Of a stretch of 64,000 nt of DNA, positions 1 to 64,000 are shown one piece after another (position 1 is the first letter of the stretch; every line of letters starts with the position of its first letter). The notes under the pieces were generated by a model. The model ran no database searches. It was given only the letters and a program-made list of their open reading frames with translations, and was not told the origin of the DNA. This DNA comes from Clostridiaceae bacterium BRH_c20a (GTDB taxonomy: Bacteria; Bacillota; Peptococcia; Peptococcales; BICA1-8): assembly GCA_000961765.1 (NCBI GenBank), contig LADT01000086.1, positions 62,001 through 126,000 on the forward strand, in the 5' to 3' direction. A program made the position numbers and the translations under genes.

Positions 1-442
1 GTAAAATCCTGGGTAAAGAAACGGCAAGTGAGCGCCTAAAAGTAATTTTTGAATCAGGCAAGAGAGCTTCAAGTCTTTCCCAGTCCGGCACGGGGTTTTC
101 TAAGCTCGGCTTGGGAACCTGAAGAACGTATTTTTTGATACTAGGTTCTAATATTATTTTCTTTATTTGATCTAAGCTGGTTTTGCGTTGGGAAACTTCC
201 TTTTTTTCATCCAGGAAAACAACGGTTTCTTCTTGTAAAAAATATTGGCATGCCAAAACCCATTGAGTAGTAGCATCCTTGGAGTTAGCAGATCTTTTTG
301 CTACTTTACACTTTCCACAGGTTCCTTTGCCACCGCAAGTACTTTCTATCTGTACCCCGGCAATTCTTGCTGCTTCTAATATACTTTTACCCCTAGGAAC
401 TTCCACCGTTTTATTTACAGGCAAAAATTGCACCTTGACCAA
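1..442 (-). CDS. RACo-like corrinoid activation protein, 2Fe-2S ferredoxin N-terminal part (partial, runs off window start)
   Basis: Own reverse-strand translation: VKVQFLPVNKTVEVPRGKSILEAARIAGVQIESTCGGKGTCGKCKVAKRS...WVLACQ. The CGGKGTCGKC motif is typical of 2Fe-2S domains of corrinoid reductive activators. TTG start at 442 preceded by AGGAGG. Confidence 0.75.
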   Translation of the reverse strand, partial: MVKVQFLPVNKTVEVPRGKSILEAARIAGVQIESTCGGKGTCGKCKVAKRSANSKDATTQWVLACQYFLQEETVVFLDEKKEVSQRKTSLDQIKKIILEPSIKKYVLQVPKPSLENPVPDWERLEALLPDSKITFRRSLAVSLPRIL

Positions 443-497
443 TTGCCTGCCTCCTTTCATTTTTAAAAAAAATCAAGCCCTTTAATCTAACTAACCT

Positions 498-1211
498 TTA
501 AAATTGATTAGGACATTTTAACTCAAAATTATTTAATTTTACAGCTACTCCCGCAGGTACTTTAAGAAAACCTTCGTCCCATTCCCCATTTAAAGCTTTA
601 GCAATCAGGCATAGAGTTCCTGGGACAGTTTTTTGCTCAAGGTTTAAGCTTTGTGCCAAATCAGCGGTAATATCCATTGTTTTTTTGATATCATAGGTTC
701 CTGTATCAATAAAGTTAAGGGCGGAATAATTTTTAAGCATGACGTTAAAAATTCTTTTTGCCTTAACCGGTCCGTATTTTTTTATACATTGGTCATATTC
801 ATAATAAATATTATTTTCGTAACGCAGCCAACCTTCAGTCAAATAATAAGCGTGGGTCTTAGAGCTTAAATCAAGCCTAGACTGATCTCCTCCAATTAAA
901 AGGGAAATGCAATCCTCAACCTTTGGCACTACCAACTGAGCTTTCGGCGAACACAAACCGTCTATACAATTGCCACAGTAACCAAAAAGCAAGACAATAT
1001 TTTCTACATTAGACACTGTTTCAGTTATTTTGTCAATTTCTTCTTGAATTCTATCCTTTAACTTCAAAGGGTAGTTGTGGAGACCGGATTCGATCCAAAA
1101 GATGGAACTACATGTTGGCAATACCCTGACAACAGCATTTATTTCATCTTCAATTGTACGACAGCCAATAAATACTGTTTGCAAAAAACCACCCCTCTCA
1201 TGAATATGCAA
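498..1211 (-). CDS. DUF1638 family protein
   Basis: ORF 237 aa; LFGYCGNCIDGLCSPKAQLVVPKVEDCISLLIGG resembles DUF1638 proteins found with corrinoid methyltransferases. Confidence 0.65.
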   Translation of the reverse strand: MHIHERGGFLQTVFIGCRTIEDEINAVVRVLPTCSSIFWIESGLHNYPLKLKDRIQEEIDKITETVSNVENIVLLFGYCGNCIDGLCSPKAQLVVPKVEDCISLLIGGDQSRLDLSSKTHAYYLTEGWLRYENNIYYEYDQCIKKYGPVKAKRIFNVMLKNYSALNFIDTGTYDIKKTMDITADLAQSLNLEQKTVPGTLCLIAKALNGEWDEGFLKVPAGVAVKLNNFELKCPNQF

Positions 1212-1215
1212 TGTT

Positions 1216-2445
1216 TTAAGACTCCTTGACCATACTTACTGCATCCTTTGCCCTAGCTTTGGAACCAAGTTCAGGAAGAAATAAGGAAATAACACCCATA
1301 ATTAAAAAACACATACTGCATAACATAAATAACAAGGTATAATTTTGACCTGATAGAGGTGCGAGAATAAATGATGGAATAAAGACTGCTCCTAGTAATT
1401 GTAAAGTTGCAATAAGTCCACCGGCAGTTCCCGCATATACAGGACCTATTTCCGGCAAAAGCATAGGAAATGATAATAAAAGAGGCAGAATTCCTCCCAC
1501 AAGAATACCTACAAAAACTAAAAGAACCATATTAATTCCAAGAGGGGCTAACCAAGATAAATACATAGTAACTCCACCCAAAAATGCCACTGGGCCTAAA
1601 AAAGGTTTAATTATACCTATACGGTCCGATAAAAAAGGAAGAAAAATGCTCCCAAGAATTGTTCCAATAGAAAAAAGCGAGGCCATAAACCCTGCTGCAA
1701 CAGGGTCGATTCCTTTTGCCTCATGGAGAGCATTAGGAAGAAATCCCGAGAATGCCATATTTGTTGCCATAATAAACATCAAAGCCATACCCACCAACCA
1801 CAATCTTGAACTTCTAGCAGCAACACCAATATACTTAAGAACCGGCATTACAGGAAAGTCAGGTGCACCTTGAGGCTTGACCTTAATAAATGCCATCCAG
1901 ATTATCCAGACTGCAATCATAATATAACCAGCTGTTACATAAGCACTTTTAGTTGTAGGAAATAATGCAGAAGTAGATAAACTTACTGTTATGCCAACAC
2001 CGGCGGCAGTAAAATAAAGCCCCAAAGCCGTACCTATCTGTTCTTTAGGAAACCAAGACCCTATGAGTTTTGCTGCATTAGCATTTAAAAGGGTTATACT
2101 AATTCCAGTTAGAAACATTAATATAAATAATTCCAAAAAGCTATTTGCTGCATATCTAAAATATACACCAATAATAGAAAAAATAAAGCCAACGGCAACA
2201 ACTTTTTTTACACCAAATCTATCAGCTAGCGCCCCTGCTGCCAAGCTAAATATTACTGCTGGAAGCATAGGTGCTGTTAAAATTAAGGAAAATTGCCCTG
2301 CCGTCAGATTAAGCTCAGGGATAATTCTGTAGGCTAACGCTGAAATTTGAAACTGAGGCACTACTCCCACAAATGTTGTTAACCACATAATACTTAAAAT
2401 CACCCAACGATAAGGGGAACTCTCGGTTTTAATGCTATCATCCAT
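1216..2445 (-). CDS. MFS transporter
   Basis: 409 aa, multiple TM segments, GALADRFGVKKV motif. Confidence 0.9.
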   Translation of the reverse strand: MDDSIKTESSPYRWVILSIMWLTTFVGVVPQFQISALAYRIIPELNLTAGQFSLILTAPMLPAVIFSLAAGALADRFGVKKVVAVGFIFSIIGVYFRYAANSFLELFILMFLTGISITLLNANAAKLIGSWFPKEQIGTALGLYFTAAGVGITVSLSTSALFPTTKSAYVTAGYIMIAVWIIWMAFIKVKPQGAPDFPVMPVLKYIGVAARSSRLWLVGMALMFIMATNMAFSGFLPNALHEAKGIDPVAAGFMASLFSIGTILGSIFLPFLSDRIGIIKPFLGPVAFLGGVTMYLSWLAPLGINMVLLVFVGILVGGILPLLLSFPMLLPEIGPVYAGTAGGLIATLQLLGAVFIPSFILAPLSGQNYTLLFMLCSMCFLIMGVISLFLPELGSKARAKDAVSMVKES

Positions 2446-2517
2446 CTCCTAAAACAGCTCCTTTAAATTTCTGCAATGGATAAATAGAGGCCATGTTGGC
2501 CTCTATTTATAATTAAA

Positions 2518-3147
2518 TTAACTAAATATTTGTTTGGCAACCTTTAACCCATCACTGGCATTGTTGGCAAAATAGTCGGCACCAACATATTCTCTAACAA
2601 GCTCGTCAATATAGTTTCCTCCGATAATGACCTTTGTATTAAGTCCCTCTGCTCTTATAGCATCGATTGTTTGCTTCATTGCTTCTTGACATCCGGTTAG
2701 AAGAACACTCATTCCAACGAGAGGGGCCTTAGACTCTTTTGCGGCCTCAACGAACTTCTCGATAGGTACATCAACTCCTAAATCAATAACATTGTAGCCG
2801 GCACCTTTTAAAAGCATAACAACAATATTCTTACCCAAATCATGGATATCCCCTTTAACAGTGCCAACTACAATATTTCCTTTATTTCCTGAATGAGAAT
2901 CTATTAGATGTGGTTCTAAAACATCCATAGCATCCTTCATAATTTCACCGCACATTACTAACTCACTTAAGAAAAACTCACCTGTTTCAAATAATTTACC
3001 AACCTCTGACATCCCCTTTTGTAAAGATTCAACGATATCAAGAGGAGAATCACCTTTTGCTAAACGTTCTTTAACCAGCACTATTACTTGCTCTTCTTCT
3101 AAATCCAAAATTGCTTTTGCTAAAGTATCTGTTAGCATTATCTTCAC
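2518..3147 (-). CDS. Corrinoid (B12-binding) protein, MtbC/MtmC-like
   Basis: GTVKGDIHDLGKNIVVMLLKGAGYNVIDLGVDVP carries the DxHxxG B12-binding motif. Confidence 0.93.
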   Translation of the reverse strand: MKIMLTDTLAKAILDLEEEQVIVLVKERLAKGDSPLDIVESLQKGMSEVGKLFETGEFFLSELVMCGEIMKDAMDVLEPHLIDSHSGNKGNIVVGTVKGDIHDLGKNIVVMLLKGAGYNVIDLGVDVPIEKFVEAAKESKAPLVGMSVLLTGCQEAMKQTIDAIRAEGLNTKVIIGGNYIDELVREYVGADYFANNASDGLKVAKQIFS

Positions 3148-3170
3148 TCCTTCTCAAAAATAGTTTTTAT

Positions 3171-3341
3171 CTACCGATGCACCCAAAACCAAAGAAAATT
3201 ATATGCCGCTTCATCTAATCTTTCCCAATCCTTTTTCACTATTTCCTCATTGCCGGGAATACCGCCTAATTCTTCCATTTTAACTTTCCATGGCGTACAA
3301 GTACCAGGTTCTGGAACGAATTTTTTTTCCTTTTCACTCAT
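3171..3341 (-). CDS. Small hypothetical protein (56 aa) inside the corrinoid methyltransferase operon; not in supplied ORF track
   Basis: Own translation: MSEKEKKFVPEPGTCTPWKVKMEELGGIPGNEEIVKKDWERLDEAAYNFLWFWVHR*. GGAGGG SD upstream; fills the gap between 3147 and 3359. Confidence 0.6.
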   Translation of the reverse strand: MSEKEKKFVPEPGTCTPWKVKMEELGGIPGNEEIVKKDWERLDEAAYNFLWFWVHR

Positions 3342-3358
3342 TATTTTTCCCTCCCTAT

Positions 3359-4534
3359 TTAGTAACTACCATATTCTCTAGCAGCTTCAAGCATAGCCAT
3401 AATATTTTCTTTTTTTGCATCACCCATTACCACTCCGCCTGCACCGAGGATAAAGCCACCATCACCGGCCAATTCATCAATTGACCTCTTAACTTGCTCT
3501 TTAACTTGTTCCGGTGTTCCATAGGTTAATAATGTAGTAGGCATTCCGCCGATGAGACAGAATCTGCCGCCGAGAATTTCTTTGGCTTTTTTCGCATCTG
3601 TCAAATCAATATCAAACACAATGCTTTTATCGGGTAGCTCAGCAATCTTCTCCAGATATGGAGTCCAATCCCCTTCTGCATAGAAATATGTTCTTTTTCC
3701 TTTAGCCCATAGTCCTTCAATAACAGCCTTTAGTGATGGCCAATAATAATTTTCCCATTGATAAGGATTAAGGAATGGGTATGAACCCCTATGCAGTGGT
3801 GCAAAACAAGGGAAGCGTGTATCTGCTCCTGCACCCGATAAAGCATAATTGATATTATGAGGAACAATAACTTCACAAGCGGCTGCGACCTTTTCCGGCC
3901 GGCGGCGGAGGTCAAGCAAGATACCTTTCATAGATCTTAATGCATCACCTAATGTATCAAAAGGAGCTTTTGTCATCCCGGTAAATTGTCCAACAACACC
4001 GTGCTCCACAGTCCATTTACCCCAAGATGCACCCATATAATTATTGTATTCCGAAAAAGCTACCGAACTCCGTATTAAAGCCGATATACCTCTAAGAGAA
4101 CTAGGGTTTTCAAATTCAGTACTAATTCTGGGTAAATAGGTAGTGGCAATCCATTCGGTAGGATTAGCAATAAAAGCATCGTAATCCTCTGCTTTCATAT
4201 ATTCCTCTTCTACAAACTGGAAGGTAGAGTTTTCATCTAAGCCCATACCAGGAAACTTGTAAAGCTTAGAGCCCATAGCATCCCACATTGGCGGCCACCA
4301 TAGTGTTGGACCACCACCGAAAACATCTACATCAAAATCTGGCAGTATGTCGTCTACTGCTTTGATACTTTTTTCCCAATCATAAAAAATCTCCTGGAAA
4401 TTATTATCGGTGTGTTTTACTATCCAGTCACCTATCCCAAAGCTAACAGGCACCTTATCCGGCTTACCACAATCTAAAGCAGTCATGTAACGATTTAGTC
4501 TTTCTCCATATAGTTTTGCTACCTTTTCATTCAT
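3359..4534 (-). CDS. Uroporphyrinogen decarboxylase-family methyltransferase (corrinoid methyltransferase I type)
   Basis: 391 aa URO-D family ORF next to corrinoid protein and MtrH-like gene. Confidence 0.8.
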   Translation of the reverse strand: MNEKVAKLYGERLNRYMTALDCGKPDKVPVSFGIGDWIVKHTDNNFQEIFYDWEKSIKAVDDILPDFDVDVFGGGPTLWWPPMWDAMGSKLYKFPGMGLDENSTFQFVEEEYMKAEDYDAFIANPTEWIATTYLPRISTEFENPSSLRGISALIRSSVAFSEYNNYMGASWGKWTVEHGVVGQFTGMTKAPFDTLGDALRSMKGILLDLRRRPEKVAAACEVIVPHNINYALSGAGADTRFPCFAPLHRGSYPFLNPYQWENYYWPSLKAVIEGLWAKGKRTYFYAEGDWTPYLEKIAELPDKSIVFDIDLTDAKKAKEILGGRFCLIGGMPTTLLTYGTPEQVKEQVKRSIDELAGDGGFILGAGGVVMGDAKKENIMAMLEAAREYGSY

Positions 4535-4589
4535 AGTTTTTCCTCCTTTTTTCCACTTTGTGGCTTATTCCCCTGAGTCTTACCCCAAA

Positions 4590-5387
4590 CTAGTCCTCTA
4601 AGGTTTCATTACGAAAGGCTTTTAAATAGTTTCTTCCAAACCTATCCTGACCGACAAGTAAGTTAGTAGCCGTAACTGAAGTCATGATTTTTCTATCGAT
4701 AGGATCAAGGATAGCAGCATCCATACCAAAAGCCATACAGATAGCTAAAAAGTGCCGATTAATAATTTTCCTTTTTGGCATGGTGTATGAAATGTTACTT
4801 AAACCAGATACTGTTTTAACATTAAATAATCTTTTGATATCAGTTAAGCATTGGAAAAACATTGTGGCATTATTATGGTCTACTGCAAGGGGTAGAACTA
4901 AGGGATCAATATAAAGTTTACCTAAGTCATAATTCTCCTTGGATAGAATTTCAATAAGACGTTGAGTAATTGCAATTCTTTCTTCAGCAGTTTTAGGAAT
5001 ACCATTATCATCTGTTGTTAAACCGATTACCGGACACTGGTGTTTAAGAACAAGGGGCAGGATACCCTCAATACGGTCTTTTTCTAAAGATATCGAATTT
5101 AGCATAACCTTGCTTTTATCACCCTTAATACAGGCAAGACCTCTCTCAACGGTCTGAGCGGAAATACTATCAATACATAAGGGTATATCTGTAACTTCTT
5201 GAACATTTTGAATGAGCCACTCCATATCAGTGACCTCATTACATTGGGCTGTATTTAAATCTAAATAATTAGCTCCTCCCTCCACTTGCTTTAGAGCCAG
5301 ATTCTGAACAGCGGCAACATCTTTATTATTAATTATTTGACGCACGCTGGGAATTGCGCTGTTTAGCTTTTCTCCGATAATCAACAT
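4590..5387 (-). CDS. Methyltetrahydrofolate:corrinoid methyltransferase (MtrH/AcsE/pterin-binding family)
   Basis: IIGEKLNSAIPSV...GANYLDLNTAQ...LCIDSIS...KVMLNSIS is characteristic of the pterin-binding fold. Confidence 0.85.
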   Translation of the reverse strand: MLIIGEKLNSAIPSVRQIINNKDVAAVQNLALKQVEGGANYLDLNTAQCNEVTDMEWLIQNVQEVTDIPLCIDSISAQTVERGLACIKGDKSKVMLNSISLEKDRIEGILPLVLKHQCPVIGLTTDDNGIPKTAEERIAITQRLIEILSKENYDLGKLYIDPLVLPLAVDHNNATMFFQCLTDIKRLFNVKTVSGLSNISYTMPKRKIINRHFLAICMAFGMDAAILDPIDRKIMTSVTATNLLVGQDRFGRNYLKAFRNETLED

Positions 5388-5695
5388 GCTGGCAAACCTC
5401 CAATTTTGTGGGGTTGAAAATTAAAATATTCTATGTTATGCACAACCAAGCTATTTTTTTAAATATTTACCTCCCTTCCTTCATTTTTTTCAACTTGATA
5501 AAGTATTACTGATTAGCAGTTGTTATGTTGTATATACAAATTTCTATTACATCTTACCACGTTTGAATTTTCTGAGTCAACTAATTATTGTTAATTTTCT
5601 GATATTTAACGAAATTTTTCTCCATGTGCAATTAAAAAATGCTCTATTATCAAGACCATTGAAAAAGTTAAGCAACAAGGCAAATAGCCAAGCTT

Positions 5696-5773
5696 GTCAT
5701 CCTGAGCGATAGCGAAGGATCTTATGTAGTGAAGAATCTTAAGATCCTTCGGTCGTTCCTCCCTCAGGATGAC
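5696..5773. repeat. Inverted-repeat element (GTCATCCTGAG...CTCAGGATGAC); diverged partial copy at 48818-48890
   Basis: Terminal arms GTCATCCTGAG/CTCAGGATGAC and inner AAGGATCTTA/TAAGATCCTT; intergenic; second copy by direct comparison. Confidence 0.8.
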
Positions 5774-5859
5774 ACAGCAACAATCAATAGCTTTCATAGC
5801 AATGACACGGAACTGGACTTTTTCAGTGTTCTCTATTTATGAGCTTTTTTTAAAATTCA

Positions 5860-6369
5860 TTATATATTTGCCACACTTTTGTCTAAAGAAAACTCCACAA
5901 TATTCCCTTTTGCAAGGGAACTGGGTACATCAATAATCCTTTGATTACGGGAGCCCTTAAAAATAAGGGAAATATCCTTTTCCTCTAAATTAAAAGGACC
6001 GTCTACCAAAACATCAATTAAGCCCATAACGGGTAAGTCTTTTACTTCTTCAAAGGTATAACCGGAATATACCCAGATATTTACTTCCGGCCTCCGATTG
6101 CGGATAAAAGAAATAACTTTATATAAAGCTTCCGGCTGCATTAAAGGGTCCCCACCTGAGAAAGAAAGACCGGCATGTTTAGCGGTCAGCTTTTTCAAAA
6201 GCATTTTAGCTAGTTCCTTTTCTGTCACTTCTGTTCCACCTTCTACAGGAAGCAAAGAGGGGTTATGACACCCCTCACATCTTCTTGGACATCCCTGCAG
6301 GAAAGCCACAACCCTTATCCCTGATCCGTCTACTATAGAATCAGACATAACATCAGCATATCTAATCAT
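5860..6369 (-). CDS. nrdG: Anaerobic ribonucleoside-triphosphate reductase activating protein
   Basis: GCPRRCEGCHNPSL radical SAM CxxxCxxC; adjacent nrdD. Confidence 0.93.
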   Translation of the reverse strand: MIRYADVMSDSIVDGSGIRVVAFLQGCPRRCEGCHNPSLLPVEGGTEVTEKELAKMLLKKLTAKHAGLSFSGGDPLMQPEALYKVISFIRNRRPEVNIWVYSGYTFEEVKDLPVMGLIDVLVDGPFNLEEKDISLIFKGSRNQRIIDVPSSLAKGNIVEFSLDKSVANI

Positions 6370-6389
6370 TGATTTTCACCGCCACTAGC

Positions 6390-8504
6390 CTAAATTTCCA
6401 TATGTTTGACACGGTTTTTCTCTTCTGCCTTTTTAGCATCATTAAACATCTCTAAGGTAGAAAGATAACCGGTAATCCGCCTAACTCTGCTTATTTTCCC
6501 ACTGGTACCACAGGCTGGGCAAACCTCGGTATCAATTACACCATTAAAACCGCACTCCTTACAGATATCTACCGGGAAGTTTACAGCTGCATAACCCATA
6601 TCTGCTTCATACATTGCCTGAACAATACTCTCAAACGCCTCTATGTTATTGGTAGGTGCAGAGGGTAATTCAACATAGGATATATGACCGGCATTGCAAA
6701 GCTTATGATATGCTCCCTCAATATTGATCTTTTGAATAGCACCTATTTTAAAGTCAACGGGAATATGAAAGGAATTAGTATACCATTCTTTATCGGTAAT
6801 TCCCGGAATCTCTCCAAATACTTCTCTATCCTTTGAGACAAACTTTCCACTTAAGCCTTCGGCAGGAGTTGCTAGTAAGCTAAAATTCAAGCTGTATTTC
6901 TTTGAGGCTTCATCGCATTTACGTCTTAAATGGTTTATGATGGAAAGACCCAGCCCTTGGGATTCTTGACTTTCCCCATGGTGTTTACCAGTTAAAGCAA
7001 TCAACGCTTCAGCTAGACCGATAAATCCGATGCTTAAAGTATCGTGTTTAATAGCTTTTTCAATTGGATCTTCAGGATCTAAATCCTCACTATCTAAATG
7101 AAGCTTCTGGCCCATTAAAAACGGAAAATCTTTTACCTTTAAACGTTTTTGAAAATCATATCTAGTTAACAGCTGTTTAATAGTTAATTCTACTATCTTA
7201 TCTAAGCTGCTCCAAAACACAGACAAATCACCTTTAGCTTTAATTCCCAGACGGGGTAGGTTAATTGTAGTGAAGGATAAATTTCCCCTTCCATCAGTAA
7301 CTTCAGGACCGTTTATATTAGCCATAACCCTAGTCCTGCAGCCCATATAAGCTACTTCATCCTCAAATATTGAGTTAAAGCTGGCGTCCTGGAAGGAAAA
7401 GTTGGGAAATAACCTTTTACAGGCGACCTGCATGCTTAATTTAAATAAATCATAATTAGGATCTTCCTGGTAATAATTTATACCCTCTTTTATTTTAAAA
7501 CAAATATTAGGGAAAATGGGGGCTTCCCCTTTACCCAATCCTTTTTCATAAGCCTTTAGAAGCTTTTCGGTAATCATTCGTCCACCTCGGGTTGTATCAG
7601 TTCCTAAGTTAATAGAGGAAAATGGCACCTGAGCCCCGGCTCTACTGTGCATAGTATTTAAATTATAAACAAACCCTTCCATAGCCTGGAACACTTCATC
7701 CTCTACCCGTTCTTGGACTAATTGAGAAAATTTCTCTTCTTCAACTTGAACTCCTAGTTTTTCTAATGATTCCCGCAATATTTTCTCTTGCCGTTCAAAT
7801 TCTTTCTCAACATACACTCCCATATCCCGGTCAAAAAAACCAAAAGACTGCCCACCATGATGGTCATTCTGATTACTCTGTAAGATTATAGCTGATAGAG
7901 CAGCAGCAGTTTTTATGCTCTTAGGTGATCTAATATAACCATGTCCGTTATTAAAGCCTTCTCCTAATAATTTATGTAAAGGGATTTGTAAACAAGTTGT
8001 TGTCTTTCCGTACCAGGCTAAGTCATGAATATAGAAATCACCGCTAATGTGGGCTTCCGTTTGTTCTTGTGGAATAACCCGCTTTAGATAGTATTCTTTT
8101 GAAGCTACTTCAGATATTTGCAGTATTTTAGCAGAGGGTGAGTTGCCGACATTAGCATTTTCTCTACTTGTCTCCCTTAAAATAACAGCAACAGCATCCA
8201 TCATTTCTGAGCGGGTTTCTCTAATCCTTGTTCGCTTATCGCGGTATAATATATAGGCTTTTGCTGTTTTGGCATGACCTTTTTCAATAAGAATTTTTTC
8301 TACAATATCCTGAACATCTTCAACTGTAAAGACATGACCATTAAAGCGATTTTTTAAATAACGCAACACATCAATAGTTAATTCCATGGCGGTCTGTTTA
8401 TCCTCACCACCGACCGATTGGGCAGCTTTAAAAATAGCCTCTGTAATTTTCCCTTCCTCAAAGACTACCTCTCGCCCGTCTCTCTTGCGAACACCTGTAA
8501 ACAT
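6390..8504 (-). CDS. nrdD: Anaerobic ribonucleoside-triphosphate reductase
   Basis: ATP-cone N-terminus (VRKRDGREVVFEEGKI), C-terminal CKECG..CPACG zinc site and RRITGYLS glycyl-radical region. Confidence 0.95.
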   Translation of the reverse strand: MFTGVRKRDGREVVFEEGKITEAIFKAAQSVGGEDKQTAMELTIDVLRYLKNRFNGHVFTVEDVQDIVEKILIEKGHAKTAKAYILYRDKRTRIRETRSEMMDAVAVILRETSRENANVGNSPSAKILQISEVASKEYYLKRVIPQEQTEAHISGDFYIHDLAWYGKTTTCLQIPLHKLLGEGFNNGHGYIRSPKSIKTAAALSAIILQSNQNDHHGGQSFGFFDRDMGVYVEKEFERQEKILRESLEKLGVQVEEEKFSQLVQERVEDEVFQAMEGFVYNLNTMHSRAGAQVPFSSINLGTDTTRGGRMITEKLLKAYEKGLGKGEAPIFPNICFKIKEGINYYQEDPNYDLFKLSMQVACKRLFPNFSFQDASFNSIFEDEVAYMGCRTRVMANINGPEVTDGRGNLSFTTINLPRLGIKAKGDLSVFWSSLDKIVELTIKQLLTRYDFQKRLKVKDFPFLMGQKLHLDSEDLDPEDPIEKAIKHDTLSIGFIGLAEALIALTGKHHGESQESQGLGLSIINHLRRKCDEASKKYSLNFSLLATPAEGLSGKFVSKDREVFGEIPGITDKEWYTNSFHIPVDFKIGAIQKINIEGAYHKLCNAGHISYVELPSAPTNNIEAFESIVQAMYEADMGYAAVNFPVDICKECGFNGVIDTEVCPACGTSGKISRVRRITGYLSTLEMFNDAKKAEEKNRVKHMEI

Positions 8505-8505
8505 C

Positions 8506-8973
8506 TTATTCCCTCCTATTACTAGTCCTCAGTAAACCTTCAATCTCTTTTAAAAAAGTGCTGATATCTTTAAATTCTCTGTAAACTGAGGCAAATCTAA
8601 CATAAGCTACCTCATCAAGATTTTTCAGCTTGTCCATAACCAGCTCACCGATTAAAGATGAGCTTATTTCCCGTTCCAACTTGTTTTTTAAATCCCGCTC
8701 AATTTCTTCCGTAACAGTTTCTAATTCCTTCAGTGCTACCGGTCTTTTTTCACAGGCTTTAATCAAACCATTTAATATTTTAGTAGAATCATACACCTGT
8801 CTTTTACCGTCTTTTTTTACAACAACTAGTGGTACATCTTCAATCTTTTCATAAGTAGTAAATCTTTTAGTGCAATCGGCACATTCCCTACGCCGACGAA
8901 TGTAGTTACCATCGTCAGCTGAACGGGTATCCAATACTTTGCTTTCATAAAATCCACAAAAAGGACAGCGCAT
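8506..8973 (-). CDS. nrdR: Transcriptional regulator NrdR
   Basis: MRCPFCGFYESKVLDTRSADDGNYIRRRRECADCTKRFTTYE; start trimmed to the canonical MRCPFC (ATG at 8973) from the ORF-track start at 9018. Confidence 0.95.
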   Translation of the reverse strand: MRCPFCGFYESKVLDTRSADDGNYIRRRRECADCTKRFTTYEKIEDVPLVVVKKDGKRQVYDSTKILNGLIKACEKRPVALKELETVTEEIERDLKNKLEREISSSLIGELVMDKLKNLDEVAYVRFASVYREFKDISTFLKEIEGLLRTSNRRE

Positions 8974-9059
8974 CTTGTTCACTCCCGTCCATTTTTTAAA
9001 AGGGTTTTTTACGGACATATCGAATATAGTAGTTATAATTATTTTCCATCCCTATGACC

Positions 9060-9104
9060 ACTATATCTAGTACTAATTAATATTCTAACCAACTATATCT
9101 AGTA
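9060..9104. promoter_or_regulatory. Paired NrdR boxes
   Basis: ACTATATCTAGTA occurs exactly at 9060-9072 and 9092-9104 (32-bp spacing), upstream of nrdR. Confidence 0.8.
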
Positions 9105-9128
9105 TGTCAAACCATTTATTTCCAAAAT

Positions 9129-9153
9129 AAAAAACGGGCTCAGCCCGTTTTTT
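9129..9153 (-). terminator. Rho-independent terminator
   Basis: AAAAACGGGCT-CA-GCCCGTTTTTT just downstream of the minus-strand PRC-barrel gene. Confidence 0.7.
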
Positions 9154-9175
9154 AAGTCGATAGACGCTAGTCGAT

Positions 9176-9460
9176 TCATCTAATCCATTCCTCCGTTCGC
9201 TCTTTGCGAGGCATTTCAGGAAACTGCTGTGCTTCCACCAAAATTACATCAACCCCAATTCGGACAATCTTTTCCCAGGGTACTACGTAATCTTCCCGTC
9301 GCCCAAAAATGTTAAAAAACCTGCCATTTCCAGGAAGGATTAATGCTGTAATTCTCCCTGTCTCGACATCAATATCAATATCCTTAATTGGACCAAGTCT
9401 TCTTCCATCAATAACATTAATTATTTCTCTTTCTTGTAAATCAGATACCTTGGCCAGCAT
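9176..9460 (-). CDS. YlmC/YmxH family PRC-barrel sporulation protein
   Basis: LQEREIINVIDGRRLGPIKDIDIDVETGRITALILPG. Confidence 0.9.
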   Translation of the reverse strand: MLAKVSDLQEREIINVIDGRRLGPIKDIDIDVETGRITALILPGNGRFFNIFGRREDYVVPWEKIVRIGVDVILVEAQQFPEMPRKERTEEWIR

Positions 9461-9537
9461 AAAAACCCCTCCTTACTGGTGGACAATATATTTATATTTA
9501 ATAAATGTCCCTTTCATGACAAAAAAATAAAATCGCC

Positions 9538-10137
9538 TTAAGGCGATTTAGAAAAACTACATACTTTTAACAGAACCTCTCTGTATTCTAGCCAAAATTC
9601 TTTTAATATTATTTTTTCTGATTTCTTTATATTAGTTACTACAGGCACTGTCTTATTATCTTCCACTTTCTTGCTTCGTTGCTCTTGCACCCAGTCACCA
9701 TGACAGATAGGCGGAAATAAAACACACCACCAATTAGCACCTTTACCTTCGCCAATTATTACTTTTAGGGCTAAGTATTTTCCTGCCGGCAACACTATTT
9801 CTTTATATTTACGGGTTGGAAAATCGGACTCTACTAGCTCTAACCCTATGGGATAAGTAAATCCCATTTGGCATATATTTTTTTCGATTTTACTTTGTAA
9901 TGTGTTATGGTTCTGCTTTAGATATTTTTTTGTTTCTTCAATAGTACCTATCTTCTGCAATAGATTTAGTTCAGTTAATATTAAATCCCTAATTTCAAGC
10001 TTTAACTCCTGATCCTGATATTCATCGGAGTTAGCTATAACATGCAGTCGAATTATTGCATTTTCTTCAGCTTGAGCCATGGGTTGAAGAGCAAAACAAG
10101 ATATTAAAGCTACCAAAAATACTAGCCTCTTTAGCAC
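9538..10137 (-). CDS. spoIIR: Stage II sporulation protein R
   Basis: AIIRLHVIANSDEYQDQELKLEIRDLIL; ANWWCVLFPPICHGD. Confidence 0.93.
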   Translation of the reverse strand: MLKRLVFLVALISCFALQPMAQAEENAIIRLHVIANSDEYQDQELKLEIRDLILTELNLLQKIGTIEETKKYLKQNHNTLQSKIEKNICQMGFTYPIGLELVESDFPTRKYKEIVLPAGKYLALKVIIGEGKGANWWCVLFPPICHGDWVQEQRSKKVEDNKTVPVVTNIKKSEKIILKEFWLEYREVLLKVCSFSKSP

Positions 10138-10152
10138 TTATAACACCCCTCT

Positions 10153-10926
10153 TCACATATGTTTTTTCATATGGCTGAGGGCTGCCTTTTCTAAACGACT
10201 GACCTGAGCTTGAGATATACCTATTTCATCGGCCACTTCCATTTGTGTTTTCCCGTCAAAAAATCTTAAGGTTAAAATTAACCTTTCCCTTTCATTAAGC
10301 TTACGAAGGGCTTCTTTTACAGCAATACCTTCTAACCAGTTATAATCAGTATTTTTATCATCACCCACCTGGTCCATAACAAAAATAGGATCTCCACCGT
10401 CATGGTAAATTGGTTCAAATAATGATACAGGCTCTTGGATGGCATCTAATGCAAATACTATTTCTTCCCTGGGCAGCTTTAATTCATTAGCTATTTCGGT
10501 AATAGTAGGCTCTTTTGAGTGCCTATTTACGAGGGAATCCCGAACCTGAAGAGCTTTATAGGCAATATCCCGCAAAGAACGACTGACCCTTATCGGGTTA
10601 TTATCCCTTAAATATCTTCTGATTTCACCAATTATCATGGGTACCGCATAGGTAGAAAATTTTACATTTTGGCTTAAATCGAAATTGTCAATAGCTTTCA
10701 TTAAGCCTATACAGCCAACCTGAAACAGATCATCAACATATTCTCCCCTATTAGTAAACCTTTGGATAACACTTAATACCAAACGCAAGTTACCCTGAAT
10801 CAGTTTTTCCCTTGATTCTTCATCTCCCGCCTGCAGCTTTTTAAATAACTCTCGCATTTTAGTATTGTTTAAAACGGGTAATTTAGCAGTATCTACTCCA
10901 CAGATTTCAACTTTATTTATTATCAA
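10153..10926 (-). CDS. sigG: RNA polymerase sporulation sigma factor SigG
   Basis: NKVEICGVDTAKLPVL N-terminus, sigma-70 regions 2/3/4, QMEVADEIGISQAQVSRLEK. Confidence 0.95.
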   Translation of the reverse strand: MIINKVEICGVDTAKLPVLNNTKMRELFKKLQAGDEESREKLIQGNLRLVLSVIQRFTNRGEYVDDLFQVGCIGLMKAIDNFDLSQNVKFSTYAVPMIIGEIRRYLRDNNPIRVSRSLRDIAYKALQVRDSLVNRHSKEPTITEIANELKLPREEIVFALDAIQEPVSLFEPIYHDGGDPIFVMDQVGDDKNTDYNWLEGIAVKEALRKLNERERLILTLRFFDGKTQMEVADEIGISQAQVSRLEKAALSHMKKHM

Positions 10927-11083
10927 TCTAATTTACCCCCCTGACTTCAGAGCTTACTTTAGTTATTACCTTGGAGCAGGGGGTTTATTCTAAGAAAAGG
11001 ATAAAAATGGTTGGTATTCATAAAGTGTTTTCATTCTGAGATTTGTAAATTTCACTACAAAAAGATAAACCTTTTCAACATTT

Positions 11084-11110
11084 AAAAAACTGAGCTAGGC
11101 TCAGTTTTTT
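11084..11110. terminator. Hairpin terminator
   Basis: AACTGAGC-TAG-GCTCAGTTTTTT. Confidence 0.6.
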
Positions 11111-11223
11111 GCGTCTACTCGTGGGCGCGTGAGCAAGTGGGCGCGAAAAAACTATGGTCCATTGTCTAGAGTCCATGGTCTACGGAAGCGCACGGGCAGT
11201 TCTCTTACTTCTTTCCCATGCTT

Positions 11224-11712
11224 TTATTGTCTGGCTTTATTCTTAAGATACGCTTTGAGACTGCCATCTTCGATTATCTTAAGTACATGAGAGGGAATAC
11301 CAACTCCTTGGTACTCCTCCCCTTTAGTAAGGTTTTCCACTTTGCCGGTTAACACATCAACTACCAGTTCGTCCCCTTCATCGATGGAGGATGTGTCTAA
11401 CTCTACCACCGGGAGTCCAATGTTAATAGCGTTTCTATAAAATATACGGGCAAAACTTTTAGCAACAATAGCCTTAATATTATTAGCTTTTAACACCAAA
11501 GGAGCAGTTTCGCGACTGGAACCAGAACCGAAATTTTCACCAACTACCATAATGTCAAGGAACTTTACCTTAGTTGTAAAATCATCGTCAATTCCCTCCA
11601 TAGCATGTTCTGCCTGTTTTTCAATAGATAATTGCATATAGGCTCCTGGGGAAATAATATCGGTGTTTATATTGTCTCCATATTTTAGCGCTTTTCCACT
11701 TATCGGTTTCAT
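11224..11712 (-). CDS. Aconitase/3-isopropylmalate dehydratase family small subunit
   Basis: GENFGSGSSRETAPLVLKANNIKAIVAKSFARIFYRNAINIGLPV. Confidence 0.92.
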   Translation of the reverse strand: MKPISGKALKYGDNINTDIISPGAYMQLSIEKQAEHAMEGIDDDFTTKVKFLDIMVVGENFGSGSSRETAPLVLKANNIKAIVAKSFARIFYRNAINIGLPVVELDTSSIDEGDELVVDVLTGKVENLTKGEEYQGVGIPSHVLKIIEDGSLKAYLKNKARQ

Positions 11713-11722
11713 TTGACACCTC

Positions 11723-12979
11723 CTATAAAAAATTCCTGGGATCGGTAATCATACCGGCAATGGCAGATGCCGCAACAGTCATGGGGGATGCAAGGAAAAC
11801 TTCCGCCTTTTTACTACCCATGCGGCCGATAAAGTTTCTATTTGAAGAAGAAATACATCTTTCACCATCACCTAAAACGCCATTGGTAAAACCGCCGCAG
11901 GCTCCGCAAGCTGGAGCAGAAATAACGCAACCTGCTTCTGCTAAAATATCAAGATAGCCCAATTTACTTGCCTCCCGCCAAACTTTCTCTGAAGCAGGTA
12001 CTATCAAGCAACGCACTTTTTTACTTACCTTTCTCCCCTTTAAAATCTTTGCTGCAGATGCGAAGTCCGTCAAACGGCCGCCGGTACAGCTGCCAATATA
12101 ACACTGATCAAGCACTTGCCCTTCATAGTCGGTTACCGGATATACGTTATCCACCTCATGGGGTGCTGCAAGGGTCGGCGTCAACTTAGTGGCGTCAAAT
12201 TCCAAGACTTCTCTATAAGCTGCGTTGTCATCACTTATAAAATACTCACCGTCATTTTTACCAATAGAATCTAAAAAGTCCCCCACTTTCTCATCAGGCT
12301 TTATTAAACCGGTCTTTGCTCCCATCTCTACTGCCATATTGGTAAAAACCAAGCGTTCATCAAGAGGTAAGTTTCTAATTAAGGAGCCGCCAAACTCCAC
12401 GGCCATATAAGTAGCGCCCCCATGACCAACCTTACCGATGGTTTTTAAGGCAGCGTCTTTAGCCATAACCCCAAGGGAAAATTCACCAACCCAGTTTACA
12501 AGAATGCTTTCCGGCACCCGAAGCCAAATTTCGCCGGTTAAGAGAACCCCTAGCATTTCTGTAGAACCAACATCGGTACCAAAAGCCCCTAGGGCACCGG
12601 CAGTACAGGTATGAGAATCCGTACCTACGACTAAATTCCCCGGGCTAATATGGCCGCCATCTACTAATAGCTGGTGACATGCTCCTTTAAACTGATAAAA
12701 TTCACCAACATTATTTCCCCATGCCCACTCCCTGGTTTTTTTTACCATATTTGCTTGTTCCACTGTAGCAGGCGGCGCTGAGTGATCAGCAATTACTACC
12801 ACCCTCTCAGGGTGTTTAATTTTACCGCCCAATTCTTTAAAATCGTCAGCAAAAATTACCGGTCCCAAAAGATCATGAATCATGGCGGTATCAGGTTTGC
12901 AAAAAACGATATCCCCTGCTTTAACAAAGCTTTTTCCGGAAGCTCGGGCAAGGATTTTTTCCGCTAATGTCATTTGCAT
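11723..12979 (-). CDS. Aconitase/3-isopropylmalate dehydratase family large subunit
   Basis: VVGTDSHTCTAGALGAFGTDVGSTE; IGSCTGGR; APACGACGG iron-sulfur ligands. Confidence 0.93.
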   Translation of the reverse strand: MQMTLAEKILARASGKSFVKAGDIVFCKPDTAMIHDLLGPVIFADDFKELGGKIKHPERVVVIADHSAPPATVEQANMVKKTREWAWGNNVGEFYQFKGACHQLLVDGGHISPGNLVVGTDSHTCTAGALGAFGTDVGSTEMLGVLLTGEIWLRVPESILVNWVGEFSLGVMAKDAALKTIGKVGHGGATYMAVEFGGSLIRNLPLDERLVFTNMAVEMGAKTGLIKPDEKVGDFLDSIGKNDGEYFISDDNAAYREVLEFDATKLTPTLAAPHEVDNVYPVTDYEGQVLDQCYIGSCTGGRLTDFASAAKILKGRKVSKKVRCLIVPASEKVWREASKLGYLDILAEAGCVISAPACGACGGFTNGVLGDGERCISSSNRNFIGRMGSKKAEVFLASPMTVAASAIAGMITDPRNFL

Positions 12980-12981
12980 TC

Positions 12982-13386
12982 TTACTCCTCCTTCGTTTTC
13001 ACAAATTGACTAAATACCCCAAATACCCCTTCTCTTTTAAGCCAAGCCACATCCCAATCAACACCAGGAATAGGCTCATCATGCATCGGTTCAGCCCCGG
13101 CAGCCCTTGCCATCTTAAGATGTTTTTCAATACTGTCCACCTCAAAAGCGATGTGGAAAAAGCCCTCGCCATGCTCTTCTAAATAGTTATAGGCTCGGGT
13201 ACCTTTTTCTACCGGCATAATTAGTTCAAAAAGAACATCGCCTACATTAAAAAAAGCAACTTCAATTCCCCGGGGCGGGAATGCCTGTCTCCCGTAAACC
13301 TTGACCCCAAAAGCATTTTCATAGAGAACTGCTGCTTTATCCAAATCCCGAACCAAATAAGCAATATGATGTATTTTTTTAAACAT
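12982..13386 (-). CDS. VOC family protein (methylmalonyl-CoA epimerase-like)
   Basis: KIHHIAYLVRDLDKAAVLYENAFG; HIAFEVDSIE. Confidence 0.85.
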   Translation of the reverse strand: MFKKIHHIAYLVRDLDKAAVLYENAFGVKVYGRQAFPPRGIEVAFFNVGDVLFELIMPVEKGTRAYNYLEEHGEGFFHIAFEVDSIEKHLKMARAAGAEPMHDEPIPGVDWDVAWLKREGVFGVFSQFVKTKEE

Positions 13387-14551
13387 TTAATTCCTCTTTT
13401 CTTGGTAAATTTAGGATAGAAAAAACTAAAGAAAAAATAATACTCAAAGCCACCGATATTAATACAACCTCCTTTCCAAAAAGAAGGGCGGCCGGCGGCA
13501 GTAAAAGTGGTCCAAAAAAAGAACCCAAGTCCCGTTCAAAGCGCCAGTACCCAAGTACACTTCCCGATAATCCTTTGGGGGCCAAATCACCGGAAAATGC
13601 TTCAGCAGCAGGTGATAATATGCCAATTCCTGCACCCATTAAAAAAGAAGCAACAGTCATGAAACCTGGCCAAAGCAAAAATAAACCCAAAAGGGAAACT
13701 AGATTACCTGCAAGAATAATGTTCTTACGCCCCAACTTATCAGACATAATGCCGCCAAAGGGCTGAAAAATAGCAAAACTCAAAGTAAAAAAAGTTATAT
13801 AAAGGCCGGCGTCTAAAGCACTATCAGAAAAGAAAAGGGGCAGCATCACTACCACTATGCCATCCTCAACAATTTTTGCCAAAAATCCAGCAACACCAAG
13901 GGCCAAGAATTTAACATCAGTCATAGAGAGTTTAACCACTGTCAGCCAATCTTTAGCAAGAGCAAGGCTTTTTTTCACTTCCGTTTCCTCGGGCGTTCTT
14001 TTATCAAGAAATTTAAAAGAAATATACGCACTAAGAAGGCCAATACCTGCAAAAATTAGCATCTCCGCCTGAAAACCAATCAAATTATAAAGAAAAGTTG
14101 CAATCAAACCGGAAAGAGTAATTCCAACCCAGAAAAAACCTTTTTGAATACCAAACACCGTACCTCTGCTTGACACATCGGTATAATCAGAAAGAATAGT
14201 CATAGCAGCAGTTGTAGCCCAGGCAAGGCCCATGCCAATTAAGGCCCGAGATAAGGCAATGCCGAGACCGCTTTCTAAAAATGCCAGAAGACCATATCCC
14301 AAAAGAGCATAAAGAAGAGTACCTGCTACTAAGTTTGACCTCCGGGAAAAACGATCAGTAAAAAAACCTCCGGCAATATTCATTACTGCCCGGGGTAAAC
14401 CAAAAAAGGAAATAAAAAGGCCTACCGTGGCAGCGTCAATAGATAAAGTTTTTAAATGCCATGAAAGGACGGCCCGCTGGGCCCCGTATCCTAAAATCGA
14501 AAGAAACGAGACCCAGTAAACAACCTGAACATTCCGGTTGAACCGTTTCAT
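13379..14551 (-). CDS. MFS transporter
   Basis: 390 aa, repeated TM segments, GGFFTDRFSRRSNL motif. Confidence 0.9.
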   Translation of the reverse strand: MKRFNRNVQVVYWVSFLSILGYGAQRAVLSWHLKTLSIDAATVGLFISFFGLPRAVMNIAGGFFTDRFSRRSNLVAGTLLYALLGYGLLAFLESGLGIALSRALIGMGLAWATTAAMTILSDYTDVSSRGTVFGIQKGFFWVGITLSGLIATFLYNLIGFQAEMLIFAGIGLLSAYISFKFLDKRTPEETEVKKSLALAKDWLTVVKLSMTDVKFLALGVAGFLAKIVEDGIVVVMLPLFFSDSALDAGLYITFFTLSFAIFQPFGGIMSDKLGRKNIILAGNLVSLLGLFLLWPGFMTVASFLMGAGIGILSPAAEAFSGDLAPKGLSGSVLGYWRFERDLGSFFGPLLLPPAALLFGKEVVLISVALSIIFSLVFSILNLPRKEELNV

Positions 14552-15748
14552 CTAAATAATTCCTTTCACCTTAAAGTTTAAGTATTCCTCTTCGGTAAGA
14601 CCGGCCACTTTTAAATAAACTTCTTCGTTATGCTCACCTAGTGCCGGACCAACCCAATCTACAGAGCCCGGAGTTTCACTTAATTTAGGCACAATACCCG
14701 GTTGCTTAATCTCACCCCAAATTTTATCCACTACATCAAGAATCATATCCCGGGCCTGGTAATGGGGATCTTCTGAAATTTCTTTCATAGAATAAATGGG
14801 ACCGGCAGGAATAGAGCTTTTGTTAAGCATTTTATCAAGCTCTGATAAAGTAAAGCCTTTTGTCCAGTCATTTACTATTTCATCAAGTTCATCCTGTACT
14901 TCACCCCGGGCAAGATGGGTGGCATACCGAGTATTATCTGCCATTTCCGGCCTTCCCATCAGTTTGCAAAGCCGGCGGAAGATATTATCGTTATTTGCAC
15001 CAATAATAATATGCTTAGCATCTTTAGTATCATAGGCATTAGATGGAGCGATTTTTGGCAGTTTTGTACCGGTACGCTCCTTTATTGCTCCGGTTCTGTA
15101 AAATTCCGTAAGCTGCCCTTCCATTAATGCAAACACTGCCTCATAAAGAGCAATATCAATATACTGCCCACTGCCGCCGTTAATATCGCGATTATAAACC
15201 GCCATCATTGCACCCAAAGCGCCGAAAAGACTGGCTAAAGAATCGCCAATAGAGATACCCACCCGTGTAGGCGGCCGATCAGGATAGCCGGTAAGATAAC
15301 GCAAACCACCCATGGCTTCACCAATTGATCCAAAACCTACTTTATCTTTATATGGCCCGTCTTGGCCAAACCCGGAAATTCTCACCATAATAAGGCCGGG
15401 ATTAACTTTTTTAAGATCTTCATAACCAAGACCCCAGTCTTCCATCCGTCCGGGTCGAAAGTTTTCAACTAAGATGTCTGCTTCACCAATAAGTCTTTTG
15501 GCCAATTCCTGGCCCTCTTTCTCTCTTAAATTTAAGGTAACACATTTCTTATTTCTTGCTTGGGCAGTCCACCAAAGAGAGCGGTTTTCTTTTACTGCCT
15601 CACCCCAAACTCTTAAAGGATCACCATCTTTTGGTGGTTCAATTTTTATCACTTCTGCACCAAAATCCGCCAGCAGCCGACCGCAAAACGGCCCGGCAAT
15701 CAATGTTCCCATTTCTACGACCCTTAGGCCTTCTAATGGTTTATTCAT
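14552..15748 (-). CDS. CaiB/BaiF class III CoA-transferase
   Basis: LEGLRVVEMGTLIAGPFCGRLLADFGAEVIKIEPPKDGDPLR. Confidence 0.95.
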   Translation of the reverse strand: MNKPLEGLRVVEMGTLIAGPFCGRLLADFGAEVIKIEPPKDGDPLRVWGEAVKENRSLWWTAQARNKKCVTLNLREKEGQELAKRLIGEADILVENFRPGRMEDWGLGYEDLKKVNPGLIMVRISGFGQDGPYKDKVGFGSIGEAMGGLRYLTGYPDRPPTRVGISIGDSLASLFGALGAMMAVYNRDINGGSGQYIDIALYEAVFALMEGQLTEFYRTGAIKERTGTKLPKIAPSNAYDTKDAKHIIIGANNDNIFRRLCKLMGRPEMADNTRYATHLARGEVQDELDEIVNDWTKGFTLSELDKMLNKSSIPAGPIYSMKEISEDPHYQARDMILDVVDKIWGEIKQPGIVPKLSETPGSVDWVGPALGEHNEEVYLKVAGLTEEEYLNFKVKGII

Positions 15749-15766
15749 TTTATCAACTCCTCGTAT

Positions 15767-16678
15767 TTAACTGCAGGGATAAAGGTCCGTGGATTTCCCG
15801 GCCTTAAGTATTTGTCCGGGAAGGCTTCTGCCAATTAACTTTTCAAGATACTTACCAAGATCAATTAAACCACCAAGGTCAATGCCGGTTTCTACACCCA
15901 TTTCGTGAAGCATATGCACCACATCTTCTGTAGGGACATTTCCTGTAGCACCGGGGGCAAAGGGGCAACCGCCAAGACCGCCAAGAGAAGCGTCAAAACT
16001 AGCTACTCCCGCCTGCAAACCTGCAACAATGTTCGCCAGACCCATATTTCGGGTATTGTGAAAATGAAGCGTTACCGCTAAATCAAGGTGCTTTTCCACA
16101 AATGCTTTCATCATGCGGTAAACCTGGATAGGATTGGCCATCCCGGTAGTATCTGCAAAAGTAATACCTGAGGCGCCAAGAGAAAGCACTTTTTCCGCCA
16201 AAGAAATAACTTGACTTTCTGAAACCCGGCCTTCAAAAGGACAGCCAAAACTGGTGGCCACAGTGACATTTACCGAGATTTTTCCGGCCAGAGCAATGAT
16301 TTCCTCGGCATTTTTTAAAGAGTCCATAACACTCATGTGTAAATTCTTCATATTATGGGTTTCAGAAGCACTAAAGACGATATTTAATTCACCAACCCCG
16401 GCACTAAGGGCTCTTTCTGCCCCTTTTAAATTAGGTACTAATGCGGAAAAAACTACTCCGTCAATACCCTTCACTGCTTCTATCACCTCTTTTGAGTCCT
16501 GCATCTGGGGAACGGCCTTAGGGCTCACAAAAGAAGTGGCTTCTATTTTTTTAAAACCTAACCGGGCAAGCCCCTTTACAATAGAAATCTTATCTTCGGT
16601 GGGAATAAATTCTTTTTCTAATTGGAAACCATCACGACAGCCTACATCGATAACATCTGCCTTTTTCGGAATATTCAT
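15767..16678 (-). CDS. Hydroxymethylglutaryl-CoA lyase-family protein
   Basis: VIDVGCRDGFQLEKEFIPTEDKI; SLGGLGGCPFAPGATGNVPTEDVVHML. Confidence 0.93.
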   Translation of the reverse strand: MNIPKKADVIDVGCRDGFQLEKEFIPTEDKISIVKGLARLGFKKIEATSFVSPKAVPQMQDSKEVIEAVKGIDGVVFSALVPNLKGAERALSAGVGELNIVFSASETHNMKNLHMSVMDSLKNAEEIIALAGKISVNVTVATSFGCPFEGRVSESQVISLAEKVLSLGASGITFADTTGMANPIQVYRMMKAFVEKHLDLAVTLHFHNTRNMGLANIVAGLQAGVASFDASLGGLGGCPFAPGATGNVPTEDVVHMLHEMGVETGIDLGGLIDLGKYLEKLIGRSLPGQILKAGKSTDLYPCS

Positions 16679-16729
16679 ATTATCACCCCAATTATGTATA
16701 ACAGGACAGGAAACCCTGTCCCTAGTTAC

Positions 16730-18238
16730 TTAAAGTGCGGTAGCCTTTTGGTTCTTTATTTGTTCCTCAGCACCCATGCTGACCAGATAGCTGCCGATAA
16801 CACAAATAGTAATGTTTAACACCAAACCAATTACGCCACCGTACCAGCCGGCAATGGTTTTATGGCCGGTCCAAGTCATAATACCTGCCAGGGCGCCACC
16901 GGAGAGCATACCGATAAAAACCGGCCATTTGGAAAGGCGCTTCCAGTAAAGGCCAAGCATAAATGCAGGCGCAATCTGAATTAGGATTTCAAACTTCAGT
17001 ACGAAAATCTCAAAGAGAGTTCCTGGGGGATTCCAAGCAATATAGATAAGAAAAGCTATAACGATAAGGCCGACTATCTTGCCAACTTTAATTTTCTTAG
17101 TGTCCGGTGCACCGGGATTAATGTACCGTCCGTAAATATCCTGAGACACCATACTCTGTAAGGATAAAAGCACAGAGTCAGCAGTAGATATAACAGCCGC
17201 CACGATACCACCGAAAAGCAGAAGCATCATAAAGTAATAAAACCCTCCAAGACCTGCAACCTTATTGGCAAAAAGACCAACAAGCTGCTCTGACCCCATC
17301 TTATCAAGGCCGGGGAAAATTTGTATAGAGATAATACCGATAGCAAAAACAACACCAGTAGTAACAAGCGGCATCCACGCCATACGGGAAAGAGACTTTT
17401 TCAAAATACGTTCACTTTTTGCTGAATAAATTCGCTGAATAGCATGAGGATAAACAGCAGCACCAACACCTACAAGAATAAGCATACTAAACCATTGATT
17501 ATTAACCTTCATTGGCGGTACGGCAATTTTTTCTGGAGCATTAGTGGCAATATAATTTGCAACTTCACCAAAATGACCACCAGTTAGTACAAAGCCTCCG
17601 ATAAGCATTACAGCAAGACCTACAAGAAGAGAAATACCCTGAATAACATCAGTAAAAGCCACAGCTTTCATGCCGCCCAACCATTCGTAAACAACCATGA
17701 CAATTACAAAGAATATTACGGCATACTGATAAGGAATGGTACCGGCCGTAAGGCCCTGAACGCCTTGACCAATAGCTACTAGCTGTTCCAATAGATAGTT
17801 TCCTAAACCCCAAACCATAAAAAAGGTAGCCAGTAAGGATACAGCCTTAGAATTAAAGCGATGCTCCAACCAATCAGTGGGGGTGAGAAACTCATGTCTC
17901 TTGGCCAAAGCATACAGTCGAGGTGCAAAAAGGAGATAACCGCCGATAATAATAATCATATAAGGTACGCTCATCCACCAAGCATAACCCATACGATAAC
18001 CCGAAGCAGCATAGCCAACAACAGTGTTACCGGAATACTGGGTAGCGTAGAGAGTGAAGAATAAAGCAACTAGGCCCAGATTCTTGCCCGCTAAATAATA
18101 ACCAGACATGGTTTCTTGAATATTGGTGCCGGATTTTTTATCGGAAAGATAAGACCAGACACCTACTCCAAGCATTAAAAGAGCATAAACTAGAAGAATA
18201 GTAACGCCACTCCAACCTGAAAAAGTAAGATCGTTCAT
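16730..18238 (-). CDS. Sodium:solute symporter (SSS family, PanF/PutP-like)
   Basis: 502 aa; WLGGMKAVAFTDVIQGISLLVGL; AVISTADSVLLSLQSMVSQDIY. Confidence 0.92.
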   Translation of the reverse strand: MNDLTFSGWSGVTILLVYALLMLGVGVWSYLSDKKSGTNIQETMSGYYLAGKNLGLVALFFTLYATQYSGNTVVGYAASGYRMGYAWWMSVPYMIIIIGGYLLFAPRLYALAKRHEFLTPTDWLEHRFNSKAVSLLATFFMVWGLGNYLLEQLVAIGQGVQGLTAGTIPYQYAVIFFVIVMVVYEWLGGMKAVAFTDVIQGISLLVGLAVMLIGGFVLTGGHFGEVANYIATNAPEKIAVPPMKVNNQWFSMLILVGVGAAVYPHAIQRIYSAKSERILKKSLSRMAWMPLVTTGVVFAIGIISIQIFPGLDKMGSEQLVGLFANKVAGLGGFYYFMMLLLFGGIVAAVISTADSVLLSLQSMVSQDIYGRYINPGAPDTKKIKVGKIVGLIVIAFLIYIAWNPPGTLFEIFVLKFEILIQIAPAFMLGLYWKRLSKWPVFIGMLSGGALAGIMTWTGHKTIAGWYGGVIGLVLNITICVIGSYLVSMGAEEQIKNQKATAL

Positions 18239-18487
18239 CTACTGCACCTCCCCGTTCTGTCTTTCTTCTTCATCCTCGACAATGTTCCATTCATGCTTAC
18301 AAAGATAACTTAAATACCACGACAATACAACGGTCATAATTACAGAAACAAAAGCCCAGAGAGGAAAGCCAAAAATAATAGGATAAACAGCGCTCTCAGG
18401 AAAATACCAGGGTACTCCCAGTACCAAGATCACAATCATCACCATCCAGATCCAGGGTTTCTTGATAGGTTCTTTTACGTTTTTCAT
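18239..18487 (-). CDS. Small membrane protein (YhdT/DUF997-like symporter partner)
   Basis: Two TM segments; start at MKNVKEPIKK (GGAGGTGTGATAATG) immediately upstream of the symporter. Confidence 0.65.
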   Translation of the reverse strand: MKNVKEPIKKPWIWMVMIVILVLGVPWYFPESAVYPIIFGFPLWAFVSVIMTVVLSWYLSYLCKHEWNIVEDEEERQNGEVQ

Positions 18488-18588
18488 TATCACACCTCCA
18501 AAATTGTTATAATTGGTTTGCAAAAGTTCTTTTGAATAGACACCCCCCATCAAAAATTATATATAATATTCACAATTATATATTTTAT

Positions 18589-18604
18589 TGCAAATATTGT
18601 GCCA
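18589..18604 (-). promoter_or_regulatory. Sigma-54 (-24/-12) promoter
   Basis: Reverse strand TGGCAC-AATAT-TTGCA, matching TGGCACN5TTGCW; about 100 nt upstream of 18487. Confidence 0.9.
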
Positions 18605-18620
18605 ATTTTCTTTTCGACAA

Positions 18621-18645
18621 AAAAACCCTTTATTACAAGGGTTTA
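18621..18645 (-). terminator. Terminator of the sigma-54 activator gene
   Basis: AAACCCTT-loop-AAGGGTTT followed on the minus strand by a T-run. Confidence 0.75.
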
Positions 18646-18728
18646 AATAATTCAAAAATAACATCGGAACATATACCGTTTCAACTGCGTTTCGTTTTGT
18701 TTCATTCTGTTCATCTTAATTTTAACCT

Positions 18729-20627
18729 TTATAGTTTAAGCTCTTTCATTCGCCTCCATAGAGTAGTCCTGCCAATTTTTAACAGTTCCGCAGCGCGTCG
18801 TCTATTTCCGCCAGTTTCCTGTAAGACTTCATATATAGTTTTTCGATCCAATTTATAGTCATAATTTGGCTTGTCCTCCAGCGGTAAATCATTAAGAGCA
18901 ATATTTAAGTTTAAATTATTAGCAAAAACTAAGCACAGTCTTTGAATAACATTTCGAAGTTCCCTAGCGTTACCCGGCCAATTATAACTTTCTAACAGGT
19001 TTAGCACATGTTTAAATTGATGTTGATGTGTTTCATACATATGTTCCTTGTCTTCCTGTTTTAAAATTGCATGTATTAGCTGGGGCAAATCTCCTTTCCT
19101 TTCGCGGAGGGGAGGGATAAAAATATTCATTACATTTAGTCGATAATAAAGGTCTTTTCTAAAGCTTCCTTTTGTAATTTCCTTATCCAAAGATACATTA
19201 GAGGCGGCAATAACACGGATATCTACGGGAATTACTTTATCGCTTCCAAGCCGCATAATCTCTTTTTCTTCAAGTACTCTTAATAAATGTGACTGAACTT
19301 TTAGTGAAACAGTACCTATTTCATCAAGAAATACAGTACCCTTATGTCCTAACTCTAAAAGACCGGTTTTACCGCCTTTACGGGCACCGGTAAAAGCTCC
19401 CTCCTCATAACCAAACAGTTCACTCACCAAAATTTCTTCTGAAAGAGCTGAACAATTAATAGCTACAAAAGGCTCTGTTTTACGACTGCTCCAGTTATGG
19501 ATACCCTGAGCAAACATTTCCTTACCTGTACCTGTTTCCCCGGTGAGAAGTACGGTGGTATCCTCTCTTGCATATATTTTAGCCAGTTCCCTAGCCTCTG
19601 ATATAACATCTGAGGAACCTACAATATCATGAATGTTTTTCTTCGCAACAAATCCTTTGTTATAAAGGTTTTGTCTGATTTTACGTTCAGCCTTTGAAAT
19701 TTCGTCTATATTGTTAAAAGTTGCTACAGCACCCCTCGCTTTCCCTTTCACCATAATAGGAGCACGATTGGTAAGAATAGTTATACCATTAGGCATTTTT
19801 TGAAGCTGGGCCATTTCCGCTTTGGCTGTGTTTAGTACTTCAGGCAGCCGTGTATTAGGCAAAACCTCGGTAATGTTCTTTCCAATAGCCTGGTTTAGGG
19901 GTATTCCAATAAGCCTAGCCGCCGCATCATTATATAATGTTACATGGTTATTCTTGTTGATAGAAATAATACCACTTGGAATAAGGTCTATAATTAAAGA
20001 TAACTGCTGATTTCTCTCCTGTTCCCTTTGGATAGACTCCTGGAGTTCTACTGCCCTTTGAAGGGCACTAGCTAAACTGTTTTTAGAGTAAATAAATACC
20101 GTACTCAAACCTGCTTCCTCCGCAATGTCACAAACTACACTAGAACCAATTACGCAACCACAACCTTCTTTTTTTAATCTCGTTAATATTGACCCGAGGT
20201 TTTCCTGTTTATTATAAGATATATAATCTACTTTTCTTATAAACAACTTCGAATAAGAAGCATCCCATGGCAGGTAGTCTTTATAACTTACTACAGCAAC
20301 GTAGTTACAGCTAGCCCATGCTTTCTTCAATGACTCAAGTAAGTCAAGACCCGATACTTTAATTGGTATTATAGGAACTGACGGAAAGCTGTCCTTTAAT
20401 AAAATATAATTACTACTTCCTGACACAATAACATCAACTAAATTATTAGCTATTTGCTCTTTTACTATTTCATGAATTGCTTCGCTTGTTTCATTATAAA
20501 CCTGAAACCTTTTCAATAGGTTTTTATCAATAACTCTGTTTACTTGGTCAGTAAGACGTTGATAACTAGCCAGTAAAATTCTCTTTTCCTCCACCTTAAC
20601 CCCCCGTCCATTTAACAGATATACCAT
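18729..20627 (-). CDS. Sigma-54-dependent regulator with PrpR-type N-terminal domain, PAS, AAA+ and Fis HTH
   Basis: GETGTGKEMFAQGIHNWS; GAFTGARKGGKTGLLELG; C-terminal NRRRAAELLKIGRTTLWRRMKEL. Confidence 0.93.
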   Translation of the reverse strand: MVYLLNGRGVKVEEKRILLASYQRLTDQVNRVIDKNLLKRFQVYNETSEAIHEIVKEQIANNLVDVIVSGSSNYILLKDSFPSVPIIPIKVSGLDLLESLKKAWASCNYVAVVSYKDYLPWDASYSKLFIRKVDYISYNKQENLGSILTRLKKEGCGCVIGSSVVCDIAEEAGLSTVFIYSKNSLASALQRAVELQESIQREQERNQQLSLIIDLIPSGIISINKNNHVTLYNDAAARLIGIPLNQAIGKNITEVLPNTRLPEVLNTAKAEMAQLQKMPNGITILTNRAPIMVKGKARGAVATFNNIDEISKAERKIRQNLYNKGFVAKKNIHDIVGSSDVISEARELAKIYAREDTTVLLTGETGTGKEMFAQGIHNWSSRKTEPFVAINCSALSEEILVSELFGYEEGAFTGARKGGKTGLLELGHKGTVFLDEIGTVSLKVQSHLLRVLEEKEIMRLGSDKVIPVDIRVIAASNVSLDKEITKGSFRKDLYYRLNVMNIFIPPLRERKGDLPQLIHAILKQEDKEHMYETHQHQFKHVLNLLESYNWPGNARELRNVIQRLCLVFANNLNLNIALNDLPLEDKPNYDYKLDRKTIYEVLQETGGNRRRAAELLKIGRTTLWRRMKELKL

Positions 20628-20771
20628 ATGAAATTATTTTTATCCTAATAATAAAATTTCTTCAAATTTTGCTAAAAACCTTTAATTATAAATATTAGCA
20701 CAACTTCCGTCCGAACACTTTACAAACCGCCCCTATACTTCACCGGCTAAGGCTTCTAAATTAGGCAGAAA

Positions 20772-20797
20772 AATGAACCGACAAGGCCGGTTCATTC
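20772..20797 (-). terminator. Terminator overlapping sigE stop
   Basis: Minus strand TGAACCG-GCCTTGT-CGGTTCATTTTT. Confidence 0.6.
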
Positions 20798-21526
20798 CAT
20801 TCGCTGTATTTCCTTCCTTAAGCGTTTGATTATCCTTTTTTCTAAACGTGAAATATAGGATTGGGATATACCTAAGAAGTCAGCTACTTCCTTTTGGGTT
20901 CTCTCTTGGCTGCCCTTTAAGCCAAATCTTAATTCCATAATCTTTTTTTCTCTGGAATTAAGCTTCTTCATTGCAGTATGCAAAAGCTTCTTATCTATAT
21001 CCTCTTCTAAGGATTTATAAATAATATCATTATCAGTGCCTAACACATCAGAGAGCAAAAGCTCATTACCATCCCAATCAATATTAAGAGGTTCGTCAAA
21101 ACTTACTTCAGATTTAGTTTTATTACTTCTGCGCAGATGCATTAGGATTTCATTTTCTATACATCTCGAGGCATAAGTAGCCAATTTTATTCGTTTAGTA
21201 GGGTCAAAGGTATTAACAGCCTTAATCAGGCCTATTGTTCCTATAGAAACTAAATCCTCGATACCTATTCCCGTGTTTTCAAATTTACGGGCAATATAAA
21301 CCACCAACCGAAGGTTTCTCTCAATAAGAATTGTCTTCACCTTGTTGTCGCCTGCCTCTAGTTTTTCCAGCAAAACTCCCTCTTCATCCTGACTTAGCGG
21401 TGGGGGTAATGCCTCACTACTGCCGACATAAAAAATTTCCTCAGAAAGCCCTAACTTTTCTAATAATCTGACTAATCCCAGCTTAAAGCTAAATTTAATT
21501 TTAATTAGTTGACCTTCCTGAATCAT
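20792..21526 (-). CDS. sigE: RNA polymerase sporulation sigma factor SigE
   Basis: [27 protein letters not shown] pro-sequence/junction; adjacent to spoIIGA. Confidence 0.95.
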
Positions 21527-21557
21527 ATTTGTCCACCTCCTAAGATAGATTTAGCTA

Positions 21558-22535
21558 TTATTCTGCAAGCATATCAGGATGCACCAAGGCTTGATATGTA
21601 CCCTGTGGACACAATTTTCTATGATATAGTCCTAATATCACCTTGGTGTTGCAGTAAGTTTTATCACCATCTTGAATAAGAACCTTCTCTGGCTTTATGC
21701 CTAATAGCATACCATTTTGATTACCCAAAGAGGAAAATGGTATAAGTCTGACCCTAGTACTCCACTTAGAATCTGTTAAAGTCTCTATTTGTTCATTAAG
21801 AGAAGGAATGTCTTTTTTATTAAACATAGCTACTAATTGAGGCGGTAGTACTGAAGCCAGTATATTATGTTCTACTACCATAACGGGGTCCTTGCTGATA
21901 GGATCATTGAGTTGGTTCCCTGTATCTACCAGAGCATCTGCTTCGATTACTTGACCAAACAATTCCATGTAGGCTCTGACAATCCATGGACCCTGCTGTA
22001 AATTGCGACGAATATAACTAGCCCCCCATAAGCCTATTATCATGGCAATTATTAATCCTGCCAACAACCAGGCAGTTTTAAAATTAATAACATTTACCGC
22101 AATACCATTCCAGGTTTCAAGAATAAATAGACTATCATCAAAAAGATACATGGAACCTAAAACTGCTCCACCCATGACAAAGGAAACTAAATAAAAATAG
22201 GCGGCAGATTTTAAAAACCGCCTAAAATTATAAAATCCGAAAGCAGTAAAAACCATAATCAGGGAACAAAAAATCTTGACCAGAAATGTACTAATAAATG
22301 ATAAACTAGGTACAAATATAAGCACAGCATAAAGGGCACCAATAAAAGCACCCAACAACAGACGCTTGAAAGTTGTAGCTAACCTGCCTAATCTAGCCGC
22401 CGCCCATAAAATGAAGAAGTCCATAGTAAAATTTATAAGAAAAACCATATCAATAAACACATCAGTATTGGGCGACACCAGAACACCCCCACGAAGACCG
22501 ATAAAGACTAAACTTCTGGTTACATTATAACTCAC
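21558..22535 (-). CDS. spoIIGA: Sigma-E processing peptidase SpoIIGA (real start probably internal GTG near VSPNTDVFIDMVFLINF)
   Basis: VFIDMVFLINFTMDFFILW; VDTGNQLNDPISKDPVMVVE protease motif. Confidence 0.9.
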   Translation of the reverse strand: MSYNVTRSLVFIGLRGGVLVSPNTDVFIDMVFLINFTMDFFILWAAARLGRLATTFKRLLLGAFIGALYAVLIFVPSLSFISTFLVKIFCSLIMVFTAFGFYNFRRFLKSAAYFYLVSFVMGGAVLGSMYLFDDSLFILETWNGIAVNVINFKTAWLLAGLIIAMIIGLWGASYIRRNLQQGPWIVRAYMELFGQVIEADALVDTGNQLNDPISKDPVMVVEHNILASVLPPQLVAMFNKKDIPSLNEQIETLTDSKWSTRVRLIPFSSLGNQNGMLLGIKPEKVLIQDGDKTYCNTKVILGLYHRKLCPQGTYQALVHPDMLAE

Positions 22536-22817
22536 ATCTCTTCAGAAATATGTCATTTCTTGCGTATTTTAACATTAATTGATTTTATTGCCAATTTAAG
22601 CTAAGTTAGTTTTATCACTCTACCTATCCAAGAGGTAATTCCGAATAATAAAGCATGAGCAGCGGGGCTAACAATGGAGTTTGCTGGAGGAACAGGCAGG
22701 CTAATTGGACTATTTATAAAAAGCAGTAATTTAAACTTAATAGGCAGGATTAATGTATAATACAGAGAAATTAAATTGAATAGTGACAAATAACTAAATT
22801 TCTTGGAGGTTATCAGG

Positions 22818-23201
22818 ATGCCAACATGCAATAAATGTGGAGAAATAGTGGACAAAGAAGATATGTACCAGGTTAATGGACAGGACGTCTGCGAAGACTG
22901 TGCAATTGCAAGCCATAAAGGCCCACAAGCTTGTGATGTTTGGGCAGTGAGAATTGCCACTAATACCCGGAAACAACGGGGACAACAAGGTACCGATGGA
23001 CTATCTGAAAGGCAAAAAGCAATTTATAACTTTTTAGATACCAAGAAGGGTGCATCTTTACAGGAAATATTGCAGGAATTCCAGATTCCAGAACCAGATT
23101 TACGAAGAGAATTTGCCGTCTTACGCCATTGTGAATTAGCACGGGCCCATAAAAAAGAAAATAAGGTTATTTACGTAACCTGGGATTATAAGGAAGAATA
23201 G
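22818..23201 (+). CDS. Zinc-ribbon plus winged-helix protein, function unknown
   Basis: MPTCNKCGEIVDKEDMYQVNGQDVCEDC; C-terminal wHTH-like LSERQKAIYNFLDTKKGASLQEI. Start trimmed to ATG 22818 after TTGGAGGTT. Confidence 0.7.
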   Translation: MPTCNKCGEIVDKEDMYQVNGQDVCEDCAIASHKGPQACDVWAVRIATNTRKQRGQQGTDGLSERQKAIYNFLDTKKGASLQEILQEFQIPEPDLRREFAVLRHCELARAHKKENKVIYVTWDYKEE

Positions 23202-23278
23202 ATTAAGATTAAGATTAAGGGCCGATAATAATAATAATAATAATAATATATTTATTAAACAATGTTGAGGTAAAAGAA

Positions 23279-24517
23279 ATGGGTAGAACAAAAAACCATG
23301 TAATTATTGTGGGTGGCGGGGCCTCCGGTATGTTAGCTGCCCTTTCGGCAAGAAAAAAAGGGGCCCGCGTGACAATTTTAGAGAGAAACCCTCGAATAGG
23401 CAAAAAACTGTTAGTGACCGGAAACGGCCGGTGTAATTTCACTAATATAAATGCAGATATCTCCTGCTTTAATGGTAAAAATCCTAAATTTGCCAACAGT
23501 GCATTAACAAGCTTTAGCCCCCGGGAGACAGTCAGCTTTTTTGAAAAGCTTGGAATTGCCCATAAAGTAGAGGATTTTGGTAAAGCTTTTCCCATGTCAG
23601 ATCAAGCCTCCAGCTTTTTGGATGTTTTTTTGTACGAACTTGAGGAAGCAGGCATTAATATAATTTGCCAGGCTTTTGTCCAAGAAATTGTTAAAAAGAA
23701 CGATGTTTTCATCGTTCAATTAGATAATGGCCATTACCTGGAAGGGGATAGAGTCATCCTAGCTGCCGGGGGGAAAGCAATGCCCTCTACTGGTTCTGAT
23801 GGAAACGGATTTGAACTAGCCAAAAACCTCGGGCATAGTATTATTGATATATTTCCCGGGCTTGTTCAGCTTAAGCTTGAAGGACACTTTTTCAAGCAGA
23901 TTGAGGGAGTTAAGATTGTTGGAACTGCGGAAATTTTACATAATAATAAGACTGTAAGCCATGACCGAGGAGATATCCTTTTTGCAAATTATGGTGTCTC
24001 AGGTCCCCCCATCCTACAAATCAGCCGGAAAGCAGGGGAATTGCTGCAAAAAAATCAGGAAGTAATTCTAAAAATATCTGTCATAGATACAATGACTAAA
24101 GAAGACCTGAAAAAATTATTAACGACACGTTTGCAAAATGGGCCTAGTAAAACCATTGAGTTTAGCTTGGTCGGCTTGGTTAACAAACGATTAATACCTG
24201 TTCTATTAAAAGAAGCAGGAATCAAGGATTTAAAATCCCCTGCAGTAAATCTTTCGAGCAGAGAGCTCGGGGATATTGTTAATATCCTAACAGATTGGAG
24301 ATTTATAATCCGCGGAACAAAAAGCTGGCCTAGTGCCCAGGTGACTGCCGGCGGCGTTAATACTAATGAAATAAATCAGAATACCATGGAATCAAAGATA
24401 ATCAAGGGTCTATTTTTTGCCGGTGAAATTATAGATATTGATGGGCAGTGTGGTGGTTTTAATCTTCAATGGGCATGGTCCTCCGGTTTTATTGCCGGCG
24501 AAAATGCAGCACTCTAA
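23279..24517 (+). CDS. HI0933/YhiN-family NAD(P)/FAD-dependent oxidoreductase
   Basis: VIIVGGGASGMLAALSARKKGARVTILERNPRIGKKLLVTGNGRCNFTN. Confidence 0.93.
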   Translation: MGRTKNHVIIVGGGASGMLAALSARKKGARVTILERNPRIGKKLLVTGNGRCNFTNINADISCFNGKNPKFANSALTSFSPRETVSFFEKLGIAHKVEDFGKAFPMSDQASSFLDVFLYELEEAGINIICQAFVQEIVKKNDVFIVQLDNGHYLEGDRVILAAGGKAMPSTGSDGNGFELAKNLGHSIIDIFPGLVQLKLEGHFFKQIEGVKIVGTAEILHNNKTVSHDRGDILFANYGVSGPPILQISRKAGELLQKNQEVILKISVIDTMTKEDLKKLLTTRLQNGPSKTIEFSLVGLVNKRLIPVLLKEAGIKDLKSPAVNLSSRELGDIVNILTDWRFIIRGTKSWPSAQVTAGGVNTNEINQNTMESKIIKGLFFAGEIIDIDGQCGGFNLQWAWSSGFIAGENAAL

Positions 24518-24528
24518 GATTACATAAT

Positions 24529-25125
24529 TTATATGTGTTCAAAAATCCCATTCAACTTGCTAATTATTATGTCCTTTGGGCTATAATTGTTACTTTGATA
24601 TTTAAAATTCTTAAGATTGCCTCTATAGATAATCTTACTCTCTAAACTAAAAAAGCTTTGAGGTCTAACAAGATTTCTTGATATCTTAAAGTCGGCAATT
24701 CCGCTTTCATTTAAAATGTAATATACAAACTCCGAGCATAAGAATCTATCATCACGACATGCTGTCTTATTAATTACACCGTGCAATAGTCCCTGATAAT
24801 TATATTTGTAAAGGTTACTATTGGAAATGAAATGTTCTATCATAGCTTTTGCCTTTTCGTACTGCTTCTTTGACACCTCTACCTGCATTATTACACCAGG
24901 TAAATTTTTATGAAATTTATATAATCCTTCATTGATTTCCTCTTGTCTAAACCTGCCAAGAAAAGGGTTGTAAACATGTTTTCTTCCAAAACTATACATA
25001 GAATTTAGCTCTTTGTCTAATGAAATAGACGCATGAGTATATTCATCATTTTTAACGAATTGAACAAGTTTTGAGACTATAGTATTCGTTCTTGTAAGAA
25101 CTATATATAAATAACATTTTCCCAT
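24529..25125 (-). CDS. Permuted papain-like (YiiX/NlpC-P60-like) protein
   Basis: EYTHASISLD and RFLCSEFVYYILNESG supply His and Cys in permuted order. Confidence 0.55.
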   Translation of the reverse strand: MGKCYLYIVLTRTNTIVSKLVQFVKNDEYTHASISLDKELNSMYSFGRKHVYNPFLGRFRQEEINEGLYKFHKNLPGVIMQVEVSKKQYEKAKAMIEHFISNSNLYKYNYQGLLHGVINKTACRDDRFLCSEFVYYILNESGIADFKISRNLVRPQSFFSLESKIIYRGNLKNFKYQSNNYSPKDIIISKLNGIFEHI

Positions 25126-25253
25126 TATGAATTACCGCCTTTTTAGTTAATACCTCATTATGACATATTTAATTTAATATTAAAGAAGAATTTTTATGAA
25201 AATCCTATGAAAACCCTATTTTATGTAAATAATAGTTTCAAATGTTTTTTTAA

Positions 25254-25748
25254 ATGGTGGTGATGATTGACATGAAATACAAGATTAAACCTAAGCTTAA
25301 AGATAGGATAACAAAAGATAGATTTACACTGGGATTAGTATCAGGAGTAATTGCAGCTATTGGAATGACCCTGCTTAACTTTATTTTTATTTTTACAACT
25401 TCAGCCAATAATCTATTTGCTGACTTTGTAGGAATAATGCTTTTTGGTTCTAAACCTAATAGTCTGGGCGAAACAATTATTGCACTAATTGCTCATATTT
25501 TTTTAGGGGGAATATTAGGGGTCGTTTTTGTTTATCTATTATTATTTATTAATGAAAAGAATTTAATAATTAAAGGAATTTCTTACGGGACATTAATCTT
25601 TTTCTCTATGTTTTCTTTAGGAGTTATTTTTGAGATTTCAGGTTTAGACCATTCAGTGGCACGTACTGTTCTAACAAAGGGTATTGGTTCCGCATTTTAT
25701 GGATTTGTATTAGCTTATATATTACTCTTATTAAGAGTTAAAAACTAA
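25254..25748 (+). CDS. Multi-TM membrane protein, paralogous to 37378-37821
   Basis: Shared G-[LV]-V-x-G-[VI]-I-A, FGxxPN[ST][IL]GE and C-terminal A[FT]YG[FL]VL motifs. Confidence 0.6.
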   Translation: MVVMIDMKYKIKPKLKDRITKDRFTLGLVSGVIAAIGMTLLNFIFIFTTSANNLFADFVGIMLFGSKPNSLGETIIALIAHIFLGGILGVVFVYLLLFINEKNLIIKGISYGTLIFFSMFSLGVIFEISGLDHSVARTVLTKGIGSAFYGFVLAYILLLLRVKN

Positions 25749-25780
25749 GACGGTAGAATTTACAGACTGTGCATCATAGA

Positions 25781-25804
25781 AGCCCAGAGGTATTCCTCTG
25801 GGCT
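25781..25804 (+). terminator. Hairpin terminator
   Basis: AGCCCAGAGG-TATT-CCTCTGGGCT downstream of 25748. Confidence 0.7.
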
Positions 25805-25979
25805 AGATTTGTTTTAATTCCCTCATATACCTAGTAAATATGTGACCCCATAGTAATAGATCTATGGACAATATATCCAGTAACTCCAGTTAGATGAAGG
25901 TGAGAAACTTATATAGATACAAATTTTCTTAATTAAAACCAGTATTCAGTGGAATATTATTTATTAGGGGGGTATCTTA

Positions 25980-26669
25980 ATGACTCTTTGCCATTTAACA
26001 AGGGATATGAAAGCATCAATACGAAGTAAAATGTTAGAGATAAATAAAATGATTGAAATGATTATGGAAACAATAGATCGTGGACAAAGCTGCATGCTTT
26101 GTAAAATAAAAGATATCCGAGAGTCGGCTTATGAGCTTGAAGTATTAGCTTCATATCTTCACTTTCAGTCATCATTACTTCCTTATATTGAAGGAATGGA
26201 TGAGATTGCACAAGCATTGGCAGTTTTTTCAAAAAACCGTCATGGTGCATTAATTGTAGTGGAAAAGGATAAAGTAAATGACCCTGTTCTAAGTGCTTAT
26301 AGTTGCACCGGTGTTCCTATCGATGCAAAAGTATCCTTCGAGCTCTTGCATTCCATATTCTACCCTGGCGGTCCTTTGCATGATGGGGCTGTAATAATAA
26401 AGGAAGGTAAAATTGTGTCAGCGGGCTGCATTCTTCCGCTTTCTAAAAAAAAATATACAAAGAAGGAAAAAAGAATTGGTACCCGCCATAAGGCAGCTCT
26501 TGGAATGAGTGAAATAACTAACGATTCCTTAGTTATAGTGGTCTCTGAAGAGACAGGCCATGTTTCCCTAGCCATTAACGGTGTCATCCATCCAATTGAA
26601 GTTCAATTATGCGATAATTTAAAGGAATATGGAGAAAACAGTTTTCCTCTAATAAAAAATAAAGAATAA
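25980..26669 (+). CDS. Diadenylate cyclase (DisA_N domain), sporulation CdaS-like
   Basis: LHDGAVII and IGTRHKAALGMSE motifs; N-terminal helical region preceding the DAC domain. Confidence 0.85.
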   Translation: MTLCHLTRDMKASIRSKMLEINKMIEMIMETIDRGQSCMLCKIKDIRESAYELEVLASYLHFQSSLLPYIEGMDEIAQALAVFSKNRHGALIVVEKDKVNDPVLSAYSCTGVPIDAKVSFELLHSIFYPGGPLHDGAVIIKEGKIVSAGCILPLSKKKYTKKEKRIGTRHKAALGMSEITNDSLVIVVSEETGHVSLAINGVIHPIEVQLCDNLKEYGENSFPLIKNKE

Positions 26670-26725
26670 GTAGTTTTGTTTCAAGTATTATAGAATCATA
26701 TTTAGTCCTTATTAAATAAAAAAGA

Positions 26726-26747
26726 TTGTTGCGTAAAGTTGCAACAA
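26726..26747. terminator. Hairpin between convergent genes
   Basis: TTGTTGC-GTAAAGTT-GCAACAA. Confidence 0.5.
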
Positions 26748-26765
26748 CCCCTTTTAATCATAATC

Positions 26766-27518
26766 TTAACGAACCTGTGACTCACCCTTTAAGGAGATAA
26801 TTCCCTCAAACGCTTTTTTGACTTCGTTTTCCTCACCATCGATAACCAGAACTACGGCTCCTTCAGAGCCGTCTACTCCACCTGATGCGATACACTTTGC
26901 TTTGACCTTATAAAGAGTCTCCAAGGCTGTAATTTCTGTGACAACTGTTGCCCCCAACATCGGCATAAGACCAACCTTATCACCTATTGCTTCATCAATT
27001 GGGTGACCTGCCATAAATTCAACAGCCCCACGTACATCAGGTACAAGCTTTTCCAGGCCAATAGGAACCACCAGCTCAATTCCCCGTTGTAAGAGCGGAC
27101 CCCAGGCAGCACCTATCGTACCTCCCATGTTGTTCGAAGCTAACACGGCCGCTAATCCAGTATGATCGACTGCATTTCCCCCTTTGATAAACACATCACC
27201 TGGTTCAATTTGAGGAAGATACGTTTTCCAATGAAAATCCCTTTCCATTGCTTTTCCCTTAGTAATAAGATAGGGATGAATTCGATCCTCTTCATTGCTG
27301 AGTCCAGTCTTCCCTTCGGTCACAATACCAACCGTATATGTACTCTTTTTTTGAATGGTTTCGCCGAGAAATTCCTCTACAAGGAATCCATTCGTCGTTC
27401 CACCGGCTAGAATAATGGTGTGATTGTTAAGGGCCCTTTGAATACTTGGTAAGGCTTTAACTCCCTTCGCAATCAGTCGCTTCGATTCACTTGATGTAAG
27501 TGTGATTTGTGCTCGCAT
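26766..27518 (-). CDS. Conserved hypothetical protein
   Basis: 250 aa ORF from MRAQITLTSSESKRLI with GGAGG SD; no confident family call. Confidence 0.7.
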   Translation of the reverse strand: MRAQITLTSSESKRLIAKGVKALPSIQRALNNHTIILAGGTTNGFLVEEFLGETIQKKSTYTVGIVTEGKTGLSNEEDRIHPYLITKGKAMERDFHWKTYLPQIEPGDVFIKGGNAVDHTGLAAVLASNNMGGTIGAAWGPLLQRGIELVVPIGLEKLVPDVRGAVEFMAGHPIDEAIGDKVGLMPMLGATVVTEITALETLYKVKAKCIASGGVDGSEGAVVLVIDGEENEVKKAFEGIISLKGESQVR

Positions 27519-27628
27519 TCTAATTTCCTCCTCATCATAATGTACATTTAAGATCATTAAAACTTTCTCAATTGTAGACTGCTGTTAATTCAAACCCACC
27601 TGCCCTGATGTTTAATTAATTGCCATAG

Positions 27629-27796
27629 TCACTGTTCTGTTAGAAAGTTCTCATTTTTTTCTTCCATGATTCCTAAGTGTTTTTTTATAAGAGCTAGTTC
27701 TTCAAGAATAATTTTGGTATTTATCCAGGCTGCAATGGAACCAATAATTGCAAGAAATAAAATAATTCCAATTATTATATTAAAGAAATCAGTCAC
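27629..27796 (-). CDS. Possible small one-TM protein (55 aa)
   Basis: VTDFFNIIIGIILFLAIIGSIAAWINTKIILEELALIKKHLGIMEEKNENFLTEQ*; start codon ambiguous (GTG overlaps GGAGG; TTG two codons upstream). Confidence 0.35.
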   Translation of the reverse strand: MTDFFNIIIGIILFLAIIGSIAAWINTKIILEELALIKKHLGIMEEKNENFLTEQ

Positions 27797-28016
27797 CTCC
27801 AAATTCTTTTGATATTAAAACTACTATCTAATCTTAATTATAACTTATTCTTCAATTATTGTCGTAAAATTAGCCCTAAGGGTTTCAATCTGCTTGACCG
27901 AATGCTCATAACAAGAGGATGGTTGGCTTATTATCCAATGTGCGAAATCCAATGAGAAGCACGCCAGCCATTGTTTACCCTCATTATTACAATTTTTTAC
28001 TAATATTCATTATTAA

Positions 28017-28038
28017 AGCCTAGGGGTACCCCTAGGCT
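28017..28038. terminator. Perfect 22-bp palindrome, probable terminator
   Basis: AGCCTAGGGGTACCCCTAGGCT followed by AAACTTTTTT. Confidence 0.5.
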
Positions 28039-28060
28039 AAACTTTTTTACTTTATAATAA

Positions 28061-28465
28061 TTATTCTACTTTAATTCCTTTTTTCCACACCCCGTTCTCT
28101 ACATTTCCATCTGCTTGAATTATTCTCCCCTTTCCGTTGGGCAAATCGTTTTTCCATTCTCCTTCATATTTTTCTCCATTTGTGAAAAACATGGTTCCAC
28201 GGCCTTGTCTGCTTCCATTCACATATTCACCCACATACTTGCGCCCATCAGGGAAAGTTAATACACTTTTTTGACCGTGAGGCCTTCCTTGCTTCCAATG
28301 GCCAAAATACTTCCGCCCATCGGTAAAAGTCAAGGTTCCCTCTCCTTCTGCTATACCTTCCTTAAGCTCGCCAACGTACTTAGATCCATCAGCTAAATCC
28401 AGAGTCCCCCTGCCATTCTTGTCTCCACTAATGAACTTAGCTCCTTTTTTCTTTCTCCAAAACAT
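28061..28465 (-). CDS. MORN-repeat protein
   Basis: YVGELKEGIAEGEGTLTFTDGRKYFGHWKQGRPHGQ...GRKYVGEYVNGSRQGRGTMFFTNGEKYEGEWKNDLPNGKG. Confidence 0.9.
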   Translation of the reverse strand: MFWRKKKGAKFISGDKNGRGTLDLADGSKYVGELKEGIAEGEGTLTFTDGRKYFGHWKQGRPHGQKSVLTFPDGRKYVGEYVNGSRQGRGTMFFTNGEKYEGEWKNDLPNGKGRIIQADGNVENGVWKKGIKVE

Positions 28466-28701
28466 TTAGACACTCCCCGTTGCTTAATAGGTTTTATATC
28501 ATTCCGAAACAATAGCAATATACTCTTACTATATTTTTTCTACAATCGAAAAGAAATTCCTGCAAAAATAAAAAGCAGTATATCTATACTTAACCCAAAT
28601 TGTTCTTTCTAAACCTATTTATATAGGTTTAACTGCTACCATATCGAAATAATCTATACCATTATAAACATGGAGTCCTGCCATGGCAATTTATGCTCCC
28701 T

Positions 28702-30222
28702 TTAACGTAAGGGTTTTGCTTTCCGTATTTGCTTGTTTTTACCTGCTAAGCCAAGGGTCTGCGCTGTTGAAATATTTACCTGATGCAGAAGCTCCGGGTT
28801 TTCCATTAGTTTCAAGCCATATGAAGGAATCATTTCTTTTATTTTCGGTTCCCATCCTTTTATATGTTGGGGGAAACATTTTGTTAATACTTCAAGCATT
28901 GTGGAAACGACGGTGGAAGCACCCGGAGAAGCGCCGAGCAATGCTGCTATCGAACCATTAGCGGCAGTAACAACTTGCGTACCAAATTGAAGCATTCCTT
29001 TGCCGCCATCTGCAGTATCTTTGATAACCTGTACACGTTGGCCCGCTACTACTAAATCCCAATCCTCACTTTTGGAGTTCGGGACAAAATCCCGTAAAGC
29101 TTCCATGCGCTGTTCTTTTGATAACATAACTTCCTTGATCAAGTATTTTGTCAATGAAGCGTTTTTTATGCCTGACGCCAACAAAGTTACAAAATTATCT
29201 GGTTTTACGGAAGTTAACAAATCAAACATTGAACCGAATTTTAAAAACTTTGGTGAGAAGCCGGCAAACGGTCCAAAGAACAATGATTCTTTATTATCGA
29301 TAAATCTTGTGTCAAGATGCGGAACAGACATTGGAGGAGCACCAACGGGAGCTTGTCCATATACTTTTGCATAATGCTGTGCTACAATATCCGGTTTCTG
29401 ACACACCATAAATATTCCGCTTACCGGAAATCCTCCAATACCTTTTCCTTCAGGAATACCGGATTTTTGCAGCAAATGCAGGCTTCCTCCCCCGCTGCCG
29501 ATAAAGACGAATTTTGCAGTATGGCGTTCGACGGTACCGCTATCGACATTTCGCACTTTCAATTCCCACAAGCCATCGCTAGTACGTTTTAGATCATCAA
29601 CATTACGTTTGAATTTTATATCGACGTTTTTACTCTTTAAGTGGGCAAACAATATGCGCGTTAAAGCTCCAAAGTTGACATCAGTTCCTGATTCGATTCT
29701 TGTTGCAGCCATAGGCTTATTCAATATCCGGTCTTTCATCATAAGCGGAATCCATTCCATCAGTTTTCCCGGATCATCGGAAAATTCCATCCCTTGAAAC
29801 AGGGGGTTATTAGACAGCACTCCAAAACGTTTTTTTAAAAAGGCTATATTTTTTTCCCCTTGTACCCAACTCATATGAGGTAATCGCACGATAAAGTCCT
29901 GCGGATTACTTATCAGATTGCCCTTTACAAGATAAGACCAAAACTGCTTGGAAACCTGATACTCTTCATTAACTTTTATAGCTTTGCGATTATCTATGGA
30001 CCCGTCCGGTTGTTCGACGGTATAGTTAAGCTCACACAGTGACGCATGCCCCGTTCCCGCATTATTCCATTCGTTTGAACTTTCCTCTCCTGCGTTTGCC
30101 AGCCTCTCAAACACTGTAATTTCCCAGTCCGGTACTAATTCTTTCAGAAGTGTCCCCAGAGTCGCACTCATGATTCCTGCACCAATTAAGATAATGTCTG
30201 TTTTATTTTGTCTGTTATTCAT
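28702..30222 (-). CDS. mqo: Malate:quinone oxidoreductase
   Basis: [51 protein letters not shown]. Confidence 0.93.
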
Positions 30223-30377
30223 TTTTACCTCTACTTACCCCCTTAAATTGTCAGCCTACATCTTTTCTATATCAATTATAACCTTGATATTAATGTATTA
30301 AGATTTTTTTGAAAATTAAAATATTTACCATTGCTATTATATGAAAGTTATAAGTTATAAGTTATAACATTTATGCA

Positions 30378-30650
30378 TCATAGCATTAGATCAAGAAAGA
30401 TGTCTACAACCTCAGGGTCAAATATTATGCCTGATTTTTCTTTAATTATCTGTAAAGCTTCTTCTTTGCCAATAGAATTTACTTTCAAACTATTTGTCAT
30501 TGCATCGAAAGTCTCGGCCACCCTAATAATTCTGGCTAGTTTAGGAATTTCTTCACCCTTCAGCCCTTTAGGATAACCGGATCCATCCCAATTTTCGTGA
30601 TGATTAAGAACACCTTCCGCCAAATCCATTGTCTCATCAAATAAAAGTGT
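30378..30650 (-). pseudogene. HD-GYP domain remnant (5'-truncated)
   Basis: FDETMDLAEGVLNHHENWDGSGYPKGLKGEEIPKLARIIRVAETFDAMTN; only the C-terminal part of HD-GYP is present. Confidence 0.75.
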
Positions 30651-31121
30651 AAACTAGTATTAATATCATCCAATTAACCGCCCATAATTTTAATGAGTTT
30701 ACACCGTTAATTGCAAAATCACTAAGTGGATATAAAAAAGGTGTACGAAAATATCCCTGGGTATGTACAGGAATATCCATTATTATATGTAAAATCCAAG
30801 CACCGGCTGCAATACCAACCCTCGTATTAATATAAAATAGAATAGATACTATTACTCCAGCAATAATTAAACTATGGGTCAAACTATACATAGTATGAAC
30901 CCAAGAAGGTATAGTATTTAAACCCGGGGCGCCTCTTACCGGGACCCTTTCTACTAGCCTTATGATCACTAAGGGAGCAAAAGGCAGACCATCTGGTATA
31001 GCTCCAAAGGTCAAGGCTAGCCAATAAGAACTATGCCTTCCAAAGATAATTCCTCCCCATAAACCATGGGATAAAATATCGAAGATAATCCCCCCACTTT
31101 CATATTCATAATTATTTTACT
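30637..31121 (-). pseudogene. Membrane protein (metal-dependent hydrolase/YdjM-like) probably 5'-degraded
   Basis: Frame stays open upstream of the tracked TTG start (EYESGGIIFDILSHGLWGGIIFGRHSSYWLALTFGAIPDG) until a TAA, with no standard start codon or SD identified. Confidence 0.4.
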
Positions 31122-31175
31122 GTTACCCCATATCCTTATAGTTTTTCCCTTCTAAGAGGCTTTTATGACATTAAT

Positions 31176-31224
31176 GAAAAAACGCCAGGTACAAGATTTC
31201 ATTTCTCTTGCCAGGCGTTTTTTT
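31176..31224. terminator. Large hairpin terminator
   Basis: AAAAAACGCCAGGtACAAG...CTTGCCAGGCGTTTTTTT. Confidence 0.65.
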
Positions 31225-31266
31225 GTTTAACTTAATTATTTATCCCATTTTTACCGATCACATCCG

Positions 31267-31455
31267 ATGATACCAGTTCTAGTAGGCTATATTGGTGGCT
31301 TTAGTGAAGGCTCAAAAACTAGAGGTTTTTTTATGTAATTATCATTTGTGATTGGATTAGCCACCACTTTTGCTATCCTAGGACTTATAGCTTCATAATT
31401 TGGTCTTATTTTTGTTTTGCTATTATAATGGGAGTACATCGCCTTGGATGTTTAA
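31267..31455 (+). pseudogene. CcdA/DsbD-like cytochrome c biogenesis protein remnant
   Basis: Single frame: MIPVLVGYIGGFSEGSKTRGFFM*LSFVIGLATTFAILGLIAS*FGLIFVLLL*WEYIALDV*; CcdA-like TM sequence interrupted by three TAA codons. Confidence 0.65.
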
Positions 31456-31513
31456 ATTGAATCTGCTAATCTGAAAAAAAAAGGATGATAATTAAAATCC
31501 ATTATTTTTCCTC

Positions 31514-32245
31514 TTATTCATCATTATTTTCAACAACCTTTTCTAACTCCTGCTCCCGTAATTGATTAGTCTGATGTTCTTCGTTATTAGTTTCTTTGAG
31601 TATTTTATCCTCTTCGATATTTTTGTCTTTTATATTTTGCAGGTGTGGTGGCTTAATTACTATTAAACGATTAGATAGAAATGTTCTTTTTACATAAATT
31701 CTATTAGAAGGTGGTCTAAAGCCTTGTTTTGGTCTAAAGCCTTGTCTTGGTCTAAAGCCTTGTCTCGGTCTAAAGCCTTGTCTCGGTCTAAAAGATTTAC
31801 CTAATCCAAAGGGTGAAACATCTAAACCAAAGGATTTAAATAAAGAACCGATTTTTAGGGATCTTAGCTTTGTAATTATTCCATTTATAAGATTATCAAG
31901 TTTTATAGGTTGGAGTTTAAATTTTGGTCTTATAGGTTTCTTGTTTTTGTTAAGAGTTCTAGGTCTAAAATTCAATAATTGCAAAAGAGAACTAAAATCA
32001 GGCTTTGGTGCAGAAGGTCTACGCATTTGTTTACTGATTGGTTTTTTTCTTGGCTTTCTTGGTTGTTTTTCAATATTCTGCACATTATTTCGCAAACTTT
32101 CTCTAATTCTTGAAAAGGATTGGCTGATGTTGTTTATCGATTGTACTAAGTTATAAATTGAATTAGAATCTAAATTATTTTTATTTTTTGTCGTGAGATC
32201 ATTATCTAACTTGGTTTGTTCTTGTATATTATCCTTTGTAGTCAA
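31514..32245 (-). CDS. Basic low-complexity protein with FRPRQG tandem repeats
   Basis: GKSFRPRQGFRPRQGFRPRQGFRPKQGFRPPS; Lys/Arg-rich centre. Confidence 0.6.
   Translation of the reverse strand: MTTKDNIQEQTKLDNDLTTKNKNNLDSNSIYNLVQSINNISQSFSRIRESLRNNVQNIEKQPRKPRKKPISKQMRRPSAPKPDFSSLLQLLNFRPRTLNKNKKPIRPKFKLQPIKLDNLINGIITKLRSLKIGSLFKSFGLDVSPFGLGKSFRPRQGFRPRQGFRPRQGFRPKQGFRPPSNRIYVKRTFLSNRLIVIKPPHLQNIKDKNIEEDKILKETNNEEHQTNQLREQELEKVVENNDE
31713..31793. repeat. 18-bp tandem repeat (about 4.5 copies, GGTCTAAAGCCTTGTCTY)
   Basis: Units at 31713, 31731, 31749, 31767, partial at 31785; encodes FRPRQG. Confidence 0.9.
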
Positions 32246-32318
32246 TTCATTTAATCTCCTTTCTAGTTATTATACTCTTCTAATAGACTATGTAAAATAG
32301 CTTAGGAAAGGTGATTAA

Positions 32319-32450
32319 TTTATTAATAATATTAATATTTTTGTCTTGTTTGCAGGTACTTCTACAGGTTCATTAATAGCTTTAGGGTTAGCTTATGGTT
32401 TAGATATTGATGAGATTGCTTATTTAATTATTTATATTATAGATTTATAT
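32319..32450 (+). pseudogene. Patatin-like phospholipase fragment
   Basis: VLFAGTSTGSLIALGLAYGLDIDEIAYLIIY matches the patatin GTSTG nucleophile elbow; no N- or C-terminal remainder. Confidence 0.65.
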
Positions 32451-33293
32451 TGGTATACAACTTTCACAGGGTACACTTACTTGGCACTTTCCACAACCAT
32501 AACGAGGTTTATATTTAATTTTTGTTTCATCTACAAATTCACAACATATGTGATGGTTTTTACCATTTTCAAAAGAAATGGCATTGACTGGGCACTGTGT
32601 GATACAAACACCACATTCTGAGCAATATTCATAAATATCCTCATACTCTCTCGCATTTGGAGTTAACTGTAACTCAGTAACTATACTTCCAAATCTACCT
32701 GCCAAACCTTTTTTAGTAATAAGTCCTTTAGATAGACCAAATGTACCAAGTCCGCACACAAAAGCAACATGCCTTTCAGACCAATTACTTGTAAATGAGA
32801 GTAGATTGGGCTCGTAGTAATCTTCATTTATTAAACCTTCAACTGGTTTTCTTTTGCTCCAAAATCCCTCATCTTGAGAGGGAGCAATACTTTGATACCC
32901 AGCATTAATTAACTCTCTTTGTAAATATAGGGATAACTTATTCAACAACATTTGTCCTTCATAACGCCCATGTAACCATTCTTGGGAAGGCCATATAACT
33001 TCAAGGCTGTTACCCCTTTTTACAGTTTCTGTAAACGGCAAGAAATAAGAGATAACAGTTTTTCCTTGGGGTAACCATTCTTTAGGAAGTTTAAAGTGAC
33101 TTCCTATTGCCACTGGGTCCTTTAGCCGTGTAAAGTATTCGTCTTCGGCATCACCAAAGGCAAGGATAGGGGCTTCGAATATCTTCATTCCCACAGTTAT
33201 ATCGGAAATAGCATTTTCCTTTTTTATATAATTATCTTCAGAAGTTTCTATAAATTCCGATGCCATTTTAATTAATTCTTGTTTAATCATCAT
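32445..33293 (-). CDS. Epoxyqueuosine reductase-like 4Fe-4S protein
   Basis: CSECGVCITQCPVNAI and CGKCQVSVPCE; AFVCGLGTFGLSKGLITKKGLAGR. Confidence 0.75.
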   Translation of the reverse strand: MMIKQELIKMASEFIETSEDNYIKKENAISDITVGMKIFEAPILAFGDAEDEYFTRLKDPVAIGSHFKLPKEWLPQGKTVISYFLPFTETVKRGNSLEVIWPSQEWLHGRYEGQMLLNKLSLYLQRELINAGYQSIAPSQDEGFWSKRKPVEGLINEDYYEPNLLSFTSNWSERHVAFVCGLGTFGLSKGLITKKGLAGRFGSIVTELQLTPNAREYEDIYEYCSECGVCITQCPVNAISFENGKNHHICCEFVDETKIKYKPRYGCGKCQVSVPCESCIPI

Positions 33294-33465
33294 TTCAACC
33301 TCCCTTAATTAGAGATTTGGTACTTTTATTTCAAATTTCTATATACATTATTAAGATTTTAAAGCGTTCTTAATTAGTTCAGCAGCTTTAAAACTTCTTC
33401 CAAAGTCCTATCTTGTTCGTTAAAATTTGAGAAAGAAGCTCTTGGGACAATTCTCGAAGCAAGGG

Positions 33466-33499
33466 GAAGCAAGGGGACGGTTCTACCGCTTCCTTGCTA
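33466..33499. repeat. REP-like hairpin downstream of RAYT
   Basis: AGCAAGG-GGACGG-TTCTACCGCTT-CCTTGCT imperfect palindrome. Confidence 0.65.
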
Positions 33500-34276
33500 A
33501 GCTTTAAATATAAGGTTAGGGGAAACCCCTAAAATTCTCGCTGCCTGTCTTTGTGTTATTTTTTCTATTCCTTTTACCTTTTGTAATATTTGGTCCCTTT
33601 CTTTCTTTGGAAGACTTTTTACTTGTGCTATTTCAATTCCATCAATTACTTTCAAAACTTCCAGTCTTGCCTCTTCATCGGACAACTTTACTTTTTCATT
33701 AATAATATCATCTAGACAACTATCATTAGTTTCTTGTTCATTAAATTGCTTGAATTTTTCCATTGCTTTGCTTTCATCTTCAAAAAACATTTTTAGTACT
33801 AATTCATTATCTAAAAGGCTCCTCGGATAAACCTTATCACCATAATACCCACGACAACTGCTCCATCGCCACTGTTCGACCCTCTTTACTAATTGCACTT
33901 TTACCGGGTTCTGGTGTATATATCTTATTACTGTTAGTAAATATTTGTCTGATTCTACATTTTCACTTTTAAACCTATCCTGAAAAAGATGTCCTGTTGT
34001 CTTATACTTTTGATTATAGTACCATACAAAGCTTACACCTAAACGTTTCATAGATATTGAAATTTCTTCGCTACCCTCTTCTAATAGTAAATGAACATGG
34101 TTATTCATAAGGCACCAACCATAAACTTGCATTTTAGAAGTTGTTTTGACCTTATTAAGAGTATCCAAAAATCTCAGCCTATCTTTGTCATCATGGAAAA
34201 TTTCCTGTCTATTGGCACCTCTTATCATTATGTGGTATATTCCAGTTTCACTTTTTTCCCTGGCACGGCGGGGCAT
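33497..34276 (-). mobile_element. REP-associated tyrosine transposase (RAYT, Y1_Tnp)
   Basis: MPRRAREKSETGIYHIMIRGANRQEIFHDDKDRLRFLDTL...YGWCLMNNHVHLLLEE (HUH); C-terminal HTH. Confidence 0.93.
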
Positions 34277-34329
34277 ATTATCACCACCTATAATTCATTT
34301 TTTCTATATTTTAGCAAATAAAAAAAAAG

Positions 34330-34363
34330 AAAGCAAGGGAACCGTCCCTACGCTTCCTTGTCA
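34330..34363. repeat. REP-like hairpin upstream of RAYT, overlapping the BCCT stop
   Basis: AAGCAAGGGAACCGTCCCTACGCTTCCTTGTC, related to the 33466 copy. Confidence 0.65.
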
Positions 34364-35853
34364 ACTTCTTCCTTTAACGCTCTATACAAGGAGACGCCCA
34401 TGCCTACCATGATTGCAGCAAAAGGTAGAGCAGTAACAATAGATGCTGTTTGCAAACCGGTAAGTCCTCCACTAAGTAACAGTACCCCGGCAATTGCTGA
34501 CTGAGTTAAACCCCAGATTATCTTTAGCCAGCTTGCTGGGTGCAAAGTGCCCTTACCTGTCAACATGCCTAGGACAAAAGTAGCTGAATCTGCAGAAGTG
34601 ATAAAAAAAGTCAAAATTAATATAGTAGCAATCCCAACTAAAATATTACCTAGGGGCAATTGGGTTAGAGTAATAAATAATGCTGCGGTAATATCCTCTT
34701 GTACCGCCTGTGCTAAAGGTACATCTTTAAAAAGCTGTAGATAAAGACCTGTTCCCCCAAAGGTTGCAAACCAGATAAAACTAAATAAACTAGGAATTAA
34801 AAGAACGCCGATAACAAATTCTCTTATGGTCCTGCCCCTTGAAACTCTGGCAATAAACGTTCCCACAAAAGGAGCCCAAGCAATCCACCAGGCCCAGTAA
34901 AACAACGTCCAGTTGGCTACCCATTTGCTCTCGGTAAAGGGGGTTAAGCGTAAACTCATACTAACTATGTTCTGAAGATATGTACCTAATGTGGCTGTTA
35001 GAGAATCAAAGATAAAAGAAGTAGGTCCAGTAAAAAGTGTAAAAAGCAAAAGTAAGGAGGCTACCAATAAATTTAAATTACTAAGTAATTTAATTCCCTT
35101 TTCTAATCCCGTAGTGGCTGAAAGAAGAAATAATGCTGTTAATACCATAATAATAATGATCTGGCTGGTAATTGTAACGGGTATGTTTATTAGGTGATTT
35201 AAACCTCCGTTTATCTGTAATGTACCCAATCCTAAAGATGTTGCTACACCAAAAACTGTTGCTATCACAGCTAAAATATCAATGGTTTTCCCAATATTAC
35301 CCTTCACTTTATCACCAATTAGAGGATAAAAAGTTGAGCTAATCAAACCTGAAAACCCTTTTCGGAAATTAAAATATGCTATGGCCAGAGCAATCAAGGT
35401 GTATATAGCCCAAGGATGTAGCCCCCAATGGAAAAAGGAATATCGTAATGCTAGAGCAGCAGCCTCAGGTGTCCCACCTGTTAACCCTTGAGGAGGATTA
35501 ATATAATGATTTAATGGTTCTGCTACTCCCCAAAAGACTAGCCCTATGCCCATTCCAGCACTAAATAACATGCTTATCCAAGTAAAGTCTGAAAACTCGG
35601 GTTTTTCCTCATCTCTGCCTAATTTAATCTTGCCAAATGGACTAAAGGCTAAATAGATTACGAAAATGAGGAAACCAAAGGACGTAGATAAGTAGAACCA
35701 ACCAAATTTTTCAATAGTAAATTCCAATGCTCTGCTTGCTTGGGTACCTAAATCATCTGGCTTCATACTACCCCAAAGAACAAAAGCTGCTATTATTGCT
35801 ATGGATATAAAGAAAACTGCACCAACCGATGTTTTTTCTCGCTTTTCAGTCAT
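34348..35853 (-). CDS. BCCT family betaine/choline/carnitine transporter
   Basis: FSAGMGIGLVFWGVAEPLNHYINPP; WAWWIAWAPFVGTFIARVSRGRTIREF. Confidence 0.95.
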   Translation of the reverse strand: MTEKREKTSVGAVFFISIAIIAAFVLWGSMKPDDLGTQASRALEFTIEKFGWFYLSTSFGFLIFVIYLAFSPFGKIKLGRDEEKPEFSDFTWISMLFSAGMGIGLVFWGVAEPLNHYINPPQGLTGGTPEAAALALRYSFFHWGLHPWAIYTLIALAIAYFNFRKGFSGLISSTFYPLIGDKVKGNIGKTIDILAVIATVFGVATSLGLGTLQINGGLNHLINIPVTITSQIIIIMVLTALFLLSATTGLEKGIKLLSNLNLLVASLLLLFTLFTGPTSFIFDSLTATLGTYLQNIVSMSLRLTPFTESKWVANWTLFYWAWWIAWAPFVGTFIARVSRGRTIREFVIGVLLIPSLFSFIWFATFGGTGLYLQLFKDVPLAQAVQEDITAALFITLTQLPLGNILVGIATILILTFFITSADSATFVLGMLTGKGTLHPASWLKIIWGLTQSAIAGVLLLSGGLTGLQTASIVTALPFAAIMVGMGVSLYRALKEEVDKEA

Positions 35854-35958
35854 TTTATCAAGCTCCCTCTAGGGTTAATAAAAGTATTATAGGCAAAAGC
35901 TTGATATTTTATTATTTTTTTAACAAATACGGGGACGTTTCACTTATCTTGTTAGACC

Positions 35959-36303
35959 TTACCTTAAAATAACCACAGTAACACCTTCATTATTAGAGAT
36001 GCTCTTCTCATAAGTCTCTAAGGATTTGCACATAGCCTGTATTTCTCTTTTTCTATTAGACCACTCTTCGCCACCTGCATATGCCTTAACAATACCCCTC
36101 ATGCTATTTTCACCGAGGCATTTTTTTACTGCGTTTTTAATGCTTCCACCAACACCGGATGCACCATAACCATGAATGAGAATAACGGCTTTACCGCCCT
36201 GACCCTTGTGGGTGGTTAAAGAGTTTTTCATTCTTTGCAATGCAACATCTACTGTAGGCATACCATACTCTAAATTAACTTCAGTAACCTTTTTATTGCG
36301 CAT
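35959..36303 (-). CDS. Smr-domain-like protein
   Basis: GKAVILIHGYGASGVGGSIKNAVKKCL. Confidence 0.65.
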   Translation of the reverse strand: MRNKKVTEVNLEYGMPTVDVALQRMKNSLTTHKGQGGKAVILIHGYGASGVGGSIKNAVKKCLGENSMRGIVKAYAGGEEWSNRKREIQAMCKSLETYEKSISNNEGVTVVILR

Positions 36304-36330
36304 GGTTTATTCACCTATCTTTACTCATTC

Positions 36331-36552
36331 TTATAAATCCAGCTCATTTAAAATATCTCTTAGTTTCTTTAACTCTGAAGCACTTAAGGTGATGCCCTTG
36401 CCCATCTTTGCATGATCGGGAGACCAATCTCTTAAATCATACTTTGGTTCCTTTTCATTCCAGCTGACCAGGTTTAGTTCTTTGCTCCATCCTTTTGTTG
36501 ATTCTGAGATAATGCCCAAAGATTCTTTGATTTCAAATTTAATTTCCGCCAT
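36331..36552 (-). CDS. YdbC/PC4-like ssDNA-binding family protein
   Basis: MAEIKFEIKESLGIISESTKGWSKELNLVSWNEKEPKYDLRDWSPDHAKMGKGITLSASEL. Confidence 0.85.
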   Translation of the reverse strand: MAEIKFEIKESLGIISESTKGWSKELNLVSWNEKEPKYDLRDWSPDHAKMGKGITLSASELKKLRDILNELDL

Positions 36553-36624
36553 ATTACTAACTCCTTTAAATTGATTTACTTGAATTATCACCTAACTGGT
36601 AAGAATTATTGATTATGATTATTC

Positions 36625-37251
36625 TCATGCTTTTGACTTTACCATATACCTCAGAACAGTTTTTAATTTAGCTGGTTCAACTTTCCTTGTATCAGAAAGA
36701 TATATTTCTCTATGTTGTAAAGATGCTCTTTCTAGATTATTATTTATTGTAAATTCTTTCATGGCTTCAAAACTTTGTGGTTCATTATCATATGGGCCTA
36801 CATGAAGCATTTGCACAGACAAGCCATCTTCAATTGTTCCAAAGGTCACATCATTTAGTAATGGATGGGGTTTCTTGACACTTACTCTTTCAAATGCTTT
36901 ATCTACTACTTCCTTTGTTGCAAAATCTGGTTGTCTAATCATGATATTATATAACAACTCATCTTTATTAAAGGTTTCTAACTTTTTCCCTTCTTCGCTT
37001 AAATCCCATATTCCTTCTAATGGATATACCGTATATTCAAAATATCCTTCAGGAGTATATCCTTGCTTTGGCATCATTCTAATAGCATAAGCCAATGAAT
37101 AAAGGACACCTATCTTTTCTGAAAATTCTTCTCCATTTGGATTTCCTTTTCCCTTTATCATAAAAAACTTTTGTTCCGGAACTGTTATAATTTCAGGTTT
37201 TTGTTCTGGCAAATATAAATTCTTTTCTTTCTTTTTCCATTCATGCTTCAT
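36625..37251 (-). CDS. GyrI-like small-molecule-binding domain protein
   Basis: PEQKFFMIKGKGNPNGEEFSEKIGVLYSLAYAIR; HVGPYDNEPQSFEAM. Confidence 0.8.
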   Translation of the reverse strand: MKHEWKKKEKNLYLPEQKPEIITVPEQKFFMIKGKGNPNGEEFSEKIGVLYSLAYAIRMMPKQGYTPEGYFEYTVYPLEGIWDLSEEGKKLETFNKDELLYNIMIRQPDFATKEVVDKAFERVSVKKPHPLLNDVTFGTIEDGLSVQMLHVGPYDNEPQSFEAMKEFTINNNLERASLQHREIYLSDTRKVEPAKLKTVLRYMVKSKA

Positions 37252-37377
37252 TTACTTTCCTCCTCATATTATCTTTTTTTAATAACTTTTACGCTATTTT
37301 GTTGTACTGTGCAATTTGAATATTTACCTCAAGATTAAAAAATACTATATATATTAATTATCCAAGAAGGTGTTATC

Positions 37378-37821
37378 TTGAAGGATAGAGTTTTGGCTGG
37401 ATTAGTGGGTGGGATTATTGCTGGTATAGCGATGAATATAGTCGATTATATTTCATATTATATAGGTTTTGATAGGGAACGCCTATATAATTGGGCAGCA
37501 ATAGCTATTTTTGGTAAATTACCTAATACTATTGGTGAAGTTATTAGCGCCCAAATATCTCAATTATTTTTTTCAGGTCTTCTTGGAATCATTTTTTCCT
37601 ATTACCTGTTGAAGCTAACTAGCAGCAATTATCTACTAAAAGGTTGGATATATGGTTTAACTTCATGGTTTTTTATTTATTCTGTAGCAATTGCTTTTCG
37701 GTTACCCAGTTTAGAAACTCATTCATTAAATAGTGTAGTAAATCATGCTTTTAGTGCTACAATCTATGGATTGGTTTTAGGCGAAACTTTACATCGTATA
37801 AATAAAAACGTTAAATCATGA
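37378..37821 (+). CDS. Multi-TM membrane protein, paralogous to 25254-25748
   Basis: AGLVGGIIAGIAMN; FGKLPNTIGEVI; ATIYGLVLGE. TTG start. Confidence 0.6.
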   Translation: MKDRVLAGLVGGIIAGIAMNIVDYISYYIGFDRERLYNWAAIAIFGKLPNTIGEVISAQISQLFFSGLLGIIFSYYLLKLTSSNYLLKGWIYGLTSWFFIYSVAIAFRLPSLETHSLNSVVNHAFSATIYGLVLGETLHRINKNVKS

Positions 37822-37907
37822 CCCTATTTCCTAAAAAAGTGATGTTCTAATTACAATTACCCCTCTGGTTTGTTATTGAAATTTTTTAAAATTCTTTTAA
37901 ATCCTCC

Positions 37908-38591
37908 TTATTCCTGCGTCCTTTCATAACGGATTTCCTGCCATCTGTTTTTTGCAATTTTAACAATTTTAGGGTCCAGAGCTTTATCGTTTAATAAAAT
38001 ACTAAACCACCTTCTTGCCCTCTCGTAGCCACCTAATCTATTTTCCAGCTCACCAATTATATATAATAATGATGCCTTATTAAGGGCAGCTATATCTCCT
38101 TGTTCATAGGTTTTTATGTAGTTATCTAAGGCGTTCTTTAAAAAGCGGGTTTCTTCATTATTACTATCATATCTATATAACCAGGCTAATTTTAAACATA
38201 GCCCTGCCAAAACATAGCTGCTTTCTCCCGCCAAAGCAGCACACAAAAGAGCTAATTTAAAAGCTTTTATAGCTTGTTCAAGACTGCGTTCCCCATTAAG
38301 ATTAGTGAAAGCGGCATTATCAATATATTGCTCTTTAATAATTCCCTTGCGAGTGTTTTTAATAGGCTGAAATTTTTCTGTAAAAGCAAAGTTACAGTGG
38401 GAACACACAAAAACTTCATAAGAGTAAGGATTAACACTTTCATAATGGTTACAAAAGTCACTATCCCTTTTTTTAATGATAATAAACTTACTTCGTACCT
38501 TTTTAGTAATAAAAGTCTTATTACAATACAAACATTCCATTTCCTTATCATATAAAGGTAACACCGGCTGAACACTTCCGGATGTAATCAT
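37908..38591 (-). CDS. DUF2225 family protein
   Basis: YDKEMECLYCNKTFITKKVRS...NPYSYEVFVCSHCNFAF. Confidence 0.85.
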   Translation of the reverse strand: MITSGSVQPVLPLYDKEMECLYCNKTFITKKVRSKFIIIKKRDSDFCNHYESVNPYSYEVFVCSHCNFAFTEKFQPIKNTRKGIIKEQYIDNAAFTNLNGERSLEQAIKAFKLALLCAALAGESSYVLAGLCLKLAWLYRYDSNNEETRFLKNALDNYIKTYEQGDIAALNKASLLYIIGELENRLGGYERARRWFSILLNDKALDPKIVKIAKNRWQEIRYERTQE

Positions 38592-38659
38592 AAATAAATG
38601 TCTCCTTTATCCTTTTATAATTTCTAGCAACCTATATGCAATTCTACTTATGACATACA

Positions 38660-38684
38660 AAACCCTGCAGTAACTGCAGGGTTT
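38660..38684. terminator. Hairpin
   Basis: AAACCCTGCAG-TAA-CTGCAGGGTTT. Confidence 0.6.
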
Positions 38685-38715
38685 AAGTATTTTTTAACCT
38701 TGAATATTTAATGGG

Positions 38716-39582
38716 TTAGAAAATCTCGGGCTTCCAAAGTACCATCCCGATGACCTGTCGAATAGATTGACCATAACTCCCCGCCTCACTTTGTGCCTGG
38801 GCAGCTAAAAACCTTTCAATTTCTTCATCGAAATCCTCTAACTGTAATTCCTCGGATACTGAGATTTCTTTTAGGCTTTTTTTAATTTCTTCTACTGGGT
38901 ACTTTTCTGTTCTGCTTAGATTGAGAAATTCTACTGTTGGTCTGTGTCCCGATGAATATAGCAGGTTGATTAAAAAGATAATATCATGGGAGTTTTTAAT
39001 ATAGGGTCGATCAAAATACTTTTGAAAGAAAGCATCATAGAGGGACATTTGCCTTTTCCCGTCAAAACCGGTGGCAAAGCAATATTGAGAGGAGCAGTCA
39101 TTCATTTTTTCTATAGTTTCCATATCTCGTAAACCAGGACTCTGGGAGGCAAAGACCAAGTCGAATTTCTTATACCAGCCCATTTCCCTAATGTCAAGCT
39201 CTTCCCACAGGCCCTGTACTACCTCAATGTTTTTAATATTTTTTGTTGCAATCTGTTCTTTTAATGCTTCCAGCATATTGGGCGCAGGGTCCATTGCTGT
39301 TACCTGAGCTCCCAGTTGGGCAAAAGGAAGGGCAAAATTCCCTGGTCCACAGCCTATATCTAAGATTTTCATATTATCCCAAAGCACGTTTTGCTTTTTT
39401 AAGAAATTTATTACACCATTAATCCTTTTATTGCCTTCCCCGGATTCAACCATTTTTGTGAAAGACTTAGCCTTTTTATTCCAGTGCTCTACCGGGTCGC
39501 CTCCCATATGCTTACCCAGATTTTGCTGCCACAATTGGTTCCAATACTGCGGATTACGAATATCCTTTAACATTACAATCAC
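38716..39582 (-). CDS. Class I SAM-dependent methyltransferase
   Basis: MKILDIGCGPGNFALPFAQLGAQVTAMDPAPNML. Confidence 0.9.
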   Translation of the reverse strand: MIVMLKDIRNPQYWNQLWQQNLGKHMGGDPVEHWNKKAKSFTKMVESGEGNKRINGVINFLKKQNVLWDNMKILDIGCGPGNFALPFAQLGAQVTAMDPAPNMLEALKEQIATKNIKNIEVVQGLWEELDIREMGWYKKFDLVFASQSPGLRDMETIEKMNDCSSQYCFATGFDGKRQMSLYDAFFQKYFDRPYIKNSHDIIFLINLLYSSGHRPTVEFLNLSRTEKYPVEEIKKSLKEISVSEELQLEDFDEEIERFLAAQAQSEAGSYGQSIRQVIGMVLWKPEIF

Positions 39583-39649
39583 CTCATAGATAATTTACCC
39601 TAGTATTAGTAAAGTAAATCAGTAGTTATAATTTAAGGTTAGGTTAGAA

Positions 39650-40426
39650 TTATTTCCCTTTAAATTCAGCCTTTCTTTTTTCCAAGAAAGCTGCCATACC
39701 TTCTTTTTGGTCCTCGGTTGCAAAACACAAGCCAAATACTTCTGCTTCATAATTGTAGGCTGATTCATCATCCATATTCATACCGTTATTTATTGCTGAT
39801 TTTGCCAAGGTAACGGCACTGGGACCACGGCTAGCAATTTTAGCAGCCATTTCCCGGGCTTTATCCATTAATATCTCAGGGTCATACACTTTATTAACCA
39901 GACCGATGCGGTAGGCTTCTGCAGCATCAATCATATCGCCGGTATAAATCAATTCTTTTGCAAGTCCTTTTCCGATCAATCTAGGCAGCCTTTGGGTCCC
40001 AGCAAAGCCGGGCACAATACCGAGGGTTACCTCCGGTTGACCAAATTTGCCTTTAGTAGAAGCTAGGCGAATATCACAAGCCATCGCAAGCTCACAGCCA
40101 CCACCCAAGGCAAAGCCATTGACGGCAGCAATAACAACCTGGGGCATATTTTCAATAGCAGAAAAAACCTTTTGACCTAGACGGGCAAAAGTTCTTCCTT
40201 CTAAAGGTTTTTTTCCCTGCATTTCTGAAATATCAGCACCTGCCACAAAAGCTTTTTCGCCAGAACCAGTTATAATAACACACCTTATATCCTGGTTTTC
40301 TGCCAGATCATTAATTACTTTTCCTAATTCTTTTAGTGTAAGGCTGTTTAAAGCATTTAAAGCCTTGGGTCGATTAATTGTAACCTCTGCAATAGCCCCT
40401 TCTAAGTTTAAAGTTATGTTTTCCAT
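39650..40426 (-). CDS. Enoyl-CoA hydratase/crotonase family
   Basis: AAVNGFALGGGCELAMACDIRLAS; short-chain crotonase type. Confidence 0.93.
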   Translation of the reverse strand: MENITLNLEGAIAEVTINRPKALNALNSLTLKELGKVINDLAENQDIRCVIITGSGEKAFVAGADISEMQGKKPLEGRTFARLGQKVFSAIENMPQVVIAAVNGFALGGGCELAMACDIRLASTKGKFGQPEVTLGIVPGFAGTQRLPRLIGKGLAKELIYTGDMIDAAEAYRIGLVNKVYDPEILMDKAREMAAKIASRGPSAVTLAKSAINNGMNMDDESAYNYEAEVFGLCFATEDQKEGMAAFLEKRKAEFKGK

Positions 40427-40542
40427 TATGTACCTCCCCTTTATCTTATATGTGTAATTTTATAACACCTGCTAGCCATAGTCGAGAAGATATTTAACGG
40501 TATATTCCCTAGACTTAACCTTAGGAATAAAGACAAGGTTAC

Positions 40543-41934
40543 TTAATTTCTAAAGATAATTTTTATTGCAGGCTCATCTAAAACACAAGCATATTCACAT
40601 ATTCCGCAGCCCACACATTTATCGGGGTTTACAACCGGAAGTTGGAAATCTTCCATAAATAGAGCTTCATCTATTAGAGGACAATTCAGCCAGCATGAAC
40701 GACAAACATCACCTTGGTAAGCATAACAAAGTTCCTTATCGATTTCTGCCACACCAATTTTTACTTCTCGTATATCAAGGGGGGCTAATGCTCCTGTAGG
40801 ACAAACATCAGGACATTTCATACAGAGATAACAAGGCATTTCCCTAGGATTAAAATAAGGTGTTCCAATTCCCATACCTTGATCTCCATGGGCACTTAAT
40901 AATGTCTTATATTCACAAACCTCAATGCATTTGCCACAGCGAATGCACTTAGATAAGAATTCCAACTCTATTCCCGCACCAGGAGGCCTTAGGACAACAG
41001 GCGCCCCCTTCTTAGTCCAATTAAAGGATGTTGTTAATAACCCTGTTACAGCTAGGGCTCCACCTGCTTGAAGGAGCATCCGTCTTGAATATATAGATTC
41101 TGAGGTGGTAGCAGCCACTTCTTTAACTCTATAGGAAGTTAAAACTGGCTTTCCCCAAGAAAATTTGAGTGACCCAGTGGGACAAACATCAATACACTGA
41201 CCACATTTTGTACATAACGGCATTCTCCAGCTTTCTAGGGGTTCATTAATTAGCTGCTGCAAGGAATCTTTTGTATAGCTGCAGTTCCTCACACATTTAT
41301 TGCATTTTATACATTTATCGGCATCACACTGTACCTTGAGAACACTGAGGTGACTAATTAGTGCATATAAGGCTCCCACAGGACAGAAGATGCGACACCA
41401 GCCTCTTTTAACTCCTATGAATTCATAAATAATGATAAATACTAAAATAATAACCTCTATACCAAAACCAAACAGGATACTTCTAAAAAAAATGCCTAGT
41501 GGAGATATTGTTTGAAAAATAGGAACCCCAATTAGTAAACTTACTATTAGAAAAATTGGTAATGCCCAATAGTATTGAGTTTGTTTTTCTTTTAGGTTCT
41601 TTTGTTTACTTTTGACAACTTTATTTTTTAATTCATCTATTAACTCCACCATAAGACCAATGGGACAGGCCCAGCTACAAAAAGCTTTACCTAGTACCAT
41701 ATAAGCCGCTGTTATTAATAAAGAGCTGCTTAATAAAGTAAAGGTAACAGTTTTTGACGCTACTATTACTTCTAACAGAGCTAGCGGATCTGTCAAGGTA
41801 ATACCCAGTACTTCACTTGAAATCAGTGTTCCTATTACTACCAGACTGCCAAGAATTGGTGCCATAAAGATGAGGATAATACCGATTTGGGTTAATCGGC
41901 GATATCCCTTCCAGCTCATCTTCACCTTCGTCAT
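40543..41934 (-). CDS. NapH-NapG fusion, multi-4Fe-4S membrane quinol dehydrogenase-type protein
   Basis: N-terminal NapH-like TM (CSWACPIGL, CRIFCPVGAL), then YSRRMLLQAGGALAVTGLL Tat-like segment, then NapG-like clusters (CIRCGKCIEVC, CYLCMKCPDVCP, CVGCGICEYAC). Confidence 0.85.
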   Translation of the reverse strand: MTKVKMSWKGYRRLTQIGIILIFMAPILGSLVVIGTLISSEVLGITLTDPLALLEVIVASKTVTFTLLSSSLLITAAYMVLGKAFCSWACPIGLMVELIDELKNKVVKSKQKNLKEKQTQYYWALPIFLIVSLLIGVPIFQTISPLGIFFRSILFGFGIEVIILVFIIIYEFIGVKRGWCRIFCPVGALYALISHLSVLKVQCDADKCIKCNKCVRNCSYTKDSLQQLINEPLESWRMPLCTKCGQCIDVCPTGSLKFSWGKPVLTSYRVKEVAATTSESIYSRRMLLQAGGALAVTGLLTTSFNWTKKGAPVVLRPPGAGIELEFLSKCIRCGKCIEVCEYKTLLSAHGDQGMGIGTPYFNPREMPCYLCMKCPDVCPTGALAPLDIREVKIGVAEIDKELCYAYQGDVCRSCWLNCPLIDEALFMEDFQLPVVNPDKCVGCGICEYACVLDEPAIKIIFRN

Positions 41935-41997
41935 CTCCTACATGAAAATAAACTCAGCAAGGATAGCCCTTACTAGGGGCTACCCTCACAATATTAA

Positions 41998-44262
41998 TTA
42001 AACCTTTTCAACACGAACCGCACAAATCTTAAACTCGGGTTCCTTGGAGGCAGCGTCAACTGCATCAGTTGTCACAGCATTAACCAATCTTTCTGCCTCA
42101 AACCAAGTTGCAAATATCAATCCCCGCCTGGGAATACCGGGTCGCTCAATTTTTACCGGCAGTTCTACTGTACCCCGTCTGGATACTAGGCGCACTATAT
42201 CGCCTTCCTTTATGCCCAATTGAGTGGCATCCTTGGAATTAAACTCAGCAAAGGATGTAGGTACAGCTTTCATAATTGCCGGACACTTTCCGGTCATAGT
42301 ATCGGTATGCCAATGTTCTAAAACACGTCCGGTTGTCAGGCAGAATGGATATTCTTTATCCGGCATCTCGGCCGGTTCTGTATAAGGTCTAGCAAAGACT
42401 TGGGCTCGATGGTTAGGTCTGGCATAAAAATCCACACCTTCTTTAACATATGGATCATCCGGAGCAACAAAACGCATTCCTGTACCTTCTGTCCCTATAT
42501 GATCTTTAACAGGCCATCTGATACCATGGGCTTCTTTTAAAGCGGCATAGCTGGCCAGCTCCATGTCTGTACCTGTTGTGCATTTCAGGTATTCATTCCA
42601 GACATCCTCAAAGGATTTATAGGGGAATACCTCCCCATAACCCATACGGTGCGCAAAATCTATTAGTGCGTCCACATCAGGCCGAGCTTCACCGGGTGGC
42701 TCAATAGCCTTAGCCATATGCTGAGTTCTTCTTTCGGTGTTACCATAAACACCCTCTTTTTCGCACCATAAAGCAGCAGGAAGTACAACATCAGCGTATT
42801 TACTTGTTAGAGTCGGATGATACGTCTCCGAAACTACCAAAAAGGTTTGTTCCAGACCTGGGTGATAGAAAGTAGCATTAGGTAAAGAATGGGCCGGATT
42901 TGTACACATTACCCATAAGCATTTCAGATCACCGGTAACAGTCCTGCGGAACAATTCCATAGTATGCCACCCCGGTGCCGGTGCCATTTTAGCCGGGTCT
43001 GTTCCCCAGATTTTAGCAATTTGTTCCCGGTGTGCAGCATTAGCAACCAGTCTGTGGCCAGGTAATAAGTGGGATAATCCACCTACTTCTCGGACACTAC
43101 CACAAGCACTGGGCTGTCCGGTTAAGGAAAAGGTGGTACTGCCCGGCTTACAGATTTTACCCGTAATCAGGTGCAGGTTATGAATCATATTGTTGGCAAA
43201 TACACCGGCAACCCTTTGATTAATACCCATACACCACAAGGTCATAGTATTTTTGCCCGGTTCTGCGAAATCTCTGGCTAACTTTCTTATTTCCTGCACG
43301 GGAATACTACTTTTAGCTGAGGCAAATTCCGGTGTGTAGCTTTCTTTAATATGCTGCTTATAATCCTCCCAAGTAATTGGATTAGCGCCATCGGAGAAAC
43401 AAACATGATTTTTAATAAATTCTTCATCTGTAAAGCCTTCTTCAATGATGACATAAGCCATAGCCCCCAAAATTGCTAGGTCTGTCCCCGCTATAAAAGG
43501 AATAGCACTATCAGCAATTTCATGGGACCGGTGACGTCTGGGGTCAGCAATAATGATTTTCGTACCAGGATTTTTCCTTTTGTGGTCAACAATTCTTGAG
43601 AATAAAACCGGATGGGCCTCAGCAGTATTTGAACCGATGATGAAAAAAACGTCACAGTGTTCAAAATCATCATATGTACCCATAGGTTCATCAGCACCAA
43701 AAGTAGTCATATAACCGGCTACTGCACTTGCCATACAAAGCCTAGGATTACCCTCAACGTTATTGCTGCCAAAGCAGCCCTTCCAAAGCTTGTTGGCCAC
43801 ATAGGTTTCATCGACCGAGGTCTGCCCTGAACCATAGAAACCCACTGAAGCAGGTCCATATTGGTCAAGGGATTCTTTAAACCTTTGAGTGATAAGCTCC
43901 ATTGCTTCATCCCAACTGGCTTCCACGAACTTACCATCTTTTTTAATTAAAGGTTTGGTTATACGGTCTTTAGCAGTCATTATCTGGGGCAGATAATAGC
44001 CTTTTGCACATAAAAGACCCTTATTTACCGGATTATCAGGGTCACCTTTGACTGCTACTACTTTACCGTTTTTTACACCTATCATAACTCCACAACCTGT
44101 TCCACAATAGCGACAAACGGATTTAACCCATTTATCAGCTTCGGTTTTGGTTGGGTCGATAGGTTTACTCTGCACAGGCTGTCTGCCACTTGAACATCCA
44201 GCACTTACCAGGGCAGTCGAAACAGCACATGCTTTAATGAAATCTCTCCTTGAAAATTTCAT
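41998..44262 (-). CDS. napA: Periplasmic-type nitrate reductase catalytic subunit, Tat lipoprotein signal
   Basis: MKFSRRDFIKACAVSTALVSAGC; CRYCGTGCGVMIGV; NPRLCMASAVAGY; start set at ATG 44262 (GGGAGG SD). Confidence 0.85.
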   Translation of the reverse strand: MKFSRRDFIKACAVSTALVSAGCSSGRQPVQSKPIDPTKTEADKWVKSVCRYCGTGCGVMIGVKNGKVVAVKGDPDNPVNKGLLCAKGYYLPQIMTAKDRITKPLIKKDGKFVEASWDEAMELITQRFKESLDQYGPASVGFYGSGQTSVDETYVANKLWKGCFGSNNVEGNPRLCMASAVAGYMTTFGADEPMGTYDDFEHCDVFFIIGSNTAEAHPVLFSRIVDHKRKNPGTKIIIADPRRHRSHEIADSAIPFIAGTDLAILGAMAYVIIEEGFTDEEFIKNHVCFSDGANPITWEDYKQHIKESYTPEFASAKSSIPVQEIRKLARDFAEPGKNTMTLWCMGINQRVAGVFANNMIHNLHLITGKICKPGSTTFSLTGQPSACGSVREVGGLSHLLPGHRLVANAAHREQIAKIWGTDPAKMAPAPGWHTMELFRRTVTGDLKCLWVMCTNPAHSLPNATFYHPGLEQTFLVVSETYHPTLTSKYADVVLPAALWCEKEGVYGNTERRTQHMAKAIEPPGEARPDVDALIDFAHRMGYGEVFPYKSFEDVWNEYLKCTTGTDMELASYAALKEAHGIRWPVKDHIGTEGTGMRFVAPDDPYVKEGVDFYARPNHRAQVFARPYTEPAEMPDKEYPFCLTTGRVLEHWHTDTMTGKCPAIMKAVPTSFAEFNSKDATQLGIKEGDIVRLVSRRGTVELPVKIERPGIPRRGLIFATWFEAERLVNAVTTDAVDAASKEPEFKICAVRVEKV

Positions 44263-44279
44263 TTGCAACCCTCCCAAAA

Positions 44280-44576
44280 TTAATTTAACGCATCTGTTAA
44301 AACGTGACATTGACGACAGGTAGTAAATTCAGGGTGAGGGGTTTTTGGTACTCCACCTATTTCGCCATCACGGTGGCAGACTAAACAGTCACCCCTTCCC
44401 TCTAATTCATGGGGAACTTCTGGAGGAAAGCCATCAATATCAATTAGTTTTAAATCAGTTTCTGAGATTTCCCCTTGAGGAACAGGAGGCCCACTACTAC
44501 ATGCACTAACGATGAGAGAACTAAACAAAAGCAGAATGAGAATAGTGATTATACTTTTCTTTCTCTCCTGAGTCAC
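44280..44576 (-). CDS. Diheme c-type cytochrome lipoprotein (NapB-like role)
   Basis: LIVSACSSG lipobox; CLVCH and CRQCH heme motifs. Confidence 0.8.
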   Translation of the reverse strand: MTQERKKSIITILILLLFSSLIVSACSSGPPVPQGEISETDLKLIDIDGFPPEVPHELEGRGDCLVCHRDGEIGGVPKTPHPEFTTCRQCHVLTDALN

Positions 44577-44629
44577 TTCTTTTTTACCTCCTTATAAAGT
44601 AAAACTAGGTACTATTCCACTTTTCTTTT

Positions 44630-45184
44630 TCAAAGTGGTTCAATGGTAATAGCTGGGATAGGTGCTAAACAAACGTCAACACATAAGCCACAGCCGTTGC
44701 ACTTGGCAACATCAATTACAGGGTCTAAATAAGAATTCATCTTTATTGCTGATATATCTACCGGACAAGCATTTTTGCAGGTACCGCATAGCTGTCCATT
44801 ACGAGCTAAACAGTAATTATTGTCAATTCTAGCCTTACCAATAACATACTCCTGTGCTAACACTTTTTTTCTTAAAGCACCCGAAGAGCAAACGCCTATA
44901 CATTCCAGACAAAAAGTACAAGGCTCTTTCCCCGGTTCAAGGTAAGGGGTACCCAAAGACGGTCCTTTGTCGGGGCCCGCTATTTTTATTGCCTTTTTTG
45001 GACAAGCTTGAGCGCACTTTCCACACCTATGACAGGTACTCAAAAATGAAAGTTGGTCTAACGCACCTGGTGGTCTAATCAGTTTTATTTCATCACTAAT
45101 GGCGGGCACTCTATATCCCAGCAAATGTTTTAGATCTTTCCATATAAGCGAAAAAACCTCCCTGCGCTCAACCCGTTCATCCAT
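44630..45184 (-). CDS. NapF/NapG-like 4Fe-4S ferredoxin
   Basis: CHRCGKCAQACP, CTFCLECIGVC, CGTCKNACP, CNGCGLCVDVC. Confidence 0.8.
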   Translation of the reverse strand: MDERVERREVFSLIWKDLKHLLGYRVPAISDEIKLIRPPGALDQLSFLSTCHRCGKCAQACPKKAIKIAGPDKGPSLGTPYLEPGKEPCTFCLECIGVCSSGALRKKVLAQEYVIGKARIDNNYCLARNGQLCGTCKNACPVDISAIKMNSYLDPVIDVAKCNGCGLCVDVCLAPIPAITIEPL

Positions 45185-45200
45185 TAAATTACACCCCATT

Positions 45201-45434
45201 TTATGCTGTTTCGTAATGAATATAGACTGGATAGACCCCAATAACTCCCTGTAACTTTAAGATTTGTTCATCCATTATCTGTAACACACTTTCTACTGAG
45301 GGACTTTCTAAAACTAAAATTAATTGTCCTTCTAAAACCGTTTCAATAGAAAGACCTTTAATATTTGCCAAAGGCCCTCTTATTTGTTCCTCAAACCCAA
45401 CTAAGCATTTAAGAATAAGGCTGGAGATAATCAT
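45201..45434 (-). CDS. napD: NapD-type chaperone
   Basis: IISSLILKCLVGFEEQIRGPLANIKGLSIETVLEGQLILVLES; inside nap cluster. Confidence 0.8.
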   Translation of the reverse strand: MIISSLILKCLVGFEEQIRGPLANIKGLSIETVLEGQLILVLESPSVESVLQIMDEQILKLQGVIGVYPVYIHYETA

Positions 45435-45491
45435 AATTCACCTCAAAGATATTAAAATGCTGAGGGGAAGAGACTCCCCTCCTTTTTGAAA

Positions 45492-46709
45492 TTACTTTCT
45501 AAGACTATCCAATTCATGCCCGGTTGCATTTGGGTACGTATACATCGGTAACTCAATAGCTTCTATTTGTAATTTATCCTTGACACCTGCTTCAAGATAT
45601 AATCGTTCTGCCTCACCCTTAATGGCAAGGTACTTAGCCCATAATTCTGCAAACCCATGCCAATGAGTATAGTCAGGTGAGAAGTGCTGTGCACCTTTAA
45701 TGGTGGTAGCTTCTGCATATTTATGCAACTCAAACATCAGGCTTTCGATATCACTCTCATGACTGTAACCGAAAAACTTCGCGGTTAATGGAGGAAGTCC
45801 ATCCTTGTCTAACAATGAACCTTCTGAAGGCTTAAGTACTCCATCTTTATACAAGTCCCTGATAATTGTACGGGCTGCGCCTACAATACGTAATGTTTCT
45901 TTCTTAATTGCTTCTACATTGTTTCGGGAATCTTGGACATATTCTTCACTGTGGCACTGTAGACAGTTACTCCACAGTTCATTTTTGCCGGCTTCGCCAT
46001 CTTCATTTTTCAGTTGGATAATATAATGGTTATTATCCTGCGAAGTATGACAGGTGTTACAGGTCGGCTCTCCGGTAGCTTGAGCTACTTGGAAGTGAAC
46101 ACTTGATTCATAAGCTTCACGCTGGGGATGGTCAGGACCCATATGACAATTTTCACAGCCGTTGGTGAAATTGCCTGTTACTGCTTGACCAGGAAGAGCT
46201 TGTAATACGGGCTTAGGTAGAGCAGTAGGATGTCCTTGATGACAACTGGTACAGGTTTCTTCAACTTTAGTATGACAGTCATCACACCCTTGCTGCTGCA
46301 TTTCCGGGAAAGCATCTAACAACTTAAACCGAACATTATTTTGTGAGAAGGAGACGGCTTGCACGTGTCTGGTTTTATTAAAGCCATCTAATGCTTCAGT
46401 ATGACATTCTCCACAGGTTTCCGGACTAACCTTGGCAAAATTTGCATATTTTAGGTCTTTTTCATCTATCAACTCAGTTCCGTGACAATTTATACATGTT
46501 ACTCCATTTTCCCCGTGGGCACTGGTTTTCCATATTTCATATTTTAGGGGCATTTTATCTTTATAATAACTTTCGAATTCTATTGCCTGTTGAGCGGTGG
46601 CACCCGCCGGAACAACAGTTGGTTGGCTAGACATAGCATATAAGGCTATTCCGCCGATAATAAAAACTCCAACTACTATCCATAAGACATTCTTATTTTT
46701 TAGATTCAC
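45492..46709 (-). CDS. Heptaheme cytochrome c, hydroxylamine oxidoreductase-like
   Basis: Seven CXXCH (CINCH, CGECH, CDDCH, CTSCH, CENCH, CNTCH, CLQCH) followed by a long helical C-terminus; N-terminal TM anchor. Confidence 0.7.
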   Translation of the reverse strand: MNLKNKNVLWIVVGVFIIGGIALYAMSSQPTVVPAGATAQQAIEFESYYKDKMPLKYEIWKTSAHGENGVTCINCHGTELIDEKDLKYANFAKVSPETCGECHTEALDGFNKTRHVQAVSFSQNNVRFKLLDAFPEMQQQGCDDCHTKVEETCTSCHQGHPTALPKPVLQALPGQAVTGNFTNGCENCHMGPDHPQREAYESSVHFQVAQATGEPTCNTCHTSQDNNHYIIQLKNEDGEAGKNELWSNCLQCHSEEYVQDSRNNVEAIKKETLRIVGAARTIIRDLYKDGVLKPSEGSLLDKDGLPPLTAKFFGYSHESDIESLMFELHKYAEATTIKGAQHFSPDYTHWHGFAELWAKYLAIKGEAERLYLEAGVKDKLQIEAIELPMYTYPNATGHELDSLRK

Positions 46710-47248
46710 TTAAGTTCTCCCTCCCTTTCAGTATTTTTCCCATGTCCTACAGTTTGGTGGCAGGATACACATGATGTTTGATTTGCTGCTGTTGAATGAG
46801 CAATTTGTTGAGTCTGATTTTGTGGTACTAAATTATCTAAGACATGACATTCTTCACAATTCTCATTTAGTATTTTAGCCCTGGCTCTTCGTGCTAGTTC
46901 AGGACTCATCCGTTTAAATTCGAATGGCGTAGGCTTCTCAACTAAATGCACATATAACTCGGAGAGCTTGCCTGCTTTAGTAACCAGCATCTGCAGCGTA
47001 TTCCCGGGAATGTGACAGGACTGGCAGTCAGCTGTTATGCCTAAATTATTCATACCATGGGTTGACTGCTGCCAACTACTAACCGCGGTATTCATCTCGT
47101 GACAACTCATGCAGTATTCAGTTTGGGAAGTATAATGACTTGCACCCAAGGTAAAAAATAACCCGGCAATTATTAAACAGATTGGTAAAAGCCAGCCTAC
47201 CTGTTTAATTTTCAAACTTCGCTCATCTTTAACCACCTTTGTGTCCAA
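46706..47248 (-). CDS. NapC/NirT/NrfH-like tetraheme membrane-anchored cytochrome c
   Basis: One N-terminal TM; CMSCH, CQSCH, CEECH, CVSCH; 4-bp overlap with the HAO-like gene. Confidence 0.85.
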   Translation of the reverse strand: MDTKVVKDERSLKIKQVGWLLPICLIIAGLFFTLGASHYTSQTEYCMSCHEMNTAVSSWQQSTHGMNNLGITADCQSCHIPGNTLQMLVTKAGKLSELYVHLVEKPTPFEFKRMSPELARRARAKILNENCEECHVLDNLVPQNQTQQIAHSTAANQTSCVSCHQTVGHGKNTEREGELK

Positions 47249-47351
47249 TACTTAAACCTCCTTTCGTGAAAATTAGAACCTTTTCCCACATGCCTATATG
47301 CATCACCTCCATAAAATAATTTTTCAGTAGTGATACCGAATTTTCAAAAAA

Positions 47352-47392
47352 AAGATATGCCTTGCTACTCTAAATAGTAACAGGCATATCTT
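47352..47392 (-). terminator. Hairpin plus T-run between hemA and napC; possible hemA terminator/napC leader hairpin
   Basis: Arms AAGATATGCCT/AGGCATATCTT followed on the minus strand by TTTTTTTT. Confidence 0.65.
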
Positions 47393-47455
47393 AATAGCTA
47401 CTTAGTACGTGCTTAATAAATACTTAAATAAAACTTAATAAATTATTAACGTTTA
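47390..47455. promoter_or_regulatory. 11-bp-phased direct repeat array 1 (6 units)
   Basis: CTTAATAGCTA|CTTAGTACGTG|CTTAATAAATA|CTTAAATAAAA|CTTAATAAATT|ATTAACGTTTA. Confidence 0.75.
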
Positions 47456-47471
47456 ATCTATGAATATTTTT

Positions 47472-48749
47472 TTAGTTATTTTTCTTTTTTTCAAGGTCAA
47501 ATAACTCATGGATTACTTCAGCGTAAACTGGACCTTTTTTAACATGAGCATACTTCTTTAGATTGGTAATGGGTTGGTGTAATATTTGATTTACAATTGA
47601 ATTAGTGAGGGAAATTATGACATGTTTTTCTTTCTCGGAAAGATTTGGTAGTTTTCGTATAGCCTTAGCCAATTCCCTATCTTTTATAGCTACTGCCCTT
47701 TGTTTTAAACCCATTATAGTAGGTATCACAAATAAGGAGTCTAGCCATTTGAAAAAGATATCAATTTCTTCTATAATAATTGCTTCCGCTTTAACGGCTT
47801 CTTTTTTCCTATGATTAATGTTCTTTACAACTACATTTTGCAAGTCATCAACATCGTAAAGAGAGATATTACCTAGTTTTTGAACATCGGGGTTTATATC
47901 ACGGGGTACAGCAATATCAATAAATAATAGTGGCTTATTAGCCCTTTCTCCTAAAATAGGCAATAGATCTTCTACCTCAACAATATACTTTGGCGCAGCC
48001 GTACAACTGATTATAATATCGGCTTCTTTTATATACTTGGGGAAATCATCCAGCCGTATTGCTTCTCCACTAAATTCTTCTGCTAGTTTTTGCGCTCGTT
48101 CAAAGGTTCTATTGGCTACAATAACAGTAGATACACCATTTGCAACAAGATGTCTTGCAGTTAGTTCGCTTGTCTCTCCGGCGCCCAATATTAAGACAGT
48201 GTGGTCTGTTAGGTTACCAAATAACTGCTTAGCCAGTTCCACTGCCGCAGAACTTATAGATACTGCTTGCCGGTCTATCAATGTTTCTGTTCGTACCCTT
48301 TTACCGATAGAAATAGCATGCTGAAAAAGAGTGTTTAATACATTATTTGAAATCTGTAACTCTAAGGCATTTTCATAGGCATCCTGTACCTGTCCAAGAA
48401 TTTGAGTTTCTCCCAAAATCATCGAATCAAGACCTGCCACAACCCGGAACAAATGTTGTACCGCAGCTCGACAATCTTTAAAATAATAAAACTGTTCTAG
48501 CACATCTAGGGAACAATGACTAACTTGTGTTATAAACTCGCCTAAGGTTTTTCGCCCTAATTCTAAATTTTTGGTGGCAATATATATTTCCATTCGATTA
48601 CATGTAGACAGAACTATAGTTCCCTCTACACCCGGCAGTTTTTTTATCTGAGGAACTAGGGCTTTTATTTGGGCTTTATTTAGCGCTATTTTTTCTCTAA
48701 TCTCTACGGGCGCCGTTTTGTGATTAGCTCCCAGTAGTAGAATATACAT
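47472..48749 (-). CDS. hemA: Glutamyl-tRNA reductase
   Basis: MYILLLGANHKTAPVEIREKIAL; VLSTCNRMEIY; VAGLDSMILGETQILGQVQDAY. Confidence 0.95.
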   Translation of the reverse strand: MYILLLGANHKTAPVEIREKIALNKAQIKALVPQIKKLPGVEGTIVLSTCNRMEIYIATKNLELGRKTLGEFITQVSHCSLDVLEQFYYFKDCRAAVQHLFRVVAGLDSMILGETQILGQVQDAYENALELQISNNVLNTLFQHAISIGKRVRTETLIDRQAVSISSAAVELAKQLFGNLTDHTVLILGAGETSELTARHLVANGVSTVIVANRTFERAQKLAEEFSGEAIRLDDFPKYIKEADIIISCTAAPKYIVEVEDLLPILGERANKPLLFIDIAVPRDINPDVQKLGNISLYDVDDLQNVVVKNINHRKKEAVKAEAIIIEEIDIFFKWLDSLFVIPTIMGLKQRAVAIKDRELAKAIRKLPNLSEKEKHVIISLTNSIVNQILHQPITNLKKYAHVKKGPVYAEVIHELFDLEKKKNN

Positions 48750-48817
48750 ACCTATTCGCTCCTTAAAAGAAAGTTGGTGACTTGCACGCACCACGATAAT
48801 CAAGAGCATTCCCGTCA

Positions 48818-48890
48818 CCTTAAGATCCTTCGGTCGTTCCTCCCTCAGGAAGACACATCAATCATCAGTAGCTTTCATAACAATGACAAG
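48818..48890. repeat. Second, diverged partial copy of the 5696 repeat family
   Basis: CTTAAGATCCTTCGGTCGTTCCTCCCTCAGGAAGACACATCAATCATCAGTAGCTTTCATAACAATGACA versus 5738-5807. Confidence 0.85.
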
Positions 48891-48893
48891 CTA

Positions 48894-49739
48894 TTAGGCA
48901 TAGCTGTGCAAACCGGGGAGCAATAAATTAACTCCTGCAAAAGTAAACATTACTGCAGCGAAGCCTAAAACTACTAAGATTATGGATTTTTTGCCTCTCC
49001 AATTTTTCATTAACCTTGTATGGAGATAGCCGGCATATATAAACCAGGTAATCAAGGACCAAGTTTCCTTAGGATCCCATGACCAATAAGAGCTCCAGGC
49101 TATTTCAGCCCAGATTGCACCGGTAATAATAACCAATGTTAAAAAGGGCATACCCACTAATATAAGCCTATAAGTTAAATCCTCCAATATTTCTAATTTA
49201 GGAAGTTCAAAAAGAAAACCTCTCTGCTTCTTTAGGCCTATAGACCCTTCTTTGATAAGATATAATATCCCGATAACAAAAGATACAGCAAAGGCCCCAT
49301 AAGATATTACTGCGGTAAAAACATGAAAATACAGCCAGTTACTTCTCAATGCCGGCATTAACGGACGTAAAGTCTTATCCATAAAAATCACCCATACCAT
49401 CAAGCCTGCAACAAGGGGTAGAGCCAATACCCCAACATAAGAAACATTATATTTAGTTTCAACTATTAAATACATTAAGACAATTCCCCAGACAAAGAAG
49501 AGAAGGAATTCATACATATTGCCCAATGGAGGATACCCAGAGTGAATATAACGAATTAATAAGGTGCTTGAGTTTAAAATTAAACCTGAAGCAGTAAAAA
49601 CTGCAGCTAATTTACTTATAAATTTAGAATCTATTTTATTTCCCACTGCAGGTACTATTAGTTGGGCGGAATATAATAGTGACGCTATCAAATAAATTAC
49701 TAGAGCTGCTACCAATGTATAAAATTCTAAATTTTCCAT
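48894..49739 (-). CDS. ccsB: Cytochrome c biogenesis protein CcsB/ResC (CcsA family)
   Basis: WAEIAWSSYWSWDPKETWSLITWFIYAGYLH WWD-type motif. Confidence 0.93.
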   Translation of the reverse strand: MENLEFYTLVAALVIYLIASLLYSAQLIVPAVGNKIDSKFISKLAAVFTASGLILNSSTLLIRYIHSGYPPLGNMYEFLLFFVWGIVLMYLIVETKYNVSYVGVLALPLVAGLMVWVIFMDKTLRPLMPALRSNWLYFHVFTAVISYGAFAVSFVIGILYLIKEGSIGLKKQRGFLFELPKLEILEDLTYRLILVGMPFLTLVIITGAIWAEIAWSSYWSWDPKETWSLITWFIYAGYLHTRLMKNWRGKKSIILVVLGFAAVMFTFAGVNLLLPGLHSYA

Positions 49740-50902
49740 TATGATAGTCCTCCTATAATTTTTTCCAAATCCTTTTGGAGCTTTTCCTTATTCCATTTAT
49801 CCTTAGTATTTACAGAGTAACCAATTGCACTTTTATCATGTTCTAGTTCAATTTTTATTTCCTGATATTTGCCAAACCAGGAAAGGAAAAAACCTACCGA
49901 CATTAGCAAAAATCCCGACATAACCACAGGTAGACCGGGGTCTGTCTTAACTTTAAGAACAGAATAAGGTTTGACCTTGTGATCATTTAGAGTAAATCCA
50001 TCTATTAAAGGAATATCCTGCTCGGAGTTTAATTCAAATATTTCTTTCAAATGATTGTTTTCATACTTTTGCAAAATATACCCATCTTCACTTTGGGCAA
50101 AAACGATAACTACATTCTCGTTCAATTGAACTCCTCGGTTTGAGGGAAATTCCATAATTTCCTCAGCTGTCCCCATTTTTATCTTGACTTCATGATTGTA
50201 ACCATAAGCACTTTGATAAAACTTCATTCCTTTAAACTTAAATGGATCGTTGACTTGGGTAATACCCTCTTTTACCGGTTCGACATCTCTAAATAAAGTA
50301 AAAGCTGACCGCCAGTTGGCTATATCACCCCTATCATCAAAGATTGTTTGAAAGTCATTTAACTTAATTTGATATTCCGCGGATACTCTTTCTGGGAGGG
50401 GAACAATTTGTCCGAGATTACACTGCACGCTCTCGCTTCCCCCAAAGTTACCTATAATCGCACCAATAACAATTATTAAAATGGAAATGTGAATAATATG
50501 GGGTGCTGCTAAATCCAACTTTTTTTTAGTGGCTAATACATAAGTATATTGGGGGTCGGTTTTTTCAAATACTCTAAATTTATGATCCTTAAAATATTTC
50601 CGGATCTGTTGAATACTTTCTTCAGGCTTTTTTATATTTTTATAGTTATTTAACTTTTCCTTATTAAAGCTGCTAAACAAATCCTTTCTGGAAAACTTTT
50701 GCACAAGATGAGGCAGCCTCTTTGATGTGCAAAACAAAATATTTAAACATAGTAAGAGCAGTAACCCTCGATAACTAAAGGAGGAATAGATTAAACTACC
50801 TGGCTGGAAGGTAGCGATAATTGATAAGATGGCAATTAGGCCAATTAAGCCCAATCCCAAACCCATTGATGAAAAATACTTAAACATTAGCTTTATCCAC
50901 AT
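49739..50902 (-). CDS. resB: Cytochrome c biogenesis protein ResB/Ccs1
   Basis: FKYFSSMGLGLGLIGLIAILSIIATFQPG; HIIHISILIIVIGAIIG. Confidence 0.9.
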   Translation of the reverse strand: MWIKLMFKYFSSMGLGLGLIGLIAILSIIATFQPGSLIYSSFSYRGLLLLLCLNILFCTSKRLPHLVQKFSRKDLFSSFNKEKLNNYKNIKKPEESIQQIRKYFKDHKFRVFEKTDPQYTYVLATKKKLDLAAPHIIHISILIIVIGAIIGNFGGSESVQCNLGQIVPLPERVSAEYQIKLNDFQTIFDDRGDIANWRSAFTLFRDVEPVKEGITQVNDPFKFKGMKFYQSAYGYNHEVKIKMGTAEEIMEFPSNRGVQLNENVVIVFAQSEDGYILQKYENNHLKEIFELNSEQDIPLIDGFTLNDHKVKPYSVLKVKTDPGLPVVMSGFLLMSVGFFLSWFGKYQEIKIELEHDKSAIGYSVNTKDKWNKEKLQKDLEKIIGGLS

Positions 50903-50960
50903 CCTTTATGTCGAAATTATTTTGGATTAACTTTAAAAGCTTCGTATCTATGCTATCCAT
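50880..50960 (-). pseudogene. Probable N-terminal remnant of a siroheme decarboxylase (AhbA/B, NirD/L-like)
   Basis: MDSIDTKLLKLIQNNFDIKDVDKANV*; resembles the start of Lrp-like siroheme decarboxylases; ATG overlaps the ahbC-like stop. Confidence 0.5.
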
Positions 50961-52149
50961 TACAAACCACCTTTTCTGTTATTCCTATTTCCTCGTCAGT
51001 TAAATAACAGGCTGGGTCTTCCTGCCAGAAATCGCCAGATACTGCTTCTGCTCGAGATCGGAAATTTCCGTTACACATATCAAGCCATTTGCACTGAACA
51101 CAACGGCCTTTTAATAGCTTTTTGCGGTCTTTTAAGCCAGATAATATAGGGTGGCTTGTGTCAGTCCAGATATCGCCAAAGGATCTTTCCCGTACATTAC
51201 CAAAAGTATAATTTTGGGTGAACTGATCTGGATGCACATTACCAAACCAATCAACAGCACCAATAGCTATCCCCGTTCTGTTGCCGCCATTTATTTTTAA
51301 TAAATTAAAAGCATGCTGCGCCATGGGGTTATTTTCCTTTAATAGTTTTAAATATATATAAATTCCATCAGCATGGTTATCCACAGTAAGAATCTCTTTC
51401 TCAATTTTTTTATTTTTAAAGTATTTAACTTTTTCATATATTAGATCTAAGGCTGCCCTAGTCTCCCCATGGGTAATATCCTGGTTAACCATGGAATTAC
51501 CTCTTCCGGAATAAGCCAAATGATAGAAACAGACTCGCGGGATTCTTTCTTCTTCAATTAAATTGAAAATACTCTCCAGTTCTCGGTGATTATGTCTATT
51601 AATTGTGAAACGAAGGCCTACCTTTTGCTCTACTGCAAGGCAGTTCCTTATACCTCGTAAAGCTAAATCAAAAGCACCTTTTTTTCCACGGAATTTGTCA
51701 TTGTTCTCACCTAACCCATCTAGGCTTATCCCAACATAACCGACCCCAATTTCTTTTAGCTTTTGGGCGGTATGTTGATTTATTAGGGTCCCGTTGGTTG
51801 AAAATGTGGTGCGAATACCTTTATTAGTAGCATATTGAGCTAAGTAGAGGATGTCTTCCCTCAACAGTGGTTCTCCGCCAGAGAAAAGAATTACAGGAAC
51901 TCGAAAACGGTGAAGATCATCAATAAATTTTACCGCTTCGGTTGTTGTTAATTCATTTTCATACTTTTGAGCATCTGACCCTGCATAACAATGAATACAC
52001 TTTAGATTACATGTCTTGGTACAGTTCCACACAACTACAGGGCCCCTATTTAGTGTTGTACCACACTTAGCTCCTTGAACATCTGAGCTATATCTTAGGG
52101 AGTCGCCATAATTTTTTGTGTCAACCATTAGTTTACTAACACCTATCAA
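50953..52149 (-). CDS. Radical SAM/SPASM protein, AhbC/NirJ1-like (heme synthesis)
   Basis: VVWNCTKTCNLKCIHCYAGSD; LFSGGEPLLREDI; C-terminal CVQCKWLDMCNG. Confidence 0.75.
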   Translation of the reverse strand: MIGVSKLMVDTKNYGDSLRYSSDVQGAKCGTTLNRGPVVVWNCTKTCNLKCIHCYAGSDAQKYENELTTTEAVKFIDDLHRFRVPVILFSGGEPLLREDILYLAQYATNKGIRTTFSTNGTLINQHTAQKLKEIGVGYVGISLDGLGENNDKFRGKKGAFDLALRGIRNCLAVEQKVGLRFTINRHNHRELESIFNLIEEERIPRVCFYHLAYSGRGNSMVNQDITHGETRAALDLIYEKVKYFKNKKIEKEILTVDNHADGIYIYLKLLKENNPMAQHAFNLLKINGGNRTGIAIGAVDWFGNVHPDQFTQNYTFGNVRERSFGDIWTDTSHPILSGLKDRKKLLKGRCVQCKWLDMCNGNFRSRAEAVSGDFWQEDPACYLTDEEIGITEKVVCNG

Positions 52150-52194
52150 TGCACTTCCTCCTAACGTTTGTCATTTAAATATCCCAATAAAATA

Positions 52195-52227
52195 ATATAG
52201 CCGCTATTATAATAATAGCGGCTATAT
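52195..52227 (-). terminator. Near-perfect hairpin in the leader of the ahbC-like gene
   Basis: Arms ATATAGCCGCTATTAT/ATAATAGCGGCTATAT. Confidence 0.55.
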
Positions 52228-52293
52228 CTTAATACACACTTAGTTAATACTAAATAAATTATTAAACAATTATTAATAATTTATTAAATTTTT
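52228..52293. promoter_or_regulatory. 11-bp-phased direct repeat array 2 (6 units)
   Basis: CTTAATACACA|CTTAGTTAATA|CTAAATAAATT|ATTAAACAATT|ATTAATAATTT|ATTAAATTTTT. Confidence 0.75.
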
Positions 52294-52341
52294 CCAGCTA
52301 ATATTGATAATTAAAACTTTAAGCTTTGCTTTTTGACAATA

Positions 52342-52367
52342 AAATACAGGCACTGCTGCCTGTATTT
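52342..52367 (-). terminator. Terminator of the two-component operon
   Basis: AAATACAGGCA-CTGC-TGCCTGTATTT. Confidence 0.7.
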
Positions 52368-52436
52368 AAGAGGAGGTGTATGAAAAAGGGGCATTTGATA
52401 ATAAAAATCCTGCTTTTATTATAATAGCGCACATAT

Positions 52437-52491
52437 CTTAACCAATACTTATGAAATATTTAATAATTTATTAAATATTTGTTACAAATCA
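52437..52491. promoter_or_regulatory. 11-bp-phased direct repeat array 3 (5 weaker units), overlapping response regulator stop
   Basis: CTTAACCAATA|CTTATGAAATA|TTTAATAATTT|ATTAAATATTT|GTTACAAATCA. Confidence 0.6.
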
Positions 52492-53190
52492 CATATTACA
52501 AAATTTATACCCTACTCCCCATACAGTTTGCAAGTATTTCGGCTTAGCCGGATCCTTTTCTATCTTTTCTCTGATTCTCCTCACAAACACGGTAATTGTT
52601 CCAGTATCACCGATAAGGTCCTCATCCCACAGTTGATTATACAATTGCTCCCTAGTAAAAACCTGACCTGGGTTTCTCACCAGGAAGCAAAGTAAATCAA
52701 ATTCTTTAGGGGTAAAATTAATAATTTTCCCCTGCAGCTTTACCTCGTAATTTGCACAGTTTATTTCTAAACCTCCCATACATAAGTACCAATCTTTTTT
52801 TTCACATTTGTTGAGAGGCCTGTTTACTACCCGCCTTATTAAGGCTTTAACCCTTAGTGATAATTCAATAGGGCTAAAAGGTTTAGTTAAGTAATCATCG
52901 GCTCCCATGTTGAAACCTACACTTTTATCGACTATATCACTCTTGGCAGATAACATAATAATTGGAACATTACTACTTTGCCTAATAGTTTTACACACTT
53001 CAAAACCATCAATTTCCGGAAGCATAACGTCAAGAATAATTAAGGCAGGATCTTCATTACTGAAAACATCAAGTGCCCTTTCCCCATTAGCAGCATAAAG
53101 AAAATTATAACCTTCTTTTATCAAAATTTGCTGTACTATTTTCTTAATACCTTCTTCATCATCCACTAGCAAAATCTTTAAAGGTTTACC
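52489..53190 (-). CDS. OmpR/PhoB-family response regulator
   Basis: MGKPLKILLVDDEEGIKK; winged-helix C-terminus FTREQLYNQLWDEDLIGDTGTITVFVRRIREKIE. Confidence 0.95.
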   Translation of the reverse strand, partial: GKPLKILLVDDEEGIKKIVQQILIKEGYNFLYAANGERALDVFSNEDPALIILDVMLPEIDGFEVCKTIRQSSNVPIIMLSAKSDIVDKSVGFNMGADDYLTKPFSPIELSLRVKALIRRVVNRPLNKCEKKDWYLCMGGLEINCANYEVKLQGKIINFTPKEFDLLCFLVRNPGQVFTREQLYNQLWDEDLIGDTGTITVFVRRIREKIEKDPAKPKYLQTVWGVGYKFCNM

Positions 53191-54883
53191 CATTTCTCCC
53201 ACCACCATTTTTTATTTTGGGCAATTCAGGAATACCCACTTTAAATACACTGCCTCTGTCGATCCTGCTTTCTACCGTAATCCACCCACCATGCATCTCT
53301 ACCAATTCTTTTGCTAAAGCAAGCCCCAATCCAGTTCCACTGTATTTTCTCGAATTTGAACTGTCTGATTGGGTAAAGCGTTCAAAAATTATTTTTTGTT
53401 CATCCTCCCGAATGCCAATACCTGTATCGCTGATGGTAATAATTACTTCTTTATCATTCTTTTCATAAGCTACAGAAATTATAATCCTGCCGCCCTTATC
53501 AGTAAATTTGACGGCATTACTCGCTAAATTTTCTACTACCCTGCGTATTTTTTCCGGATCTGCTTTAATCAGAGGAACATCCGGTAAAAAACATGTATGA
53601 AATATAATTCCCTTTTGCTTAGCAAGTGGCAAAATAACTCCTTCGACCGAACCAATGACATCAGTCAAATCTACAGTATCTATTTTAATTTCATTTCTTC
53701 CAGCCTCAATTTTTGCCAGATCTAAGATATTATTTATTAGTCTTAATAAATTTTCACTATTCTTTCTTATTTCCTCCAAGTTTTGTATTTCTATTGTTCT
53801 TTCTTCGGGCATATCTGTTAATAGCAGCTCTGTAAAAGCCATTATTGAGGTTAGGGGGGTCCGAAGTTCGTGACTCATTATAGCTAGAAACTCAGATTTA
53901 TAACGGTTAGCCTCTTTTAATTGGAAGTTGACATTTTCTAATTCCTGCTGTTTATTTTTTAATACTTCATTGGCCTTTTCTAATTCATATGTGCGCTTAT
54001 CAACTTTTAATTCTAAATTGTAATATAAGTCCCGCAGCTGGCTAGCCATAACCTGAAAGTGGGTGGCTAACTGCTCAATTTCCCCTTCTGCTCTAATATT
54101 AGTAAAATCAACATTAAGATTGCCTGCACCTACTTGCCCCATAGCCTTTTCAAGATCGCTTAGTGGCTGCACAACTAACCGGTTAACCAATATGTAGATG
54201 CTGCCAATACTTGCTCCAATTAAAAGCAGAAAAAACCCTGAGTATCTAAGAACATTAGCTGATAAATTTGCCACAAAAAGGTCCATGGGCATAATCAAGC
54301 TTATTGCACCTCCAAGGCTACCTTCCAGATAACCTTCTTTGGGATAGCCAGCAACATCTAGTTCTCCTACTGGGCCCCCATGACAAGGAAGACAAGATTC
54401 TTCAACTTTTAATGGTATTATATATCTAAAAACCCTCTTATCATCTATCTCACTTTCAGCCCAATATTCCTGGAGATTGGGATTTGCTTTAAACTTTTGT
54501 AATACTTCAATCTCAAAATCATCCGGTGCATTTTGCATATCCCGGTATATAAGGCGAGTTTGCTTGATACTATAATTGGTCATTTCAGCAAAAATTTTAC
54601 TTATACCCATACCAACAGCCGCAGGATTAAGATGTTTAAACTCAAAGCCCCCTTGGGAATCACAATTGATTTTGTTTTGATTTTGGGCTATAAATTCTCT
54701 AGTGGCAATCAATTCCTTAGTTATAACCTGGGCCTTCTCCCTCATCTCCATCATAGCCTGACGCTTTTGCTGGTTAATATCCCACATAAAATTTATCGAA
54801 ACAATTAATATCATAACAACTGTAATCGCCCACATAAACCTATACGTTAAGCTTCTAACCAAGGAGAAACCCCCATTTAACAT
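53186..54883 (-). CDS. Sensor histidine kinase with DUF3365/Tll0287-like CXXCH sensor domain and HAMP
   Basis: VEESCLPCHGGPVGELDVAGYPKEGYLEGSLGGAISL; FLAIMSHELRTPLTSI; HATPase. Confidence 0.9.
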   Translation of the reverse strand: MLNGGFSLVRSLTYRFMWAITVVMILIVSINFMWDINQQKRQAMMEMREKAQVITKELIATREFIAQNQNKINCDSQGGFEFKHLNPAAVGMGISKIFAEMTNYSIKQTRLIYRDMQNAPDDFEIEVLQKFKANPNLQEYWAESEIDDKRVFRYIIPLKVEESCLPCHGGPVGELDVAGYPKEGYLEGSLGGAISLIMPMDLFVANLSANVLRYSGFFLLLIGASIGSIYILVNRLVVQPLSDLEKAMGQVGAGNLNVDFTNIRAEGEIEQLATHFQVMASQLRDLYYNLELKVDKRTYELEKANEVLKNKQQELENVNFQLKEANRYKSEFLAIMSHELRTPLTSIMAFTELLLTDMPEERTIEIQNLEEIRKNSENLLRLINNILDLAKIEAGRNEIKIDTVDLTDVIGSVEGVILPLAKQKGIIFHTCFLPDVPLIKADPEKIRRVVENLASNAVKFTDKGGRIIISVAYEKNDKEVIITISDTGIGIREDEQKIIFERFTQSDSSNSRKYSGTGLGLALAKELVEMHGGWITVESRIDRGSVFKVGIPELPKIKNGGGRNG

Positions 54884-55047
54884 ATATTTGTTTATTTATA
54901 TAATAACAAATTTTTATTAACTTTAGCAATTAATGTAATTATATTAATAAATTGTTAACATTTAAGAAATAACTGCCCCATTCCCTAATATTTATAATGT
55001 TATCAGAAAATAAAGTGTACTGATTGTTTGTGTTTGTAGCTCCACGC

Positions 55048-55070
55048 AAAAAGCCGGCCTTAGGCCGACT
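55048..55070 (-). terminator. Hairpin
   Basis: AAAAGCCGGCC-TTA-GGCCGACTT downstream of 55070. Confidence 0.55.
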
Positions 55071-55816
55071 TATGGTGTGATCTTTTCCTGAAGAGCATTT
55101 TTAATTGCAGAAAATTCAATTCCTTCCTTCAGACAAAAGTCTTTGATATTTGTAAGAGGGTGCGGCATTTTTCCACCTAAAGCTTGTTCAATTTCGTCTT
55201 TACTAACACCCCAGTCTAAGACCTCCTGAAAAGTGGTGTTCCCCTTAACAACCTTCTCATCATTTTCTTTTGCATGTTCTACAGGTGTTCCGGTATTTTT
55301 TGTTAAATCTGAGTTTATATTTTCTCCATTAAACTCAATGGTGTGCTCCTCAAGGAATTTTAGCTGGTCTTCTGTTAAATTACCTTGAGCTTTTAAAATA
55401 TCAACTGCCGGAGCTAGTAAGTATGTATCATCTTCTAAAATATAAGGCGCTCCGGTGTAAAGAGCTACAAACATCTTGACGGACCCATTACCTACTTCAA
55501 AGCCCTGCTCTTTAAGGTTTTCATAACGGGCTTCCAGGTCCTTATTTTTAAAGAGTGCTAAATTTTCTACATCGTTCAAGCCAAATCCTATTCCCAATTC
55601 CTCTAAAGGTACATTAAAGAGGTTGCTTACCTCACCTAAGGTATATGAGCCACGAATATCAGCCGGGTTGTAACTGCCGGCATACTCTCCGCTAGTAAAC
55701 TTAACAGGAGTTTTTGAAGATGTAGTATTCCAAAGATTAAGGGCTATGGTTGAGCCTATTCCAGCAAAAAAGAAAACTAAAATTATAATTCCCATTGTCC
55801 AGGGTTTTATCTTCAT
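55070..55816 (-). CDS. Hypothetical membrane-anchored protein partnered with NapH-like protein
   Basis: One N-terminal TM; two similar motifs TLGEVSNLFNVPLEEL and TFQEVLDWGVSKDEI; 4-bp overlap with 55813 gene. Confidence 0.65.
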   Translation of the reverse strand: MKIKPWTMGIIILVFFFAGIGSTIALNLWNTTSSKTPVKFTSGEYAGSYNPADIRGSYTLGEVSNLFNVPLEELGIGFGLNDVENLALFKNKDLEARYENLKEQGFEVGNGSVKMFVALYTGAPYILEDDTYLLAPAVDILKAQGNLTEDQLKFLEEHTIEFNGENINSDLTKNTGTPVEHAKENDEKVVKGNTTFQEVLDWGVSKDEIEQALGGKMPHPLTNIKDFCLKEGIEFSAIKNALQEKITP

Positions 55817-56649
55817 ATACTAACCCCTCCTTTAGTAGTAGTCATTTCTACAGTATTTGCCACAGGGCATACTTGATCTGAGGTACAGCTCATACAGCTA
55901 ATACACTGGTGATTTTTTACTACGCCACTTGCTGAAACACTTATATTCATAGGACAAGCCCGGTCACAGGCACTACAAGAAATACAAGTTGAGGTCTCCC
56001 TTTTAATTTTAAACACTCTAAACAGGTTAGTAAGACCTAAAACAGCACCATAAGGGCAGGCATATTTACACCAAGGTCTTTCTACAAATATAGAAGCCAC
56101 AATAGTCAAAGCAAGAATAAATAATGAGGTAACCGCAACTTCACTGGTCCAAAAATTAAATAAGGCAAAGTAAGGATCATACTCCTGGAAAACCAGCTTT
56201 CCGGAAATCCCGATTACATATAAGACCCACACCAAAATTATGTAGCGTAAATATCTCAAATATTTATCAGCCATTTCGGGAATAAACTTATTAAATCTTT
56301 TACCAAATAGCTTTTGGCCAATCTTGCCTAACCACTCCTGGAATGTGCCTAAAGGACAGACCCAACCGCAAAAAACCGGCCCAAACAATACCGCCATTGC
56401 AAAAACTATAAACATTAAAACAAAGGATGATTGATGTATTTTCTGAACGAATGTTCCAACAGTGGTAAACTGATAAATAGATACTATCCCGCCAAAAGGA
56501 CATAAGGCATGCAAAGATGCAGACGAAAGGAATCCGATACCCCCTTTACCCATTTCAACCAAGTTTTTGTTTACTGAGATCATAAGTATTAAGGCAAAGA
56601 AAAACAGTTGGGTAAAGAAACGGGGCAAATTAAATCTTTTTTTGCTCAT
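55813..56649 (-). CDS. NapH/CcoG-like 4Fe-4S polytopic membrane protein
   Basis: GPVFCGWVCPLGTFQEW; CKYACPYGAVLG; CISCSACDRACP; CISCMSC. Confidence 0.85.
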   Translation of the reverse strand: MSKKRFNLPRFFTQLFFFALILMISVNKNLVEMGKGGIGFLSSASLHALCPFGGIVSIYQFTTVGTFVQKIHQSSFVLMFIVFAMAVLFGPVFCGWVCPLGTFQEWLGKIGQKLFGKRFNKFIPEMADKYLRYLRYIILVWVLYVIGISGKLVFQEYDPYFALFNFWTSEVAVTSLFILALTIVASIFVERPWCKYACPYGAVLGLTNLFRVFKIKRETSTCISCSACDRACPMNISVSASGVVKNHQCISCMSCTSDQVCPVANTVEMTTTKGGVSI

Positions 56650-56818
56650 TAATATTCCACTCCTATTCTCTATTAATATGTCAAAAAACCCTTCACTCTT
56701 TTCTTAGATTTATTATAGAGAATTACTTTGAAGGAAATTTCAGGGGAAAGTCAAGAAATTATCAAGAAATCCATGCTTATTAATTTTCCTCAAGGCATGA
56801 ATTACAGTACAAAAAAAA

Positions 56819-56840
56819 ACTAAGCTATTAAGCTCAGTTA
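56819..56840 (-). terminator. Terminator of the flavoprotein/ferredoxin operon
   Basis: Minus strand AACTGAGCT-TAAT-AGCTTAGTT followed by T-run. Confidence 0.6.
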
Positions 56841-56878
56841 AGGTATAAAGCTGCCTCCAAATTTGAGACTGCCCAATC

Positions 56879-57079
56879 TTAATATATTAAAAAAGGAAAA
56901 TGCATTTTCAGACAGGATACCGGGCATTCAATTTCACAACAACCACAATACCAGCATTCCTCATATTGCAAATAAGGTTTATTATCTTCTCCCATCCGCA
57001 GGCAATTCAATGGACATAAATCTACACAAATTCCACAACCTATACACTCATCTGATACCTCTATTATATAAGAGCTCAT
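56879..57079 (-). CDS. Two-cluster 4Fe-4S ferredoxin (AprB-like)
   Basis: CIGCGICVDLCPLNC...CWYCGCCEIECPVSCL. Confidence 0.85.
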   Translation of the reverse strand: MSSYIIEVSDECIGCGICVDLCPLNCLRMGEDNKPYLQYEECWYCGCCEIECPVSCLKMHFPFLIY

Positions 57080-58752
57080 TCGCCATCACCCCTTTGAATT
57101 TCCCTTAGATAAATATCAGTTTCGGGGTAGGTTTGACCAACTTGTAAATCGATATGCTTTAACCAATTAACATCATCAGTATCCGGGTAATCACTCCGCC
57201 TGTGAATACATCCCCATCTGCTCTCTTTTCTTGTTAAAGAAGAAATTGCAGACATCTGAGCACAATCAAGTATATATCCTATTTCTAATACCTTACTAAG
57301 TTCATGAAAATTTTTTGCCAATACTTGATAAGGCAACTGTTCACGCAATTCATAAATTAAACTTAAGCCTTTTTTCAAGGAAGACGAATTTTTGGGTGAA
57401 AGTAAGTATTCGTTTATTATTCTTCGCAACTTATATTCAAAGGTCGTGGGTTGAATAGTATTATTTTTAGTTAAATTGAGCAGGCTGCCAAGGTGGCTAA
57501 GCTCAGCATCAAACTCCCAATGGATGTCTTTATGATTTTCGGGGAAATTTCCATTATTACAGTACTCTATAGCACTTTCTCCTGCTATTTTCCCATAAAC
57601 AAAGGCTCCTGTTAAGTGCTGCATGGGTACTGAGCTGACATCACCTGCTGCAAAAAGACCTTTAATATTTGTATGTGATTGTTCATTTATTACTATTCCT
57701 GATATACCGTGTCCACCACACAGTTGGGCTTCAGTAAGATTAAGCTCAATGAGATCACGTCCAAATTTAATGTCTTTTAATTCCCAGTATCTGCGCTGCA
57801 TAGGTCTTTCTGTACTAAATAAAATATTCTCAATTTCCATAATTTTTTCTTTAGATAGATGATCAGTTTTTAAAAACAAAGGCCCTTTTCTATTTTCTAA
57901 TGCTTCGACAATTAAAAAAATTGATAAGTTATTTTTATCAACGATTACCTCACCACTACCATTAACTACCTCTCCGCCTCTGGTAAGGACAATATAAATC
58001 AAAGGTATGTTTAAATCCTTAACAAGGGCATATTTTAGAGTAAATTCCATGCCTGTGATTTTTGCTCCTGCTCTATAGGCTAGAGCAAAACCATCCCCTG
58101 CATTACCAGGAAAATCAAAGGTGCCATATAAATAACCGGTATTTGGCAATCCAAATCTTGATGCTGAACCATTAGCGAGAATAACACATTTGGCCTTACA
58201 ACAAACGACTTGGCCATTATTAATATTTAAGCCAACCGCACCTAGAATTTTACCATTTTTTACAATTAACTTGGTTCCCATTGTTTTGTTCAGAACATCT
58301 ATCTTGGCTTCTCTAATTTTCTTTTCCATAATTGGTTTTAAATCCGGTTCATCCATTCCCACACAAAACTTCCCACTGGTATCAACTTGCATAATATTAT
58401 AATTACCGTCTTCATTTTTTGGAAAGAATACACCCCAGCTTTCCAGCGTTTTTAGAAGTTCAAAACTTTTAATCGCTAGAGTATAATTTGGAAAATAGTC
58501 CATTATACCCCAGCACTTTTTCTTCACCGTTTCCAGATATTCTTCGGGTGTTGAAATACCAGGAATCACAGCAACATTGAGCGCATCCATACCCATGGTT
58601 ACAGAGCCACTTCTCTTAATATGTCCTTTTTCCATTATACAGACATTCAAATTAGGAGCAGCGTCTTTAATACAAATAGCAGCCATCGAACCGGCACAAC
58701 CGCCTCCGATGATCAATACATCTGTATTAATTATTACTTGCTGTAGTTTCAA
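57076..58752 (-). CDS. FAD-dependent oxidoreductase, AprA/fumarate reductase flavoprotein family
   Basis: VLIIGGGCAGSMAAICIKD; IKGLFAAGDVSSVPMQHLTGAFVYGKIAGESA; ESRWGCIHRRSDYP. Confidence 0.85.
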   Translation of the reverse strand: MKLQQVIINTDVLIIGGGCAGSMAAICIKDAAPNLNVCIMEKGHIKRSGSVTMGMDALNVAVIPGISTPEEYLETVKKKCWGIMDYFPNYTLAIKSFELLKTLESWGVFFPKNEDGNYNIMQVDTSGKFCVGMDEPDLKPIMEKKIREAKIDVLNKTMGTKLIVKNGKILGAVGLNINNGQVVCCKAKCVILANGSASRFGLPNTGYLYGTFDFPGNAGDGFALAYRAGAKITGMEFTLKYALVKDLNIPLIYIVLTRGGEVVNGSGEVIVDKNNLSIFLIVEALENRKGPLFLKTDHLSKEKIMEIENILFSTERPMQRRYWELKDIKFGRDLIELNLTEAQLCGGHGISGIVINEQSHTNIKGLFAAGDVSSVPMQHLTGAFVYGKIAGESAIEYCNNGNFPENHKDIHWEFDAELSHLGSLLNLTKNNTIQPTTFEYKLRRIINEYLLSPKNSSSLKKGLSLIYELREQLPYQVLAKNFHELSKVLEIGYILDCAQMSAISSLTRKESRWGCIHRRSDYPDTDDVNWLKHIDLQVGQTYPETDIYLREIQRGDGE

Positions 58753-59547
58753 CTAGACCGCCCCTTTCCCCATTGAACGGTAATTTGTTGGTGTAATGCC
58801 TTCAAGCTTTTTAAAGGTATTGGAAAAATGATGAATATTAGTAAAGCCAACTTCCTCTGCAATAATTTTCAATGGTTTTTTTTGTTGATTTATTAGAAGA
58901 AATTTTGCTTTTTCAATTCTAGCTTCAAGAATAAAATTACTTAAAGCTACACCTGTAGTAGATTTAAATAAGCGACTTAAATAGCTGGTATTTATATGAA
59001 CTAGGGAAGCTAATATTTCTAATGTAAGGTCCTTTTCTAAATTATCCATGATATAGTTAACAATCTTGGAAATACGATTATCTTTAAATAGCTCATCATT
59101 CTTTTTATATTCTAATGTGTCTTCATTTAAGTCAAATAGTTTTGCCCTTTGATTAACCTGCAGCGGTTTTACTTTTAATCTAATATGTCTTTTAACCTTT
59201 TCAATTGCACTTATTAATTCTTTCTCCTCAACAGGTTTTAATAAATAATCAAAAACTCTATTTTTAATTGCTTGCTGTGAATATTCAAATAACCCAAAAG
59301 CGGTTAAAATTATTATTTCCACCTGTGGGTTATCCCTTTTAATACATTCTGTAGCTTTTAGACCATCTAATATTCCCATACGAATATCCATAGTGATAAT
59401 ATTAGGCTGTAAAGCTTGATTTAACTCTACCGCCTGCAGGCCATTGGAAGCTTCCCCCACTACTTCTATTCCTAAATCATTACTTTTAAAAAAATGTTTA
59501 AGGGCTTCTCTTTCAATTATTTCATCATCAACAATCAAAAGCTTCAT
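58753..59547 (-). CDS. YesN/AraC-type response regulator
   Basis: LLIVDDEIIEREALKHFF; AraC HTH HINTSYLSRLFKSTTGVALSNFILEARIEKAKFLL. Confidence 0.93.
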   Translation of the reverse strand: MKLLIVDDEIIEREALKHFFKSNDLGIEVVGEASNGLQAVELNQALQPNIITMDIRMGILDGLKATECIKRDNPQVEIIILTAFGLFEYSQQAIKNRVFDYLLKPVEEKELISAIEKVKRHIRLKVKPLQVNQRAKLFDLNEDTLEYKKNDELFKDNRISKIVNYIMDNLEKDLTLEILASLVHINTSYLSRLFKSTTGVALSNFILEARIEKAKFLLINQQKKPLKIIAEEVGFTNIHHFSNTFKKLEGITPTNYRSMGKGAV

Positions 59548-59558
59548 AATTAATCACC

Positions 59559-60272
59559 CTATTTATTAAACCAGAATGAGGGAATAAATTTATCTTCCCC
59601 ATCAGATTTAAATGGTAAAATAATTGTAACCTCTGTACCAACTTTAAATTGGGATATAATGTTCAACTCAAAGTTATCTCCATAATAAAAGTGGAGTCGC
59701 TTTTTTATATTTTTTATTCCTGTTCCCATCGAAGCAGATTTTTCAGCATAATGTTTTAAGCTATTATTTTCAACTTCAATTCCTATTCCATCATCAATAA
59801 CCTTCAGAACTACATTATTATCCTCTAGCCTGCCGTAAATAGTAATAGCCCCGCCACCTTTAGGTTCTAATCCATGTTTTATCGCATTATCAACTAAAGG
59901 CTGCAAGGCTAATGTGGGAACTAGACAGCTTAATATATTTTGAGAAATGTCCAGCTTGTATTTTAACTGTTCTCCATAGCGGCTTTGTTGGATGAAGAGG
60001 TAGTTTTTGGTATACTGTACTTCATCCCGAAGTCTGACTAATTCCTTCTTTTCCATAGCATAGCGCAAGAGTTTTGATAGAGCATAAACAACTTCCAAGG
60101 ATTCCTGGCTTTTACCTAAGTAAATCAGACGGGCAACTAAATTTAAGGTATTAAAGAGGAAATGGGGTTTGATTTGGTTTTCTAGGCTTTTAATTTCTGT
60201 CTGCGCTAATAAAAATTCCAGATTTTCAATTTTTTCTTGAAGTCTTTCTATTTCAGTTCCTCTTGTCTGCAT
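59559..60272 (-). CDS. YesM/LytS-type sensor kinase lacking TM/sensor domain
   Basis: LENQIKPHFLFNTLNLVARLI; LQPLVDNAIKHGLEPKGGGAITI; start set to ATG 60272. Confidence 0.88.
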   Translation of the reverse strand: MQTRGTEIERLQEKIENLEFLLAQTEIKSLENQIKPHFLFNTLNLVARLIYLGKSQESLEVVYALSKLLRYAMEKKELVRLRDEVQYTKNYLFIQQSRYGEQLKYKLDISQNILSCLVPTLALQPLVDNAIKHGLEPKGGGAITIYGRLEDNNVVLKVIDDGIGIEVENNSLKHYAEKSASMGTGIKNIKKRLHFYYGDNFELNIISQFKVGTEVTIILPFKSDGEDKFIPSFWFNK

Positions 60273-60358
60273 AGTACACCGTCCTAATGCTACTGTGCTA
60301 AAAAGCACATATTATTTTATTCTATAAACAATAAAGAAATCCTTTATTGTTAGTAACA

Positions 60359-60384
60359 GGCCCTGCAGATTAATCTGCAGGGCC
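60359..60384 (-). terminator. Terminator of dctP-like gene
   Basis: GGCCCTGCAGAT-TA-ATCTGCAGGGCC. Confidence 0.6.
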
Positions 60385-60394
60385 CTGCTTAGTA

Positions 60395-61459
60395 TTATTT
60401 TGTATTTACTACAGCTTCAACTAAGTCTTTACCAACACTATTTTGGAATTCAGTCCAAACAGCTTTCATTTTCTCCTGGAATTTAGCTTTTTCTTCAGGT
60501 GTAAGCTCTGTTACTTCCAACCCTGCTTTCTTCATGGTTTCCAGGAATTCACCTTCTTTAGCATTTATTTCCTTTCTTTGCCATACCTCAGCCTCTTTTG
60601 CTGCTTCAGATATTATTTTCTGGAAATCTGCAGGTACTTTATTCCAAAGTTTATCATTAATCATTAACATAATCCCCGCCCATTGATGTCCGGTTAGAGT
60701 AATATACTTTTGTACTTCATAATAACGGTACGAGTAGACGTTTCCTATTGGGTTATCTTGCCCATCCACTGTTCCTTGCTGTAATGCTGTAAATACCTCA
60801 CTTATTGCCATAGGGCTGCCATTTGCACCTAATGCTTTAAAAGTAGCTAAATTGATAGGGCTATCTACTATTCTCATCTTAATACCTGCAAAATCTTCTG
60901 GAGTACGAATAGGCTTTTTAGAGTTGGTAATTGTTCTGAAGCCACTTTCAAACATAGCTAGGGTTCTAATACCCTTTTCCTTTAATAATCCAGCATTGAG
61001 CTGTTGCCCAACAGGACCATCAGCTACCTTATAAGCATGCTCCTTATCGCGGAATATAAATGGGAAATAGTAAATATCTATTGGTTTATAAAAGGATGCC
61101 ACATTTGTCGTAGGTACTAAACCCATATCTATTGTCCCCAATTCCAATCCTTCAACCAAATCTCTGGAACTTCCCAGGGTACTATTAGGGAAAATTTTTA
61201 CTTCTATATTACCATTTGTTTTTTGAGCAACTATCTCCGCAAATTTTACTGTCCCTTGGTGTAAAGGCTGTTTTTCATCATAGGGATGACCCAGTTTTAT
61301 TGTTAACTTTTCCACAGGTTTCTTTTCAGTCGGTTTTTGCTCAGCTGTTGTATCTGTTTTAGGCTCTTCCTTTTTTTCAGTACTGCATCCGGTGATTCCT
61401 AAAGACATAGTAACAAGCAACCCCAAAATCAGAATGAAGCTAATTAACCGTTTTTTCAT
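60395..61459 (-). CDS. TRAP transporter substrate-binding lipoprotein (DctP family)
   Basis: LGITGCSTEKK lipobox; IKLGHPYDEKQPLHQGTVKFAEIV; GIKMRIVDSPINLATFKALGANGSPM. Confidence 0.93.
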   Translation of the reverse strand: MKKRLISFILILGLLVTMSLGITGCSTEKKEEPKTDTTAEQKPTEKKPVEKLTIKLGHPYDEKQPLHQGTVKFAEIVAQKTNGNIEVKIFPNSTLGSSRDLVEGLELGTIDMGLVPTTNVASFYKPIDIYYFPFIFRDKEHAYKVADGPVGQQLNAGLLKEKGIRTLAMFESGFRTITNSKKPIRTPEDFAGIKMRIVDSPINLATFKALGANGSPMAISEVFTALQQGTVDGQDNPIGNVYSYRYYEVQKYITLTGHQWAGIMLMINDKLWNKVPADFQKIISEAAKEAEVWQRKEINAKEGEFLETMKKAGLEVTELTPEEKAKFQEKMKAVWTEFQNSVGKDLVEAVVNTK

Positions 61460-61569
61460 AGTAAACCTCCCGTTTTTCGATTATGTTTATTTCGAGACAA
61501 AGTCTAAGACCTACAACCACCCCCTCTTAAAATACTTTATCGTCCGATTAGATTAATATTTTTTTGCTC

Positions 61570-62991
61570 TCATTTAAAAAGCTCTATTATTTCACATACA
61601 TCTGTTGAAATTACTATGTTACTTAATGCCTGCAATATCTGTTGCCTTTCTTCTAGGATATATTCCTTTTTAGAATTATCCACGCAGTCATTAAATTTAA
61701 AAACGAGCTCTTCGTGGGTAAGAGGGTTGTCACTGCTTCCTTTTGGCCTTTCAACTACAACAGATAACTTCTTACCGTTTTTCAGCTTTAAATTCAACCT
61801 CACCGGAGTAATTCCTGATTTGTCTTTTTCAAATTCTATTATTTTAAACCTAGCCGCTAAGGCAGTAATATCTTTTCTGTCAATTATATTTTCCTTTTTA
61901 AAGTCCTCAATTCTCGGTCTCCCTTTTATAAACACTAAGGCTGCGGTATACTGAGCACTAAATTGAGCATCAACAGTAGGGTTATCACGGATAGTAAACT
62001 CATTGCCTATTTGCCCCATTGAAGTTGGAGGCAGGTATATAGACCCTTCTTCTATATCTTCCCATCTTACATTATGATTTTCTTTTGCCTTCAAGGCAGC
62101 ATCTATCACAGGATGGCTGCATCTACAGCAGGGATAGGGTTTAATACTTACATTGCTTGTTTCATAGAGCTTTCCAATATCTTTTGAAAGATAATCACTG
62201 TCAATTTTCCCTTGAGTGTAAAGTGTTGGTATACCAAAACTACCATCTATAATGTTTTCGGCTCCCGTTATACCCATTGCTGCATAGAACGCGGACCTTA
62301 CCCCTATAGCAGCACTGAAGCCTGGCTGTATCCGTTTTGCTAGCTTTCCATCAACTAATGCCTGCCTGTTTCCATGTATCTGGGAATAGGCAAGACCAAA
62401 AGCATTTAGCATTTTTTCAGTATCAAGATTTAAAATCCTTCCGCAAGCTGCTGCACAACCAAATGGTCCCCATAATGTTGTAGGCAACCAACCGGTGTGT
62501 AAAAATGGAATAAAAGCCATGCCCAACCTGTTTGAAACATCAAGTCCTACAGCAAGGGCTGCAATAAACTCCTTGCCACTAATTATCCGTGATGGAAAGG
62601 ACTTATTATCTCCATAATTTTTTTTAGGGTATATTGCTTCACACGTAGCAATAAGAGCCGGAACAATAGTTACGCAGCCGTGATTTACTGCTCTATCATG
62701 GGTATCATCAAAATCATTTGCATGACACATAACAGAGTTTAATAATGCAGCCTCTGGAGCACTTGTTCTTACATCATGGCAAAATACGGTAGATTGTTTG
62801 TTTCCACCCCAATAATCCATTATCTCTTTTAGTTCAGATACACCTTCTGCACTACTTCCAGCAAGTATACAGCCTATGGTGTCCAGAAGAAGGGTTTCAG
62901 TTTTTTTTAAAACATCCTCCGGTATATCTTTCATAGAAGTGTTTGCTGCATGCTCGGCAAGTTTATATATACCATCAACTTTGCTCTTCAT
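61570..62991 (-). CDS. MmgE/PrpD family protein
   Basis: LLLDTIGCILAGSSAEGVSELKEIM; MCHANDFDDTHDRA. Confidence 0.93.
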   Translation of the reverse strand: MKSKVDGIYKLAEHAANTSMKDIPEDVLKKTETLLLDTIGCILAGSSAEGVSELKEIMDYWGGNKQSTVFCHDVRTSAPEAALLNSVMCHANDFDDTHDRAVNHGCVTIVPALIATCEAIYPKKNYGDNKSFPSRIISGKEFIAALAVGLDVSNRLGMAFIPFLHTGWLPTTLWGPFGCAAACGRILNLDTEKMLNAFGLAYSQIHGNRQALVDGKLAKRIQPGFSAAIGVRSAFYAAMGITGAENIIDGSFGIPTLYTQGKIDSDYLSKDIGKLYETSNVSIKPYPCCRCSHPVIDAALKAKENHNVRWEDIEEGSIYLPPTSMGQIGNEFTIRDNPTVDAQFSAQYTAALVFIKGRPRIEDFKKENIIDRKDITALAARFKIIEFEKDKSGITPVRLNLKLKNGKKLSVVVERPKGSSDNPLTHEELVFKFNDCVDNSKKEYILEERQQILQALSNIVISTDVCEIIELFK

Positions 62992-63019
62992 TTTTCACCC
63001 CCGTATAAAATAATATTTC

Positions 63020-64000
63020 TTAGGAGAGTAACCTAACCAGAAACATACTTATAGGCGGATAGTAAGTTATCAGCATTAAATCAATAATTACAATAATAAT
63101 ATAGGGCCAAATTTTCCCAATTATTTCTTCTAGAGAAACCTTACTAATGGTTGATGCCACAAAAAGGTCTACACCTAATGGCGGGGTTATAGTGCCAATA
63201 CTTAAATTGACGACCATAATAATGCCAAATAATAAGGGATCAATTCCGAAATTCGCAGCAGCTGGAAGTAAAATTGAAGCAAAAATCGGAATAGCCGCAG
63301 CAGCGTTCATAAAACAACCGACTACGATTAACATTAAGTTGACTAATAATAGAAAAACTATATGACTGCCTGAAACTGCTGACATTTTGACCGCTAATGC
63401 TTGAGGTAATTGATTAGCTGTAATTACCCAGCCAAATAATCCGGCAGTATTCATGACCAGCATTACTACGGCAGTTGATAATGCAGATTTCAAAATAATT
63501 TCTGGCAATTTCTTTAGAGTTAACTCTTTGTAGATAAAAAATCCGATGATAAACCCATAGAGAGCAGCTATGGCCGCAGCCTCAGTAGGGGTAAATATAC
63601 CTCCATAGATACCACCCAAGATAATAACGGGCATTAATAAGGCCCAGATGGCATCTTTAAAACTGCTCAAAATTTCGGAACCACCATGCCATTTTTCAAC
63701 ATTAAAATTCTGTTTTCTGCAGATAAACCAATTCACAAACATCATACTGATACAGATTAATATTCCAGGTCCAAAACCTGCAATAAATAAATCTCCAATA
63801 GATATACCGGCAACAACACCGTAAAGAATCATTAGGATACTAGGTGGAATAATCATTCCCGTTACACCGGCAGCTGCTATCGTGGCTGCGGTATAACCCT
63901 CGGGGTACCCTTTTTCTTTCATGGAAGGAATCATAACTGCACCAATAGCCGCTACTGTTGCGGCATTAGAACCGGAAAGTGCAGCAAAAAAAGCTGATGC
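63020..64000 (-). CDS. TRAP transporter large permease (DctM), partial, continues past window end
   Basis: ASAFFAALSGSNAATVAAIGAVMIPSMKEKGYPEGYTAATIAAAGVTGMIIPPSI; frame open to 64000. Confidence 0.92.
   Translation of the reverse strand, partial: ASAFFAALSGSNAATVAAIGAVMIPSMKEKGYPEGYTAATIAAAGVTGMIIPPSILMILYGVVAGISIGDLFIAGFGPGILICISMMFVNWFICRKQNFNVEKWHGGSEILSSFKDAIWALLMPVIILGGIYGGIFTPTEAAAIAALYGFIIGFFIYKELTLKKLPEIILKSALSTAVVMLVMNTAGLFGWVITANQLPQALAVKMSAVSGSHIVFLLLVNLMLIVVGCFMNAAAAIPIFASILLPAAANFGIDPLLFGIIMVVNLSIGTITPPLGVDLFVASTISKVSLEEIIGKIWPYIIIVIIDLMLITYYPPISMFLVRLLS

Follow-up and report, generated by a model that had tools for sequence, protein, structure and literature searches.

Gene organization of the locus

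We analyzed a 64,000-nucleotide stretch of the Clostridiaceae bacterium BRH_c20a genome (contig LADT01000086.1, positions 62,001 to 126,000), referred to here as the window, in which three arrays of 11-bp direct repeats (A1, A2, and A3) lie among nap, HAO-like, and cytochrome c assembly genes. The arrays are given in minus-strand orientation, in which all surrounding genes also run. In the order of that strand, the genes and arrays are as follows.

53186..54883, minus strand: sensor histidine kinase with Tll0287-like (sCache_heme, CLPCH), HAMP, HisKA, and HATPase domains
52489..53208, minus strand: OmpR/PhoB-family response regulator (REC and Trans_reg_C), the proposed array-binding protein
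52431..52485, minus strand: array A3, five units, beginning 4 bp past the regulator stop codon
52222..52287, minus strand: array A2, six units, preceding nirJ1/ahbC-like, resB, ccsA, and hemA
50953..52149, minus strand: NirJ1 (AhbC-like) radical SAM protein, first gene under A2 (TIGR04054, above cut-off)
49739..50902, minus strand: ResB-like cytochrome c maturation protein (PF05140)
48894..49739, minus strand: CcsA-like cytochrome c assembly protein (PF01578)
47472..48818, minus strand: HemA glutamyl-tRNA reductase, the gene directly preceding A1 (TIGR01035)
47384..47449, minus strand: array A1, six direct-repeat units of 11 bp (TTAA[G/T]N6) ahead of the napC/HAO-like/nap operon
46706..47248, minus strand: NapC/NrfH-type tetrahaem cytochrome, first gene under A1 (PF03264; four CxxCH)
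45492..46709, minus strand: HAO-like multihaem cytochrome (seven CxxCH; matches HAO structures)
45201..45434, minus strand: NapD-like 77-aa ORF, assigned by position, with NapD at the equivalent place in relatives L181 and L183
44630..45241, minus strand: NapG-like ferredoxin (domain search)
44280..44576, minus strand: small dihaem (NapB-like) protein (two CxxCH; no Pfam match)
41998..44310, minus strand: NapA-like molybdoenzyme (best NCBIfam model NapA, below cut-off)
40543..41934, minus strand: fused NapH- and NapG-like ferredoxin (domain/NCBIfam search)

The NapD-like ORF sits between the HAO-like gene and napG and falls under the usual ORF length filter. The HAO family is marked by eight haems; the window's HAO-like cytochrome and four relatives contain seven CxxCH motifs, and HAO structures still match. 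Such seven-motif cytochromes occur in Firmicutes (the window, L130, and L181-L183), with Nap genes adjoining in most of these loci. A second two-component cluster neighbors the locus (57076-61459), encoding an FAD-dependent fumarate-reductase-like protein and an AraC-type response regulator, together with ORFs resembling that regulator's kinase and a TRAP-type solute-binding protein.

Sequence and significance of the tandem arrays

Read on the minus strand from 47449 to 47384, A1 consists of six exact 11-bp units, TTAATAATTTA TTAAGTTTTAT TTAAGTATTTA TTAAGCACGTA CTAAGTAGCTA TTAAGATATGC, each conforming to TTAA[G/T]-N6. The first-pass annotation had described six tandem 11-bp units at 47390-47455 upstream of the nap/HAO operon; the sequence matches its quotation and the repeats are exactly 11 bp, but their proper register and orientation are those given here. 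Its related arrays near 52228 and 52437 are likewise present and more sharply bounded than it stated (A2, 52287-52222; A3, 52485-52431), and the gene that they adjoin does encode an OmpR/PhoB-type regulator, with REC and Trans_reg_C domains. An independent repeat search aligned A1, A2, and A3 as a single 90-nt family. PhoB operators are 11-bp direct repeats with seven conserved and four variable positions (PMC2648988; PMC4415409), and head-to-tail direct repeats at 11-bp spacing, one criterion for an OmpR/PhoB-type operator, are what A1-A3 present.

The arrays are AT-rich (79-88%). The annotation had named periodicity no greater than that of shuffled sequence as evidence against an operator; the 11-bp autocorrelation exceeded dinucleotide-preserving shuffles in all three arrays (p=0.0002 for A1, 0.0014 for A2, and 0.0002 for A3, hence p<=0.0014 throughout), as did scores from a unit matrix derived for each array from the remaining two (p<0.0002, <0.0002, and 0.0004, respectively). 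Four-unit scores of >=20 occurred at 8 overlapping positions in the window versus 0 in five shuffled windows. The genome scan that had been proposed for a four-unit pattern with 11-bp spacing was run with a −10 element added; across 4.5 Mb, A1 and A3 were the only exact matches, and A2 was among three matches with one mismatch, of which one of the other two is followed by an ABC-transporter ATPase ORF and the second by a PAP2 phosphatase gene. A plain two-unit pattern was dropped as a genome-wide query because its matches were too common.

A fourth candidate site in the genome (L171, approximately 4770-4827, minus strand; G000 C24:31773-31826) has four units and AATAAT at 15 bp. The ORF that follows it encodes an apparently short ABC-transporter ATPase of 114 aa.

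Fixed spacing between the arrays and the predicted −10 elements

Each array is followed by a predicted −10 element.

52421..52426, minus strand: predicted −10 of the A3 promoter, TATTAT, with only an approximately 70-nt non-coding stretch ending in a hairpin downstream
52212..52217, minus strand: predicted −10 of the A2 promoter, TATTAT, within a hairpin at 52190-52228
47374..47379, minus strand: predicted −10 for the nap operon, TACTAT, preceded by TG with one base between, 15 bp from the start of the last A1 unit

In A1, A2, and A3 alike, the last unit is TTAAGATAT plus two variable bases, followed by a 4-bp spacer and the −10, so that the hexamer starts exactly 15 bp from the start of the last unit. 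Because summed array and −10 scores over spacings were dominated by the array term, we used a co-occurrence test instead, under a strict rule that demanded an array unit with >=2 further units in phase and a −10 of the form TAnnnT matching TATAAT at 4/6 positions. A spacing of 15 was found in 14 of 17 promoters (A1-A3 and those of relatives), against a mean of 2.1 per spacing and a maximum of 10 at any spacing when −10 positions were randomly shifted (2000 trials). Secondary peaks at 12, 23, and 26 comprised 8-11 promoters each; the peak at 26 corresponds to a position one repeat farther away from the −10, and that at 12 may arise from the TA-rich last unit and −10.

Columns outside site selection were also conserved. 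Among 20 aligned sites, unit position 9 was T in 20/20 and position 6 was A in 19/20, and an extended −10 (TGnTAnnnT) was common (G of TGn in 18/20, its T in 16/20), with several relatives' sites having been put in register by eye beforehand and orthologous promoters not being independent. The last unit was one base out of register in some dms-type promoters. No −35 was seen at the array promoters; judged from sequence, an operator abutting the −10 in place of a −35 is the geometry of PhoB/OmpR-type activation.

A predicted promoter within a terminator-like hairpin

The A1 promoter overlaps a further element.

47352..47392, minus strand: terminator-like hairpin and U-tract of hemA (fold z about −6), whose 5′ arm holds the last A1 unit and the −10

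Strong hairpins from the last unit onward were found at A1, A2, L116a, L117, L118, L182, and L183_2 (z −4.2 to −6.9), that is, at seven promoters (of nap, hem, and ccs genes) in six genomes, with the −10 in the apex, a U-tract in several, and differing stem sequences. The upstream gene was co-directional in every one of these cases, and therefore we interpret the hairpin as the terminator of that gene, into which the promoter has been set; none of the 10 divergent-gene promoters that were folded was as strong (z −2.1 or weaker). Read-through RNA from the upstream gene would fold and stop at the hairpin, whereas RNA begun at the regulated promoter would be without the 5′ arm and hence would not stop there. 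The hairpin would thereby insulate the promoter from upstream read-through.

The regulator and its predicted haem-c sensor kinase

Both regulator domains scored above cut-off (PF00072, 100.9 bits; PF00486, 98.1 bits), and its recognition helix is TITVFVRRIREKIE. Against the PhoB equivalog model TIGR02154 it scored 194.6 bits, below the cut-off of 296.2, and no ResD/ResE model appeared among the best 25 NCBIfam matches. The genome encodes at least seven other OmpR-type regulators, up to 48-49% identical.

The Tll0287 domain of the kinase scored above its cut-off (PF11845, 104.4 bits versus 24.1), with CLPCH at residue 164. Tll0287 domains fused to signalling modules are described as haem-c Cache domains with NO-sensor properties in the available text of a preprint (PMC12889525). 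Given this extracytoplasmic haem-c Cache sensor and the nitrate/HAO-type targets, the likely cue is NO or the redox state.

Recurrence in other Firmicutes

Orthologous kinase-regulator pairs were identified in Desulfitobacterium, Desulfosporosinus, Gracilibacter, and other Firmicutes, where the same array and −10 layout precedes nap, ccs/res, HAO-like, and DMSO-reductase-type operons beside the orthologous regulators. Pairs whose kinases are 53-63% identical adjoin array-bearing nap or DMSO-reductase-type operons (L010-L013, L115-L118, and L120), and more distant pairs (kinases 46-56% identical) adjoin HAO-like genes with arrays (L130, L181, and L183). Eight units lie directly behind the regulator ahead of nap in L116 and ahead of resB-ccsA in L117; L118 likewise has an array ahead of nap. 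Arrays precede DMSO-reductase-type operons in L010-L013, L115, L116b, L117b, L120, L125, and L126, the enzyme class of three coming from a separate search. Four units precede the HAO-like gene of L130, and napC-HAO-nap operons follow arrays in L181, L182, and L183, the array of L182 standing at its nap/HAO operon on a short contig that carries no kinase. The contig of L127 has kinase, regulator, and nap genes and no array.

The two arrays of L183 (4780-4872 and 8932-9023) are identical at 90 of 93 bases over a stretch that takes in the regulator gene's 3′ end, and these near-identical copies indicate that a promoter behind the regulator gave rise to a second one ahead of the nap/HAO operon. 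Among 60 near relatives, a kinase search at E<=1e-80 matched only in one distant genome (G048), and searches of relatives from the same genus and family did not recover the HAO-like gene; the island is therefore patchy.

Which protein reads the arrays

The arrays are, very likely, multi-site operators for an OmpR/PhoB-family regulator, most likely the one at 52489-53208, which would bind head-to-tail and help sigma-A polymerase open a −10 promoter, driving the nap and haem/cytochrome operons, with NO or redox as the likely cue. The motif by itself does not name the binding protein, because a four-unit score of >=12 is also reached at 9 of 28 AT-rich control loci, which surround different regulators of the OmpR type. 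The TTAA/11-bp style is thus general for the regulator class, and the link to the adjacent regulator rests on synteny, conservation, and phase; score-only specificity was dropped in favor of position and −10 phase. The recognition helices support this link: array-linked regulators mostly carry T[IV]TVF[IVM]R[RK], versus mostly [GST]IAVF[IV]RK (e.g., TGIAVFIRK) in paralogous regulators without arrays (L122-L124 and L128). From synteny and conservation, we infer a protein-DNA link between the regulator and the arrays.

That some high-scoring control arrays stand ahead of pst-like genes, and that 11-bp geometry and a TTAA core are common to both, raises the alternative that A1-A3 are Pho boxes for the cell's PhoP/PhoB-type phosphate regulator rather than targets of the adjacent one. 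We consider this improbable and rejected it on the genome's own pst operon, which bears TTAACA-type repeats on its coding strand as against TTAAG/TTAAT in the arrays. Moreover, no phosphate gene is found under A1-A3, the arrays accompany the regulator and its haem-Cache kinase from genus to genus, and the adjacent regulator falls below NCBIfam PhoB cut-offs. The 79-88% AT content would suit an up-element or low-complexity tract that engages no specific protein, such tracts being common upstream of promoters; the excess of periodicity and unit scores over dinucleotide-preserving shuffles, the fixed phase to the −10, and the conservation between genera leave that account hardly any likelihood.

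The position of A1, between the hemA stop codon and a strong terminator hairpin (z about −6), invites a third account in which the repeats act as RNA: 11-nt repeats could serve as an RNA-protein landing strip, and a protein bound to the repeats near the 3′ end of hemA RNA would control the hemA-napC terminator by attenuation or antitermination. This account was rejected as very improbable, since the dms-type loci L011, L012, L116b, L117b, and L120 carry their arrays between divergent genes, where no upstream transcript crosses the array in that direction; those folded there lack a strong hairpin, and the conserved distance to the −10 matters only for DNA. PhoB/OmpR-type operators within a self-contained regulon of the 52489-53208 regulator, as the first-pass annotation had proposed, thus form the best-supported reading of these sequences, with arrays and fixed −10 spacing recurring beside orthologous regulators. 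That annotation did not mention the placement of the −10 elements, the overlap with terminators, the kinase with its haem-c sensor domain, or the genes for haem synthesis and cytochrome c maturation that follow A2.

A3 and a possible small RNA

A3 lies just behind the regulator and has no obvious gene to drive. The approximately 70-nt stretch below it (52335-52407, minus strand) may be a non-coding RNA with a terminator hairpin at its end; it contains CCCCUUUUU and CACCUCCUC and C-rich anti-Shine-Dalgarno-like stretches. Rfam gave nothing above gathering score in the A2-A3 region, this candidate included, and the stretch was not conserved in 13 other genomes, so a small RNA driven by A3 is speculative. 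ResD also drives a small RNA, RoxS (PMC4409812).

Proposed mechanism and relation to known systems

We propose that phosphorylated regulator molecules bind the 11-bp units head-to-tail on one face of the helix. Since the last unit occupies the usual −35 position, the regulator would assist sigma-A polymerase in opening the (often extended) −10 promoter, acting as an activator rather than a repressor, with transcription predicted to start downstream of that −10. A1 would drive napC-HAO-napD-napG-napB-napA-napH, and A2 would drive nirJ1-resB-ccsA-hemA, supplying haem and c-type cytochrome assembly. The partner kinase would read its signal, likely NO or redox during nitrate respiration, through the extracytoplasmic haem-c Cache domain. 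The arrays are thus very probably switchable promoters used by the neighboring two-component regulator for nitrate-respiration and cytochrome-making genes, and a self-contained anaerobic-respiration regulon is the best reading of the locus.

With PhoB/PhoP Pho boxes (E. coli CTGTCAT-N4; Gram-positive TTAACA-type), the arrays share 11-bp direct repeats suited to head-to-tail OmpR-family binding, a core that is conserved beside positions that vary, and placement just ahead of a −10 that lacks a −35. They differ in their TTAA[G/T]A core, their 5-8 units, and their respiratory and cytochrome targets, and the regulator lies outside the PhoB families. A functional parallel in the control of nitrate respiration and cytochromes is offered by ResDE of B. 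subtilis and SrrAB of S. aureus, an OmpR-family system that links NO and low oxygen to those genes (PMC4409812); here, in contrast, sensing is assigned to a haem-c Cache domain of the kinase, the operator is a clean tandem array, and the targets include Nap, the HAO-like cytochrome, and dms-type enzymes.

The kinase resembles sCache_heme (Tll0287/DUF3365) sensor kinases in combining a Tll0287 domain bearing CxxCH with HAMP and HisKA. NO binding is reported for a signalling member of that family in the available text of PMC12889525, which names no regulator, operator, or targets; a regulon is proposed here. The Nap operon of Desulfitobacterium hafniense DCB-2, NapDFBAG in the accessible part of PMC3306737, where its regulation is not described, is related, and the operon here adds NapC and the HAO-like cytochrome; in apparently Desulfitobacterium-like genomes (L116 and L118) an array lies between regulator and nap. 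No prior description of the operator was found in the literature searched, which lay outside subscription journals. This would be a known kind of bacterial switch serving a regulon that itself appears undescribed.

A fuller picture can be advanced tentatively, and we hold it to be rather doubtful as a whole: a conserved composite in which an activator-dependent extended −10 promoter inside an upstream terminator is used by an NO-sensing haem-c kinase and its regulator to induce nitrate reductase together with an ammonifying HAO-like cytochrome and haem/cytochrome-c assembly, and in which a small non-coding RNA may be transcribed from A3, much as RoxS is under ResD.

For haem-c Cache kinases, whose target genes are not named in the available text of PMC12889525, the locus would provide a testable operator, promoter, and signal, and the promoter inside a terminator would represent a simple insulation design. 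With the motif and its 15-bp rule, the regulon may be recognizable directly in genome sequences. The locus would also link nitrate/HAO-type ammonification by anaerobic Firmicutes to the supply of haem and cytochrome c.
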